DNA of 64,000 nucleotides. It comes from Asparagopsis taxiformis. Taxonomy: Eukaryota; Rhodophyta; Florideophyceae; Bonnemaisoniales; Bonnemaisoniaceae. Positions 1 to 64,000 of this stretch are shown in pieces. Both the position numbers and the translations under genes were made by a program. Position 1 is the first letter of the stretch. Each line of letters starts with the position of its first letter. The notes under the pieces are model-generated. The model saw nothing but the letters and a program-made list of their open reading frames with translations, made no database searches and was not told the origin of the DNA. The stretch covers positions 27,785 through 91,784 of the forward strand of contig JALQPE010002818.1 in assembly GCA_030407315.1 (NCBI GenBank), in the 5' to 3' direction.

Positions 1-2
1 TT

Positions 3-3000
3 AAGAATCGCCGACCGAGTAAGGCTGCGCCAGCCTTAAACGTTCAGAACAAACGAGTTCTGATGGTCGCGCCAGTTCGTATCTATGGTCGAGAGATTCG
101 CGCGCTCCTGGATACTGGGGCTATACCCAATATCATCTCTGCTGATCTCGCCCGTCAGTTGTGCCTCCTGCCGAAGCGTACCAAGCAGAGGATTACGGTC
201 GCAGATGGGTCGAGCGCCAACTGCATTGGCCGTGTCAAAGATGTGCCCATAACCTTTGGAAACCTCACAGCTTCCATGGATTTCCTCACCATTGAAAAGG
301 CACCTATCGGCCTCATCATCGGCTTACCGGCCATGGAAGATCTACAGGCTAAACTGGATATTGGGAGTCGAGTCGTTGAGATACAACTCGGCGAAGAATC
401 GGCGCGGATTGGGCTAGAACCCGATAACGGCCTCCACTTCCTTCCTCAGGGTGGTAGTGAAAGCGAAGACTTCACGTCTCTCAGCACCGATGAAGGAGCC
501 TCGACGACTTCTTCAGGCGAAGAAGACGAAGGTACGCTAATTGTCGCCCACGTTGATTTCGCCAAGCCGCAATTAGCGGTCGAAGAGGAGAGCGACCTCT
601 CTGAGACCGAAGAGCATGACAAGCTCATCGAAGAAAAACTCGTGCATCTATCACCCTCGGATAGACGAGTTATATCGGAGTCGTTGAAGGACTACGGAAT
701 CGTAGCTTGGTCCTTTCACGATCTCAGGAAAGCCGACGTCCCTGTTAAACACTCTTTTGAGCTGGAAGACGACACCCCTGTCTACCACCAACCTCGTCGG
801 TTGTCGCCGAAACACAACGAGGTAGTACGATCCGAAATCGATCGCATGCTGGAAGCGGGAATCATCACCCCGGCCTCATCAGCATGGTCCTTCCCGGTGG
901 TCATTGCTACGAAGAAGGACGGGAAACCTCGTTTCTGCGTCGACTACCGCATCCTGAATCGGAAGATCAAACCCGATCGTTGGCCCTTACCCAGGATCGA
1001 AGAGATTTTCGATGAATTGGGAGGAAATTCCCTCTTCACCACTCTCGATCTCTTCTCTGGGTATTGGCAGATTCGAATGGATACCGCTTGCAAGGAGATG
1101 ACGACTTTCGTCACCCGTTACGGTACCTACAAGTTCGAAGTTATGCCGTTTGGACTAATGAATGCCCCGTCCACCTTCCAGAGGATGATGGATGAGATGG
1201 TCAAGGATCTACCATTCGTCCGAGCGTATCTCGACGATGTTGTGGTATTCTCTAAAAACATGGGAGAACACGTTTCCCACCTTCGTATCCTTTTCGAGTC
1301 CCTAAGTCAGAGGGGTTTGAAGCTGAAGGTCGTCAAATGCTTCTTCGCTCAACCTAAAGTCGAGTTGCTTGGTCACATCGTTAGCCACGATGGGGTGTCA
1401 GTAGACCCCGCCAAGATTTCTGCCATTAGAGATGTAGCTCCGCCGCAAACCGCTTCCGAGCTCCGCAGCTTCCTCGGTTTGGCGGGCTACTATCGCCGGT
1501 TCATTAAGGGGTTTGCTGACATCTCGGCTTCTCTATTCCCATATACCTCTTCTGGACGTTCCTTCGAATGGACAGAGGAGATGAATCAAGCCTTCGGGAC
1601 GCTGAAGGAAAAACTAACTTCGGCTCCCGTCCTTTCCTTCCCTGACTTCGATACTCCCTTCTTAGTCGAGACAGATGCCTCCTCCGTATCCGTCGGAGCT
1701 GTACTAGCGCAGAAGAAGGAAGACGGGCGTATTCATCCTATTCAATTCGCGAGTAGGACGATGAATACGGCTGAAAGAAAATATTCGGCATGCGAACGGG
1801 AAGCCCTAGCAGTTATCTTTGCACTGAAGAAATTCCGACTCTACCTTCTGTCCACCCAGCCCTTCAAGTTGATGACGGATCACCAAGCGTTGCAATACGC
1901 ATTCCAGAAGAAAGATATACACGGGCGACTTGCCCGTTGGCTCGACTTCCTCGCGGAATACGACTTCGTCATATCGTTCAGGCCGGGAAAACAGAACTCC
2001 GCTGCAGACTTTCTGTCCCGTCTAGAACAAACCCATACCGCTCCGGGGTCAGGAGAAGATGAGGGCGACCTCGCCCTGCTTGCTATTCCAGAAGCCCTCC
2101 GCATAGAACCTGACCTAGTCACAGTGTTCCAATACTTACGGGGTGGAGCTGAACCCGAAGTAGAGGGCCTAGCTCGACAAAAGGTTCGACGGAGTTCCAA
2201 GGATTTCTTAGTCTGGGAAGACCAGCTCTTTCGCCGCACCGCGTTGGGACCCAAGGTAGTCGCACCGATTCCGCTCCGAATCAAGATCCTGCAAATGTTC
2301 CACGACAACATCGGTCATTGGGACGCTGCCTCGACCCGCCAGTTTATTGTGGAACGTTACTGGTGGCCGCGTATGGGCAAGGACATTCACGACTACGTTC
2401 GGAGTTGTGAGGGGTGTCAGAAGAATAAACCGGTACCCCGCTATCGGACTACCCTGAGTCAGCCGTTGACAGGCCTTTTCCACACGTTTTCCATCGACTT
2501 TGCGGGGCCGCTCCCGCGCACGGCCAAAGGTAACCGATTCCTTCTCATCGCTGTGGAACACCTCACTGGCTGGCCTATCGCCAGGGCCACCGCAGCTAGT
2601 ACCGCGGATGTCGTACTCAATTTCGTGAAGGATGAGATCATCTACTCGTTCGGCCCCCCAACTACCATTGTATCCGACAATGCGGGGTGTTTCACAGCTG
2701 CGACACTCGCGAGTTTCATGAAGAGCAACGGGATCGATTGGAAGACCGTGCTTGAGTACTCCCCCATGTCTAATGGGCGAGCCGAGCGAATGGTAGGGAC
2801 CATCAAGAGGTCCTTAGCCAAAGTTAAAGGCAGGGACTCGGTCGAATGGGACATCCTACTCCCGCACGTGCTCTACGGTTACCGCCGTCGTTGCATGACA
2901 GGCGGCACCTCACCCTTCGAACTGATGTACGGAGTGGTACCAAGGGTAGTCGCCCACGACCCGTCACCGCTTCTGGACCGTCCGCTGGACCCTCAATCCC

Positions 3001-3317
3001 GACTGTTTGAGATGTTAGCTCTCCAGTCGCAACGAGCGAGCAGGGTAGAAATGCATCTACGCAATACCCAAGCTCGAGCTCATCTACCAGAACGTCGGTT
3101 CGAGGTAGGCGACGAGGTCCTTGTGGCGAAAGGGAAAGCTTTCGGAGCGACGAAGTTGTCGTTGTTCGAAACCAAGTGGTACGGACCGTTTAAGGTCATC
3201 CAAGCTAGCCACCCCCGATACCTACTCGCTTCCGACCAAGCGAAGGTATCACGTCGCCCCATCCATGCGAGACGTCTACTTCTCTTCCGTAGGCGTCCAC
3301 TACATCTACTGCATTAA
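3..3317 (+). CDS. pol: Ty3/gypsy Pol polyprotein (PR-RT-RNase H-IN), 5' partial
   Basis: The frame is open from the window edge; the first ATG is at 63, but codons before it read on, so the true start lies upstream. Counting from that ATG: a retropepsin with DTGA near residue 17, reverse transcriptase with the YLDD box near 388, RNase H beginning ETDASS near 535, an integrase H2C2 zinc module near 745-790 (HDNIGH, then CEGCQ), and an integrase core with all three acidic residues (SIDFAG, SDNAG, NGRAE). A GPF module sits near 1045, and no chromodomain follows. An acidic Ser/Glu-rich linker (about 135-200) separates protease and RT. The visible frame has no stop or frameshift, so this copy may be functional. 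Gag is outside the window. It is not the same family as the gypsy fragments at 50-53 kb or 55-62 kb, judging by the protease sequences. Confidence 0.93.
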   Translation, partial: KNRRPSKAAPALNVQNKRVLMVAPVRIYGREIRALLDTGAIPNIISADLARQLCLLPKRTKQRITVADGSSANCIGRVKDVPITFGNLTASMDFLTIEKAPIGLIIGLPAMEDLQAKLDIGSRVVEIQLGEESARIGLEPDNGLHFLPQGGSESEDFTSLSTDEGASTTSSGEEDEGTLIVAHVDFAKPQLAVEEESDLSETEEHDKLIEEKLVHLSPSDRRVISESLKDYGIVAWSFHDLRKADVPVKHSFELEDDTPVYHQPRRLSPKHNEVVRSEIDRMLEAGIITPASSAWSFPVVIATKKDGKPRFCVDYRILNRKIKPDRWPLPRIEEIFDELGGNSLFTTLDLFSGYWQIRMDTACKEMTTFVTRYGTYKFEVMPFGLMNAPSTFQRMMDEMVKDLPFVRAYLDDVVVFSKNMGEHVSHLRILFESLSQRGLKLKVVKCFFAQPKVELLGHIVSHDGVSVDPAKISAIRDVAPPQTASELRSFLGLAGYYRRFIKGFADISASLFPYTSSGRSFEWTEEMNQAFGTLKEKLTSAPVLSFPDFDTPFLVETDASSVSVGAVLAQKKEDGRIHPIQFASRTMNTAERKYSACEREALAVIFALKKFRLYLLSTQPFKLMTDHQALQYAFQKKDIHGRLARWLDFLAEYDFVISFRPGKQNSAADFLSRLEQTHTAPGSGEDEGDLALLAIPEALRIEPDLVTVFQYLRGGAEPEVEGLARQKVRRSSKDFLVWEDQLFRRTALGPKVVAPIPLRIKILQMFHDNIGHWDAASTRQFIVERYWWPRMGKDIHDYVRSCEGCQKNKPVPRYRTTLSQPLTGLFHTFSIDFAGPLPRTAKGNRFLLIAVEHLTGWPIARATAASTADVVLNFVKDEIIYSFGPPTTIVSDNAGCFTAATLASFMKSNGIDWKTVLEYSPMSNGRAERMVGTIKRSLAKVKGRDSVEWDILLPHVLYGYRRRCMTGGTSPFELMYGVVPRVVAHDPSPLLDRPLDPQSRLFEMLALQSQRASRVEMHLRNTQARAHLPERRFEVGDEVLVAKGKAFGATKLSLFETKWYGPFKVIQASHPRYLLASDQAKVSRRPIHARRLLLFRRRPLHLLH

Positions 3318-3483
3318 GCTTCCATTAGGGAAACCCTTCGCTTGCACACTCCCTTTTATGCATAATCCCTTTTTAATCATTCAACCCTTGTCTACGCATT
3401 CATTTCAATTCTAGATCTCTCTACCCATTACTAGCTAGTCTACTCAATACGATTCATTTCCTTCTCTATCAAATCGTTCTGTG

Positions 3484-4944
3484 CTAAGACAACCCCTCAC
3501 CGTCGATCTTCGCTTTGCGAACCTTCTCGCGCTTCCTCATGCGCTGTCGCTTAGCACGCTTCTCCTCTGGATTCGAACCCTCCCGTTGGACGCGTCGAAG
3601 ATCGTTGAAGGAGGAGAAATCCGACGACTTACTGGTGCTACAACATAAGAAGAATGCCCGAGGCTCTAGACTCATCACAAAGGCTTCAGAGGAGTCGTAG
3701 ATGAGACCAGGCCAGGTACGAGAGTCGATACATATGGCGTGTTTCAGGCCATCTCGACTCCAAACCTGCACCACGTATACGTCCGGCTCCCTCGAAAGTT
3801 TCTCCCGTAACCACGCCCATTGCCTAGAGCGCGAATCTGGGGCTCCTAGGTCGAAATGGGGGATCGCCACCCGGGGCAGAGTCACCGTTGAAGGAGCACG
3901 ATCATCGATGGCCTTCGAGACAGAACCAAAGTCCACGACACTAGTATAATAACCTCGAACAAGGCGTTCTTCTTCGTCCCGAGCCAGCTCCCGACGGAAA
4001 AACCTATCGGCCGTGTTAAAATCGCACACGAGAGCGATCCCATTGGCGGCCGCGGCACGCAGGCAGTTGTTGGTGAAGTCCTGCACAGGTACCACCACGC
4101 GGTTCCGAGGAGTCCCCACGAAGAATGGGGGGGCTTCGAGGGAGGGCACCCGAGCCATGGCGACATTGACTCGTTTCTTCTTCCCAGGTTTCTTGTAACA
4201 CCAAGCGTCGATACTGGCTATTAAACTCACCCGCGAGGGTTGACCATTCCCTCTGGTCACAGGAGAGGGGTTATCCTGCTCCTGGAGTGCCGCGTCGCGC
4301 TCCGCCGGTTCGGAGACCTGACGGAAAACCATGGTATACAGATCGATTCGATGGCCGGTTCGCTCCCCTTCGGCGGAGGCATAGAAGCAGCCTTCCAGTT
4401 CGCCGTTCTCACCTCCCTTCGACAACCAGATCTTCTCGATGATCCAATCGGTGTCGTCGGGGCATTCGGCGTACTTCTCGGTGTCACCGTGGGATTCAGT
4501 GAGACCGAGACGACAAGCCATCTCCGCGGTAAGGATGGAGATGGCCGGATCGGAGGCGAATTCGACGATCTGAGGCCCGAAGAGGAACTCTAGTTCCCTG
4601 GCCGTCACTTGGCACGGATCGCGACGATTTCGGCCAAAGTCGACGACGAAACGACCACGGTGGTCGGAGGAGCGGCGGATGTTCTGGACGTCTTCACGTC
4701 CGAACCAACGGAAGAGGTTCTGACGAATTCCCCGATGGGATTTGTCGTCGAAGTTAACCTCGTTGGCCCGCGCGGGGACGGCTTCCCCGGGGCGATAGCG
4801 TACCTCCTGGCCGCCCTCGCGACGGTAGGTGCCAGGAGCCGCGGGAGGGTCTCGTCTGGGAATCCGCGCCGCCCGAGCAGCTAGCTCCTGCCGAGGGGCA
4901 GTCCCCCCAGTCGACTTCTTTGCGGTCTGTTTCGTCTTGGCCAT
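3484..4944 (-). CDS. Histone H3 tail-mimic protein with putative cysteine-peptidase-like domain
   Basis: This 486-residue intact frame lies antisense, 166 bp past the pol stop. Residues 2-29 align without gaps to the histone H3 tail (A1 to S28), with 19 of 28 positions identical by eye. The segment TKQTA, KSTGG, APR and AAR is kept, including the K4, K9, S10 and T11 equivalents. Differences are R2K, R8K, K14T, K18Q, Q19E, T22A, K23R, K27I and S28P. A second H3 signature, RYRPG (H3 40-44), follows at 49-53 after an 8-residue insertion. Beyond that the histone fold is not clearly recognisable. The C-terminal half has NNCLRA (Cys294), KHAICID (His402) and IYDSSE (Asp417), in the order and spacing expected of a papain-like/OTU-like cysteine peptidase; this is a pattern call, not a proven family. 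The last 25 residues are very basic (461-479), like a nuclear localisation signal. A TATA box lies 262 bp upstream. Function is unknown; nuclear chromatin interference is an inference. Confidence 0.75.
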   Translation of the reverse strand: MAKTKQTAKKSTGGTAPRQELAARAARIPRRDPPAAPGTYRREGGQEVRYRPGEAVPARANEVNFDDKSHRGIRQNLFRWFGREDVQNIRRSSDHRGRFVVDFGRNRRDPCQVTARELEFLFGPQIVEFASDPAISILTAEMACRLGLTESHGDTEKYAECPDDTDWIIEKIWLSKGGENGELEGCFYASAEGERTGHRIDLYTMVFRQVSEPAERDAALQEQDNPSPVTRGNGQPSRVSLIASIDAWCYKKPGKKKRVNVAMARVPSLEAPPFFVGTPRNRVVVPVQDFTNNCLRAAAANGIALVCDFNTADRFFRRELARDEEERLVRGYYTSVVDFGSVSKAIDDRAPSTVTLPRVAIPHFDLGAPDSRSRQWAWLREKLSREPDVYVVQVWSRDGLKHAICIDSRTWPGLIYDSSEAFVMSLEPRAFFLCCSTSKSSDFSSFNDLRRVQREGSNPEEKRAKRQRMRKREKVRKAKIDGEGLS

Positions 4945-5205
4945 CTCAATGGATCACCCACCAGGTACCGAAAGGCCCACGTAAGCAAGATCTCAACAAA
5001 TCGATGTCCGCGACTACGCAGGGTGCTCGGAGAGACGACCGAAGGGAAGGCGGGAAGTGGGATGGCTGCAAACAGACGTTTACTGTAAGATATCGCACTA
5101 CAGTAAGCTACCAACTACTGTAAAGTACTTACGGTGCTTACAGTAAGGAAGGGGTCAGCGGTGGAAGAGGGTCTGGAGTCCAGACCCACGCGGAAGTACT
5201 GCCGG

Positions 5206-5213
5206 CTTTTATA
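5206..5213 (-). promoter_or_regulatory. TATA box upstream of the H3-tail-mimic gene
   Basis: TATAAAAG on the minus strand, within a GC-rich context, 262 bp before the ATG at 4944. Several CTTAC/GTAAG motifs (5085-5152) lie between it and the start codon. The gene therefore seems to have its own promoter rather than depending on pol transcription. Confidence 0.5.
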
Positions 5214-5252
5214 CCGAGCGCGGCCCAGAACCTGCGAAATTAGACCTCCTCG

Positions 5253-5952
5253 GTGCCTCGGTCTGGCCGGGGGGTCATGTGGAAATGACTTTTACAAGAA
5301 AAATTCTACAGGTAATTTCTACCAGAATTTTAATTTAGGGTTAGGTAGACGTCTGGAAGTTTCCAGTCGTCCAACCGTAGGAAGCTAAATACAGCTCCCA
5401 GCGGTCGGAATAACCTAGAGGGAGATAAGCTAGACTTAGTAAAAATCAATCTATCTACGTTTCTACATTTTACACCGTTTCACTCCCCGTCCCGTGGCCA
5501 CGTACAACAACAACCAAGGCGCAATTGGCAGTTTTATTATCCATTGTTATACTGCAAGGCATTGTTGTCGCCGTTAATGTCCTGTCTGTCATCGTTGCCT
5601 GCCACCCAGAATGCTTCAATCTCTTGTTGTTTGTCCCATATAGTGATGTCTCGTAACTCTCAAACCGGGCACAATCTCGCCCTGGGTGTGTGTACAAACA
5701 CTTTGACAACAAAGCTTGCGCAATTTCGAAAGCGGAGCAACTAAATTAGGTGCCAATCACGCCAAATACTGTATGTGCCATGTATCAGTACTAAATTTAG
5801 CTCTTCTGCTTTAGGTTTTTCTGTCAACTGCCCTACCACCTTTCACGGCATTGCTGGTCGTTCAAATTGCGTCTTTGACGCTCTGTGTGATATGGAACGA
5901 GTGTAACATAGGATGCGCACCTGTCACGGAACAACTTGAAGGCTACTAAACC
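5253..5952. other. No gene seen
   Basis: Short frames only, none with a recognisable domain. Part of the left side may belong to the LTR of element G1. The segment ends at the target-site duplication of the copia element. Confidence 0.5.
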
Positions 5953-5957
5953 ACAGT

Positions 5958-6329
5958 TATGGAAGGTCGTTGGTGCAGGTATGTTTGATCTTGTAAGCGG
6001 TTGAGGCATGAACGGAAGGAGACGATGAGTTTGGGAGCATAGAACAATGGTGATCAAGATGGTTTATGAGAAGAGATGTCGTCTATCCTTAAGGGAGACT
6101 TTCGATAGTCTTAGGATGACTAGCAGTACTATATAGAGATACGCGAAGTGTAAGGACAGTCGGTCAGGCAGAGAAAACAATTGTTTGGCGGGTATTCAGA
6201 CAGTTTCATTCCGGGAAGGTGTACAAACAATTTGGTGGAGTTGAGTAGTGAACCCTTTTGTCCACTAAAACTGTAAGTGGTACACTGTATAACATTTTGA
6301 ATACAATGTTGCACGATCAAACATCAATA
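5958..6329 (-). repeat. 3' LTR of copia element C1
   Basis: 372 bp, identical to 10838-11209 at a constant offset of 4880. It contains a TATATA core at 6130-6135. The internal neighbour is a purine-rich stretch on the minus strand (about 6330-6342, GAAAGGGTAGGAG), the likely polypurine tract. Confidence 0.95.
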
Positions 6330-6355
6330 CTCCTACCCTTTCAGATAAGTAGTGA

Positions 6356-9300
6356 TCACCCAGTGAATTGATTGGAGCATCGAAGTTTGGTATCTACAAA
6401 CTCTATTGGTATCTCTCCAGAATACATAAGAAGCTGAAGGGGGACAGAAAGACTGCTGTTTCTTTTCGTGAGTGGGTCGGCCAGGTTTGATTTTCCCGGT
6501 ACCCATATCATCTTTGAAATCTCCTTAGTCTCAAATTCAAAACGAATCCACGCAACATCTGCTCTGATGGAGCGATCAGTGGCCATCCGACACGTAGAGA
6601 TGGTGTCGAATAGGTCTTTCGAGTCTACAATAATCTGCAGACTAACTTCAGCCTGTAGTAGAGCATTGTATGCTTTGCATAGCATTTTTCCTTCATCAAT
6701 GGCAGCACCAGTAGCAAGAATCTCTGCTGAACCAATTGACTTGACGGGGCGCTTAGACTTTTGAGATAGCCAAGATAGTGTATGAAAAGTCGATCCATGT
6801 TCAAGTCGGCCGAATAGTAGTCCAGTGAAATGTCCAAGCTGGCCATGCTCTGCAGCGCGGCTGGCATCAGCGAATGAAACAATGGAGATGTCATGGTTAT
6901 CTGAACCAGAAGGTCTTTTGTAGCTTATGCGACAACCAAGCTTCTTAAGCCACTTGAGTAAATTGATCTGTGCGATCAACTCATGTACTGTGGCATTAGG
7001 AGCTCTTTGCTGTAAATGGCTGGAGACGAATGCACAGAATGGTGATGAGGCTATTCCAAGCCAGCCAATTGAGCTATTCACAGATTTGAAAGAGGATAAC
7101 TCAACATCATTCAACGGTGACTCGATTTGTTTGCGCCTTATTCGGTCAATGGGGTAGGCATGTAGATTCGATAGTTTCTGATCTCCATGTATAATGATTG
7201 AAAAATCGGATTCTTGAGTGATAGTGAGACCAAAGAAACTGAATGTTCCGGGACCGTAAACGATAGTACCGAGTTTGTAATTCTTGGAGATGCAGCGGAT
7301 AGTATCTTGAATAGTTGGAAGCTCTGCAGCAAACAAAATATCGTCCACAACTTTGACTGCAATTGTCAATAACCTTGACTCTTTCTTTCGATAGAAGAGC
7401 TGTGGAACGTATGCAAGCTGAGAAAATCCTATACTGAAGAGAAATTTGTCGCTGTTCTCTTGCCACTTTGCGTTGGCATTGACGAGTCCATATGTTGCAG
7501 TAAGTAAGAGCCAGTAAAATCGAGATTTGTTCTCACATTCACGCGGAGGAATTACATACACATCTCTCAGTGCCTTCCCAGTCTGTAAGAATGCAGTAGA
7601 GAAGTCTATTTTTGCAATTGGCCAGTTATGGTATGAAGCAAGGGATAGCAGCATTCTTATCCCAACAGGTGGACACGTTGCCGAATCTGTTTTAAGTTGT
7701 TCCTTTCCACTGTCCTTGTTGCCATGAGGGGCTATTCGGGCCTTCACATATCGTGTGCCATCATCAGCTGTTTTCACTTTGTAGATAACATGGCTAGTGA
7801 TTATATTTGCACCCTGCGGTATCTTATGTATTGCAACTTGACGTACAGTGTTCGTAAAACTGTTTTCTTCCTTCATGTAGGAGTTGTGTGTGACATATGA
7901 GGGGAGCCCTTGTGCTTGATTAAGCGTAAACTCTTTTTCTCCAAACATTTTGTAGTATTCTTCAGTGTCTTCTTTCTCTTTGCTCGAGAGTTGAGAACCA
8001 GGTGTAAGTTTGATATCGTGAGATTGAAGTGTTGCAGCCATTCTCCACTTCTCATTTGTGAGGTTGAGTAACTCTTGATCCCCGTCTTCGTATTCGATCT
8101 GATGCTGTGAACCATCTGAGGTGATTTTAGATATTGTGCCACGGTAATATTCCTTGTCTAAAGGCCAATAGACTTCTATTGAATCTCCAATTGATGGCAT
8201 TACATCTTGAGTTGGGTTTGTGTTATGATTGCTTTCATGAGCAAGACTAAAGTCGTCATCATCTATGCGCTTTTGAGTGCTCGGAGGTTCAGGGTCTTTC
8301 ATCTGTGCAGAGGGTTCATCGATGGTACTATCTGCGAAAGAGTGTAGTGATGCATCGACTTCACGATCCAAACAGTCAATTGCCTCTTGAATCTGACGCG
8401 AAATGTTATTGTTTGAAATGTCAAAACGAACATCTTCGACAGCAGCTCTAATTTTGCGACCATTGGATCCAGGCACAGTAACACAACGTGACGATGGGTC
8501 ATAATGCAATACCGTTTTCGGACCAGACGATTTTCCGCGCTTATCATGCTGTAGCTTGATAAAAACTTGGACTACATCACCAGGTTTCACTGGAGTATCG
8601 ACTGTAGCTTTCGAGCGCAAAATCAGAGTGAGTTTTCGTTTGGATGCCAAAGCTTTTTGAGCATCAATAAGTTCTTCAGGTACCACAACAGGGTATGTTC
8701 CTGCAATAACCGGCCTAGTATACCCCTTAGCAAGTTCGTGAGCCGAGAGCTCATCGTTTCCATAGAGGTCATTTGAAATGCGAAATGACTGCTGAACAAG
8801 CAAAAAGTCAGTGGTATATGCAGCATTGCTATTCTCATTTTTCAATCTCAGAAAAATTTCGCGAATAACCCCATGTTTAGACTCAAGTACATTTTTGTTA
8901 TGACGCCTTGGGGGCAATGATCTTGAATTTATACCGTTCATGTTCAGGTACTTGTTGAAAATTTCATTGTCAAACGCAGGATCAAAGATAATTGTGGAAG
9001 GGGTCCAGAAAGGGGTAATCCAATATGTCTCAAATGCTGTAATGGCCTCTCTCATTGTTGTGTTAGGTACTATAGCACCAGCAGAGTATCGAGTTGTGGA
9101 GTCCATTGTGTGAAATACAATTTGGTCACCTAAATAAAAATGATCAATGCAAACATCTTGATTGAATGAACGAGTCAAGCTGCTCAGTGAAACCTTTCTG
9201 GGAAGTTTAGGTTCCGACGTTAGCTTGCAGGATGGACAGTCTCTGAGAGTTTGAATCAAGTACTTATTGACTTCATGACTCCAAAGACCATTGCGCTGCA

Positions 9301-10834
9301 GTAAGACCTTAATGCCCGAGTATGTAGAGTGTCCACAAACGTGTCTGTGTACTTTGTCCACAACAGACTTGGTGAGTTTCCATGGTCGAGTGTTGTCAGC
9401 AGTACCAAAAGATGCTGTTGCACAAAACAGAGAAGATCTCTGTGGAGGTGACAGAGAAGTATTTCGGCAATGAAATACCTCATGCGGAATATGACAATGT
9501 AGATCATTGGTGATAAGGGAGATGGTGGGGTTAATTGAAACATCATCTATCGATGTTTGTAGTGGAGGCAACTTCAGTTTGTCCCCATTCATATGTAGGA
9601 TATCACAATATTTTGTTATGTTTCTCCCAACAACCCATTGTGAGGAGCCTTCGATAATCAAGTGCTTAATATTGATTTGGTATCCCTCATCTGCGATGGC
9701 TGTGAGGAACACTGATCCAATTATTTTGCGGGCCTGACTTGAATGAGCGCCAGTTCCATATTGCCAGTATGGACAGTCTAAAACACACTCCGGTAATGCA
9801 TCAAATTTCCCATTCCACTCAGGACAGATAATTGGCTGAATTATTTTGAACTCTTCAATACCCATGCCACTGTACGGAGCACCATCATCCAACAGAGGAC
9901 CATAGTAATATATAGAGAACTCCTCTATTGACTTGAAGGTAGCCATGCTGAAAGTGACTGTCTTTTTCAATGGCATTTTTGAGGAAGATGATTGCGTGGG
10001 TATAGAAACCGTATTAATTGTCCCATCAGGGTTATGGTCACTGTCCCAGTGTCCAATCTTATGACACTTGCGACAACGAGAGTGAGCCTTCAATTCAGCT
10101 AGTTTCTCTGGGCTTAACTTTTTCTTGCCTCTGAATGGAGGCGTATAATTGGAGTTGAAATTGTTAATTGCTTCCTTTTGAGTAGAAGCAGAATTCTTTT
10201 CACATTGACGTATGACTGTTGCAATTGATTCGTACGAAATAGATTTTAGATATTCATCAGTAGATGACTTGCTTGTGAATTCAGACTCGCGAGGAGCAGA
10301 TGCAGCTAGAACTGATATGCGCTGATTATTATCAACGTTTGAGTTTGCTAATAGCATAAAGGCTACTAATGCATCAGGCAACTTGCATATAATTGACTGT
10401 GAATTGAAGCTTGACACTTGCGCTTCAAAGCGTGATTCAAAATTGGAAAAAGATTCAGTTGATCCTCTCTTAGTATTCAATAGCTTCGTGTATTCCTCGT
10501 AAACACCACTAACGACAGCAAGTGGGTCACGCTTGTATACTGTAGATACAATCGCATCAACCCCAGCTACAGATTGTATCACTGTTGCATCAATCTTTTT
10601 TACAAGATCGCGTGCACGGCCATATAGCTGTGACTGTAGCATAATTCCCCTTAATTCTTCGGGAATCTTGTTCCCGTTATTTTCGGGAAGCATATTGTGG
10701 AAAGCAGTCCATAATGTAACGGCGTTTGCATAGCCTTCTTGATTTCCATTCCCATATGTCCATGGAACTGTCTTGATGTCCCAAGAAAAACGTGGGCGCG
10801 ATGGTGTATCGGAAGCAGTGGAGGTGGAGCCCAT
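6356..10834 (-). CDS. Copia Gag-Pol polyprotein with embedded Tudor-like domain
   Basis: 1492 residues from the ATG at 10834. That start is chosen because it is the first ATG after the 5' LTR; 31 further in-frame codons upstream lie in the LTR itself. Domains in order: Gag; a CCHH-type zinc knuckle (C254, C257, H262, H267); a protease with LLDDGAP near 315; the integrase HHCC zinc region 497-536; an integrase core with D564, D618 and E651 as the best candidates; a Tudor-like segment at about 879-932 (IEVYWP, YYRGT, YEDGD, EKW); reverse transcriptase with KIDFSTAFLQ (about 1075) and catalytic VVDD instead of YVDD (1162-1165); and RNase H (SFADASRAA) ending in LADPLTK. Gag and Pol share one frame, as in plant and fly copia elements. 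No stop or frameshift interrupts it. Confidence 0.93.
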   Translation of the reverse strand: MGSTSTASDTPSRPRFSWDIKTVPWTYGNGNQEGYANAVTLWTAFHNMLPENNGNKIPEELRGIMLQSQLYGRARDLVKKIDATVIQSVAGVDAIVSTVYKRDPLAVVSGVYEEYTKLLNTKRGSTESFSNFESRFEAQVSSFNSQSIICKLPDALVAFMLLANSNVDNNQRISVLAASAPRESEFTSKSSTDEYLKSISYESIATVIRQCEKNSASTQKEAINNFNSNYTPPFRGKKKLSPEKLAELKAHSRCRKCHKIGHWDSDHNPDGTINTVSIPTQSSSSKMPLKKTVTFSMATFKSIEEFSIYYYGPLLDDGAPYSGMGIEEFKIIQPIICPEWNGKFDALPECVLDCPYWQYGTGAHSSQARKIIGSVFLTAIADEGYQINIKHLIIEGSSQWVVGRNITKYCDILHMNGDKLKLPPLQTSIDDVSINPTISLITNDLHCHIPHEVFHCRNTSLSPPQRSSLFCATASFGTADNTRPWKLTKSVVDKVHRHVCGHSTYSGIKVLLQRNGLWSHEVNKYLIQTLRDCPSCKLTSEPKLPRKVSLSSLTRSFNQDVCIDHFYLGDQIVFHTMDSTTRYSAGAIVPNTTMREAITAFETYWITPFWTPSTIIFDPAFDNEIFNKYLNMNGINSRSLPPRRHNKNVLESKHGVIREIFLRLKNENSNAAYTTDFLLVQQSFRISNDLYGNDELSAHELAKGYTRPVIAGTYPVVVPEELIDAQKALASKRKLTLILRSKATVDTPVKPGDVVQVFIKLQHDKRGKSSGPKTVLHYDPSSRCVTVPGSNGRKIRAAVEDVRFDISNNNISRQIQEAIDCLDREVDASLHSFADSTIDEPSAQMKDPEPPSTQKRIDDDDFSLAHESNHNTNPTQDVMPSIGDSIEVYWPLDKEYYRGTISKITSDGSQHQIEYEDGDQELLNLTNEKWRMAATLQSHDIKLTPGSQLSSKEKEDTEEYYKMFGEKEFTLNQAQGLPSYVTHNSYMKEENSFTNTVRQVAIHKIPQGANIITSHVIYKVKTADDGTRYVKARIAPHGNKDSGKEQLKTDSATCPPVGIRMLLSLASYHNWPIAKIDFSTAFLQTGKALRDVYVIPPRECENKSRFYWLLLTATYGLVNANAKWQENSDKFLFSIGFSQLAYVPQLFYRKKESRLLTIAVKVVDDILFAAELPTIQDTIRCISKNYKLGTIVYGPGTFSFFGLTITQESDFSIIIHGDQKLSNLHAYPIDRIRRKQIESPLNDVELSSFKSVNSSIGWLGIASSPFCAFVSSHLQQRAPNATVHELIAQINLLKWLKKLGCRISYKRPSGSDNHDISIVSFADASRAAEHGQLGHFTGLLFGRLEHGSTFHTLSWLSQKSKRPVKSIGSAEILATGAAIDEGKMLCKAYNALLQAEVSLQIIVDSKDLFDTISTCRMATDRSIRADVAWIRFEFETKEISKMIWVPGKSNLADPLTKRNSSLSVPLQLLMYSGEIPIEFVDTKLRCSNQFTG

Positions 10835-10837
10835 AAC
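10826..10837 (-). promoter_or_regulatory. Primer-binding site matching a half initiator-tRNA, overlapping the start codon
   Basis: Directly after the 5' LTR the element reads GTTATGGGCTCC. Its first nine bases are complementary to the anticodon loop end of initiator tRNA-Met, as in Drosophila copia, which primes from the 5' half of that tRNA. The ATG inside it (10834-10832) is the Gag-Pol start codon, that is, the complement of the CAU anticodon. Confidence 0.7.
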
Positions 10838-11209
10838 TATGGAAGGTCGTTGGTGCAGGTATGTTTGATCTTGTAAGCGGTTGAGGCATGAACGGAAGGA
10901 GACGATGAGTTTGGGAGCATAGAACAATGGTGATCAAGATGGTTTATGAGAAGAGATGTCGTCTATCCTTAAGGGAGACTTTCGATAGTCTTAGGATGAC
11001 TAGCAGTACTATATAGAGATACGCGAAGTGTAAGGACAGTCGGTCAGGCAGAGAAAACAATTGTTTGGCGGGTATTCAGACAGTTTCATTCCGGGAAGGT
11101 GTACAAACAATTTGGTGGAGTTGAGTAGTGAACCCTTTTGTCCACTAAAACTGTAAGTGGTACACTGTATAACATTTTGAATACAATGTTGCACGATCAA
11201 ACATCAATA
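10838..11209 (-). repeat. 5' LTR of copia element C1
   Basis: 372 bp, identical to the 3' LTR. A TATATA core lies at 11010-11015. The outer flank is the ACAGT target duplication at 11210-11214. Confidence 0.95.
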
Positions 11210-11214
11210 ACAGT

Positions 11215-13131
11215 ACTGTAATGAAGCACCTGTGAATAGGCTCATCGTTCCTCCACCACTGCAGCGATGATCGCGGCTAACGAAACCAAGTTTCACATCG
11301 CATCACAGCAAATCCGAGTGCGATGCGATACGAATTGAGGCAATGCATATCCCTTTCAACGTGCAAAACGTACCAGGACTTGTATAGCCATGGTTGGCCA
11401 GGCTCTGCGACGTTCATTTCTACACGTGTTGTCAACCGAATGATTTGAAATTGGAAATTTTGAAGAGTTACAAGCACTTTCTGCAAAGTTTTAAAAACAA
11501 AGATAGTGCGCTGGCCCTGTGCAATACAGGAAATCAAAGAGACGCACGTTTCAAAATTCAACTTCTTTGTGCTCGCATCGCATGCGCATGTCCCAAACTC
11601 CGCGGTAGCCTGGCAAACAACGCGACAAAAACGCCACGGCTTTATCTCGTAGCCGATCGCGAACATAGCGAGTTTCGAACATAACATACGACGAGTGAAC
11701 GCACACCGGCACGCCAGTTTGGACGAATCACACGAGGTAGAATCGCCGCGAGTTGAGACGGGCACCATGTGACGGCAAGAAGCAATGCCTATACGCGAAA
11801 TTGAACACGGCCTACTCGCCGGGATAACACTGAGACACGCCATGCATTGTCGAGTCCCGATCGTTTGCCGGCGTCGCGGCCAGGGGGAGCGTCGACAGTT
11901 ACAAACTTGTTGCACGGATCAAGTCGACTGGAGTGTGCACTAGGACAAATGTGCGTACTGGCGCGCTACTACGTGGACAGTACAGACAGTTGTGTAGCCA
12001 CAGACCGCAAGCGCAGTGTTGATTTGCGCTGTTCTTGACCAATGATCGTGCCGATGTGCCGCACAATTACAGCGTGTATATTGCCACTAATGCCGCACTT
12101 GATCCATTGACGTTTATATCGTTTTTTCTCATCCCTCAGACAATCCACCCAGTGCACGCAATTGAGGTCTCCGTCACCACATCTCGATGGACTCGTTCGT
12201 AGGCACACGTGCATATACTGCGTTTCCATTGTTTTCACCGAGACGCACCCATTCAACAATGCACTGTACGTTGATTCGTCTTCCACTCGCTATATACTCG
12301 ACCTGCAGGTTTTCTGGGTAGCACCCTCTGCAAACCGACTCGTAGCCTAGCACAGCACAGCGTAGGGGGAACATGCAAAACTAATTCAACATCAGTTGAC
12401 TGTAACGCGCGACTGTGATGATGTCATGATAAGTGGCAAAATTGCATGCTCATAAATTAATCCATGTGGGACATACACATCTCGTACCACCCGTCGATGA
12501 GACGTTCGCTTCGTGTTGCAACCACATTTCCCAACTGCGAGTTGGCTTCGTGCCACACTATTTCATCAACGTGAGCTTTCTCATTGATCCCTGGCTCGTC
12601 CAACCATGCAACTGTTCCAAACTTAGAGCAATATCTCCAGCACTGCATATGTGCTGTGCTGTTGTCATTAGATCTACCAGTGCAGCACATATCAGACGCG
12701 CGCGGATCAATTTGAATCACTGTACGCTGCTCGTCAGTGAGACCTATCCGCGCAACAACGCACTGTAATGACTCTATTATGCCATTTCTGTTTCAATAAT
12801 ATGCTTCGAACAGTAGCCCCTTAGTTACTTGTATTCATATACACACTCTCTTTGACTCTCACATATCCATGCCACTTACATCACTCCCCCTGGAAGAGCA
12901 TTGTCGTCCTACCTCCTTCAACATTCCACTCTTGATATTCAAACTGTAACACTATACCCAAATTCGTTGCCCCCTTTGATTCAATCGATACACACGCTTC
13001 ATTTGCTGTTATCGAATTCAGCCTGCAAACACTAATCTACTTCGTCCGCGCAATTAACATCATTCAACTTTACAGTAGCTCCGACTTATTCTTCTTCGCC
13101 TCTTTTCCTCTAAAACATCCCCTCGTTTTCG
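11215..13131. other. No gene seen
   Basis: About 1.9 kb with several open stretches (the longest, 11277-11915 minus, is rich in Cys and Arg without any domain). Two segments near 12220-12260 and 12740-12770 share a weak similarity around GCACTGTA and may be remnants of an old duplication. Confidence 0.4.
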
Positions 13132-13139
13132 TATAAATA
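13132..13139 (+). promoter_or_regulatory. TATA box of the haem peroxidase gene
   Basis: TATAAATA, 66 bp before the ATG at 13205 and preceded by a pyrimidine-rich stretch. The same TATA-to-ATG spacing recurs in other secreted-protein genes of the window. Confidence 0.65.
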
Positions 13140-13204
13140 ACAACGTGCGCAAACATTTTTCCTCTTCATCCATCAACACGTGAATACATCCCAGCCTTCC
13201 CATC

Positions 13205-14842
13205 ATGAAGTTCAATCTCAAGTTTTCCTTCCTCGCCATTCTTGCACTGCTCTCAACTTCTCTTGCTTCACCAACACGACTAAATACTAATGTTCGACAA
13301 TTCAACTGCCAATATCAGACCCGCATGTTGGATGGTACTTGCACAAACAATATTCAACCGGAACTGGGCTCTACAGGACGAGCAGTGTCTTCTCTTCTGA
13401 GAAACCGTTCGTCCAAGAGGCCCTCTACTGCCAAAACTACTCTTCCGTCTGCCCGCTTCATTTCAAACACAGTCTCTAAGCAGGACGGTGACATTCTGAA
13501 TGACCGTGGTTTGAATGAACTCGTAACTTTCTTTGGTCAATTCATCGATCACACAGTCGTATTCACTCCTGTCAGTGAGACCCACATGGACATTCCAATC
13601 CCGGAAGATGACGATATCTTTGCAAACTTTACGGGTGGTGTCCTTGAGTTCAGACGCTCTGAACGAGTTCCATTGGCCCCTGGATCCAGAAGGGAGCGTC
13701 CGGTGAATGAATTATCAGCGGCATTGGATTTGGCATCTGTTTACGGAGTTGACCAAGAAAGGAACGAAGAACTTCGCACTTTGGTGGATGGAAAACTGAA
13801 AACCAGCGCCGGTAACCTACTCCCCCTTAACACTGCCGGCTTGCCGAATGCACCTTCTACTGGTCCCAATTTCTTCCTAGCCGGAGATGAGCGAGCAAAT
13901 GAGAATCCCACTTTGTCAGCCCTCCATACCCTGTTCGTATTGGAACACAACAACATTTGTGATGAGCTGAAGACAAACTTCCCTTCATACACGGACGAAC
14001 AGCTCTATGAGACTGCACGAAAAATCAACATCGCCGAGTTTCAGAAGATTACCTACGAGGAATTCTACCCCGCTCTGACTGGTAGGAGAATTCGTCGCTA
14101 CCGTGGATTTAGAGCTACGACTGATGTGGGCGTATTGAACGAATTTGCCACTGCCGGCTTCCGTGTCGGACATACACTTGTTGGGAATGCAATTCATCGC
14201 ACTGGCCCTGGAAACTCTCAGCGCCCAGATATTCCATTCGGAGAAATGTTCTTCCGATCTGCCGAAGTGCTCCAGGATAATGGAATTGATGAATTCATCA
14301 GAGGAGCCACTCAGTTCGAAGCACAGGAAATTGACTTGAAGGTGCATGATGCCCTTCGCAATGGACTTTTCCAGGGTATTCCCGGAGAGGATGCCGGATT
14401 CGATTTGATTGCTCTCAACTTGCAGCGATCAAGAGATCACAACTTGATTTCGTACAACCAGCTGCGCAAGCGACTTGGTATAGGGCGAGCTCGCAATTTT
14501 GCCCAAATCAACAGAAATGTGAACATTCAGAGTCTTCTTTCAACCGCGTACGATGGAGACGTCGATAAAGTGGAAGCATGGGTCGGAATGATGGCTGAGA
14601 GGCACGAGAGGGGTGGATCTTTCGGTCCAACACTGCGCAAATTGTGGGACAAGCAGTTCAGGATGTTCCGAGATGGAGATCGATTCTTCTATCTAAACGA
14701 CATTTTCTCTACTGAGCTCAGGAATGCTACACCGAGAATTGATGCGCTGAGGGCGGACAGTGAAACTTTCCGGGACATCATCATCAGGAATACAGACATT
14801 ACTGACAGCGAACTTCCGCGCCGAATTTTCTTCACCCAATAA
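13205..14842 (+). CDS. Secreted animal-type haem peroxidase
   Basis: 545 residues, intronless, with an N-terminal signal peptide (about 1-22, a hydrophobic run ending LASP). The peroxidase-cyclooxygenase superfamily core is clear: distal GQFIDH with Gln112, Asp115 and His116; catalytic Arg230 and Glu233 in DERANE, equivalent to the Arg and haem-linking Glu of myeloperoxidase; proximal His323 in FRVGHT; and RSRDHN near the C-terminus. Asp115 and Glu233 would allow covalent haem attachment by ester bonds. Two deviations are visible. The residue after the distal His is Thr117, where mammalian enzymes have the calcium-ligand Asp, and the myeloperoxidase Met following the Glu is Asn. The family oxidises halides or phenolics with hydrogen peroxide; a role in oxidative defence or wall cross-linking is an inference. 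It stands alone, with a TATA box 66 bp upstream. Confidence 0.93.
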   Translation: MKFNLKFSFLAILALLSTSLASPTRLNTNVRQFNCQYQTRMLDGTCTNNIQPELGSTGRAVSSLLRNRSSKRPSTAKTTLPSARFISNTVSKQDGDILNDRGLNELVTFFGQFIDHTVVFTPVSETHMDIPIPEDDDIFANFTGGVLEFRRSERVPLAPGSRRERPVNELSAALDLASVYGVDQERNEELRTLVDGKLKTSAGNLLPLNTAGLPNAPSTGPNFFLAGDERANENPTLSALHTLFVLEHNNICDELKTNFPSYTDEQLYETARKINIAEFQKITYEEFYPALTGRRIRRYRGFRATTDVGVLNEFATAGFRVGHTLVGNAIHRTGPGNSQRPDIPFGEMFFRSAEVLQDNGIDEFIRGATQFEAQEIDLKVHDALRNGLFQGIPGEDAGFDLIALNLQRSRDHNLISYNQLRKRLGIGRARNFAQINRNVNIQSLLSTAYDGDVDKVEAWVGMMAERHERGGSFGPTLRKLWDKQFRMFRDGDRFFYLNDIFSTELRNATPRIDALRADSETFRDIIIRNTDITDSELPRRIFFTQ

Positions 14843-15971
14843 TTCTTTTGCAATCGATTATGCACATCCTAGCGCCTGCTCGCGAATGAAAGTTGAAGCA
14901 GAGCGAGAAAGGAAGAAGCGTTTCCTCCTCTGGGATGTGTAGACATGGCTAGTTTTACAAGATGCAATGTACAGTATTACCGCTTTATTCGCTAGGTAAA
15001 CACTTACTGTAAACAGCACTGTGTTAACATCTTAATAGAGGGTCAGAATTGTGCAATATGGCGCAATAACAATGTAAGTAGTGTCGAGGTGACATGGCCT
15101 GCCAATGGAAACCGTGCAGCGAATGGTTGGAAGCAGAAGAATAAAGCTTGCAGTGTCAATTCGTCACGAGAGTGTGCCCAATTTAACAATTTGAGCAATC
15201 TCGCGATGCACGTCTTCTTTTCACCCTGTTTCGGAATGTAAACCACCTATAACCCATAACATCTCAGGCGACAATTCCAACTTCCAGCCGGCCAATGTGG
15301 CGATCCGGGATTGAGGTGTTGTACCCACTGTAAAGAGTATGGCAACAAGAACAACAATTACCTCAATGCTTATAAATGGATCCAGGATCCCTTCCTTGAT
15401 CTTAATCAGGAAATTCCTATTTGTCCACTTGTCACACGTTCAGACAGACTGTCCAATAGAAGTTGGCAGACTGTGCAGCATCGAAAATGGTACTACGCAG
15501 TGGAAGAGCTTGGCACCAGAACGGCAGAGGCATCGACATAGTCGCCTCCAACTGCGTCCCCTCTGATTTATTTCATTCGCTGCATCGCGCTGAAAGTGTC
15601 ATCGGTTTAATGCTTCTGTGGAATGTAGAGCCTGTAGTACAGAAACAAAGGCATTCGGGGTGCACGTCAGGAACTCGTGGCAGCAAGTAGAGAGTTGTGC
15701 TGGTAAGATAAATGACTCGATTGCGCACGATTGTCGCCATGCAACAATTGATCAAAATTCCCCGCTTCCTTCTCTACCCTATTTTGCACTAGGTTATCGG
15801 TTGGAAGAAATAAGCTTTCGTATCTCGATCGATAATCCCACGCGCGACTATTAGCCTCTTATGGTTCATACGCCATTACTGTCAATTTTCGCGTAGATAC
15901 AATTTCTTTATCGCTATTGTTTTTCTCTCCGGCAACATCTCTCACAGATTTTCAGGCAGTGTAGTAGAATA
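14843..15971. other. No gene seen
   Basis: Intergenic sequence between the peroxidase and the 3' end of the receptor-like gene. Only short frames without recognisable features; a few CTGTAA-type motifs near 15005. Confidence 0.4.
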
Positions 15972-17908
15972 CTATGCTTCCTTGCTTGTTTCCACCGCTG
16001 CCTTTCTTTCAGAAGCTTTACCACCACCTTTAAACCGAGAAGCTCTTGTACCAGTAACAGGGTCTCCTTCAGTATTTACTGACCAACACTTTTTCCAAAA
16101 CAGCAGCACAATCACCGCCGCTGTTAGTGGAGGTAAGACGAACAGCAAACATGGAATCAGAACGATCAATAGTCGGATTTCAGGTTTCCGTTCTTTCCCA
16201 CAAACTGGCTCACCAACTTTTCTATGAATAGTATCCGAAATCTATGTGTCAACAGATAACAAATTACAGCAAGAAAAAAATTAGTCCCTTGCTCCAAGTC
16301 CTTATTCCCTGTGCATTCCTTACAACCTACCTTTCCACTGATTCCCAGCTCAAGCAGCTCACGGTCGACCTGCTTCTTGAACTCTTCATCCACTGCCCCA
16401 TTGTACAACCAACCAGCATCGATTGAGTAAAACACATCACTTGTCTCGAATGTGATCAGATTTTCTACCACCCAATCCATGTCAGAGATGGTTGATACGC
16501 GAAAAAGAACTTAGCTCTCGCAACAGGATATTTCAACTTACCACAGCTCACGTCATCCTGCAGCAGAAAATTCCCAACCGTGACATACGTCACAGCGAAT
16601 CTCACTAGATCGTCCTCAGCAAGGACCCATTCTAGACACTCCTTGTCGGAGTTACATCTTTTCCATGGGATAGCAGAATCGTCTGCTCCGTCAAATTTCG
16701 CCCCGTCCGGATTCACTTAAGACGAGAGAAACCGAAAATTGTTAACACTGTCATTGTTTCTGGAGACTTTCTGCGACTGAAAGTAACTTACCTGTGGCAT
16801 TCCAAATGCTTTCCAATGCTGTGTTATGGCGAATAGAATAATAACCCAAATCTTCCGCGGAGAGAAGGTTCACTGCTTTCCGGGGAGTCGTAGGCTGATC
16901 AATGAAAAGGAAGTCCACAAGAGCCACCTCGTAAAACAACAAGAAAATGGCGAAGAAAGCAACCAAACCAATTCGAAACAGTGATCTAACAATCTCATAC
17001 GGTGTTGCCAAAGCACTACCATTATCTCCATCGATTCGATCTTCTTCATGTATACTTACGCTATCAGTATCCTCTGTGTCATTGGATGAACTTGAATAGT
17101 TATAATTGCTGCTAGGAATGACCTTTAAAGGTATTTCTTCCTTCTGCTCAGATGGTTCACTAGTAACCCCATCACTGAACTCAGAAATGAATAATAGGAT
17201 AGTTCTGAGACGATTCATTCCACGAACATATCGTAAGCGGAATCCAACCAGAACAGCAACACCGACAAAGAGCAGGAAAAAAAATGCAAAGACGCCCCAA
17301 GTTTCCCATCGAAATGGTCGAATCAACTGAGTCCAGGCACCTAGGACAGAACCTTCTGTCTCGGTGAACTTGCCGAGGATGGTTATCGTGCCTTGTACAA
17401 TCGGTCTACTGGGGTTGTGATGACACTGTCTTTTCGGAGTTTCGATAATTGCCCCCGTTATTGCAAACTTGTAGCCTTTTTCCGCCATAACTTCGGTAAA
17501 ATCAATGAGGCTATCTAGCTCACATTCAGATGAATCTCCAGCCCACATACACAGGTTTTCGCGGGTGGACGTCATCCTATGAATGTCGAATGAAACACCT
17601 GTGAGTGACCAATGAAGATCGGCTGGATTGCCACATGGGAACGGGCTTTGCAAGTGACGAGCGCTCTTGTTGAATTCAGAAGAATTGAAAGATACAAATG
17701 GTCGTTCTTCGGTGAAGAGAAAGCATGTGTTTTGGCGACAGGATTCATACAAGGCGGGGTTGACCTCTAGGTTAGAGAGGCAATTGGTGCCACTTTTTCG
17801 AGTTTCAAGATTTGCGGTGGCGTTGTTTTGTTCACAGTTGAACTTTATTCCTTGTGATCGTGTGGTGATTGAAAATATATAGACCAGTAGGAAAGATATC
17901 ACATACAT
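15972..17908 (-). CDS. Ionotropic glutamate receptor-like membrane protein, 4 exons
   Basis: Exons by GT-AG rules: 17908-16792, 16715-16542, 16464-16331 and 16208-15972, all phases compatible, giving 553 residues. The start at 17908 is chosen because the Met heads a signal peptide; 63 more codons are open upstream. The order matches an iGluR without an amino-terminal domain: ligand-binding half S1 with Arg160 (about 100-198), RPFRWETW leading into M1 (201-224), a pore-loop-like stretch (235-252), a Ser/Asp/Glu-rich insert (253-300), M3 (305-335), S2 with paired cysteines (348-478) and M4 (488-512). The M3 end reads Y326, L330 and F333-L334, a degenerate version of the SYTANLAAFL gating motif. 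Channel activity is doubtful given that degeneration and the insert; a ligand-binding receptor or a non-conducting relative is possible. Membrane location is well supported, the family call moderately. Confidence 0.65.
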
Positions 17909-19141
17909 TGGATTGAGGAATTTGGCCGACAGCTGAAGCGCGACGGTGTGAAGCAGGAAGATGGGGATCTTTGAAGAGTAAACTACATTTCTGCAAGAGA
18001 ATATTCTGCTTTGCTGGATATATGTAAATTCAGCGCAGGGTTCGGAAGCATTTGATACTTGTTTGCTGCATTGACGAGCAGAATGGATGGTTTCCATTCT
18101 TAGCCATAGAAATAGACCTTCGACAGCATTATCTGCTTCTTATTTGGTGTGAGATATTGGCGTATAATTGCTGTTCACAGATTACCATTGTTGGCAGCAT
18201 TGCTGCCTTGAGGAAAATATCCAGCTGCGATATGTGCTCTACGTCCTAATATACCATTTCGTTAGGGAACTCCATACAGCGATGCGGGCTCACTTTGAGT
18301 TTGCTGAAATTCACGCTGCCCCGAAGATAACACAGTTGTATGCTGACACAGGGTCGCAAAAGTTGGGAACAACTCCAAATCTCTCGATTCATGTACGCAG
18401 TACGCAATAGTAGTTTTGACTAAGCATGAAGATAAATCGAACTGCGATGCTTCCCGAAATAATTGCTGATCCCACTGCTACTTGTGCTTCATACACACCC
18501 TGACCTTGATGCATGGTGACGGAGAGATCTAACTGATGGAAAGCGGTGGTATTGCCTAGGGCTAGGTGTCTGATTCCTGCAATATATTTATGTATTTCGA
18601 TGATTTATGAGTCAATGAATTGAATGGATACCTGCAGTACGAGCACCGTACCCCGATATACAGTTTGTGGCAAGCTTGTGAGAAGAATGAGTTTTCTGTT
18701 TATCGGCCAGCGATGTTGACGTCGGCGAGTTGAGCAAAATACCAAGCTGTAAGTGGTGTAATTGGTAAGTTGTTCTTCAAAGCTACGGTCCAGTACTGTA
18801 CTAAATTTTAGTCCGTCAACACAGAGCGTTTATCGCTCCTTTAATAGCTACTTCTCGCGATAATCTGATTGCTATGCCAATGCTTCAAGCTCATCCACGA
18901 AGCATAAGTCACATCATCTTTCACTACCAAACTTCGAATTTCGCATTCATGCATTGTCTATGTGTTCCACTAATCCCCGTCTCAAGCAGTGGAATCACGG
19001 AACAAGCCAATAAACTGACTGACGTAGGACGCGATCAACGCCATCCGCCCATAGCTGACATAACTCTTCGTTCATATATTGCCCTGCCAAAGCAAAGACG
19101 GACTATGAAACTACCAACGTACCTTTCCAACGCTACGAAAC
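17909..19141. other. Divergent intergenic region, no gene seen
   Basis: Upstream of both the minus-strand receptor-like gene and the plus-strand hydrolase. A TATA-like CATATATTG sits near 19074-19082, about 60 bp before the hydrolase ATG. Frames here (for example 18874-19281) overlap the hydrolase start in another frame and look spurious. Confidence 0.45.
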
Positions 19142-20338
19142 ATGCCTCGAGACATTCTGATTTTCCTCGTCCTTCTGCCTGCCCTTTCGTTTGCACAATT
19201 TTCTACCGAGACGCGCGTATCCAACCTCCGTTATTTGGAAACTGTTCTTTCCAAAACACGTTTCTCCCAGACATGCCCTGAATATATCTCCGCTTCCAAA
19301 CAAATTTTGTCGCAGAATCTCGATGAAGCAAAGTCGTGCAATTATAACGGACTCTCCGTCGAGCAGTTCAACCGTCTGCGCAAACAGTGTCTACGCAGGT
19401 CAAAACTGGAGAAACTATGCCCAAAGTCCGATGAAGCCTGTGATGAACTTGAACGCGTAAAAGAGGTGTGCAAAAGGATTGGATTTACCAAGTCCACTCG
19501 ACGGTACTGTGCACGCATAGCTCCACTGCAATTCTTCTTCAATGAAATCAGTGCTTTCCAGTGCATGTCTCCGCTTTCCAAATCTGAAGACATGGTGCAA
19601 CTGCTCGAAAAACGTACAAAGATGCTTGCGGAGTCCATCAGAAAGGACGTTGGATTACCGCCACCCGCATACAAACTGTCTGTAGTAGAGCCGTTGAAAG
19701 GTGCAGCTTCAAGCGTCATCATTTTTTTGCACGGCTTCGGTCGATTGACCAATGACTGGGATTCGACCATTGCATTGGCAAGAGCAACGGGGTTTACTAA
19801 TACTCGATTTATAGCGCCACAGGCAAATGTGGCATTCCTTGATGCGCTACAGCGCGAGGGACCCAGTTGGTTCAATATTCCAACTCGCGACATTGCAGGG
19901 CCGATGGCTACCGAGGAGGTCATTGAAGCTGCGGCCAATATTGCCAATTTGATCGACATTCAGCACTATGTGCATGGAGTTGCATATGAAAATATTGCAG
20001 TGGTTGGATTTAGTCAAGGTGCTGCTTTGGCTCTCACGGTTTATGCCAGATATCATGTTGCAGCAGCTGTGTCGTTTTCAGGTTATTTGCCGATTGCTGA
20101 TACGTACCCTGCGGCCCTCTCGCCTGATTCTGCCAAGTCGCCAGTACTGTTATTCCATGGAGATCAGGATACGACCGTTCCAGTCATTGCTGGACGACTG
20201 ACAGACCAGGCGCTTCGCGCTTTCGGTAGGAACGTTGTGTATACTGAGTTTGCGGGTGAGGAACATGGGCTTGAGAAAACATTTAATTTTGCGCGAGACC
20301 GCTCGTTGAAGTTATTGAAAGAGACCATAGCCCACTAA
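19142..20338 (+). CDS. Secreted alpha/beta hydrolase (acyl-thioesterase/carboxylesterase-like) with Cys-rich N-domain, paralog 1
   Basis: 398 residues with a signal peptide of about 18. Residues 40-145 form an N-terminal domain with eight cysteines (45, 66, 83, 93, 100, 110, 123, 141). The C-terminal half is an alpha/beta hydrolase of the phospholipase/carboxylesterase (acyl-protein thioesterase) type: oxyanion region LHGFG (196-200), nucleophile Ser291 in GFSQG, acid Asp343 in HGDQD and His375 in EEHG. The triad is complete, so it should be an active serine esterase on an unknown ester substrate, outside the cell. Known acyl-protein thioesterases lack the signal peptide and the cysteine domain, so this is a distinct secreted subfamily. 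It converges on paralog 2; an AATAAA lies at 20468-20473. Confidence 0.85.
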   Translation: MPRDILIFLVLLPALSFAQFSTETRVSNLRYLETVLSKTRFSQTCPEYISASKQILSQNLDEAKSCNYNGLSVEQFNRLRKQCLRRSKLEKLCPKSDEACDELERVKEVCKRIGFTKSTRRYCARIAPLQFFFNEISAFQCMSPLSKSEDMVQLLEKRTKMLAESIRKDVGLPPPAYKLSVVEPLKGAASSVIIFLHGFGRLTNDWDSTIALARATGFTNTRFIAPQANVAFLDALQREGPSWFNIPTRDIAGPMATEEVIEAAANIANLIDIQHYVHGVAYENIAVVGFSQGAALALTVYARYHVAAAVSFSGYLPIADTYPAALSPDSAKSPVLLFHGDQDTTVPVIAGRLTDQALRAFGRNVVYTEFAGEEHGLEKTFNFARDRSLKLLKETIAH

Positions 20339-20507
20339 TTTTGTCGCAAAATGTCAGCATTGGATGTAGTTCGGATCCATGCATAGTCTAATGACGACAT
20401 TCATTGCTTCACAAACTCATCATGGCATGCGTAAAGCCATGAAGGGCTAGTCACAGCACAACAACACAATAAATATACACACGGGACAGTCGAACAATGC
20501 GATTGCA

Positions 20508-21473
20508 TCATCTATCGATATCATTAGTACCGATAGATTCTTTCAAAACGGCCACCATTCTATCGACAACCACATCAAACGATTTGACGACAAGATGACC
20601 ATCACCCTCAAACTCGACGTAGCTAGTATTTCTGCCATACGAACGCAGCGCCTGCGCACTCAAGCGACCAGCGAGCACTGGCAAAATCTCATCACGATCG
20701 CCGTGCACAAGCAAACTAGGCGCATGTGATTTGGCATTCATGGATGCGGGATAGGATTTGGCCAGTGGCAACCAGCCTGAAATCGACACGCATGCCGCGA
20801 AAGCATGTCGCATATATGCGGTCAGTGCCAATGCGCCGCCCTGACTGAGCCCTGCGACGGCAATTCGTTGCGGGGCAATCCCATGTGCGACGCATTGAAT
20901 GCGCGCAATGTCTGCTACATTCTGTGCGGCGCGGATGATTTCTTCAGCAGCTTCCGGTCCGTCGGGTTGTACAGAGGGAATATCAAACCACGATGGACGG
21001 TCCGGACCGGGGATACCGGAGACGTGGTGAGTATTTGCCTGTGGGAGTAGCAGACGGGTGTGTGGCAACTGTGCGCGCAGAAAGGGTATGTAGGGACCCC
21101 AGTCAGCCGGGGTGCGCCCGAGCCCGTGGAGAAGGATGAGGGCGGAGCGTGGACGGTGGATTGGATCGATGGATTGTAGCGCGTAGGCGGGGGTTGGGAG
21201 ATCAGATGTAACGCGCAGGAGATTGGTGAGTGGGGATAGAAGAGAGGCGAGGTTATTCTGGGGGGCGTTTTGGGTGGATGAATGGGTTGTACGGGCTGGG
21301 ATGTGCGTCAAGGTGTGGAGAACGGAGAGTGAGTTCTTGAGAACTTTGGGAACGGGTTTGGTGAAGGTTTGTTGGAGACGAGAGAGGAGCCGGGCTGGAA
21401 TTGAAGTGAGTGTGGCGGATGATAGGGTTAGTAACATAAGCGTTAGGAGGACAAGGGAGTGGGGTCGATGCAT
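20508..21473 (-). CDS. Secreted alpha/beta hydrolase, paralog 2, lacking the Cys-rich domain
   Basis: 321 residues with a signal peptide (about 1-20). The N-terminal 90 residues are low-complexity (Ser, Thr, Leu, Pro) and carry none of the eight cysteines found in the other three copies. The catalytic domain is intact: LLHGLG (114-119), Ser210 in GLSQG, Asp261 in HGDRD and His293 in GDGH. It is closely related to its neighbours by shared blocks (PSWFDIP, AAQNVADI, ALALTAY, GRLSAQALR, YGRN). It is convergent with paralog 1, with a 169-bp gap. The loss or replacement of the N-domain may mean different localisation or partner binding. Confidence 0.85.
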   Translation of the reverse strand: MHRPHSLVLLTLMLLTLSSATLTSIPARLLSRLQQTFTKPVPKVLKNSLSVLHTLTHIPARTTHSSTQNAPQNNLASLLSPLTNLLRVTSDLPTPAYALQSIDPIHRPRSALILLHGLGRTPADWGPYIPFLRAQLPHTRLLLPQANTHHVSGIPGPDRPSWFDIPSVQPDGPEAAEEIIRAAQNVADIARIQCVAHGIAPQRIAVAGLSQGGALALTAYMRHAFAACVSISGWLPLAKSYPASMNAKSHAPSLLVHGDRDEILPVLAGRLSAQALRSYGRNTSYVEFEGDGHLVVKSFDVVVDRMVAVLKESIGTNDIDR

Positions 21474-21863
21474 GATGGAAGTTTGTTAGGAGTTTGAGCA
21501 TGACGAGCAAGTCGGGCTGGGCTACATGTTAAATATCGCGGGTGGAATGAACTGGTCCTCTCGTTTGTAGCTGGGAACTGTCGTATGAGAGAGCGCGTTC
21601 ATAGCAATGGGGCGGAGGAGATGGAGCGAGACGACTGTGGCTGTGCTTGGCGAGGATGGTCCTTTGATAACTTGCGCAATGATGTTGGTCCTCATGATGA
21701 AGAAGACAGCGAGTCCGGATGGCCAATGGCGCAACGGTGCCGGCTTAGATTGCGCTGCACAATTAAATTTAGGACACGTACGCTGCATGGTTGACACATT
21801 CTTTCGGAATTTCTCTGCAAATTTACGCATCGTTCTCTACAGCAACCAACTTTGATTCGCCGT

Positions 21864-23051
21864 CTAAACGCCAACATTCCTCTTCAAAAATACCAAGCTC
21901 TGCTCCACCACAAAGCCATCGCTTTTCGCAAGTGCATGTTGTTCGCCCTCAAATTCAACAAGCGAAACATTGCGTCCAAACTCACGCATCGCACGCGCAC
22001 CTCTGCGCGCTCTTTCGATCGGCACGACGCTATCCGCCGTTCCATGATGCATCAAGCACGGAGCCGATCGAGACGCACCGGTAACATCCGCCGGATACGT
22101 CTCTAAAATCGGCACAAACGCACGATTGGCCACAACTGCCGCCACACGATGTCTCAAATACACCGTCAATGCCAACGCGCCACCCTGCCCATTCCCAAAC
22201 ACTGCCATTCTATTAAACGGAATCCCATGAACAACATTCTGCAAATTGAGGATATCCGCAATATTACCCGCCGCTCTCACCACCTGATTCACATTACTCT
22301 CATCAAACCACGTCGTAACCTCCACATCCACCTCTTGCACAAATCTCCTCGGCGCCCTAACCGCAATAAACCTGGTGCGATCAAGCCCGGTCGCTCTCGC
22401 CAGATCGATCAACCCATCCCACACGGAAGCCGTCTCTCCGCGATCATGCAGCAACACGACGAGGTTATTCGCGGCGCCTCGGAGCGGATCGACGATCTGC
22501 ACGCCGTAGACGGGCAACGGCAGACGCGCCTCGACGCGAATGTCGTCCGCAACGGCGCCGACGCGGGCGGAAAGCGCGCCAATCTGGGCGAAATCCGGCG
22601 CGCGATCCGGACAGCGCGTCGCGAGTAGCGAGGCAAGATAGGCGCGGAGCGGCGATTTACGCGCGCAGTATCGACGCGTCGCGCGTGTGCGCCCAATGAT
22701 CGCGCATGCTCTACGGATCTCGCGCAACGCTACGCAGGCGCCCAATCGCGCGCAGAGTTGCTCCAATTGCTCGCGATTGCCCAATTGGCATCGGCGCAGA
22801 TAGAGCTCGAAGACTTGCGGCGGTTGGTCGTTGCGTCGACAGGCGCTCGCGACGGTTATTGCACGCGTGATGGCGTCTTGTGACGCTCGTCGATGCTGCG
22901 GACACGTCTCCGCGAATCGCGCGTCCGATAGCATGGATTGCAGGCGGCGGAGCTTCTGGACGCGCGTCGAGAGAGACGGGGGTTCTATCGGTTGGCTGCC
23001 GGTGAGTGGCAGGAGTAGGAGAAGGAAGAGGATTGGTGTTTGGGCGCGCAT
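21864..23051 (-). CDS. Secreted alpha/beta hydrolase paralog 3, predicted inactive (Ser to Gly)
   Basis: 395 residues with a signal peptide (about 1-19). All eight cysteines of the N-domain are kept (50, 71, 88, 100, 106, 116, 129, 147). In the hydrolase domain the nucleophile elbow reads FGNGQGG, with Gly288 where paralogs have the catalytic Ser. The oxyanion motif HGFG has become HDRG (202-205). The acid (Asp340) and His372 remain. With an open frame and intact fold residues it looks like a maintained pseudoenzyme rather than a decayed gene; a binding or regulatory role is an inference. It is in tandem with paralogs 2 and 4 on the minus strand. The coding sequence is notably rich in CG dinucleotides and Arg in its first half. 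Confidence 0.83.
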   Translation of the reverse strand: MRAQTPILFLLLLLPLTGSQPIEPPSLSTRVQKLRRLQSMLSDARFAETCPQHRRASQDAITRAITVASACRRNDQPPQVFELYLRRCQLGNREQLEQLCARLGACVALREIRRACAIIGRTRATRRYCARKSPLRAYLASLLATRCPDRAPDFAQIGALSARVGAVADDIRVEARLPLPVYGVQIVDPLRGAANNLVVLLHDRGETASVWDGLIDLARATGLDRTRFIAVRAPRRFVQEVDVEVTTWFDESNVNQVVRAAGNIADILNLQNVVHGIPFNRMAVFGNGQGGALALTVYLRHRVAAVVANRAFVPILETYPADVTGASRSAPCLMHHGTADSVVPIERARRGARAMREFGRNVSLVEFEGEQHALAKSDGFVVEQSLVFLKRNVGV

Positions 23052-23099
23052 GTTTGGATGGATGGATGGATTGGTTTTGTTGTGTGTGGGGGGTTGATG

Positions 23100-23924
23100 A
23101 TGGGGCGTTTGGCATTGCCGAGTTGGTTTGGGTGTATGTATAGAAGAAGGTTATAATGTGCTTTGGAAGCAATTGAACGTGAGTGTTTGGATTTATATCG
23201 TTTGATATATCGACGTTGAGAATAGTTATGTTGCTTCTAACTTGGTTACTCTCCCTGATCATGTTGTTTAGGAGGTTGGATGTTTCCAAATCGTAGTTCT
23301 GCAAACATTTGAAAAATTGGTTTTCTGTCGATGGTAACTTGGGACAGCTGTCCGGGTTCCAAGGTCCTGAGATAGTTGAGTGACACGTCTTTTGCGAGAA
23401 CTGGTCCAATAGCAGAGCTGCATTGAACATCATTCCAGAATAAACTGTCAAAGTAGGGCCCAGTGTTGTAAATCGTCGGATAATAATCTGTCTCAGGCCC
23501 GAACACGTGTCAATGTTCCTCGTGAGACGAACACCGGCAGTGTTGGTGCCATTCAAACCCACACGCACTGTTCTATGAACACGAGACGGATTTCTTTCTC
23601 CGTAGAAGATAGAGAGCGCCTTCAAGCCTCGTTGCTCATGTTGACGGTGCACTGGCAATTCACCGCCCCTGTACCTTTCAATATGTTTTTATTCCTTTGC
23701 TATCAACTACAACAATGCGCGATGTATCGGGACCCCAGAGCTCAAATAATGATTTGCAGTCATGGAGTGTGTCGGTGGGTTACGAGCATTTAACATATGA
23801 ATTTAGCACTCGACTTGGACAGCTTTCAATTGGATCAGTCTAGCAACAACCGTGGGACAGATGTCCTGTCCAAAACCCCATTCCACATCAATATGACGTG
23901 GCCCAAATTCAATGCACTATTCCA
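23100..23924. other. Intergenic region between paralogs 3 and 4, no confident gene
   Basis: A TATA-like TCTATACATA (minus, near 23134-23143) may serve paralog 3. Minus-strand frames at about 23200-23650 read plausibly as protein in two different phases but match nothing I recognise, so they are left unannotated. Confidence 0.4.
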
Positions 23925-25133
23925 TTACACAATCGTTTGTTTCATAAACTGAATCGTCTTGTCCACGGCGAAATCAAACACCGGCCTCAAGTTATGCCCA
24001 ACCCCTTCAAACTCTGTATACGTGACACTGCGACCCAACGCCAACAACGCCTGCTCGGTAAGCCTGCCCACCTCAACCGGGATGATGACATCCGCGTCAC
24101 CATGGAACAACAGCGCCGGAGCCTGCGCCGACTCGTTGCTCAGCGCCTCCGGATACGTATCGACAATCGGTACATAGGTGGAATATCCTGAAACAGCTCC
24201 AATAGCATGTCTCAGATACACCGTCAGTGCCAATGCACCACCTTGACTAAACCCGAACACACCCATCTTCTCATACGCAATCCCATGCACCACATGTTGC
24301 ACATCCAGAATATCGCGGATGTTCTGTGCCGCTGCAATAATCTCATCATTCGCCTGTGGAGCATCAACATCACTCGAGAACACATTAAACCAACTCGGAC
24401 CAACTTGACCAAATACATCCAATCTCGCCACAGGCGCTTGCGGAATAATAAACCGCGTCCGACGGAATCCACTCGCTCTCATCAAATCCACAGTCTCATC
24501 CCAGTCCGAAATCGAGCCCGAAAAGCCGTGCAACAACACCATCAAACTAGTCGCCGGCCCGACAATCGGTTCGACGACGCGCAGTTCATACGCCGGTTTC
24601 GGGAGCGCTGCACTGATTCGGCGACGATCGGCGAGTCTAGCGGCGCGTCGCTGCAATTGCGCGACGGTCTGTTCGGACGGCACGTCGGTCGGGCATTGCA
24701 ATCTGTCGTTGATTCGAGTGAAACTCTCCAGGGGTTTGATACGCGCACAGAAGCGACGTGTGTCGCGTGTGAAGCCGATCATCGCGCAGATTTCACGGAC
24801 GTGTCGCAATTGCGCACAGACGGATTCGGAACGCATTAGCGCGCACGACATTTGCAGACGGCGTCGACGACGACATTGCGTGCGGAGACGGCTGAATTGC
24901 TCGAAGGATAGGTCGTGGTAGACGCAGGAGCGCGCCGATTGCAGACGGCGCGATAGAATGGCCTGTGAGGCAGCCTTGAACGCCGGACAGGTGCGCGCGA
25001 AGAGCGCGCGCGAGAGTTGGCGCTCGACGCTGGATAGTAGTGTTGGGGCGGCGGGTGTGTGCTGTTGTGAGAGCGCGGTTTGGACCAGGAGTAGGAGAAG
25101 GAGGAGCGCTGGGATGCGGTTGGGTCGACGCAT
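23925..25133 (-). CDS. Secreted alpha/beta hydrolase with Cys-rich N-domain, paralog 4
   Basis: 402 residues from the ATG at 25133. The frame stays open 109 codons further upstream, but this Met begins a strong signal peptide (a poly-Leu core) and lies 87-92 bp after a TATATA. Eight cysteines (49, 70, 87, 97, 106, 116, 129, 147) match paralogs 1 and 3. The catalytic set is complete: LLHGFS (200-205), Ser296 in GFSQG, Asp348 in HGDAD and His380 in GVGH. Expected to be an extracellular serine esterase. Four copies within 6 kb, one on the plus and three on the minus strand, point to local duplication with divergence. Confidence 0.86.
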   Translation of the reverse strand: MRRPNRIPALLLLLLLVQTALSQQHTPAAPTLLSSVERQLSRALFARTCPAFKAASQAILSRRLQSARSCVYHDLSFEQFSRLRTQCRRRRRLQMSCALMRSESVCAQLRHVREICAMIGFTRDTRRFCARIKPLESFTRINDRLQCPTDVPSEQTVAQLQRRAARLADRRRISAALPKPAYELRVVEPIVGPATSLMVLLHGFSGSISDWDETVDLMRASGFRRTRFIIPQAPVARLDVFGQVGPSWFNVFSSDVDAPQANDEIIAAAQNIRDILDVQHVVHGIAYEKMGVFGFSQGGALALTVYLRHAIGAVSGYSTYVPIVDTYPEALSNESAQAPALLFHGDADVIIPVEVGRLTEQALLALGRSVTYTEFEGVGHNLRPVFDFAVDKTIQFMKQTIV

Positions 25134-25219
25134 GGTGATACTGGTGCGCGGTAGGAATGGATGGGAGCGTGAGGGGTGGGAGGTTTGTGAATGAGGTTGG
25201 GATGATGTACGCTCGAGGG

Positions 25220-25225
25220 TATATA
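25220..25225 (-). promoter_or_regulatory. TATA box of hydrolase paralog 4
   Basis: TATATA about 90 bp upstream of the ATG at 25133. It supports the shorter start over the long open frame. Confidence 0.55.
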
Positions 25226-25228
25226 GGG

Positions 25229-26977
25229 TTTTTTGTTTGAGTTTTGGCCGTTTGGTGCGGTATGTTGGGATGGTGAGATGGACGTTTTGGTGGATTGTGC
25301 AAATGATATCAGGCGTGTGATACGTGGTAGCATAGGGTAATGCTGGTGGAGTGGCAATTTTTCGGGCCGGAATTGTGGGTGTGGGTGGGGAGGTAACGTG
25401 TGTATAGCCAGTGATTTGGCGAATTGGATGGTCTACGTCTGTAACAGCAGTTGGCACCAATGTGGTTTATTTGATTGGTGGAATATTAGTGTTACAGCAC
25501 GTGCGTATATAAGGGTGCATTGGTTGTCATCAAATTGTATCCTGCTTTTGATTGGCGGTGTAGGAGCATCATGCAAAATATATAAGATGATTGGTAGCTG
25601 AGTAAGTTTGTATGATGAATATGAACACATGGCGTATACGGATTGGCTGATCATGGTGATACATGGCCGTTCAAAATAGACTCTAGATCCGCCGTCTACT
25701 CGGATAGTGTTGTGCTGGTCCAGCACACCAGCAACACTGCTGGACCGAGATGTTGTTTGGGATGAAGGCGTAGACAAGATTGGCATGTCACTTTTCAAGC
25801 GTTGTAATGTCGAAACTATTTCTGATACTTGCGTAATGAAATGCTAACGGCGCTGTCAAACTGTTCCCGCAGCGGTGGATAGACGTTTCAATGACGTCGA
25901 CTGACGGTTGGGCGGGGGCAATGCATATGCCTGTATTCTCGACAAATGGAACTTTCCATTAATGCTTGACCTGTCTGAGCATCTCCGGGCATATATGAGC
26001 GTCTATGACATTCAAGTAATTTCTCGAAAAAGTAATTGGTAATTGCCCGGAGATGTGGAATGGAGCTCAACTCTCCGTACGGTGCGACTTGGAATGTAGC
26101 CGTGCAGCACCGCGAAACGACTAGCTAGCTAGTGGTTGTACAAACCGACAAGCGTGGTTTAGACTCGATCTACCTTGGGTACTCTTCTCGAAGGTAGGTC
26201 GACGCGTCCCGGCGACAGTGACACGAATTGTTTCCGCGCATCGTCCAAATTTAAACGACGCCGACTAAATTGGACTGCTATGTAATTGAAATACTCGACC
26301 GACATACGTCGACACGCCATCTGACCACGGACGTTAGCGGACACTGCATGGCATGACGAGGCAACGGAAACGAGCGGTAGAGGTGTGACACTAGAAACCA
26401 ACGTGGGCATGTACAGTAGTGTCAGTGTCTGTCCCGCATGGACATGACAGTGCAACGATTTGGATGTGCCAAGCTGGTGAAGTTGAACATCTCGGTTATG
26501 GCAACCTGGTTGTTACGCATGACAGCGAGTGAGATTTGTATGATGAAATCAAAACATTAGCTGGACAAGACGACTAGACGTCGGTGAGATAATTGAATTG
26601 AGGAAAGACAAACGACCTTACATCACTTAACAATCATGTCCATACCGCCTTATACGCCGATACGTCTAGACAAACAACCTTAGTATGAACGAGCCACGGC
26701 AACAATGACGAGTGAGGGTACAATGGCGCTAGCGTGGCAGACATCGAGTAAGGGATACCGCTACCTGAATGAAGACAACAATTCAAGCAGGAGGCGCTGC
26801 CTCGAGGCACACAAACTGTCATCAAGCGCCAACCAAAATCGAAACGAGATCTGTAATTTCAAACGACAGCTGACCGCACCAACCCTAACTCATATACACA
26901 AATCAACGCATGGCGCATCCAAATCTCCACCTTGTTGCATCTTCATCATGCGACCTACAGTACCCAAACCGCTCTGC
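25229..26977. other. No gene seen
   Basis: 1.7 kb of intergenic DNA; short frames only. A 9-bp inverted repeat (GGTCCAGCA with TGCTGGACC) lies near 25718-25745. Confidence 0.4.
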
Positions 26978-26985
26978 TTTATAAC
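26978..26985 (+). promoter_or_regulatory. TATA-like box of the Cys-repeat protein gene
   Basis: TTTATAAC, 54 bp before the ATG at 27039, the same placement as in the other secreted-protein genes. Confidence 0.5.
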
Positions 26986-27038
26986 CGCGCATCATCGACC
27001 ACCACCATCATGCATCGCGACGCCATCATCATTCCCCA

Positions 27039-28589
27039 ATGAACCATCTCATCCTCATCCTCGTCCTGCTGCTGGGCGTCGCGCAGGCGCAACGCATCCC
27101 TGCGCGATGCCGCGCCCCAATCGCCCCATCCGAACTGGCCAATTGTTGTCGTGATTTCCAAGTCGGCTGTCTGCCTCTCAACGCCGCATGCACCACATTT
27201 TCCCAAGTTGCAAATGTCGCCCCCGTCGCCTGCGCGTCCGGTCTCGTCTGCGTCATCACCGATCTCGGCCTCATCGCCGCCGATGTGCCCAACAGCGGCA
27301 CATGCATGCGTCTGGACGACCGCCCGTCGCAATGCTCGATTGGCGTGTGCGTCGCGACTGGCGCCGATACCCCGTGTCGTTTCAATGACTTGACGATTAC
27401 GTGCCGCGCGTGGGCGACGCTCGACCCGCCCGAAGGTCCCGATTGCGCCTTTTTCTGCACGCTCGAATGTAGAATCGACGGGCCCTTCGGGTCCAATGGC
27501 GTCCGTTTCTGCACCGATTGTCAGCTTAGAAGCGCCAGTTGTGCCAGTGGATTCGAGCTGTTCGGCCCCGTTGATCCGCCGGTTGCGACTTCGCCGCCGC
27601 CAACGACTCGTGTTGTTTCGACAACTGCTGATCGTAATCTCGACTGTAGTGGTAACGTGGACATCTTTCAACGGCCCGATTGCTGCCGTCTCACCGGTCG
27701 ATTCTGCATACCGGAGGGGGAAGTTTGCACGAGAAGCGGCGGCCTCATCGCTCCGATTCCATGCCAATCAGGGCTGACATGCGTGCTATTCGACTTTGGA
27801 AATCCACCAGTCGATCTGCCTGATAGTGGTAACTGTCGTCGTTTGGCAGTTTCTCCACCTCCGACATGTAGCATTGACGTGTGCGCTCTCACCGGCGCAG
27901 AAACTGTATGCAACTTCCGCGGAACACCGATTACATGCGGATTGTTCGCAACCACACCAGGTCTCGATTGCAATCTTATCTGTCCGGCCATCTGTCAAGT
28001 ACCGCGTCTGGTCGCGAGCAATGGACAGCTCTTCTGTTCTCAATGTGTTCTCAACGGCGCCTCATGTGTGGCTGGATTTTCGTTCTTCGGACCCGTAGAT
28101 AGCGACCAAGCATGCCGCGGTGATATCGCGCCAGCAATGGCCGCCGAATGCTGCGAGACGAATAAGATCGGCTGTTTGTCATCCGGCGATACGTGCAGTA
28201 CGGCCGGGTCGCGCATTCGACCAGTACCTTGCGCTGAAGGTTTGGTGTGCGTCATAAGCGACTTTGGCTTCCCAGCTGTCGATCGTCCGAATCGCGGCAC
28301 GTGTCGACGCGGCAGTGCAATGCCGAGAAATTGTTCCGTCAGCTTGTGTGCAACGCGTGGCGCAAATGCTAGATGCACCGCGAGCGATGTGCGCGTTGTT
28401 ACTACGTGCGGCGCTTGGGCTAGACGATCGGATCGTGGTGTCAGACCGAATTGCGATCTGTCGTGTAGTCGTAGATGCTTGCCGAAGAGGAGGAGGCCGG
28501 TTGCGACGAATGGGAGACGCTTCTGTAACCTTTGCACGCTGCGACGCGCGAGTTGCAGGCGTGATTTCAGGATTTTCCTGCGAAGGTAG
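27039..28589 (+). CDS. Secreted protein of three tandem 18-cysteine repeats
   Basis: 516 residues, intronless, with a signal peptide (about 1-18, ending AQA). The mature chain is three homologous modules of about 150 residues: 24-178, 203-354 and 359-515. Each has 18 cysteines in the same order, 54 in total. Each module has a CC pair near its start, then PC.xGLxC, a D-G rich stretch, CSIxxC or CSVxLC, a late CxxxC pattern and FCxxC. Modules 1 and 2 are joined by a Pro/Thr/Ser linker (180-200). Spacing is conserved enough to predict nine disulfides per module. I do not recognise the module as a named family; loose resemblance to other extracellular Cys-rich modules is not evidence of function. 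The third module is more basic (many Arg). A matrix, binding or inhibitor role would be a guess. Confidence 0.8.
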   Translation: MNHLILILVLLLGVAQAQRIPARCRAPIAPSELANCCRDFQVGCLPLNAACTTFSQVANVAPVACASGLVCVITDLGLIAADVPNSGTCMRLDDRPSQCSIGVCVATGADTPCRFNDLTITCRAWATLDPPEGPDCAFFCTLECRIDGPFGSNGVRFCTDCQLRSASCASGFELFGPVDPPVATSPPPTTRVVSTTADRNLDCSGNVDIFQRPDCCRLTGRFCIPEGEVCTRSGGLIAPIPCQSGLTCVLFDFGNPPVDLPDSGNCRRLAVSPPPTCSIDVCALTGAETVCNFRGTPITCGLFATTPGLDCNLICPAICQVPRLVASNGQLFCSQCVLNGASCVAGFSFFGPVDSDQACRGDIAPAMAAECCETNKIGCLSSGDTCSTAGSRIRPVPCAEGLVCVISDFGFPAVDRPNRGTCRRGSAMPRNCSVSLCATRGANARCTASDVRVVTTCGAWARRSDRGVRPNCDLSCSRRCLPKRRRPVATNGRRFCNLCTLRRASCRRDFRIFLRR

Positions 28590-28835
28590 GTCGCGTACAG
28601 CTTTCATGAAATGCTTTTAGTTGATGTTGTAATATAGATGATGCTCTGGTAAACTGTTGTAATTGGTCAAATTGTTTTTTCTGAAATGTAATTTGCATCC
28701 GATTTTATCGTGGCGGATCTCATAGTGAAACGATAGCGCAATGCACAAGCGCGTACAAGATCAATTCTTTAAAGTAAACAGACAAATTTCCCCAAGCCAC
28801 GAAGCAACACATCATGGCAAAGACGGCTCGAGCAC

Positions 28836-29636
28836 TCACTGCGCTCTTCCAGCCGAAGTGCTGACGCTAAAAATGCGCAAGCCACAGCAACTCGACGGCA
28901 GATAGCGCAAGCGGAGCAAATAACAAGTATGAAACTGCCCAATACTTTCTCTAGCAACGTCGAAACAAACATCTTCAATCGATAAATTGCGCCGCTCACC
29001 AATTCTCACCGTCGAGACATTCTCGACCACCAGCGTCGCATTCGTTGCGCTTTTCGCACGCAACATCTGCAAACTGAGCAATTTCAAATCCGATGCTGCA
29101 TCCGAAACACACTTGTGGTCCTTGAGCGTCATAACATCCAACGCCAAATCAGCAAACCCGTCCACATCGCACAGCTGGCACCGAACGGTCACACGTAAAC
29201 CACGCGCAAAACTGGTGACGTTCGTCCACAGAATCAGCGCGTTTTCAGGTAATGATGCTGCGTATCGTAGCGCCGACGTGCTTGCAGGCGTGATTATCCC
29301 TTGCGGACTGCTAATTGGCTCGACGCGAACCCCGTGTAGACAACAGACCATGCCTGTCAGAGAGCTTTTCGGCTCGAATTCATAGTGTGCCATGCCGTAT
29401 GTCGACATTTTCGGCGAGTGCATACTATCGTGTCCGCGGTTCACAACGGCGTCTAGTTTAGATGCACACTCATATTTGCCGAACAGCTGCGTCAGAAATC
29501 GCTCCGAGTTGAGTATGTTCGCCCATTGGTGGCATACTAAACTGGCGTGTAGGATGGTCTCGTCGTCGAGATTACTGAAGATTCGCGCCGTTACCTCTAC
29601 GGGCAGCTCGCCGATGTTGAAAGTCATGTGTGCCAA
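28836..29636 (-). CDS. F-box protein
   Basis: 266 residues. An F-box spans about residues 10-50 (GELPVEV, then DDETILHASLVCHQW, then ERFLTQLF), the segment that binds SKP1 in SCF ubiquitin ligases. The remaining 210 residues lack kelch, LRR or WD repeats, so the substrate domain is unknown. The start could be Met1 or Met4. The last 40 residues are less protein-like and a small intron near 28990 cannot be excluded, so the C-terminus is uncertain. It is transcribed in the same direction as the LPMO-like gene upstream, whose polyadenylation signal (29718-29724) is only about 80 bp from this start. Confidence 0.7.
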   Translation of the reverse strand: MAHMTFNIGELPVEVTARIFSNLDDETILHASLVCHQWANILNSERFLTQLFGKYECASKLDAVVNRGHDSMHSPKMSTYGMAHYEFEPKSSLTGMVCCLHGVRVEPISSPQGIITPASTSALRYAASLPENALILWTNVTSFARGLRVTVRCQLCDVDGFADLALDVMTLKDHKCVSDAASDLKLLSLQMLRAKSATNATLVVENVSTVRIGERRNLSIEDVCFDVARESIGQFHTCYLLRLRYLPSSCCGLRIFSVSTSAGRAQ

Positions 29637-29792
29637 GTGAGCTCAACTAAGATTAGACTGCAATCACAACACTGTGGAAGGCTGCAGCACACGTAACAGG
29701 TCGACACAAATTTCAGATTTTATTAAAAGTCGTCCCTGAGCAGTCAAGTCACGAACGCTGTGTTACTCGACTCATCACTGACCAATTGTCCA

Positions 29793-30554
29793 TCATTCCT
29801 CAAACGCCTGTTCGATCAGTCTCGACGTGATCAGTGCCGGTCGTGAACCCGAACTGAAATCTTTCGGCACCGCATAAAAGTACTTTCTCTTACAACCAAA
29901 GCGAACACAAGATCCAGCCTCCGTCATAGCTGTCTTACATTTTCCATTACGAATCGCCGGTTGCTCACCAGGTCCCGCCTCAAAGTACGGACGGAACGAG
30001 CTAGCAACTGGTCCTCCTCCTTGTATGCGGATATGTGAGCAAGAATACCAGTCGGGATGAAGGCCTCGTCCATGTTTCACTCCACCAAACCACACGAATC
30101 CAAGCAAATAATCGCCGTCAGGGAACACATCCGGGACCGTTATTTTTCGATCAAATGTGATTCTTCTACCGTCCGTTCCGCAATATTCCCCGCGTCTGCA
30201 TGTGCGCGCGCCCGATTCCCAGCATCCATACATGAATGCCAGCCGCTTGTGCCATGCGCGGTCCATACGCTTCGAAACTGGTACTAGCGCCAATCGCACC
30301 ATTCCCGCTCGATGAGAGTTGCGCACATATGTCACCGTCACTTGCTGTCCGCGAGCCCAGATCTGCGCCGGGTTTCTCGCCGTGTTCTGCATCCCTTTTT
30401 CGAGCACATCCGGGCACGCATTCGTGCACTGCGCTCCTCGGCAGTGCCGCGTTTTAAACACGCGACTGTAGGGCGCCGGCCTGGAGAGCGATGAATGTGC
30501 CGTGCAGCTGCAAATCAGGAGCAGTAGCACTATGGATGATATGTGTGCGTTCAT
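29793..30554 (-). CDS. Secreted LPMO-like protein A (putative copper oxidase on polysaccharide)
   Basis: 253 residues from the ATG at 30554; an ATG 33 bp upstream is in frame, but this one heads the signal peptide. Predicted cleavage after CSCTA leaves His20 as the first mature residue, the hallmark of lytic polysaccharide monooxygenases, whose N-terminal amine and His bind copper. A second His81 sits in YVRNSHRAG after a WARGQ strand, matching the second ligand of the histidine brace. Residues 150-180 (VWFGG, then DWYSCSHIRI) resemble the C-terminal strand that carries the axial aromatic; here it would be Trp169, where the paralog has Tyr. Ten or more cysteines are shared with the paralog at 33762. 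It belongs to no auxiliary-activity family I can name; AA10/AA15 are the nearest in motif style. A TATAAAAG lies at 30643-30650 and AATAAAA at 29718-29724. Confidence 0.6.
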   Translation of the reverse strand: MNAHISSIVLLLLICSCTAHSSLSRPAPYSRVFKTRHCRGAQCTNACPDVLEKGMQNTARNPAQIWARGQQVTVTYVRNSHRAGMVRLALVPVSKRMDRAWHKRLAFMYGCWESGARTCRRGEYCGTDGRRITFDRKITVPDVFPDGDYLLGFVWFGGVKHGRGLHPDWYSCSHIRIQGGGPVASSFRPYFEAGPGEQPAIRNGKCKTAMTEAGSCVRFGCKRKYFYAVPKDFSSGSRPALITSRLIEQAFEE

Positions 30555-30642
30555 TTTTGATGTCACAGTGGAAGTTGTTGCATACATTGACCTTGGTTGT
30601 TACGCAGGAGCTGGCAACGGACGGATGCACACTTCACACTTG

Positions 30643-30650
30643 CTTTTATA
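30643..30650 (-). promoter_or_regulatory. TATA box of LPMO-like gene A
   Basis: TATAAAAG on the minus strand, 89 bp before the chosen ATG (56 bp before the alternative one). Confidence 0.6.
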
Positions 30651-33600
30651 CTGCCATGCGTTGCATTGCATGGCCCGGGCCGTATCGGATTCGGCATGAA
30701 CGACTGGAAAGAACAGCGTACGTCTGGACACAATCATTGCTTCGAATAGACCAATGGATGTGTGTGCTCAAATAAGAGGTTGCGCTGTCGGGTTGAAACC
30801 ATGAACATCGGTGCGAAAAACTGCATAGGTTATCGTGATCGCATTTTCAAAAGGCCAATCGACAACTGCAAGCTTTGCTCTCGCAAACGACTGTTTGGAC
30901 AGGTAACCAGATATGCACTAATCAAAATTGCAATCGCACGGTTGCGCTCGTTCAACGTTCATTGCTTGGGATAGCTCTTCGGTCGTATAGTGTTCTCTGT
31001 GAATGGTTTGGATTGGAAGCAACGCGTGCTATGTAAAGTCGCTGCTCCACCTGCGCCTGCATGTGAGATTCTCGCCAGTTTCTCGCTTTGCATCAAGTGC
31101 CCATGTTCCAAGCATGGCAACATTCAATGGCTTTGAAGAGGTGCAACGTCTTGACACGCAAAACAACATGATGGCAACGCTGGCGATGACAGAAAATCTT
31201 TTCAACGTGGTTCGCTTATCATGAATCGTGATGAGAAATTATGAGCGTACGAATTGCTTCCATATGAGAAGGACATAAAGGCTGCCATCGCCTTACGTGG
31301 GCGGATATTAGATGGCTGGGTCGCTGAGCGCAAATTGATCTGAAGAATATTGCGACCCTGATACATCCTGGCGTGCAATAGTATACTTCTAACCTACACT
31401 CAGATCAACGAGCGAGAAACTCATACTCCATCAGCCGTCCCCCGCACGGAAATCATACGACTTTGTGCAGTTTCAAACGCGAACACCTAGAATGAATCAA
31501 GTACGTCTATAGTAAGATGGTAAGCAAAGCAAAGTGTACATGTCGTACTCGCTGTCAAGTCGTTCAGTTTTAACGTATATACCCAACATGTTTCTGATAT
31601 GGGGTGGATCTTCCAAGACCATTGCCATTCCACACGTATTCCTCCGGTGCGTCTCTTTGGACGACATGAGCTTCCAAAATTCGGCCGGTGCGCCCATTCA
31701 TTCGAATTCATTTTACGAGGACCATTTGTTTCAAAGCCGGTCGACAAGTCATGATAACTTGGCGGGTAGCATGAAATGTAATCTGCGACTACAAGCGCTG
31801 TGTTAGTGCCTTCCCAAGATCAACAACATTTCCGCCCAGCATGATGATACGTGTATCGCTTGCATCGAATTGATTACAAATTATGGCAACTTTTGCGCCA
31901 CTTGGCGCCAACTGCTTACCCCTGGTGAATTCTCTGCACGTGACAACATTTTAGGTCTAGTAAGGGGGTGCTGTCGTGATGAAAGCATGTCCGTCCGGTC
32001 TGTACCGTCTTCATCAATTTCTGGAATAAGAGTTTGCTGCACTCTACAAGTCATCCCAGTAGAAATGACGTACTGGGCAAGGGGGCGAAACCGGACCGTA
32101 TGAGTGGGCGTTGGCTGTGCTGATGTACGTTACATCTTGTCAACACCGCTCGATATCTCGCATGTTCAAGTACGTCTGCAATTTCAAATTGAGACATGTT
32201 GCACACTTATTGGGAACGACGGGGGACACTAGAACTTTTTTCTGGAATCTCAAGATTGAGTGTTTGAGGCGGTTCGATACTTGACAAAATGTTGGAAAGT
32301 ATTGCTCCGGGATGCGCCACCAAACCCCAGGCATCTCTATCTTTGGCAGAATATATTCTGTTGTACGTTTTTGAGCAGGCAATAGTTCCATCGAATAATT
32401 GTGTTGTTCTCCTACTTGTGCAAGTTGAATATATCATCGTCATTTCCAACCTTGTTGTCCCGTAACGGATATGACATCGTACCAGAATTAATTCAGTTCC
32501 ACCGAAGAGTGTAGTGAATTACGGTCGATGTCGAATACGTGCAAAGGGATAGGGAAAAGTAGGGTTCATTGGGCTGTTCTCAGAATTGCTTCCATCTCTA
32601 TGGTCCATCCGCACAGTTAAGGAGGAGATTCCAGTCGTATCTGCAAAGTACGTGGATATATGAATAGAGGTAGGTAAAGCGTAATCGTGCGAGGTGATGT
32701 CAGCTCTCAAGTGTGCGCAATTGTACAGCGGCTAGTCCGTGTAGTTGGTTCGAAGTGGGCAAAAGCATGGATGAACGGGCCAAAAGATCGAACCAGGTAG
32801 TACTATCAAATTGTGGGAGAAGGAGAAATATGAACAATTACACTTTGGGTACGTTGCGAAGAGATGAATTTGCTGGGGAGGTCAGCTATCGACAGCCACA
32901 ACTAGGAGCGAAAGCCGACTATCGGTTTCTACTTTTTATAAGCGCAGTGGGTGGTGGTGGTGCTGGTGCGACGGGCTCAACGTGTCAGTAGTCTCGAATG
33001 CTGGAGAGCAAGTGGAACGGACGGCGTTACGAATAGCCCCCGAGAGCGCGTGCACGTGGAGTTGCTTCCTCCCTTCCACGAGAAGGCTTAAAAATAGATA
33101 ATTCTGCTGACGAGAAACGAAATGACACCACAGATGTACGCGTAATTGGTACAACAAATGCCACATGAGAGCAGAGCAGGCAACACGTTCGACTTTAAGA
33201 GTCGACTCAATGTGATTGTATCAGAACGTTCCCGTCTGAGTGCGAAGATACGTGTCATTCCCAGGCACCAAGCATCCATACCGCATCACGGTGCGTTATA
33301 TTATGAACGCTGTTCTGGTTCGATAAACGAGCCTACGAACTTGCTATAACATTATACAGCCTGCTGCAACCCTGAACTGGGCGCCTCTGTTAGTGTCATT
33401 GTCGCTAAGAACGTATCCCCCCATACAAGGGCTCGTACATCGTCAGCATGGTCAAACAGACAGTTGTGACACCATCTGTATGATATACCTCGTAGACAAT
33501 TCCTGTACAAGCGGCCACGACCGAACCACGTACCTTTCGTGCACCATTGTACAGTTCTCGTCTGGAGGGTTTCTTCCTTTACTGTCCATTTAAGAGAGCG

Positions 33601-33761
33601 GCATGTCGCTAGTGATCTGTCCTTACCTCCAACAACCAGAACAATCATCCTTCCGCCATCACCACACTGCAGATAGAACACGCACAAACCATTCTCAAAA
33701 CACTCCGAGCACTACGTTTAAACAATTCTACTGCTGGAACGGTTGAATCAACATTTCAATC
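30651..33761. other. Divergent 3.1-kb intergenic region between the two LPMO-like genes
   Basis: Scattered short frames, none with a domain or good start context. It may contain shared regulatory sequence because the two paralogs point away from each other. Confidence 0.4.
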
Positions 33762-34529
33762 ATGACTTTCGCACTTCTCAAGGTTGCAGTTGTGATCGCC
33801 ATTCTGGCCACAGTGAGCGGACACACGTATCTGACGAATCCAGCTGCTTTCAACTTCACTTTCCGCACATTCCATTGCAAGGGAGATCAGTGCACCAACG
33901 CATGCCCGGACATTCTTCGAAGAGCAAGGAATTCTCCAGATCGCCCTGCAAAGATTTGGAGGCGAGGTGAGGAGGTCACGATTACATACACGCGGAATAC
34001 GCATCGAGGTGGCTTCTTGCGCTTGTCACTAGTACCAGTCCAAGTGATGCAAAGCAGAGAATGGCACGAGAGATTGACAATCATGCATGGGTGCTGGGAA
34101 TCAGGAGAGCGTGTGTGCCGTCGACGCGAAGAGTGCGGTACGGACATGAGAAGAGTTACATTCGACCGGAAGATCAAGATACCGGACGTGTTCCCGAACG
34201 GAAACTATGTACTCGGCATGGTGTGGTATGGTGGTGTGAAAAGGCGACGTGGACTGTACCCAGACTACTACTCATGCTCACACGTGCGAATCGAGGGGGG
34301 AAGGCTTGGTGATTTCTACAGACCATACTTCGAACCTGGGCAATCGGAAAATAGAGCCGCCATATTCAGGGGTCGGTGTGCTGCAGCTGTTGACAAAATC
34401 GGTCCATGCAACATAAACGGCTGCCGGGAACGGATGGGCTCTTATAAGATTCCAAGAGCATTCCAAAATGGTGCCAGGCCAGACGGGTATAGGACGCAAA
34501 CAATCCAGAACGCTATGAGAATGAACTGA
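33762..34529 (+). CDS. Secreted LPMO-like protein B
   Basis: 255 residues with a signal peptide ending TVSG, which exposes His21 (HTYLTNP, the H-x-x-x-x-P start common in LPMOs) as the mature N-terminus. The second candidate copper ligand is His81 in YTRNTHRGG. Tyr169-Tyr170 in DYYSCSHV could supply the axial Tyr. About half the residues match protein A, including CTNACPD, HGCWESG (YGCWESG in A), FDRKI and PDVFP, and the cysteines. If the assignment is right it would use copper and hydrogen peroxide or oxygen to cleave a crystalline polysaccharide outside the cell; substrate unknown. It diverges from protein A across 3.2 kb. An AATAAA at 34616-34621 marks the 3' end. Confidence 0.62.
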   Translation: MTFALLKVAVVIAILATVSGHTYLTNPAAFNFTFRTFHCKGDQCTNACPDILRRARNSPDRPAKIWRRGEEVTITYTRNTHRGGFLRLSLVPVQVMQSREWHERLTIMHGCWESGERVCRRREECGTDMRRVTFDRKIKIPDVFPNGNYVLGMVWYGGVKRRRGLYPDYYSCSHVRIEGGRLGDFYRPYFEPGQSENRAAIFRGRCAAAVDKIGPCNINGCRERMGSYKIPRAFQNGARPDGYRTQTIQNAMRMN

Positions 34530-34621
34530 ATCGAAAGAAATATTTAGGTGCTCATTGGACAAGACTAAGCGGGAACATTCGCATGTGATTTTATAGAAGA
34601 CAGCAACTAGAAGTCAATAAA

Positions 34622-37600
34622 CAGAAGAGGTACCACTGATGGTATGGTAGGACTGTGCATGGAGTGCATTGGTCTTTTTTTCGTCATTGGAGAATACGTT
34701 GTGCCGGCTGCAGAGCTTCAGAGATGTTGAGGGGAGAGAAGTGTGCTGTGTGCAGGTGACAGAACTTACTATTATGAGCCGCGTGAACGAAATTGGCGGA
34801 TAATTAGCAAGGCCATAGACAAGCGGTCAGGGGGACTGCACACTGAAAAGCGATAGAAACATGTCGACAATTCATCATTACAGAACAATCTCAAGCGAGG
34901 CCCAATTTGAATGGACCGTAGAGCGTGCGAAATCAGGGGAAGAATTCACATAGTCATCTCGGCACATCTGCCTTGTACGTGGCACCGAACAACGCCATGC
35001 GGTGCGGCTCATACCATACCATTCCATCTACTCGTCGCACAGGAATCGCTCGCTGACCATTACTCGATTTTGTCCCACGCCGGCCTGACAATCCGGCCAT
35101 GCTGGCTGCAGAACAATTCACGTCCATTTCCACACACTCACAGCTGCACACTTCGAGAGGTGGAATCATTCTTGCAATACAACAATTCGTGGCGCTCCAG
35201 TTTTTCGCGATACGTCAGCGAGTGCACGCCCCATCCGCATAGTTTTGCGAGTGATGCTGCAGCATTGTGCTCTACACTTATCATTCCTCAAGGGGAAATG
35301 GAGAGGCTACAAACGCGTTTAATGCTTCTCGTTTTATGACGTTCTTCATCCGAGCTACACGTGGATGGCTCTCATTCAAATTTCACAACCGCGGTGGTTC
35401 TTCAACTTCGATATTATTCCAGAACGACTGCACAATTGGTCCATGGCCTCCGTACAAGCCTCTGGGGAGAACTGAGCGATTTTACAGGAAAATTCCTGCA
35501 CAAGCTGAAGCGGTGTATGTACGCTATGTATTACCCCATTGATGTTGCTAGATCATTATGCTCGCTGATCCGTCACGCAGCTGCTATCAGCATATTAACC
35601 TGTAAAAGACGTCCACAGATCAGCAGATATTGCACTACATTTACAGCTCATACACACTACCAGCTAAACGGAGGTGATGAAGGATTGCTTTCTATTACAA
35701 ATGTTGCAAATGTCGAGACCGTTCCCAATCTCATAGTATCGAAACCTAGCTAGCGCTCGAATTTTAGGTAAAAATGGGCCTGGAGAACGTAATAAGGTCA
35801 AGGTAACCTTTGAGCCAGATGCAATTCATGAGAATATGCTGCCAACGTTACTGCTTGGCAAGGTGTATCGTTTTATATCAATTTCCTCATTTAGAATGCC
35901 GAGACCAGAGCTTTCTTGCATTTATATGAGATTGACACATCTTTGCGGTGGCCTTGCAGAAGTGAAGTCCTAAATCTTGCAAGAGCTTTTCAATCATTCT
36001 AAAATCTCTCCCTATCAGGTGTTAATGTGTTGTTTACATCGAACAAGAAGCAAATACAGAGCCTCACGCAATTCCTCGGGAGAATAGTGTCGAACCGAGA
36101 CTGCATATGACAAGATCGGAGTTTATCCTGTTCACTATAGGCGTTTTTTCGATATATTATTGCAATACTGAAGTTTCGGTTGCTCAACATGAGCAATTCT
36201 GGTGTTGGAGATAGATTTGACGACAAATTTGTACTTCTTTTCGGCAGTCCAAAACTTTCAACAGTTTTCTGGATGACCACGCGTCATTTCGGGATAACAG
36301 TTTTCTGCTCTGCACGAGCTGTGTTGACCATATGGTACGTCTCTGAAAGATGGACTTACATTGTGCACCAATTACCAGAAAAACAGATCTCTTGATAACA
36401 ATGACAGAATCCATTTGTTCCTTCCCATACACTGGGAGAGGTAATTGTTTTGCGCGACATGGTCCTTGGAGTATATTTGAATTGAAGACATGCTTTCCTC
36501 ATTCAATATGTAGAATCCTGCCGTTCATACTTATGCTCTTCACAAATCAAATTTAGGTGAATTTTTCCGCCCGGAGAGCAGACAAGGCAAAACATCCAGT
36601 CATGATAAAGGCAGTTTGGTGTGTCCGCCACGGGCTACTTTCCATTTTAGAACGGTGCGGAGAATTTGCAACGGTAAACTAATTCGTCTTAAACACGTGA
36701 CTACTTCTACCACTATGGCTCCGTTATTTTGAAGGCACAAACTTGTACTGGTAGAGTGGACAGGAGATGAATACGATGATGGCATTCATATATCACATGT
36801 AGACTACAGATATAGAAAACTGGCAAGAAATCCAGCTCCAGATGAAGAGGCAAACTGAAAAGTCGGATCGAGAATGATGTAACATACGACTGTATGGAAA
36901 ATAACTTGTTACTTGACATGTCACACAGTAACCAACTTCCAGGTGAGCAGCTAAAATAATTTGTCTGAAAGTATTCCCGATATAGACGGTTAGATGATGT
37001 CTCGAGTTTCCCCGTGCCGACGCAAAGCGAGACTTGAGAATTTTGTTTTGAATGTGCAGACGGTGTCCGTGATTGTGAGGATAAAAGTCTCCGTGGAGAG
37101 GCTTAAAGTTGGGAGACTTCCATAGCTAAGAAGCTTCAGATGTTTCAAATCCGTGTCTGTAGATTTGGTATTTTACGGAGCGGAGTGATTTTACGTTGCG
37201 GTGTACGGTAGAAGGATACAGGAACATTTATGCTTCCTTGGCAGAATGGAATAGCACTTTGCGCAGTTTGTATAAGTTATGTGTCATGACAAATTTGTCT
37301 GGTTCGAATTAAACACACTCTTCCGAGATGATTCGTGACTTATGTCCATGCGATCCATAAGCGAGATGAATCGCGCAATCGAACCCATATATCGTGCAGC
37401 CAAATCGCCAATTATTCCGCGAGGTGAATAACAAGGAGGTAGTTCCAACAAGTGTTACTTTAGACACTCGCACGGGGTAGTTGCTCTCATGAGTTTACCG
37501 AACTAGCTCGGGATGCGATCATCTCATGGAAAATGTTGCTTCCAAATTCACTATGGACACACGAGTTAAACAGTGTAACCTATATTTGAATCGTATCGAG

Positions 37601-37961
37601 ACAACCAACTTGCACTCATTTGATGCTACAGCAGCCGAGAAAAAGCCACTCTTTGCCAAACAGCGGACTTGAGATGCACTGTCGCTAGCCAGTAGTTCCC
37701 CATGATGTTTGGAATAGCGAGGTGTATGTCTTGTGCTGTTGACTTGGCATTGATCGTGGGTACGGAAGTCGAAGGATTCCTTTCGATAAAAAACGGTTCC
37801 ATACAACTCTCCAAGCCCAATAATGCAATCTAGTGCAAGGGCAACTTCCAAAATCCGCCAATATGTGGGAGACTACTCAATGAGTAAACGATGTGATACC
37901 ATCAGCTCCACCAATCAGCGCCTAATGCAATCGGTTACTCATTGTCAATTGGCAATAAATT
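34622..37961. other. 3.3-kb region with no gene seen
   Basis: AT-richer than its surroundings. Several frames of 60-140 codons on both strands, none with a domain, repeat or signal peptide that I can defend. Confidence 0.4.
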
Positions 37962-39629
37962 CTAGTCCGAAACTCTCCCCTGCTCTCGCAGCATATCCAC
38001 AGTTTCCTCAAGCATGGTCGCAGCATCAATAGTAGCTCGAAGTCGCATGCTCATAAGAAACGCACCGGAGAGTCTTCGATGTAGTGAATATGCTTCTTTC
38101 GGCGGTGGAGTCAAACGGTATTGCAACATAACTTTCCCAAATTTGGCGGCTCGGGCGGGAATGTCATTCTTATCAAAATTATAACCACCAACGTTATCCT
38201 CATGGAACGGCTCCCCAACTGCAAAGGAAGCTTTAACATGCGCGGCTAGCATCTCTCGACTTTCCTCACCTGTCAGGAACCCGAGCGAAACAGAGTGGTC
38301 AATCACTGCCTGATGGTCACGAGCGGCACAGGCACGGATCAATGCCAGATATTTCATAAGAAAGGCTTCATCATAAGCTCGTGCCGCACCAAAGTCTACG
38401 AGATTAATACGTCCGGTAGCTTCATCAAAGAGATAGTTTGAAAAATTTGGATCGCTTTGCTGAAAACCAAATACAAACAGTTCAGCGAGCGTGAGACGTA
38501 GCAAATTGGTCGCCACGTAGTTGCGCAGTTGGAGCGATGAGTTTGCGATGCGATCTACTGGTACACCAGCGACATATTCCGATGTGAGAACTTGTTTCGT
38601 TGAGAGGTTATCGTAGACATATGGTACGTAGAACTGATCACGTAGAGGAGACGACTGGATCAGCTGACGATACTTTGCTTGATTCGCAGCTTCAATCTCG
38701 TAATCGCATTCTCTCTTTAGTTCTTCTTCTGCGGCAGCCAATGCTTCGTCGAGAAAGAAGCTATCAGGGACGAAGTTTCCCACGGTGACAAGACGTTTCA
38801 AATTATTCAAATCTGAGGTAATCGATCTGGCGACACCGGGATATTGAATCTTCATCACAACATGTTTCTGCACGCCGTCCTCAAGCAGGGTGGCACGATG
38901 CACCTGGCCGATACTAGCGGCGGCGATAGGTGTTTCTGAAAACTGCTCAATGGTCGAGCTAGAACGCCAATCGGGTCCAAATTCGCGTTGCATAACAGTA
39001 TGCAATTGAGCAGCCGGCATGAAATCAGCACCCTGTCTGACGCGCTCCAAGGCTTGAATGAGAACGGGCGGGATGACATTGTCGTCCTGAATCGATAGCA
39101 TTTGGCCCAATTTCAACGCGGCGCCGCGCATGCGGGACAGTGAGGACGCAAGACGCTGAGCATTGGCATCGGACAGAAAGGCACTAGCGGCTTGCGACGT
39201 CGAAGGGGTGGAAATTCCAACTGCTCTCCGCGCAGATTCTGCTGCTGCACCAGCTGCAAGTTGGAGCCCGAGACTGCTGAAGGCCATTACGCGGGATATC
39301 GGCGATTCTGGCACGCGACGCTCACGCATCTGATAGTGTGGTTTCGGGGCGGACTGGGCATTTGTGGAAGACGAATCGGGCATGGATGAGGGCGGTGGTG
39401 GCGAAGACGGTGGTTGTGACGGGGGAGAGGGGGATGTATCGGCCGGAGATGCGGATGGTGGCGGCTTGGGGCGCGTTTCATCAGAGGGTGGTTTACATGT
39501 ACGCGGCATGACAACTGCCCGGAGTAGTACGGAATGTAAGACGCGGATTTGGGCCAATTCTTCTGTTTGCGCGCGCATTACGGCCGCAAGACCGCGCGCT
39601 ACGCGGAGAAGATCTGGAAGATTTGACAT
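37962..39629 (-). CDS. COQ8: ABC1/ADCK-family atypical kinase, COQ8-like
   Basis: 555 residues. The N-terminal 110 include a Pro/Ser-rich stretch (50-100) after a possible organelle-targeting sequence. The kinase-like core has every hallmark of the UbiB/COQ8 family: KxGQ (Lys173 to Gln176) in ALKLGQMLSIQDD, the Ala-rich nucleotide loop AAASIGQVH (236-244), Lys260 in VMKIQYPG, ELKRECDYE (303-311), QSDPNFSN (391-398) and DFGAAR (412-417). In yeast and animals COQ8 acts as an ATPase supporting coenzyme Q assembly at the inner mitochondrial membrane; the same job is likely here. Plastid ABC1 kinases are the alternative, but QxDPNxxNxL and DFGA(A/S)R favour the mitochondrial COQ8 group. No intron, no clear TATA box. 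Confidence 0.9.
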   Translation of the reverse strand: MSNLPDLLRVARGLAAVMRAQTEELAQIRVLHSVLLRAVVMPRTCKPPSDETRPKPPPSASPADTSPSPPSQPPSSPPPPSSMPDSSSTNAQSAPKPHYQMRERRVPESPISRVMAFSSLGLQLAAGAAAESARRAVGISTPSTSQAASAFLSDANAQRLASSLSRMRGAALKLGQMLSIQDDNVIPPVLIQALERVRQGADFMPAAQLHTVMQREFGPDWRSSSTIEQFSETPIAAASIGQVHRATLLEDGVQKHVVMKIQYPGVARSITSDLNNLKRLVTVGNFVPDSFFLDEALAAAEEELKRECDYEIEAANQAKYRQLIQSSPLRDQFYVPYVYDNLSTKQVLTSEYVAGVPVDRIANSSLQLRNYVATNLLRLTLAELFVFGFQQSDPNFSNYLFDEATGRINLVDFGAARAYDEAFLMKYLALIRACAARDHQAVIDHSVSLGFLTGEESREMLAAHVKASFAVGEPFHEDNVGGYNFDKNDIPARAAKFGKVMLQYRLTPPPKEAYSLHRRLSGAFLMSMRLRATIDAATMLEETVDMLREQGRVSD

Positions 39630-40545
39630 GGTCGATCTTGAGCGGATGTGTGGGCGAGGGGGACGAAACGGGAACTCGTCAGTAGATGATGATGACGAGC
39701 GTTTGAGATGGGTGAAAAGTAGAATTATTTTTTGAAAACAGGGTATTTTAAAAGTTTTAAAGTTTTCTGACTATGTTTCAGCGAAATTAAGCAATATACA
39801 GGTCACGGCATAGCATGTAAGATATCCACTGCTCATAACATCGCACTCGTCCTCTTGTTGAAATTGCGCCAGAGGCAACGTCACGAAAATATATGCGTTG
39901 CTGTTTTTATCTGAAAACAGATGTACCCTCAAGGGTACAGTATACGCCGCCATTGTCCTGTAAATTTGAGATCTGTTTACAAAATAACTACAATATCTAT
40001 ATTTTGCAACTGTATCTTTTCTTGCGAAAGAAAGAAAAACGTGACAGGCTCAACGCAGTTGAGGACCATTACCTTGCTATTCTTGTTTCAGCTTCATACA
40101 TGGCAACAATGTCATTAAAATGCACAGACAATCCTCATATAGGAGCATTTTGAGTCATGCTCACAATGTGCTGGATGCGAGGCACACCACTATCGCCAGC
40201 TCATACGACCCATTGGAATATCTTTTCACCGCTCTAAATGGCTCACATAGAGTGCACAGCCCTGTACGATTAGTCGACATGGAAAAATACCATTTTGCCA
40301 TCGAGGGTGTCCCCACATTGCAACAATGCTACCTCACTACTTGCGCACAAGCATCATTGCGGTAACGAGTGAGTCATTGCGCTGCTTATTCTTCCACAAG
40401 CAAAAGAGAGTAGACGCCATTGCAAGTATCGACTGCTCTCATAAATCTCTCGTACCTCACAAATATCCAGACCCTGATAGTTACAAAAATGGTCCATTGG
40501 AGTAAGTACTTCATACACCTTGCATCCAACACTACTGATGTAGTC
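39630..40545. other. Intergenic, no gene seen
   Basis: Lies between divergent COQ8-like and protease genes. Contains AT-rich stretches near 39720-39780. Confidence 0.4.
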
Positions 40546-40553
40546 TTTATAAA
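40546..40553 (+). promoter_or_regulatory. TATA box of the trypsin-like protease gene
   Basis: TTTATAAA, 65 bp upstream of the ATG at 40618. It rules against the longer frame starting at 40420. Confidence 0.6.
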
Positions 40554-40617
40554 CTCCAACACCCATCCAACACCGTTCCCAACGACCTCCACATCCGCAT
40601 TACCCACCATCTTCAAA

Positions 40618-41729
40618 ATGCCATCAGCTTTCAATTGGTTTTTTGTTCTTGCCGTTGTCGCATTGTCGCGTGCCGCAACACTTCATCCTTCATTCCGACA
40701 GGAAAATGAATGTCCTGTCGTTCTTTCTCCTGATAGACCAGTAACACGGACAGTGATCCGCACTCCACCCGACAGTAACCTAAGAACGGTGCAGCGTAAT
40801 GGCACATTCACCATTCGAATCGAGGCTCCCCGAATTGTTAATGGTGATTTCATCCAATCCGACAATCTCCGTGAAGTAATGGTTGCATTGGTCGACCTGC
40901 AGCCCGATTCTTTCTCCTGGTGTACCGGAACTCTAATATCTCCTACATGGGTATTGTCCGCAGCACACTGCGAATTGCCGCTCTCTACTATAGCAGCGGT
41001 TGGAACAACGCAAGTTGATATTTCGTCCGCTTCTTTAAGACTTCCTGAGGGTGAAGTAATTCGTGTGGGCGCTGTATTTAACCATCCAAACTACGTCAGG
41101 GAGGATCCGTCACTACGCGCTAATGATATTGCTGCAGTGAGACTCGTCCGACCAGCATCCACTCGTCTATTCATGAGGCTTAACTTTAGTCCAAATCAAC
41201 CCAAGACGGGAAGCTTTTCTCGAGTGACTGGGTATGGAACCACAATTTTCATGGAATCAGAACCAATCAACGATTTGGGACGTCTTCGACAAGTTGATGT
41301 GCCAATTTTCTCCACTTCGGCATGCAATCAGCGCTATCAAGGTTTTATTTTCGCGGATAGACATCTATGTGCCGGATATACTACTCGTTCTTGCGACTCA
41401 TGGTAAGTTGACATTTCTTGATACTCTCACCCATTCAAATTATCTGTTTCTAACATTTCGTTATTTCATCCCACCGTGCTGGGAACAGTCAGGGGGACAG
41501 CGGTGGGCCACTCTTCCAATATGACACGAACAACAACCCTGTTATGATGGGCTTAGTATCTTTCGGAAGAGGCTGTGGTGAGCCAAATGTACCTGGGGTT
41601 TATGTGAGGACAAGCCCGTTCCGAAGCTTTCTAGAAAGTGTCGGCGCTGAATTCACCCAGGGTACAAATATTCGCTCTGTGTTTAATTTCAATTCGCTGC
41701 AAGGTATATCTCCGTCGATATTCGATTAA
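40618..41729 (+). CDS. Secreted trypsin-like serine protease (family S1), one intron
   Basis: Exons 40618-41402 and 41489-41729 flank an 86-bp GT-AG intron; joined they encode 341 residues. A signal peptide (about 1-19) is followed by a 50-residue propeptide and the activation site R72-IVNG. The catalytic triad is His117 (LSAAHC), Asp170 (ANDIA) and Ser266 (GDSGGP). Asp260, six residues before the Ser, is the trypsin S1-pocket residue, so cleavage after Lys or Arg is predicted. The intron splits the Cys codon just before QGDSGG, so without splicing the protein would stop before its catalytic Ser. The start was chosen because of the signal peptide and the TATA box. Confidence 0.92.
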
Positions 41730-42359
41730 TGGAGTCAGGGCCAACCGAAACAACCTGGCTTGATTCTGCTTGAGTAAATTTCAAAGCCCTTGAATTGAAA
41801 GAGAAAAAGAGGGTGTAAACCGGAGATAAGCTGTTGATTGCTTCACCAGATTGGAGCCCATAAGAGGGAGATAAAGTAGTCGAGTTCAAATCAATGTCGC
41901 TTGGTAAAGTGGGGAAAGGCAGTTAACCCTTCCAATATTACTGGTTAGCCCAATTCTGCACAGTAGACGGTTTCGGAATAGTAACCGTTGCCCCCGTAGC
42001 CTGCAATATCATGCCAAACCTGCAGACACGACAAATGAATATATTCTGCACATTCCCACCTCATCCCACCACAACTCTCCGCAAAGTCATCAAAGTCCAA
42101 CACAGTTACCGAGAGATTTGAGAAATTGTGGAATTCATATTAAAAATTCCACAAATCGCTAAATTAGAAAATTTACATATTTTCGGTTCTAGGTCTCCAT
42201 TTCTGTCATCGTTTTTGCCACTACACTCACTGTGCCAGTACGCAGACACAGACAGACTGTCCACGACACGACACTGCCGGTATCACGAGAGATACCAAGA
42301 CATACATAATAGAGAGATCAGGAGAGAGCGAACAATAGACAGAGTTACGGCACTATAAG
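41730..42359. other. Intergenic leading into a decayed copia LTR
   Basis: No gene. An inverted pair TGTGGAATT / AATTCCACA at about 42127-42152 may mark the start of the LTR that ends at 42359, directly before the primer-binding site. Confidence 0.35.
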
Positions 42360-43690
42360 GTTATGAGCCCAGTAACACTCCGAAAAGCTACAACAAACCA
42401 AGTCCCAATCGAAGGCCGGGTAGAACCTTCGCTCCGCCATACCACCGCGTTGAGCCTCTGCTCCGCCCCGCACCCAAACAAAAACAACCAAAATTCCCCA
42501 CCACACTACCGCCTCCCGGGCCCAGCCGTTACACTATCGCCAAACATCCCCTTTTTGGTCTGAACTGTGACGCTACGCAAAACTAGAAGACTACCACGAT
42601 CGTACCACCATGGACAGCACACCTCCAACCTTTCCTGCCCGCAAGGCGCCTATGGAACCAAAGATAACTGGACTTTCCCGAGCACCTTCCCTGAACTCAA
42701 CAAAACGAACTACCCACGCTAGCGACGCACCCTCGAAGATCAGTTAATTATAATGGACCTAGAAAATATCATCGAACCCAACTTCCGTCTCACACTCGAA
42801 TTTACAGCAGGGCAAGTCAAATAATACAATAAGGAATCAGTAGCCACTCGGCAAAAAATAATGTCGAGCATTACCGACCAGATCGCCTACCGCATTGATC
42901 CCGAAATTTTCGCTGAGTCACCAGCAATCATAGTTCAAGCCGTCACGAATACCCTCAAAACCTCGTCCGAGCACGAACAGCGGAACCTCGAACGCAAAGA
43001 CAAGAACCTCACATTGTCAGCAGACACCACAATCAAGGAATTCATTACCCGACACCGCGTGCTTCGTAAACGCATGCTGGCTGCTCAATATCCCGACACC
43101 CAGAACGAAACAATCACAATTAGATTCACTCTCGATAGTCTCTCAGATCATCCCACTACCATGAAATACCACGCCAAATGAGGATAGCCAGAATACCAGC
43201 CACAATCATGGAACTTCAAGACCGACTAGAGGAAGTTGAGGAAATAAGCCAGAAAACCAAGACCATATAATTCTCTCCAGACACAGCATCCTACAGACGC
43301 AACACATATGGAAGAAATGCATACCCCAACAACTCTCGTCAACGCCGAAATTGGACTCCTAGCCATTGATCCACGCCAAATGAAATCGACCAGCTGATGC
43401 AGCTCGGCAAAATACTATCCTCTATCAAAGATGAAACAAATCACAATGCACGACCTACCGCTAAACGCAACGGTAAACGAGAGCAAGGAAACCAACACGC
43501 CATCGCAAGGCAAAAAGCATCAAATCACACGACAGCAATAGATAAAATTGTCGAATCGATTGGAATTGCCCGGAAGATGCACCTGAATGCGACATCAGAC
43601 GAAGAATCAGACAGCAGTAGTACGTTAATTATCGATTCCGGTGCATCCTGTAGTATACGTGGCCAATTCGAAAATGGCAAATATTTATGA
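42360..43690 (+). pseudogene. Decayed copia-type element: primer-binding site, Gag pieces and protease
   Basis: At 42360-42372 GTTATGAGCCCAG matches the half initiator-tRNA complement with one mismatch, and an ATG-initiated frame starts inside it (42363), just as in the intact copia element. Broken frames follow: 42861-43181 reads as a copia Gag segment (FITRHRVLRKRM, TIRFTLDSL), and 43397-43690 ends with a protease active-site motif LIIDSGAS. Stops and frame changes separate the pieces. No integrase, RT or second LTR is seen; the element breaks off near 43690. This is an old, 5'-only remnant of a family different from C1. Confidence 0.65.
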
Positions 43691-44015
43691 TTTCCGCGGA
43701 ATTCGAATTTCGTCGGACACGACCGGCGACAGCAATGTACGAGAATTGCTGGCGCATGCGCGCGCAACCGGCACACGTGTGCAGCGAACGAACTGGCACG
43801 CGGCCAACGGACCAGTGGGTCCACATGTGCGACCCACAAGGTCCTTTCCCATTCGGGGACGTTACGAACAGTGTTTAAACTGTAATGCGATGCCATCGTG
43901 GCTAAATAGGTATTGGCATCGTGTCGGGAGGGAAAAGGGACAAGCATCGATCGGGCAACGTGCTCTAGTCTACGACTGCCTTCTACGTTTTACGTTTATG
44001 TTAACGCCTAACGAG

Positions 44016-44674
44016 GCTTCGTCTCCGCCAAGCTGCGTACTCCCTGCCCATTGCCACACGTGAGGCTGATCGCGTGTCGTGCCTACGGGTTTGGTTGAGA
44101 GCGCCTCCGGTGACGTGCCACATCGTTTAGCGAACGTGAACCACGCGTGGAAAGTTTCGTCGTGACGCCCGTGCCTACTCGCTAATCTATTCTACCCTAT
44201 CCTCTTCTTTGCTACCAAAATACAGTCAAGAACCAGCGGGTGGCACTGTTCGTTCGTTTCGTTCGGAGGACAGCGTGTCCACTGGCTCGTACCAGCTACT
44301 CTAGAACTAACTACCACACTGGTCTTCCAACCTAGAAGTTGCTACCAGCCAAACGAAAACCAACGAGGTTGTGGTTGTTACGTTCTAGAGTAGCTGGTAC
44401 GAGCTACGGACACGCTGTCCTTTAACGAACGAACAACGAAACAGTGCCACCCGCTGGTGTTTGACTGTATTGGTAGCGAAGTAGAAAGGATAAGGTAGAG
44501 AATAGGTTAGCAGGTAGACACGGGCGTCACGACGAACGATCCACGCGAGGATTACGTCAACGGACGAGGTGGCACCTCACCGGAGGCGCTCTCAACCAAA
44601 CCCGTAGGCACGACACGCGATCAGCCTCACGTGTGGCAATGGGCAGGGAGTACGCAGCTCGACGGAGACGAAGC
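44016..44674. repeat. Large foldback (inverted repeat with about 300-bp arms)
   Basis: The arm from 44016 (GCTTCGTCTCC...) to about 44330 is the imperfect reverse complement of about 44372 to 44674. Shared blocks include the region around CACACGTGAGGCTGATCGCG, the GAGCGCCTCCGGTGA block and GTACCAGCTACTCTAGAA next to the loop. The loop is about 40 bp. Scattered mismatches show the arms have diverged. It could be a foldback transposon or two LTR fragments head to head. Confidence 0.8.
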
Positions 44675-46200
44675 TGTGATGCAATTTATGTCGCGAGTGC
44701 GCGCGCGGGTCGGAGCGATGCGTCGCGTTGAGTCCGCGTGCATCCGCGCTGAGTTAGTTAGTAAGCGAGCGTACGCGTGGCGATACAATTACGTGTCACG
44801 GCGCGCCTGCGCGAACGCGTGCGATTGCTAGCCCGGCGCCACGTGTAGCGCCTTCTACGAATTTCCCTTTATTTCCCCTTTTTTGGGTTTTTTATGACGA
44901 AAGTCTTTTTCCCAAATATTTCCCTTTTTGCGTGCGAGCGAGCGGCCGCCGGCCGGCCGCGCAAGGACAACCTGTCCTGAGTAGTTAGCTATTAATGGTC
45001 GTTCTGCTTCGCACTTTACCAATAAACAGTCAGCATCTTCGCAGCTACGAGTTAAGCGTTTAGCGAATCGCGAGGACCGATTGCGTTACAACGTTGCGTG
45101 CGGGTTGCTCACGATCGCCGACGTTCGCGTGCGCGCTGCGCATAAACCGATCGTCGAACCGCGTCGCACCGCGATAGCGCGCGTTGCGTCGCACGCCACT
45201 TGGCCAGGGATTTACGACCCCTGTGTGGATCGCGTTGTGCTCGAGTTTACTCGGTGATCTCTCCCTGAGATCACGGCTTGCGCCGGCCCGCGAATACCGT
45301 GTTGCGATCGTTCCCTACGCGTTCCGCCGTTGTACCACCCGTTCGCCAGCGCGACCGAGCGACGCGCGAAACGCAAGTTCAACCAGCGCGTTACGGTTCA
45401 CCTCGCCCTGACACGGCTGCAATTCTAGAACTCCCTTAGCGATCGCCACCCCGGCTGGTCCTACAACATCCCCACTCACCACAGCCAGAACAGACACCAC
45501 CCCCTCCCCCTCTTTCTCCTCACTTTCCTAAAACCCCTTCCTCTCGGGGCCTTCAACCGCACCCTCCTACGGTCCCACCTAAACACCCCCTCCGCCCTCA
45601 CTACCCCAACACCCCGCAGCGTCTCCCCAATCCCCATAATATGCTTGTCGGCACTCCTCTCCGAATCACACCCCAATCTAAACCCGCACTCCGTACATTT
45701 CCACCTCCCCCTGTACCATCCCAAGATTCCATCCCCCACAGAACACATCCTCATACCACAGAAGAATTTTCTTCCTCTCATACCTCATCCTTAAAACCTC
45801 CATCAGCTCCATGTAAATTTCTATGTAAATATTTTCTCCACTATGCAATCTCAAACATGTATGAGCGTATGCCTTTCCGCTTTGTCAACCCTGAATATTG
45901 GTACTCATGTATTCATAAAATAGGGCCACCCACATCCCTATCCCGTTCTGCAAGCTTTACAAACCACTAGACGCATACTCCACAACTATACAACAAACAC
46001 TACTCGCTATTTCAGACGACGCGGTACACAAGTAGCGTAGTCTCAACCTTCCGTGCAGCCTTCCCTGATGCGTACAAGTGCGAAACACGTCTAGACTACT
46101 ACTACTACGATATAGTATATCAGAAGTGACTGCGGGAATTTTCGGCACAGGAGATGCTGGGCCACCAAATTGGGTTTTCGGAAATTTAAGAATTTCTGGG
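44675..46200. other. CpG-rich then pyrimidine-rich DNA, possible solo LTR, no gene
   Basis: 44675-45450 is rich in CG dinucleotides and contains AATAAA near 45022, which could be an LTR R/U5 region, but no partner or target duplication was found. 45450-45830 is a long C/T-rich stretch on the plus strand. Confidence 0.35.
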
Positions 46201-46204
46201 CTGG

Positions 46205-46925
46205 CCAGCAGGGACAAGGACCAAGACCTGTCCCTGACGTGTTGGGCCTGAAATCGACCCTTCGTGAGACGCGATTTTGGCTTACAGTTGGTGCTTACAG
46301 ACGCCAGTGATAGCCCCCGATCGGGGCGGCGGTCGGTTCCTGGGGCCGTTGTGGCCAAATTAGACACCTTGATTTGAATTAAAATTTGGGCTATTCTCAA
46401 AAACATGCACATGTGAACATGTTTTTGAGATGGGGGTGTGCCGTACGGCACAATCGACCCGCCCAAATCGTTGATTTTTGCAATATTTTTTGTGCCCGAA
46501 ATTTTAGAATTTCTGGGCTGGCCAGCAGTGCAATCGAGCTGGACATCCACCGGACGTCCATTTCAGGCTGGTCGTGAGAGAGTGGGGCGGGACCATGATG
46601 GAACAAGGACCAAGACCTGTCCCTGGCGTATTGAACCTGAAATCGACCCTTCGTCAGACGTCATTTAGCCTTACAGTTAGTGCTTACAGAAGCCAGTGAT
46701 GACCCCACTCGGGGCGGCGGCCGGTGCCTGGGGCCGTTGTGGCCAAATTAGACACCCTAATTTGAATTAAAATTTAGGCTCTTCTCAAAAACATGCACAT
46801 GTGAACATGTTTTTGAGATGGGGGTGTGCCGTACGGCACAATCGACCCGCTGAAATCAAGGTTTTTTACAATATTTTTGCTGCCCGAAATTCTAGAATTT
46901 CTGGGCTGGCCAGCAATGCAATAGC
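46205..46925. repeat. Tandem copies (about 388-bp spacing) of a hairpin-bearing repeat
   Basis: Two copies share, in order, GGACAAGGACCAAGACCTGT, a CTTACAG pair, a GGGGCGGCGG block, a 12-bp hairpin (CTCAAAAACATG with CATGTTTTTGAG, 46396-46429 and 46784-46817) and the perfect 14-bp palindrome GTGCCGTACGGCAC (46438-46451 and 46826-46839). They end in TCTGGGCTGGCCAGCA. A third, shorter copy is at 48056. Confidence 0.85.
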
Positions 46926-47439
46926 TATCTGCTCTAAACCGATTCTAACAAGCAGAAAGAATCCTCTCCTTCATGACGATGCTCTCGAATTGAGTGCAAT
47001 GCAACGGACTCCCTCCAGGAGAACGACAAAGCATCGTCTTTTGCAAGGCATTTCCGTACGAAAAATAATCGAAAAACATATTTGACTTTAACCTAACAGC
47101 TATCGCGAGCACCGTACTCAGCTATATTTCCTCTGTAATTTCCTTCCTCCAACCAATCAATAGCCGCTTGGTCACAGGCTTAAAAGCCTTCCCTATCTGT
47201 CCTATCCATCGAAGACCCTCGGAGGGTTCGATCCAGGCCTTCATCACCCATGATGGTGTGCAACCCGAGAAATTGAAAATGGAACATATTGCGACAGGGA
47301 CGAGATATCATTCAATGAAAGAGAAGTTCTCTTTCGTTTACTTTTTTTCTAACAAGATTCTAAACGTCTACAAACCCTATGTCGTCCGTCCGTTTTCATC
47401 CCGGAGAGATGTGGATGTGAGGTAAGACGCAGTGGTGAT
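46926..47439. other. No gene seen
   Basis: Low-information spacer; a GGTTCGATCC near 47225 resembles a tRNA B box but has no tRNA around it. Confidence 0.4.
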
Positions 47440-47770
47440 GTTGTGTTGATTCCCACAGACGGAGGTGGAGGAGGTGGCTACGGAGGAAGCCTGGAGAACT
47501 TCTCCGGTACTGACATCTCACATGTTGAACATGTGAGATGTCAGTACCCATGGATGAGAAGAAAAACATGTTCAGGTCCGGTTCGGATATTCTTTCCATT
47601 AACGGAGGCGGCTACGGTGCAAGCCTGGAGAACATGTGACTCACATCTTGGAGATGTCAGTACCCATGGATGAGAAGAAAAGCATGTTGAGGTGCGGTTC
47701 GGATATTCGATCCATTAACGGAGGTGGTGGAGGAGGCTATGGTGGAAGCCTGGAGAAGAATAGAGTAGTC
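47440..47770. repeat. Imperfect tandem repeat with GGxGGxTA coding-like blocks and a 43-bp palindrome
   Basis: Blocks of about 110-140 bp recur, each holding a GGAGG-rich run that would read GGGYGGSLE, then AGTACCCATGGATGAGAAGA, then GGTTCGGATATTC. A perfect palindrome with 21-bp arms and a 1-bp centre occupies 47506-47548. The frames are broken, so I see no gene. Confidence 0.6.
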
Positions 47771-48055
47771 CTATACCCATGGATCACAAGAAGACGTTGT
47801 TGGGCTCCTTTTCGAAGCCCATTCGTCTCTTGAATAAATTTAGCACCCAAATCATATACGATTGCCGAGTTGACACCCCGTATGTCTCGTTGGTAGAAAT
47901 AGCAGGGGTTCCACCACTCAGCTGGCGGGAAGTAGTTACTGATTATATGAGATATGGCTTAGCTCCCGCCAAAACCGATAGCTCTGGGCTCAGGTTCTCC
48001 AAATGTGGTTATACGAATGTGTTCTGACAATGCTAGAAGACGAATATCTGCATCC

Positions 48056-48216
48056 TGATTTGAATTAAAATTTGGGCTATTCTCAAAAACATGCACATGT
48101 GAACATGTTTTTGAGATGGGGATGTGCCGTACGGCACAATCGACCGCCCAAATCGATGTTTTTTTGCAATATTTTTTGTGCCCGAAATTGTAGAATTTCT
48201 GGTCTGGCCAGCAATG
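48056..48216. repeat. Third, shorter copy of the hairpin-bearing repeat
   Basis: Matches the right half of the 46.2-46.9 kb copies, including the hairpin (48082-48115) and the palindrome GTGCCGTACGGCAC (48124-48137). The left half with the CTTACAG pair is missing. Confidence 0.8.
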
Positions 48217-48584
48217 CATCTGAGCTGCACATCCCCATGTCCAGTGGCCGTCCGGATGTCGCTCACCTGGTAAGCGTGATGCACCTGTGACAACCTATGT
48301 GACTGCAGTCACAGCCGCCATGGCGGCCGTGCAGTACAACCCTCAAAGACAGGGAATCACAATCTTTTTAATATTTTTCTCTACCACGTATCCGTCACAA
48401 CTTATTACCTACACCGGTTACGGGTTTCAAGACCTTTCCAGTGCTGTGTACCCGTATACTCTGTTCCGTTCGATATCAACCAGTGTTCCTCACGAAAGAG
48501 TGCAAACGTCACGAGATACGTCGTCAAATTTGACTGTCTCGCCGAGCGGTCGCCATCCTGTACCGAATTTCCACTCATTCCATT

Positions 48585-49724
48585 ATGACGAATAAGCGCA
48601 GGCGCAACAGCAATCCGATCGTTGACGACGCAACCGTGCCAAATCTGCGCGAACCCGCTAGCCCTTGGGAGGATTCTAGTGACATGGGTACATGTCGAAA
48701 CGTAGGTCGCGCCGCCCGCGAAACTACTCTCGCTGGCAAAGACTTCCTCCGCCTCTTGCTGGATTTATTCGCCCACTCAAGTTTCGCAGACTTGACGGAC
48801 AAGCTGGGAGGTTTCACATACGCGGACCTTGGCGCTTGGGTTGCGCAGGGCACGGAAGAACAATTTGCGGCGCTGCAAGGTCGACTCAGCATGGCCTTCA
48901 GCGGTCGTTCGAAGAATGCTGGAGTCGAGGCGGATGTTGCCGAAATCGTCATGGCAGAGATGAACGTTGAGCGAGCCAAGCAGATTGTTCGTCTGGCATT
49001 ACCGATTGCCGAGTTTTCAAGACAGGATGAGCGTATCGGGCAATGGGTTGAGCACTGCATCCTTTCTGGGATCGTGCCGCAGACCTTCCTTATTGGATGT
49101 AACATGCTTCCTTCGCCACTACAGGCGCCGCAGCGCGGGGAACCAAGCGCCTTCGTTCTTGCTCCACCGGAAACGTTCGAGGTATTGATGTATTTCCAAG
49201 CGTTGTCTATCATCCGAAATCACAACAAGAACCTGCCGCGTCGCCGAATAGGCGACGCGGCCGAAGAGGGGAACGAAGCCGCACGCGTCCCAGCCCATCG
49301 GAAAAGCACTAATCGAGCTTGTTACGTGGTTCAAGTTTTATACCATGCTTGGACCGATGTGGCCTTCGCCGCAAAGTTTTCCAGCTTCGAAGAGTTGATG
49401 GCGCCGTACATCATTTTCGACAGCAGTGAGCATTGGTTTGACGTGCTCGATGAAGGTCTATTCGCACCGATGGAGCAGAAGCTAGATCTCTACCACGACA
49501 AAGCTCCCTTATCTCATCCTGATGGATATGGTGGAAAAGTAGAGACAAGAACCAGTGCGCAGCACAGTGCATTTAGGGACCTTGTGAGGAAGTTCATCGA
49601 CCGGTTGTGTCGTACCGCCTGGCGGTCCTCGCTGATCGAGCCGTGTCGCTTCCCTATTGGGTACCCACTTACGGGTTGTGCCAATCAGAAGGCACCAGCC
49701 AACTGGCGTGTTTCCTATACTTAG
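48585..49724 (+). CDS. Hypothetical protein
   Basis: 379 residues, not recognised. The N-terminus is basic and hydrophilic (MTNKRRRNSN), followed by mostly helical-looking sequence without a signal peptide or membrane segment. Codon usage is even and GC-rich like a genuine gene. The final 40 residues read differently and lie close to LTR-like sequence (from about 49600), so the original C-terminus may have been cut by the gypsy insertion to its right. Given the surroundings it may be an accessory retroelement ORF; a host gene is equally possible. Confidence 0.45.
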   Translation: MTNKRRRNSNPIVDDATVPNLREPASPWEDSSDMGTCRNVGRAARETTLAGKDFLRLLLDLFAHSSFADLTDKLGGFTYADLGAWVAQGTEEQFAALQGRLSMAFSGRSKNAGVEADVAEIVMAEMNVERAKQIVRLALPIAEFSRQDERIGQWVEHCILSGIVPQTFLIGCNMLPSPLQAPQRGEPSAFVLAPPETFEVLMYFQALSIIRNHNKNLPRRRIGDAAEEGNEAARVPAHRKSTNRACYVVQVLYHAWTDVAFAAKFSSFEELMAPYIIFDSSEHWFDVLDEGLFAPMEQKLDLYHDKAPLSHPDGYGGKVETRTSAQHSAFRDLVRKFIDRLCRTAWRSSLIEPCRFPIGYPLTGCANQKAPANWRVSYT

Positions 49725-49942
49725 GACCAGCTATGGCTGACAAATAACCCCACCCGGGCCTATCGGCCCCGGCCAAGACCCCACAAGGGGCAAATTTTAA
49801 CTTAGGCTGATCAGCCATACATTACAATGTAAGCCTATTGGCAATGACCTCGCGGGTAGGCGAGCGCCAGTAATTGGGTTCTGATTGGTCACTAACTGGA
49901 TATTTATTCCTAACCACTAACCCTAGCTTACAGTAGACTTAG

Positions 49943-49949
49943 TATAAAA
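49943..49949 (+). promoter_or_regulatory. TATA box of element G2
   Basis: TATAAAA, preceded within 20 bp by CTTACAGT, the motif also abundant in the LTR at 54.9 kb. Confidence 0.5.
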
Positions 49950-50369
49950 CTGCCACTGGAATAGCCAGTAGGCACGGTTTCTAGAGTAACGTAAACTCAA
50001 GTGGAATTACGACCCACAGGAACAGTGTTCGCATACCTATTGTTCAACCCCTCTCCGGGAAAACCTTAGGGTTAGCCAACAGCTCGACGGATTACGTCAT
50101 CTTGCTCCATTAATACGCCTCTCGCGTGAGCACCCCTTTGTCACACAACCCCCTCCGGGTAACGACACCTTCTCTCTCACGAGACTACCCGCTGGGTACC
50201 TATAAGGTTCATCTGCTCTACCACTTCCTCTACCGAGGCTCGGGACACCTGTCCGGTGGTTTGCCGCTCTAGCGGATTTTCTACCTGCTACATTGGTCTC
50301 TCGACCTAGAACCTTGTACCCTCGGGTAAGTCTCTTTGAGAGAAATTTTCCTTCACAATCATCTTCACG

Positions 50370-52295
50370 ATGCCTCGTAACCCTACAGCGGGACCCTCTA
50401 GTGAGGACATAGCGCCTGCCAGCGACTTATCCGATTCGGATCTGATCGCCGAAGAAGGCGTGGTGATTAACACCTGCAAGACCGAGCCGACCGAATCTTC
50501 AACGAACGGTTGGAAGAGTTCAAGGCTGAATTCAGCACCGTCGTCGAGAAGACTGTTCAAGACCGCAGGGCGGAAATCGTAGACGCTACGGTCGAAACCG
50601 TCATGGAACTGGTCGAGCCAAAGCTGATGGCCGCCAGCCGAGAAGCCACCCAAGATCGGGACGCCGAGTTCCTAGTGGAAACCTGGAATCAGGTCAAAGC
50701 CGAATTCGCTAAGCGCGTGTCCCTTTTGGGAAACTCGTCTGGAGGAGCTTTCGATTCACGGCTTTAGTGCCAGTCCATTAGGACAACAGGAGTTTCCTGC
50801 TCGCCGCATCCGATCGGCTGACTTCCCTGACCCTACATCCGGTAGGGAGGAAGAAGAAGATCCCCGATTGGATCAAGTCGCAGAAGCAACCCGACACCTG
50901 TCGGACCGTGTCGACGCCCTCGCCGAATCACTATCCCAAACAGGGAATATCTCTCGCACGAGACAGCACACTCGTGCCACCGGATCTGTACCGGAAAACC
51001 CCTCGTGGGATGATGAAGAAGGACCCCTTGAGGAAGGCTTAGTGCCTTTGAAGGCCCGCGAACCCGCGTTCGACCTAGTGGTCTCCTATCGGTACTACCG
51101 ACTCAAGAACAAGTCCCTAACGACTGATACCCCAATGGGTAAATCGAGAAGCTTGTATAAGCTAACGGAGAAGATCCGTAATTTCAACGCGTCATTCACG
51201 CCGTTCGATGGTACGGAACCCATCGATATCCTCCGGTTCCTCGCGGAATTTCAAGATGCATGTGATTCATGCGGAGTCTCGGAGGGAGAAGCTACCAAGT
51301 TACTCAAGTATTTCCTGGAAGGAGAACCTCAACGGTTTATCGCCGCTGAGGCGCGAAAGCGCAAGCTTCTCAACCACCTGCACCAGCAGATCACTTGGCC
51401 TCAAGCCGTTAACGCCCTTCTGGCTCACTACGCGACGGACAATGTCCTAGCGGACGCATATGACGCAGTAACGCGTATACGGCAAGGGCCGGATGAGGAC
51501 GAAGCTGCCTACGCAGACAGACTGCAGGACGCTGCACTCCTGTGTGCGAACGTCTTCTCGGAAAGAGACTTGGTCAACTACTACCTCAAGGGCCTACGCC
51601 CAGAGGTTAAACACACCGTCAAGGTGACTATAGGCCGCAGTGGCGGAGAAGATTTTCTTGCTGTCCGTAACCTTGCTAAAGGACTCGGGGACTCTTTACG
51701 AGCATCGCTACCCGCGAAACCTAAGGCTTACCCTACTCGGGAAATCGCGGACCGGAAACGCAAAGCGTTGCTCGCTACCGTACCCGGAGAACCGGCTGTA
51801 ATACCGCGGACCCCGCCGCCGACCTTACCTTCCCCTACCGGGAACCCAATGGGCGCGCCAATGCAGGCCCCTACCCTAACGGGAGAACATCTTAAACTCG
51901 CTGAGAGTATGATCCCCGAAGGGGCTGTTACTTGGAGATGCTCTGGCTGTCGCCAACCGGGGCACGTGTTATACACTTGTCCTTACCTACCACCCTCAGT
52001 GGGAACTTACTTCGCCTTTGCGAACTACGCTTACCAGCAAGAACCGGAACAAGTTATGCGCCGCCAACAGCGCCAGTCCAACCGGTTCAACCGGAAAAGG
52101 GATTACCCTAAAGCCGTACTCCAACGGTCAAACCCTCCAACACGCATGGTTGCGTTCGCCGATGACGAAAATCATCCCAAATTGGGCCCTCTGAGGCGAG
52201 ACGTTTTAGAACGTAACGGATCTTCCGTAACGGCTCAAGACGTTGCCGACGCCTTGGAAACCTCCGACGACTCCGACACGTCGTCGGAAAACTAA
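50370..52295 (+). pseudogene. gag: Gag of gypsy element G2, two frameshifts in the N-terminal third
   Basis: Translation begins MPRNPTAGPSS at 50370, must shift near 50500 into the frame reading FNERLEEFKAEF, and shift back near 50730 to join the long frame that is open through 50868-52295. The last part has the capsid-like region (FDGTEPIDILRFLAEF, LAHYATDN) and a CCHC zinc knuckle (CSGCRQPGHVLYTC, about 51943-51984). The stop codon overlaps the next start as TAATG. The two shifts make this copy defective unless they are sequence errors. Confidence 0.75.
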
Positions 52296-52990
52296 TGACG
52301 GGGAGTGAGGTGTCGCACTCCCGTCAGGAGGTGGAGCGATTACGCTACTCGGTGGACATCTCGCCACAACCACCTCCGCAGGAAAAGGCTGCAACTCCCT
52401 CTAGGGACCAAAGTCTTTCCCAGACACCAACCCCTTCGGGTTCCCCCACAGGGACTCGAACCTCAAGGCCGAAAGCCTCATGCCTGCTTAAGGCCGCCCA
52501 TTACGTCGTAATGGGTTCCATCGGACTCGATCCGTCAATTCTCACGCCCATGCGTATGGTGATGGACACCGGGTCCGGACCATCGGTCATCCCCGAAAGG
52601 AGCTTACCCCACAATTGGGAACAATTCCAAGTCCCTACGGGGAAAGTTCCGCAACTGGCCGATGCTAACGGCAATCCTCTTCGGATAAAAGGCAAGATAA
52701 TACTGTCATTACAGTTAGGCCACAAGTCCTTTGAGGAAGAATTCTTCGTCGCGCCTAAGTTGGCCGTACCTCTCATCTTGGGAACTGGGGCAATGAATAC
52801 CCACGTAGACGCAATTAGGTGCCGGGCCCAACGAATTGATATTCACGACGGCGGGTCGATAGCTATCCTAGTGATGTCGCCTACGCGTAAAACATCCCCC
52901 ACCCTTTCGTGCTACGTCTGTGTTTTCGGAAGTGGACGCGGACGTCCAGTCTCTCTAGTACGGGTCCTAGTCGGCCCCGAGATTTACTAG
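52295..52990 (+). CDS. pol: Pol N-terminal fragment with retropepsin, element G2
   Basis: 231 residues from an ATG that overlaps the Gag stop (TAATG, 52293-52297). A Pro/Ser-rich start leads to a retropepsin: VMDTGSGPSVI near residue 90 and a flap/ILGT region near 165-170. After about residue 195 the sequence stops looking like Pol and runs into repeat DNA, so RT and the rest are lost. A working enzyme from this fragment is unlikely in isolation. Confidence 0.7.
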   Translation: MTGSEVSHSRQEVERLRYSVDISPQPPPQEKAATPSRDQSLSQTPTPSGSPTGTRTSRPKASCLLKAAHYVVMGSIGLDPSILTPMRMVMDTGSGPSVIPERSLPHNWEQFQVPTGKVPQLADANGNPLRIKGKIILSLQLGHKSFEEEFFVAPKLAVPLILGTGAMNTHVDAIRCRAQRIDIHDGGSIAILVMSPTRKTSPTLSCYVCVFGSGRGRPVSLVRVLVGPEIY

Positions 52991-53038
52991 AACAAATGAA
53001 CGTCCGCGTCCAAAAAAAAATAAAAATTTTTTGGATGC

Positions 53039-53350
53039 GGACGTCCACTTTCTCTAGTACATATGGCGGAATACTAGGGCCCGACATCCACTTTCTCTAG
53101 TACATATGGCGGAATACTAGGACCCGACATCCACTTTCTCTAGTACGTTTGGCGGAATACTAGGACCCGACATCCACTTTCTCTAGTACATATGGCGGAA
53201 TACTAGGACCCGACATCCACTTTCTCTAGTACATATGGCGGAATACTAGGACCCGACATCCACTTTCTCTAGTACATATGGCGGAATACTAGGACCCGAC
53301 ATCCACTTTCTCTAGTACATATGGCGGAATACTAGGACCCGACATCCAGT
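53039..53350. repeat. 43-bp minisatellite, seven full copies plus a partial
   Basis: Units start at 53039, 53082, 53125, 53168, 53211, 53254 and 53297. The consensus begins CGACATCCACTTTCTCTAGT and ends AATACTAGGACC. Copies differ at only a few positions (GACGTCC in copy 1, GTTTGG in copy 3). Direct repeats with no spacers. It abuts the broken end of Pol. Confidence 0.95.
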
Positions 53351-53472
53351 ATACAATATATCAGCGAAAACCGGGAGGGAAGAAATTACAGCGGATGGTA
53401 AATTCAGGGCCCATATCGGACCGTATTTTATTCTCTCATTTAGGAAACTGCTCGTATACAATACGTCTCTCT

Positions 53473-53592
53473 AGAATAGGGAATACATATCTGGTCAGAA
53501 TAGGAAATAAATACCCGGTTAGAATAGGAAATAAATACCCGGTTAGAATAGGAAATACGTATCCAGCCAGAATACAAAATACCTGTCAGCAT
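53473..53592. repeat. 24-bp tandem repeat, five copies
   Basis: AGAATAGGAAATAAATACCC plus GGTT, units at 53473, 53497, 53521, 53545 and 53569; the central two are identical. In frame it would read RIGNKYPV repeats, but no gene surrounds it. Confidence 0.9.
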
Positions 53593-54055
53593 ATCGTCGA
53601 TCACCCATCTCCCTCACTATCGCGTTCTCCCTACCATCCGAACGCCATGCACCACCATCCGCACATACTGCAAGAACCCTCACGACCTAGATTACAAAAA
53701 ATACGCTCCTTCCCAATACCATCCCCGCTTTCCTCGACACCACCCAGCCCATTAAATCATCAAGACATCAAACACGAACATGGTCAGCAAAATCTTACAC
53801 CACTTGAAACGCACTCTCACTTCTATCGTATGCCCCAAAATATACACATACCAGAAACACCTCACAGCTTCATTCCCCATCTTCCTACATCCCTTCTTCA
53901 CTCTCCTTCAGTCCTGCCGTTCCTGCTTCACCACTCCTGCATCACATACACAACATCAGAATCAACACAACAGTCAGACTCAAAAGCAACGCTTACCACG
54001 ACAGATATCCTAGAAACTCCCTTACTTACCTCTCCGAGAGGATGACTGAATCATC

Positions 54056-54933
54056 CATCCTACACAAAATACAAACCATGATCCAAAAACCTTGCAATGA
54101 ATAATCAAAGTCAGCAGTCCATATCTTCGCAAAACAAGTCTTGGTGCTCAGTAAAACTTACCTTCTGTCATCAACATTCCTGCATCATCTACACAACATC
54201 GGAATCAACCACAACAGTCAGACTCAAAACCAACCTTCCATCACAGCATACTTTCAAAACTCGCACACTTACCTTCGCTCCACACAATACACACCATGAC
54301 TCAATAGGCTTCCAATGAAAAATATCGCATCAACGGAAATAGTCAGACTCAAAACCAACCTTCCCTCGCTGCTTACTTTCAAAACTCGCACACTTACTTT
54401 ACCTGTTCCATCCTGCACACAATAAAAACCATAAATCACGTAATCGTGTAGCCAAGAAAAGTAGTCAGCATTCCGCATCTTCGCACAACCGGTCTGGGCG
54501 CCCAATGTGACTTACCTTCCGTCATCACTATTCCTCCATCACCTACGCAACATCGGATTCAATCGCAACAGTCAGATTGAAAACCAACGTTTCCCTCGCT
54601 ACATACCCTGAGAACTCGCAAATGTACCTCTCATCCATCCTACACACAATACAAACCATGATCCAAAAACCTTGCAATTAACAATAATCATAGTCAGCAG
54701 TCCATATCTTCGCAAAGCACATCTTGGCACTCAATGAAACTTACCTTCCGTCATCAACATTCCTGCATCATCTACACAACATCGGAATCAACCACAACAG
54801 TCAGACTCAAAATCAACCTTCCCTCACAGCATACTTTCAAAACTTCACGTACCTCTCTTCCATCCTCCGCTCAATACACACCATCAGTCAACAGGCTTCC
54901 CATGAAAAATATCGCATCAACGGAAATAGTCAG
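54056..54933. repeat. 580-bp tandem repeat (satellite-like), interrupted by element G3
   Basis: The unit starting CATCCTACACA at 54056 recurs at 54636. The second copy is cut at 54933 by the insertion of gypsy element G3, and sequence homologous to the continuation of the first copy (ACTCAAAACC...) resumes after 62655. Earlier, more diverged partial copies are seen from about 53930. AC-rich, non-coding. Confidence 0.8.
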
Positions 54934-55423
54934 TGTCAGGGATCAGCCCTCTAGACCTCATGGTAAACACTAGATTCCTGTTCTTATAACACCATACCCC
55001 GACCAACCAATAAGATAGTACCATTCCACAGAGACCAAAGCTCCCAACTACAAGGGAAGCTTACAGTAACCACTCCTACGAGGCTACTTACAGCTTTCCA
55101 CATACCTTACACCACCTAGGAGACACTTGAGCAGGCTACTTACATGTTATGATAGACTTACAACACCTGTCATGTGACTGACACGGTTACTTACAAGATT
55201 ACATGGCTTTTTCAGCCACTTTCGCCCCACTTACAGGGTTACTTACACACATACGCCCGTATGACAGGTAACTTACAACTGTAACTGACGGAAACCTCGT
55301 TTTTTCAATGAAATTTCAACTGTAAGCTTACATGTAAGAAATGTAAGCTTACACTGTAAGCCGCCCTGCGGGGCCCGGTCGCGCCCGGCTCCAGGTTTCC
55401 ACGTGTCAGGGGTTCCTGCCGAA

Positions 55424-55548
55424 CATTGCTGGACTCTTACACGTGTTACATTGCTGGACTCTTACACGTGTTACATTGCTGGACTCTTACACGTGTTACA
55501 TTGCTGGACTCTTACACGTGTTACATTGCTGGACTCTTACACGTGGCC
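55424..55548 (+). repeat. 25-bp tandem repeat with G-box, five copies (LTR enhancer-like)
   Basis: The unit CATTGCTGGACTCTTACACG plus TGTTA carries a CTTAC motif and a palindromic CACGTG (bHLH/bZIP-type site). A sixth CACGTG lies just upstream at 55400. The array sits 160-280 bp before the TATA box. The identical array is at 62281-62405 in the 3' LTR. Confidence 0.9.
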
Positions 55549-55704
55549 CTCCCTGTCACACTCTCCTTATGACCGTTTCCAGATCCGCCACCACCAACAA
55601 TATCTCCCATTCTCCTCTCCTATTGGTTGATCTCCCGATGCCTACTCCTCGTAGCTCCTCGTAGTTACCCTTCATTTTACCCCTCCTAGAGCTACCTCCT
55701 AGTC

Positions 55705-55712
55705 TATATAAA
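55705..55712 (+). promoter_or_regulatory. TATA box in the 5' LTR of element G3
   Basis: TATATAAA about 80 bp before the LTR end, which places the transcription start near 55740 and leaves a short R/U5. Confidence 0.65.
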
Positions 55713-55884
55713 CTACCCTCCGCTCCCCACCTCAGGGATTCGGAGGTACCTTCGACCGGAACATCTTCTCCCAAGTTGTGCCTTAACCCCCACAGCTTGG
55801 TAGCATCGCAAGTAAGTTCCCGCCACTTCTCCATCTCTGGCTTCACACAGCAGTCTAGTTCTCCTATCGAGTCTACGCTGTTGT

Positions 55885-56794
55885 GTGACTGACTACGACT
55901 TGACTAACCATCTTGAGGATTTTTCCTGTTGGACAGTGGCCGGACCACGATCTTTTTCCCACAGAACCCCAGACTCCCCGTCGGAATACCGCTCCGACGA
56001 TAGTGCCGCATTCCCGAGTTCCCCCCTCACTCGGCCCCCGCAGACTCCGCCGTTTGGGATCGTCGCCCTTAGAGCCGACACCACCCCACAGACCCCCACC
56101 GTCGATACTCCGCCCGCTCCGCCGCCGACCGTCATCGACCTTGACGACGACTTCCGCCCTTTACCTCCTGCTATCGCCAAGCCTAAAGCGGTTCTCCCCG
56201 CCTTCGTGCCGAGAGTGACCCTTCGCCTCGCCATTCGCCCTCCGATCACGAAGAAGACCATTCTTCCTACCCCACGTCTTCGACCCGCCCCTCGTGCTCA
56301 ACCGCCCCGGGCTGCTTTCCCTCGATTCACGGTGGCACCCAAGTCGGACGCTCCGAACACGCCCAAGAAGGTCGGCAATACTCATCGTATTCTCGGAAAG
56401 ACGGTCTCCCGACAAAACATACCGGCCCCCAGAGCAACTCCTAGCTCACATCGCGCCTCTGCTTCGACCACTATCCCTCCGCAGCGCACCTTGTTGCCAA
56501 TCGACGACCGTTCCTCGCAGCCGAACCGCAACATACAAAGAAGCCAAGAGGAACCCTAAACCAAAGACTCCCACAAGAAGTTTCGACTGCACACTTTGCC
56601 GAAAATCAGCCAAGACCAGGGCTCAATTTCTAGCCCACATCGATTCCGAAAAGCACAAGCGCCGAGTTCGAAACCATCAAGTCGAATTAAACTGTCGCCC
56701 GTGTGATCGTTCCTTCGTCTCTATCGAAGACTATACTCGTCACATCAAGAGTGCTAAGCATCGTGAGCGCGTAGGACTTGGAGTGAACCATTAG
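55885..56794 (+). CDS. Accessory reading frame of G3 with two C2H2 (U1/JAZ-type) zinc fingers
   Basis: Two overlapping frames lie between the leader and Gag. The first (to 56559) is Pro/Ser-rich and has no ATG at all. The second, open to 56794, carries two fingers with identical spacing C-x2-C-x12-H-x5-H: CTLC...HIDSEKH and CRPC...HIKSAKH, the spacing of U1/JAZ fingers that often bind RNA or double-stranded RNA. Joining them needs a frameshift near 56530-56560 or splicing (a GTAAGT donor lies at 55810). A protein upstream of Gag is unusual for Ty3/gypsy. Function unknown; nucleic-acid binding is likely from the fingers. Confidence 0.55.
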
Positions 56795-56840
56795 AACGTA
56801 GTAAACACACACTCTCTCTCTCTTCCTCAAAAACAAAAAA

Positions 56841-57710
56841 ATGAGTAATCCCATCACCATTGAAAACCTTGCCCAGGTTGTCCAGGATCTACAAACTCAA
56901 CTCCAGGCAGCCAACTCCCAGATCAATAACCAGCAGAACTCCCTAAACGATGCCGCTGCATCGTATGATCGTATAAGGGAAGAGCTCCAGAGTATTAAAA
57001 CATCAGACAATCCTAAACCAAAGAAACACCAACCTGAAAAGTTCTCTGGCAGAGGATCGATCACAAGCTGGGCTACGCACATGGACAACTACCTGGCCAA
57101 CGCTACCGACGACGACTCACTCCAGCTAGCTGTTAGCTATTTATCTGGAGCTGCTCATGAGTGGTGGATTGTTTATCAAAAAACCGATGATGGAAGCGAA
57201 ATAAAAACATGGAACTGCTTAAAAAAGGCTATTATCTCTCGTTTTGAAACGCTTAACAAAGAAAAGGTAGCTCGCGATAAATTGGCTCGCTGGAGACAGG
57301 TACGCGACGTATCATCATTCAACGATGATTTCCAAAGAATTCTCCTTGACATCCCAACTATAAGTATGGCAGAACAAATTGACCGATATACCAGGGGTTT
57401 AAAGCAATATATCTGGAAAGAACTTTGTACCAAAGATTATCGTGACCTTGCCGAGGCAATGCGTGACGCTGAACGCGTTGAAGCTGCTCACCGCCGCCTT
57501 GGACCCAACGGGGGTATTTCAAAAAATAAGGACTATGGCCGTAAACCAGAAGGAAATTCCTCAAGGCCCGTCCCCATGGAACTTGGAAACATTCAAATCA
57601 AAAAGTTAACCAAAGAAGAAAGAGAACAATGCATGAAGAAAGGGCTTTGCCTCCGCTGTCGCCAACCAGGGCATATTGCCAAAAACTGCCCAAAAGGCAA
57701 ACGGAACTAG
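56841..57710 (+). CDS. gag: Gag of gypsy element G3
   Basis: 289 residues; the ATG follows an A-rich leader. A coiled-coil-like N-terminus (Gln/Asn-rich, 10-55) precedes a retrotransposon Gag capsid domain (about 65-200, with SGAAHEWW and RFETLNKEK), then a CCHC zinc knuckle near the end ([14 protein letters not shown]). The 3' end overlaps pol by 82 bp in the -1 frame; C AAA AAC at 57680-57686 in the overlap is a candidate, though imperfect, slippery site. Confidence 0.92.
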
Positions 57711-60700
57711 TCGAATCTCCGTCCCAAGACGTCCAGAACCCCATAGAAATTCCTACTATGGTAAGAAGCCCTCCCCTAGTTCCCTTTGAAACAACTCCAG
57801 ATCCATTCAAACGAGCTGGTATAGGATTACTAGTGTCGTCTGGAAAAATAAATGGGGTTAGAGCAAAACTCATGTTTGACCCTGGTTCCGAGATCAGTTA
57901 CGTGAACAGATCGTTTTGCTTATCGAACAAAATTCCGATCAAGGACACAAATCACCTAGCCACCATGGCCAACAAGAATACACAAACCTTAGAACAAACC
58001 AAGTCTACTATCAGTCTACAGATTCAAGGGTACACAGAGCAGTTGTCATTCGCTGTCTGCCCGTTAAATCATGATGCCATCCTCGGCAAGGATTGGCACT
58101 CCAACCATTTTGCCACCATTGATAACCACTCGAACCAAATCTCATTCTCCCACCGAAACAAAAAATTTACCATCTACGCAAATGAATTTCATCTTTGCGA
58201 AAGTATTTCACTAAGCGCAATGACCCGAGACTACGAAGAAAATTTCCCTTTGTTTGCAGTCGTATTGAACCCAAATAAACCAGAGACCTCCGAACAAAAA
58301 CTTCCTAAACATGTCGAACAAATTCTAGGAAAGTACAATGACGTTTTCCCAGAAACGTTGCCCAAAGGATTACCTCCCCAAAGAAAAATTGACTTCCGAA
58401 TAGACCTAGTTCCCGAAAGTATTCCACAGAAAAGAGGTCTGTATCGGATGTCCCCACCTGAACTCAGAGAGCTTAAGAAACAACTCGATGAACTCCTGGA
58501 AGCAGGATTTATCCAGCCAAGTTGCAGCCCTTGGGGTGCTCCAGTTCTATTTGTGAGTAAAAAAGACGGTGCACTACGTATGTGTATCGATTATCGAGCC
58601 CTCAATCGCCTCACTGTGAAGAACAGCTACCCGCTCCCTAGAATTGATGATATCTTTGACCAGCTGAAGGACGCCAAATACTTCAGTAAAATCGACCTAA
58701 GATCCGGATACCATCAAGTACGCTTAGAAAAGGACTCTATCCCACTAACCGCGTTCCGAACCCGGTACGGACACTTCGAGTTCCTTGTGCTTCCCTTCGG
58801 ATTATCCAATGCTCCTGCAACGTTCATGACGTTGATGAATGATCTTTTCAGAGATTACCTAGATCACTTTGTTATAGTATATCTGGATGATATACTCATT
58901 TATAGCTCCTCATTTACCGATCATCTTCACCACATTGAGCTAGTTCTGCAGAGACTCCGCAAGAATCAGTTGTACGCAAAAATGTCAAAGTGTTCTTTCG
59001 CAGTACAAGAGATAGAATACTTAGGACATGTTCTCACACCAGGAGGAATATCAGTTGAAGAAACCAAGATCAAAACCATCAAAGAATGGCCAAGGCCAAG
59101 GAACAAACGAGACGTCCAGTCTTTCCTGGGCCTAGTCAATTATTATCGCAGATTCATCGGAAACTGCTCAGCCATAGCAAAACCACTCACAGAACTCACG
59201 AAAAATGCTCCATTCACGTGGAACCCCTCCGCCGAACAATCCTTTACCACACTGAAAACAGTGATGACTCGAACCCCAGTACTAATGCCCTTCCACCCAG
59301 AAAAGGACATAGTTGTCACAACCGATGCTTCTCAATTTGCAATTGGTGCTGTCCTGGAACAAAAGGACACAAATAGATACCGACCTGTTGCATTCTACTC
59401 CAGAACTCTCAATGCAGCCGAACAAAAGTATGCAGCTCATGAAAGAGAGCTCCTGGCCATCATCGATACACTTCGAACATGGAGAGCATATCTCCATGGT
59501 AGACCATTTACCGTTTACACTGATCACTATCCCCTCAGATATTTGGAAACCCAAAAGCAACTATCCCAAAGACAAGTAAGATGGCTTGAATCAATTGTCT
59601 CGTTCGACTTCAAAATAATTCCAATAAAAGGGAAAACAAACAAAGTAGCTGACGCACTCTCCAGACAATTTCTGAACAAAGAACCAACCGCCCCTAGAGA
59701 CCACTCTCTTCTGACGAAAGCAATATCCATAACATCACAGTTTGAAACCAATGCTACGTACTTTGCATCAGACGGCAACGCAAAGATAAAAGAAGAAGAT
59801 TATACCAAGGATCCTGAGTTCCAAGAAGTATACAAATCACCGAAGAACTCCTTCCGAAAAGAAAACAACCTTCTGTACTACAAAGAACGATTATGTGTAC
59901 CGAAAGGGACCTATCGACTTCAATTACTACATGATCATCATGATACCCCACAATCTGGTCACCTTGGAGTAAAGAAAACTTGCCACAGAATAGCTACAAA
60001 ATATTACTGGAAGAAAATGAAACAAACCATTAGAGAATATGTCACTTCATGTGATACATGCCAAAGAACTAAGGCTCCAAACCATAAACCATTCGGACTA
60101 CTTCAACCATTAGAACCCCCTTCGGGGAAGTGGACACACATCACCATGGACTTTGTGACACCTCTACCCAAAACCAGGAAAGGCAACACCGGAATGTTCG
60201 TTGTAGTTGATCGATTATCTAAGCTACTCCGAATCATCCCGTATGAAAGAGACCCAAACGCTGTTGAAACAGCAAAGTTATTCTTCGAGAACATTTATCG
60301 ACACCATGGACTCCCCTCAGTAATCATTAGTGACCGCGATCCAGTATTTATGAGCAAATTCTGGAAGTCTCTTTTCCATACCTTGAAAACCAAGATATCA
60401 CCATCGTCCGCATACCATCCACAAACGGATGGACAAACAGAGATACTTAATCGAAAGATTGAGGAAATGATTAGAGCCTTCGCTAACTACAACAAAACCA
60501 ACTGGGACGAATACTTAGCCCACTTTGAAGTAGCTTACAACTCTTCAATACATGCTGCCACTAGTTTCACACCCTTCTTCCTCACATATGGGCAACACCC
60601 TAGGACCCTTCCCATAGAAACCTTAGAAACAGAAAACCCGACTGCAGAAAAATTCATATCCACCATAGGAAAAGCTACCAAACAAGCCATCGAAAACATA

Positions 60701-61189
60701 AAGAAAGCAAATGAATCAATGGCAAAGCAAGCCAATAGGAAGCGTTTACCGACTCCATTCAAGGTCAATGACAAGGTCATGCTGTCCACAGCAAACCTAA
60801 CCCTTGAAGATGGATCGGGTACAAGAAAGCTTCACCCAAAGTTTTGTGGACCATTCGAAATCACTGAGAAGATCAATGAAGTTACTTTTCGATTGAACCT
60901 TCCCCAACCAATGATCGATCGCAAAATCCACAATGCATTTCACTCTAGCCTCCTCAAACCTTACGTAGAGGACACATTCGAGCGAAAACCAGTACCACCG
61001 CCACCGATCAAACTTTCAACAAACTCTGACGAATATGAAGTTGAGAGAATTCTTCACCACAGAAAAAGACACAGGAAACTCCAATATCTCGTGAAATGGA
61101 AAGGTTATCCAGATCACGAAAATTCCTGGCTTTCCATAGAAAACCTTAAAAATTGTCAGGAACTTCTTGACAAATATCATCAGAATTAG
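57629..61189 (+). CDS. pol: Pol of gypsy element G3 with C-terminal chromodomain
   Basis: 1186 residues open from 57629, expressed by a -1 shift from Gag. The retropepsin-like domain has FDPGSEIS at residues 83-90, so the usual D-S/T-G is D-P-G (Asp84). RT shows YLDDILIYS, RNase H begins TTDASQFA, and integrase has the H2C2 module (HHDTPQSGH...CDTCQ) and core acidic residues in MDFVTP, SDRDPVF and GQTEILNR. After the GPF module a chromodomain (about 1134-1175: [23 protein letters not shown]) closes the protein; this marks a chromovirus, whose integrase is typically guided to methylated-H3 chromatin. The frame is uninterrupted. Confidence 0.94.
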
Positions 61190-61278
61190 ACTCCCGGTCT
61201 CCCTTTCAGCTCTATAAATTCCTTTCAGTCCACAACCTCGTTTGGACATCCCCTTCCCATCCATATCCCCTCTCCACC

Positions 61279-61735
61279 ATGGCCACCTCTTCTGAGTTTT
61301 ACCTCCAGCTTGTTATCGCTGGCGAGACATTGACTACATGGTTACAAGACGTTACCCCAGAACCTTATGCACGAAGTGTACTTTGCTGGGCCCTAATCCA
61401 CTCATGCTATGGATACTATCATGCCTTTGGCCCCTTCTGTGTAACAGCGGAAGATTTCGACCTACTGTCTGTGATCATAGATCGAATTGAACTCTCGCCG
61501 AACGTCGAAAATTTACCGGCTCCTCTCTCCGAAGCCATAGGATACAACTTTATCTGTTATCTGTACCACTGGGTAGTTGGTGCCTATGGGCACCTCTCCC
61601 CGACCAGTCCTATGCGGATGAGATCCGCAATATCGTCACAGCTTTGGCTGAAGAAGAACAAATGGACGTATCACTCATCCTAATCCCTAGGCCGACACAC
61701 ACCGTGTTCCCCTTCCCAACAGTCTTCAACGGTTA
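61279..61735 (+). pseudogene. Extra ORF between Pol and 3' LTR of G3, apparent 1-base frameshift
   Basis: The ATG at 61279 opens a 134-codon frame ending at 61683. At a C-run near 61604 the sequence becomes much more protein-like one frame over (SYADEIRNIV, LAEEEQMDV, LILIPRP) and stays open to about 61735, so a single C appears lost. The intact product would be about 150 residues, partly hydrophobic and aromatic, of no recognised family. It occupies the position where some gypsy elements carry env or accessory genes, but no signal peptide or transmembrane anchor is evident. Confidence 0.5.
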
Positions 61736-61791
61736 GTATCCTCCCCTTCAGTCTCGAGTCGAGCACGACTCTTATTCAGAGGAAGGAGTGA

Positions 61792-62650
61792 TGTCAGGGA
61801 TCAGCCCTCTAGACCTCATGGTAAACACTAGATTCCTGTTCTTATAACACCATACCCCGACCAACCAATAAGATAGTACCATTCCACAGAGACCAAAGCT
61901 CCCAACTACAAGGGAAGCTTACAGTAACCACTCCTACGAGGCTACTTACAGCTTTCCACATACCTTACACCACCTAGGAGACACTTGAGCAGGCTACTTA
62001 CATGTTATGATAGACTTACAACACCTGTCATGTGACTGACACGGTTACTTACAAGATTACATGGCTTTTTCAGCCACTTTCGCCCCACTTACAGGGTTAC
62101 TTACACACATACGCCCGTATGACAGGTAACTTACAACTGTAACTGACGGAAACCTCGTTTTTCAATGAAATTTCAACTGTAAGCTTACATGTAAGAAATG
62201 TAAGCTTACACTGTAAGCCGCCCTGCGGGGCCCGGTCGCGCCCGGCTCCAGGTTTCCACGTGTCAGGGGTTCCTGCCGAACATTGCTGGACTCTTACACG
62301 TGTTACATTGCTGGACTCTTACACGTGTTACATTGCTGGACTCTTACACGTGTTACATTGCTGGACTCTTACACGTGTTACATTGCTGGACTCTTACACG
62401 TGGCCCTCCTGTCACACTCTCCTTATGACCGTTTCCAGATCCGCCACCACCAACAATATCTCCCATTCTCCTCTCCTATTGGTTGATCTCCCGATGCCTA
62501 CTCCTCGTAGCTCCTCGTAGTTACCCTTCATTTTACCCCTCCTAGAGCTACCTCCTAGTCTATATAAACTACCCTCCGCTCCCCACCTCAGGGATTCGGA
62601 GGTACCTTCGACCGGAACATCTTCTCCCAAGTTGTGCCTTAACCCCCACA
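61792..62650 (+). repeat. 3' LTR of gypsy element G3
   Basis: 859 bp; matches the 5' LTR apart from one T and one C missing (near 62160 and 62409). It is preceded by the polypurine tract GAGGAAGGAGTGA and followed by the GTCAG duplication. Confidence 0.95.
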
Positions 62651-62711
62651 GTCAGACTCAAAACCCACGCTTCCCTCAACGCATACCCTCGAGGTAGAGG
62701 ATGGAACGAAG

Positions 62712-62749
62712 GTACGTGCGCGAATCTTGATCAAGATTCGCGCACGTAC
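62712..62749. repeat. Perfect 38-bp palindrome
   Basis: Each half is GTACGTGCGCGAATCTTGA or its exact complement, with no central spacer. It lies 62 bp from the end of element G3, in the flanking DNA. Confidence 0.95.
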
Positions 62750-63386
62750 AAGCAAAGTCGGTCAAAGAATCTCAGTCGTGATGAGGGCGGAGTGGAGCCT
62801 GCGGCGTCGACCGGACAGCTTTCTGCGTCCGCTTAAGTCTTGCTGTGCATACTCGAAATCATCGCCGGCAGTGAGATTGAGTATGGCCCAAGCCATGGTC
62901 TCTGATTCCCCGAACAAAGAGATCCGGATCGAGAACAACGAATATAAACATATAATCATATATATGAGAATCCATTTGCTTTCCTTACATGATCTGTGGC
63001 ATATCCGCTGTAAAGCACATTCAGATTCCACGAAGTTTGGAAATAAAAAAGTTTATTATTACAATGAATTAATTGAAAATTCATCTCCCAGGGCAGTCGT
63101 TCGTCCTTCCATGCACACGTGCCAGCACGCAATGTGATGTAACAGTTGGAAATGATTGAACTCTCGGTTAAATTCCACCGTTGGGATGTCAGCTGGAGTG
63201 AGCACAAAACTACTACCCACAAAACTACGAACGAACACGTTACATTCCAAGTCTCGAAAGCACCACAAAAATAAAATTGGTCGCATCTGGACGGCACAGT
63301 CTCCCCTGTTCAGCTCGCAATCCTCCCTTTTGCGTCAAAACTCGACATGGAATGCAAGTATGAAGGGTGCTTCTACTACTGCGTAG
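62750..63386. other. No gene seen
   Basis: Spacer before the terminal gene. A minus-strand frame at 62762-63031 has a protein-like middle but no start context or domain. Confidence 0.35.
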
Positions 63387-64000
63387 ATGCTTATGCGCTC
63401 GCGCTGCATGAGCGAACGTGTCGCTACCGTTTCAAACCCCTCTCCCCAACATTTCAACAACGCTCGTGTCCCTGCCGTCACCCATGAGCCTGCTCGAAAC
63501 GGCGACCATGATTCCCCGCAACCCAGCTCCCCAGACCCAGAATCTGGTCGTGCTTCCTCCAGCGACTCACCCTGTGACGCTTCACTGCCACCAACCTCAA
63601 CCCCCTCCCGCGCAGACCTCCTCGTGCAATCCCTCGCCGCCAGTCTCACAACCCTCGAGTACAAGGCCGGCGCTGGCCGCGTGAGCGAAGTCATCACCAT
63701 CCTACAAGACCCCGCATTCTCCCTAGAAAAGTTCAACAGCGCCGTTCGCACCGTAGAAAGAATGTCGCCACGTTACCGCTTCCATGTCGAAACACATTTC
63801 CGCACCGAAGGTTACAAGAGCCACATCATTCCAGACAAACTGGTAAGTACTCGGCACAGCTGTACCTCCGCGACCCAGTCGACATGCTCCGCAGGCAGTT
63901 AGCACTGGCTAACGACCAAAATACTCTCTTCCACCCCCCCCCCAGACCGCCCCAGACGGCCCGCAATATTTTCTCATCCCCTACACACAGAATTCGCGAA
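63387..64000 (+). CDS. Hypothetical protein, 5' exons of a spliced gene cut by the window edge
   Basis: Exon 1 runs from the ATG at 63387 to 63842, ending before a GTAAGT donor. An acceptor after a long C/T tract at 63945 joins in phase to an exon reading TAPDGPQYFLIP through the window end. Without splicing, the frame would stop at 63902. The N-terminal 75 residues are Ser/Pro-rich and disordered-looking; residues 75-150 look helical (LLVQSLAASL, SEVITILQ, FNSAVRTVERM). No family recognised and no signal peptide. Confidence 0.55.

Follow-up and report, generated by a model that had tools for sequence, protein, structure and literature searches.

An antisense ORF inside a gypsy element

The window, by which we mean the whole 64,000-nucleotide stretch of DNA analysed, opens within a gypsy pol (3..3317, forward strand; protease, RT, RNase H and integrase) that is open and extends upstream beyond the window edge, with Pfam domains at 3–3314 in the order aspartyl protease–RT–RNase H–integrase, as in Ty3/gypsy elements. 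Further downstream lies a 232-bp 3′ LTR (5278..5509, forward strand) with TG..CA ends, 100% identical to the 5′ LTR at 6267–6498 of locus L031, followed by an ACAAC target-site duplication (5510..5514, forward strand) that is matched 5′ of the 5′ LTR. The host gypsy element is recently inserted and intact-looking. In the interval between, on the opposite strand, is an open reading frame of 486 aa (3484..4944, reverse strand, as are all features assigned to it below), convergent with pol (3484 versus 3317). Given the identical TG..CA LTRs, ACAAC on both outer sides and an open pol, we assign it as an antisense accessory ORF (aORF) between pol and the 3′ LTR. The initial annotation had described a transposon-linked gene lying antisense just behind a gypsy pol; the orientation and the linkage stand, the latter supported by the LTRs, the target-site duplication and many genome copies, but the gene actually lies inside the element. 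Its position relative to the LTR is read from the window copy only; at L032, a locus of the second subfamily described below, pol is again antisense to and downstream of aORF.

Two other retroelements occur in the same window. A gypsy pol at 57545–61189 (forward strand) has a C-terminal chromodomain (Pfam E = 2.4e-19), and some thirty rows of a chromodomain search of the genome score the same as this one. A copia-type element at 6356–10933 (reverse strand) adjoins the gypsy element; it carries an RVT_2 domain, repeats of 372 bp at 5958–6329 and 10838–11209 that are 100% identical, and a weak Tudor-like match under the curated cut-off.

The aORF protein begins MAKTKQTAKKSTGGTAPRQELAARAARIP. Its residues 1–28 (4861..4944) are a mimic of the histone H3 tail, with 19 of 27 positions identical to H3 residues 1–27 in an ungapped alignment. 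When PDB chains were searched with phmmer, the best match was histone H3 (E = 2.7e-7, aligned from residue 1) and the best 60 rows were histone H3 chains only. These results confirm what had been read from the letters by the first annotator, a 486-residue frame with 19 ungapped H3-tail matches. The H3-like RYRPG noticed at the same time is indeed present at residues 49–53 (4786..4800), inside the H3 alignment and similar to H3 residues 40–44, but gives weak support because it is missing from subfamily 2 and from two of the database relatives introduced below, P0003 and P0004.

A Pfam scan of the aORF protein found no family at E ≤ 1. No histone fold (PF00125) was found behind the tail, and with no Pfam histone match in the protein we ruled out a host histone gene or variant. 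The long body, initially called unrelated to H3, thus has no histone match in Pfam but does hold another domain, a predicted papain-like cysteine hydrolase at residues 284–455. A chromo- or chromoshadow-like domain suspected by eye at residues 76–160 was dropped, as a PDB sequence search with a four-sequence profile of that region gave nothing relevant (two matches up to E = 10, the better at 0.89). The Met-Ala start suggests that removal of Met would leave a free N-terminal Ala. At the other end, a basic stretch (residues 462–479, 3508..3561) is a presumed nuclear localisation signal, and the C-termini of P0003, P0004 and P0005 are likewise basic.

Copies and distant relatives keep the H3-like start

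Searching the genome of origin (141 Mb, with phycobiliprotein genes) with the aORF protein returned at least 93 related stretches from the 88 of 102 candidates that were scored, where one copy may yield several stretches: 44 of the 93 start at residue 1, and among the rest are many that cover later parts of these copies. Six copies, that of the window included, are identical in protein, and others range down to about 70% identity. A second group of copies, subfamily 2, is about 38–41% identical to the window protein and reads MARTNQTAKRSTGGRAPRKDLAAAAARR. Of the 41 aORF loci fetched, 37 have the tail motif by a loose pattern, which admits L009 (frame broken directly past the motif) and L015 (Met lost), and 35 have it by a strict one; L060–L069, repeat cuts of places already fetched, were left out of the 41. 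Two loci without the motif, L030 and L040, had been fetched for matches beginning at residues 194 and 81, respectively, and the tails of the other two, L024 and L035, have decayed. We also noted that in L009, L017 and L019 the aORF frame shifts within or soon past the H3-like tail, leaving tail and body in different frames.

Relatives were then sought among 5.8 billion proteins. A first search found P0002 alone (94% identical, on a 2295-base ENA contig), a profile search added the ENA proteins P0003 (E = 5e-28) and P0004 (E = 2.6e-4), and a profile of the body only found P0005, a protein of 487 aa from Chondrus crispus that is 34% identical over nearly its whole length. P0005 begins MARTRQTARASTGVKVPHRVIATKAAR, though the profile that found it held no tail. 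About 8000 candidates were scored per protein search, and the relatives found are a lower bound. Identity to the window protein is about 39% for subfamily 2, 28% for P0003 and 25% for P0004; all of these and P0005 begin H3-like, with 15–21 of 27 identities to H3 (21 for P0003, 15 for P0004 and 18 for P0005). The link of P0004 to the family consists of the profile match and an alignment, later E values not being independent, with P0004 in the profile. As queries in the own-genome search, the Chondrus protein P0005 gave at best about 38% over long stretches and P0004 gave no match. The phycobiliprotein genes and the Chondrus relative point to a red alga as host, and the low identity of the P0005 matches sets it apart from Chondrus. 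Single-protein scans for viral relatives returned one weak match for P0003 (L074, 39 residues, 43% identity) and none for P0004.

The initial annotation had asked whether other copies lack the ORF or its H3-like start; copies keep both. A chance fusion in one copy is ruled out by the many tailed copies, the relatives in other lineages and the conservation of the tail. The H3-like sequence at the aORF N-terminus is thus beyond chance and conserved.

Upstream of the gene, the TATA box already pointed out is real: TATAAAA, the presumed aORF promoter element, lies at 5207..5213, read 5213–5207 on the reverse strand, outside the LTR and 269 nt upstream of the ATG. Counted from 28 nt past this site, the H3-like Met is the first ATG in the window copy. 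We scanned 30 subfamily-1 loci, among them L005, which is the window copy itself. Four (L015, L022, L027 and L030) have no readable start motif, and 25 of the 26 others have a TATA-like site, L021 being the exception; in the same 25, the H3-like ATG is the sole ATG from 28 nt past the site to the start, with the count in L024 begun at its second TATA-like site (−180). In subfamily 2, CATAAAG, a pattern picked after seeing L032 and L033, is present in two of seven loci scanned, four of which have just 154–210 bases upstream. These sites suggest that aORF may be transcribed from an internal promoter of its own.

Conservation of the H3-like tail

When sliding windows of 26 columns (382 in all) were compared across five lineages, the tail ranked first: the top two start at residues 1 and 2, with mean pairwise identities of 0.58 and 0.56, and the best with a start past residue 40 has 0.43. 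For eight of the ten lineage pairs no body window equals the identity of the tail; body windows reach it in 73 of 421 cases for P0001–P0005 and in 14 of 402 for P0005–L033. Common to all five lineages, in H3 numbering, are Ala1, Thr3, Gln5, Thr6, Ala7, Ser10, Thr11 and Gly12. Position 4 is K, R or N and position 9 is K, A or R, with N and R in subfamily 2. With K4 and K9 so variable, the tail is unlikely to be simply a decoy for methylation, and the loss of these lysines in some lineages argues for recognition of other tail residues.

That the shared residues are not the methylated lysines would also suit a different role, in which the partners of the tail are histone chaperones, importins or proteins of mitotic chromatin. 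These would bring the protein, perhaps with an integration complex, to chromatin or keep it there, and the hydrolase would do something unrelated. A Pfam search found no chromodomain at E = 0.01 or better in the pol of the host element, unlike the gypsy element at 57545–61189, which points the same way. Against such a tether, the strongly basic C-terminus is already a likely nuclear signal and aORF is a separate antisense gene outside the integrase, and we regard this role as unlikely.

We next compared synonymous sites with those of host H3 genes, which have the canonical tail. Among the 19 identical residues of the window tail, 14 differ synonymously from L043/L044 and 18 from L045, and 12 of the 18 residues identical between the tails of subfamilies 1 and 2 differ synonymously. 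Saturation against H3 alone cannot date the capture, because the two kinds of host H3 gene likewise differ from each other at 15 of 27 tail codons. Between the subfamilies, where dS is saturated, pN is 0.19–0.22 in the tail versus 0.43–0.44 overall (for the single pair of window and L033, Fisher p = 4e-4 on rounded counts). Because amino acids were kept while synonymous sites came near saturation, we take the tail to be old and retained. A recent capture from host H3, the other outcome that had been set against the initial annotation, is ruled out by synonymous sites near saturation both against host H3 and between subfamilies, and the tail is the top-conserved segment over five lineages.

Ratios of dN/dS for the whole ORF are 0.15–0.22 for the window copy against L010–L014. 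Three wider subfamily-2 pairs have 0.15–0.17, and 0.10–0.13 when the tail is taken by itself. Closer pairs are higher (0.31 for L011–L013, 0.33 for window–L008, 0.41 for L033–L032 and 0.55 for L033–L037). Tail-only ratios within subfamily 1 stem from 0–3 changes of a kind and are 0.25–0.38 where defined and above zero; that for L033–L032 is 0.85, on 3 changes. Together, these comparisons support an H3-tail resemblance that is conserved and under selection.

The same data bear on two explanations that give the tail, or the whole protein, little to do. The tail could be left from an old capture of the start of an H3 gene and serve only as start codon and leader; it does resemble the H3 start, and our reading of the host H3 gene L045 stops directly past RYRPG, as at an intron. 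With amino acids kept as synonymous sites saturate, and with the tail the most conserved part over five lineages, we find this very improbable. Alternatively, the coding appearance could be a by-product of an antisense or regulatory RNA function, as aORF is antisense to the genomic RNA of the element, where, according to the accessible part of a review, antisense transcripts could regulate (PMC7264820). This is barely credible given dN/dS well under 1 over 377–485 codons between diverged copies and the conserved Cys-His-Asp residues described next.

A predicted papain-like hydrolase domain

Structure prediction has residues 284–455 (3580..4095) adopting a papain-like fold, that of a cysteine hydrolase. 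The presumed nucleophile, Cys294 (4063..4065), is present in all rows of alignment A6 except L033, which has Phe, and the presumed catalytic residues His402 (3739..3741) and Asp417 (3694..3696) are invariant in that alignment. The Cys-His-Asp order is as in papain-like cysteine peptidases and is kept in tail-less relatives too. An AF2 model of the whole protein was useless (pLDDT 36). No Pfam peptidase match was found in the aORF protein, and a search of predicted viral structures gave no match at E ≤ 0.001.

Foldseek against the PDB likewise gave no match at E ≤ 0.001; its first match was a Josephin-type ubiquitin clippase, and other deubiquitinases were also listed. This order of matches would fit a deubiquitinase-like or other isopeptidase that is recruited to complexes reading H3 and does not cut them as a protease would. 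The Foldseek E value is just 0.0098, however, and VIA-align ranks staphopains and C39 peptidase domains higher, by small differences in Z; we consider an isopeptidase quite improbable. Staphopain, C39 peptidase domains and AvrPphB resemble the aORF domain in predicted fold and in Cys-His-Asp order, but differ from it in sequence, with 4–12% identity in the alignments and no Pfam peptidase match on the side of aORF.

Two tail-less relatives, L070 and L071, keep the C-terminal hydrolase domain (19–20% identical), and the H3-like motif is absent from every frame of 1.5 kb in each; these are the two loci read among 17 such rows. Because they carry the domain, the core activity of the putative hydrolase would not need the tail. 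Six of the 17 low-identity hydrolase-domain rows share one score and three another, as in repeated families. The presence of tail and predicted cysteine hydrolase in one chain could mean that the enzyme acts on histone H3, with the H3-like N-terminus serving as a built-in propeptide or inhibitor that can be cleaved. Against this pseudo-substrate role, about 250 residues lie between tail and domain, and the two relatives have the domain with no tail, which makes it improbable in our judgement.

A possible route to relief from silencing

The reading that we favour, and to which we give somewhat less than an even chance, is that the tail docks on a host protein recognising the H3 tail, either competing with H3 or bringing the hydrolase there, and that silencing is relieved as a result. 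That the tail engages silencing readers, writers or erasers, as initially proposed, is plausible, although the methylatable lysines are not its best-kept residues and relatives lacking it exist. In this reading aORF is an accessory gene conserved in a red-algal Ty3/gypsy family and would be expressed in antisense, probably from its internal promoter. With Met removed, the protein would start with a free Ala that leads into the H3-like tail, and the basic C-terminus would take it into the nucleus. There the tail could act as bait, docking on a host reader, modifier or eraser of the H3 N-terminus as its binding partner. Once docked, it might compete with real H3 or deliver the papain-like hydrolase, which, if active, would cut either a factor of the silencing machinery or a chromatin protein nearby, and the element would gain relief from chromatin silencing. 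In a more specific form, 'bait and blade', the target is a silencing factor of the host that reads H3: the tail mimic would catch it, and the papain-like hydrolase in the same chain would destroy it. This we hold to be possible, if rather doubtful.

Candidate host factors were sought in the genome. Of 1826 chromodomain candidates, 150 were scored, and many of the matches lie in frames as long as those of retroelements. For SET, where 150 of 1661 were scored, about ten strong matches stand beside a large set of repeated ones. Searches for Pre-SET and chromo-shadow domains gave no matches in the genome, but no control gave one either.

Relation to known systems

Maize Grande (gene23), rice RIRE2 and Silene Retand are gypsy elements with an additional ORF antisense between pol and the 3′ LTR, according to the accessible parts of two papers; Boty is the named non-plant case, and such ORFs of plant and fungal LTR elements are described there with function unknown (PMC7264820, PMC11963269). 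As far as the accessible text of the first of these goes, an upstream promoter drives gene23 of Grande and its product is nuclear; this 2020 review calls it unknown what antisense accessory ORFs do in plant LTR elements (PMC7264820). From what is described there, aORF resembles the Grande, RIRE2 and Retand ORFs in position, antisense orientation and presence in many copies; Retand ORFs mostly have a TRP28 domain, whereas the red-algal aORF combines an H3 tail with a domain predicted to be papain-like. The word 'histone' is absent from the main texts of both papers as accessible to us (PMC7264820, PMC11963269), and the accessible text of a paper on retrotransposon accessory domains contains neither 'histone' nor 'papain' (PMC6338049).

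Mimicry of the H3 tail is described, in the accessible part of one source, for influenza NS1 and SARS-CoV-2 ORF8, together with mimicry by the hepatitis delta antigen (PMC10208167). As far as that account goes, these mimics share with aORF a resemblance to the N-terminal tail of H3, and in aORF, too, it would act against chromatin factors of the host or through them. The H3 mimics of influenza NS1 and SARS-CoV-2 ORF8 are short internal or C-terminal motifs. Unlike these viral mimics, aORF has about 27 N-terminal residues, kept over deep divergence, in a retrotransposon, and joined to a predicted hydrolase.

Host proteins offer a further comparison, as SNAG-domain and other host H3 mimics use an N-terminal H3-like peptide to recruit H3-tail enzymes or readers; SNAG resembles H3 weakly, and such mimics are host proteins, not transposon products. 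VANC of Arabidopsis VANDAL21 is a transposon-encoded extra protein that relieves silencing, and to our knowledge it has neither an H3 tail nor a papain-like domain. No transposon-encoded histone mimic was among the titles listed in our searches of open-access literature. The parts of aORF are thus of known kinds, and their combination is new as far as that literature goes.

By pairing a predicted hydrolase with an H3 tail that is conserved, aORF gives a testable clue about antisense accessory ORFs. If the favoured reading is true, histone mimicry against chromatin silencing evolves in transposons as it does in viruses, and silencing factors of red algae could be fished out with the tail as a hook. 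If the hydrolase also destroys the captured factor, aORF would be a weapon against silencing that red-algal retroelements have kept through deep divergence.

Other observations

Among the 150 SET matches scored in the genome, about 140 have weak and nearly equal scores, which suggests a large repeated family; L075 alone was read. This locus (G000:C348) encodes at 1362–4001 (reverse strand) one chain with a DNA N6/N4-methylase domain (Pfam E = 1.7e-15) and a SET domain (7e-7). By eye, an ORF at 48534–49724 of the window (forward strand) resembles an N-terminal fragment of this methylase–SET protein. It would be notable for a mobile element to carry both a DNA methylase and a domain like that of histone methyltransferases. 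Elsewhere in the window, at 19109–25466, the translations of four clustered ORFs resemble, again by eye, related esterase-type proteins.
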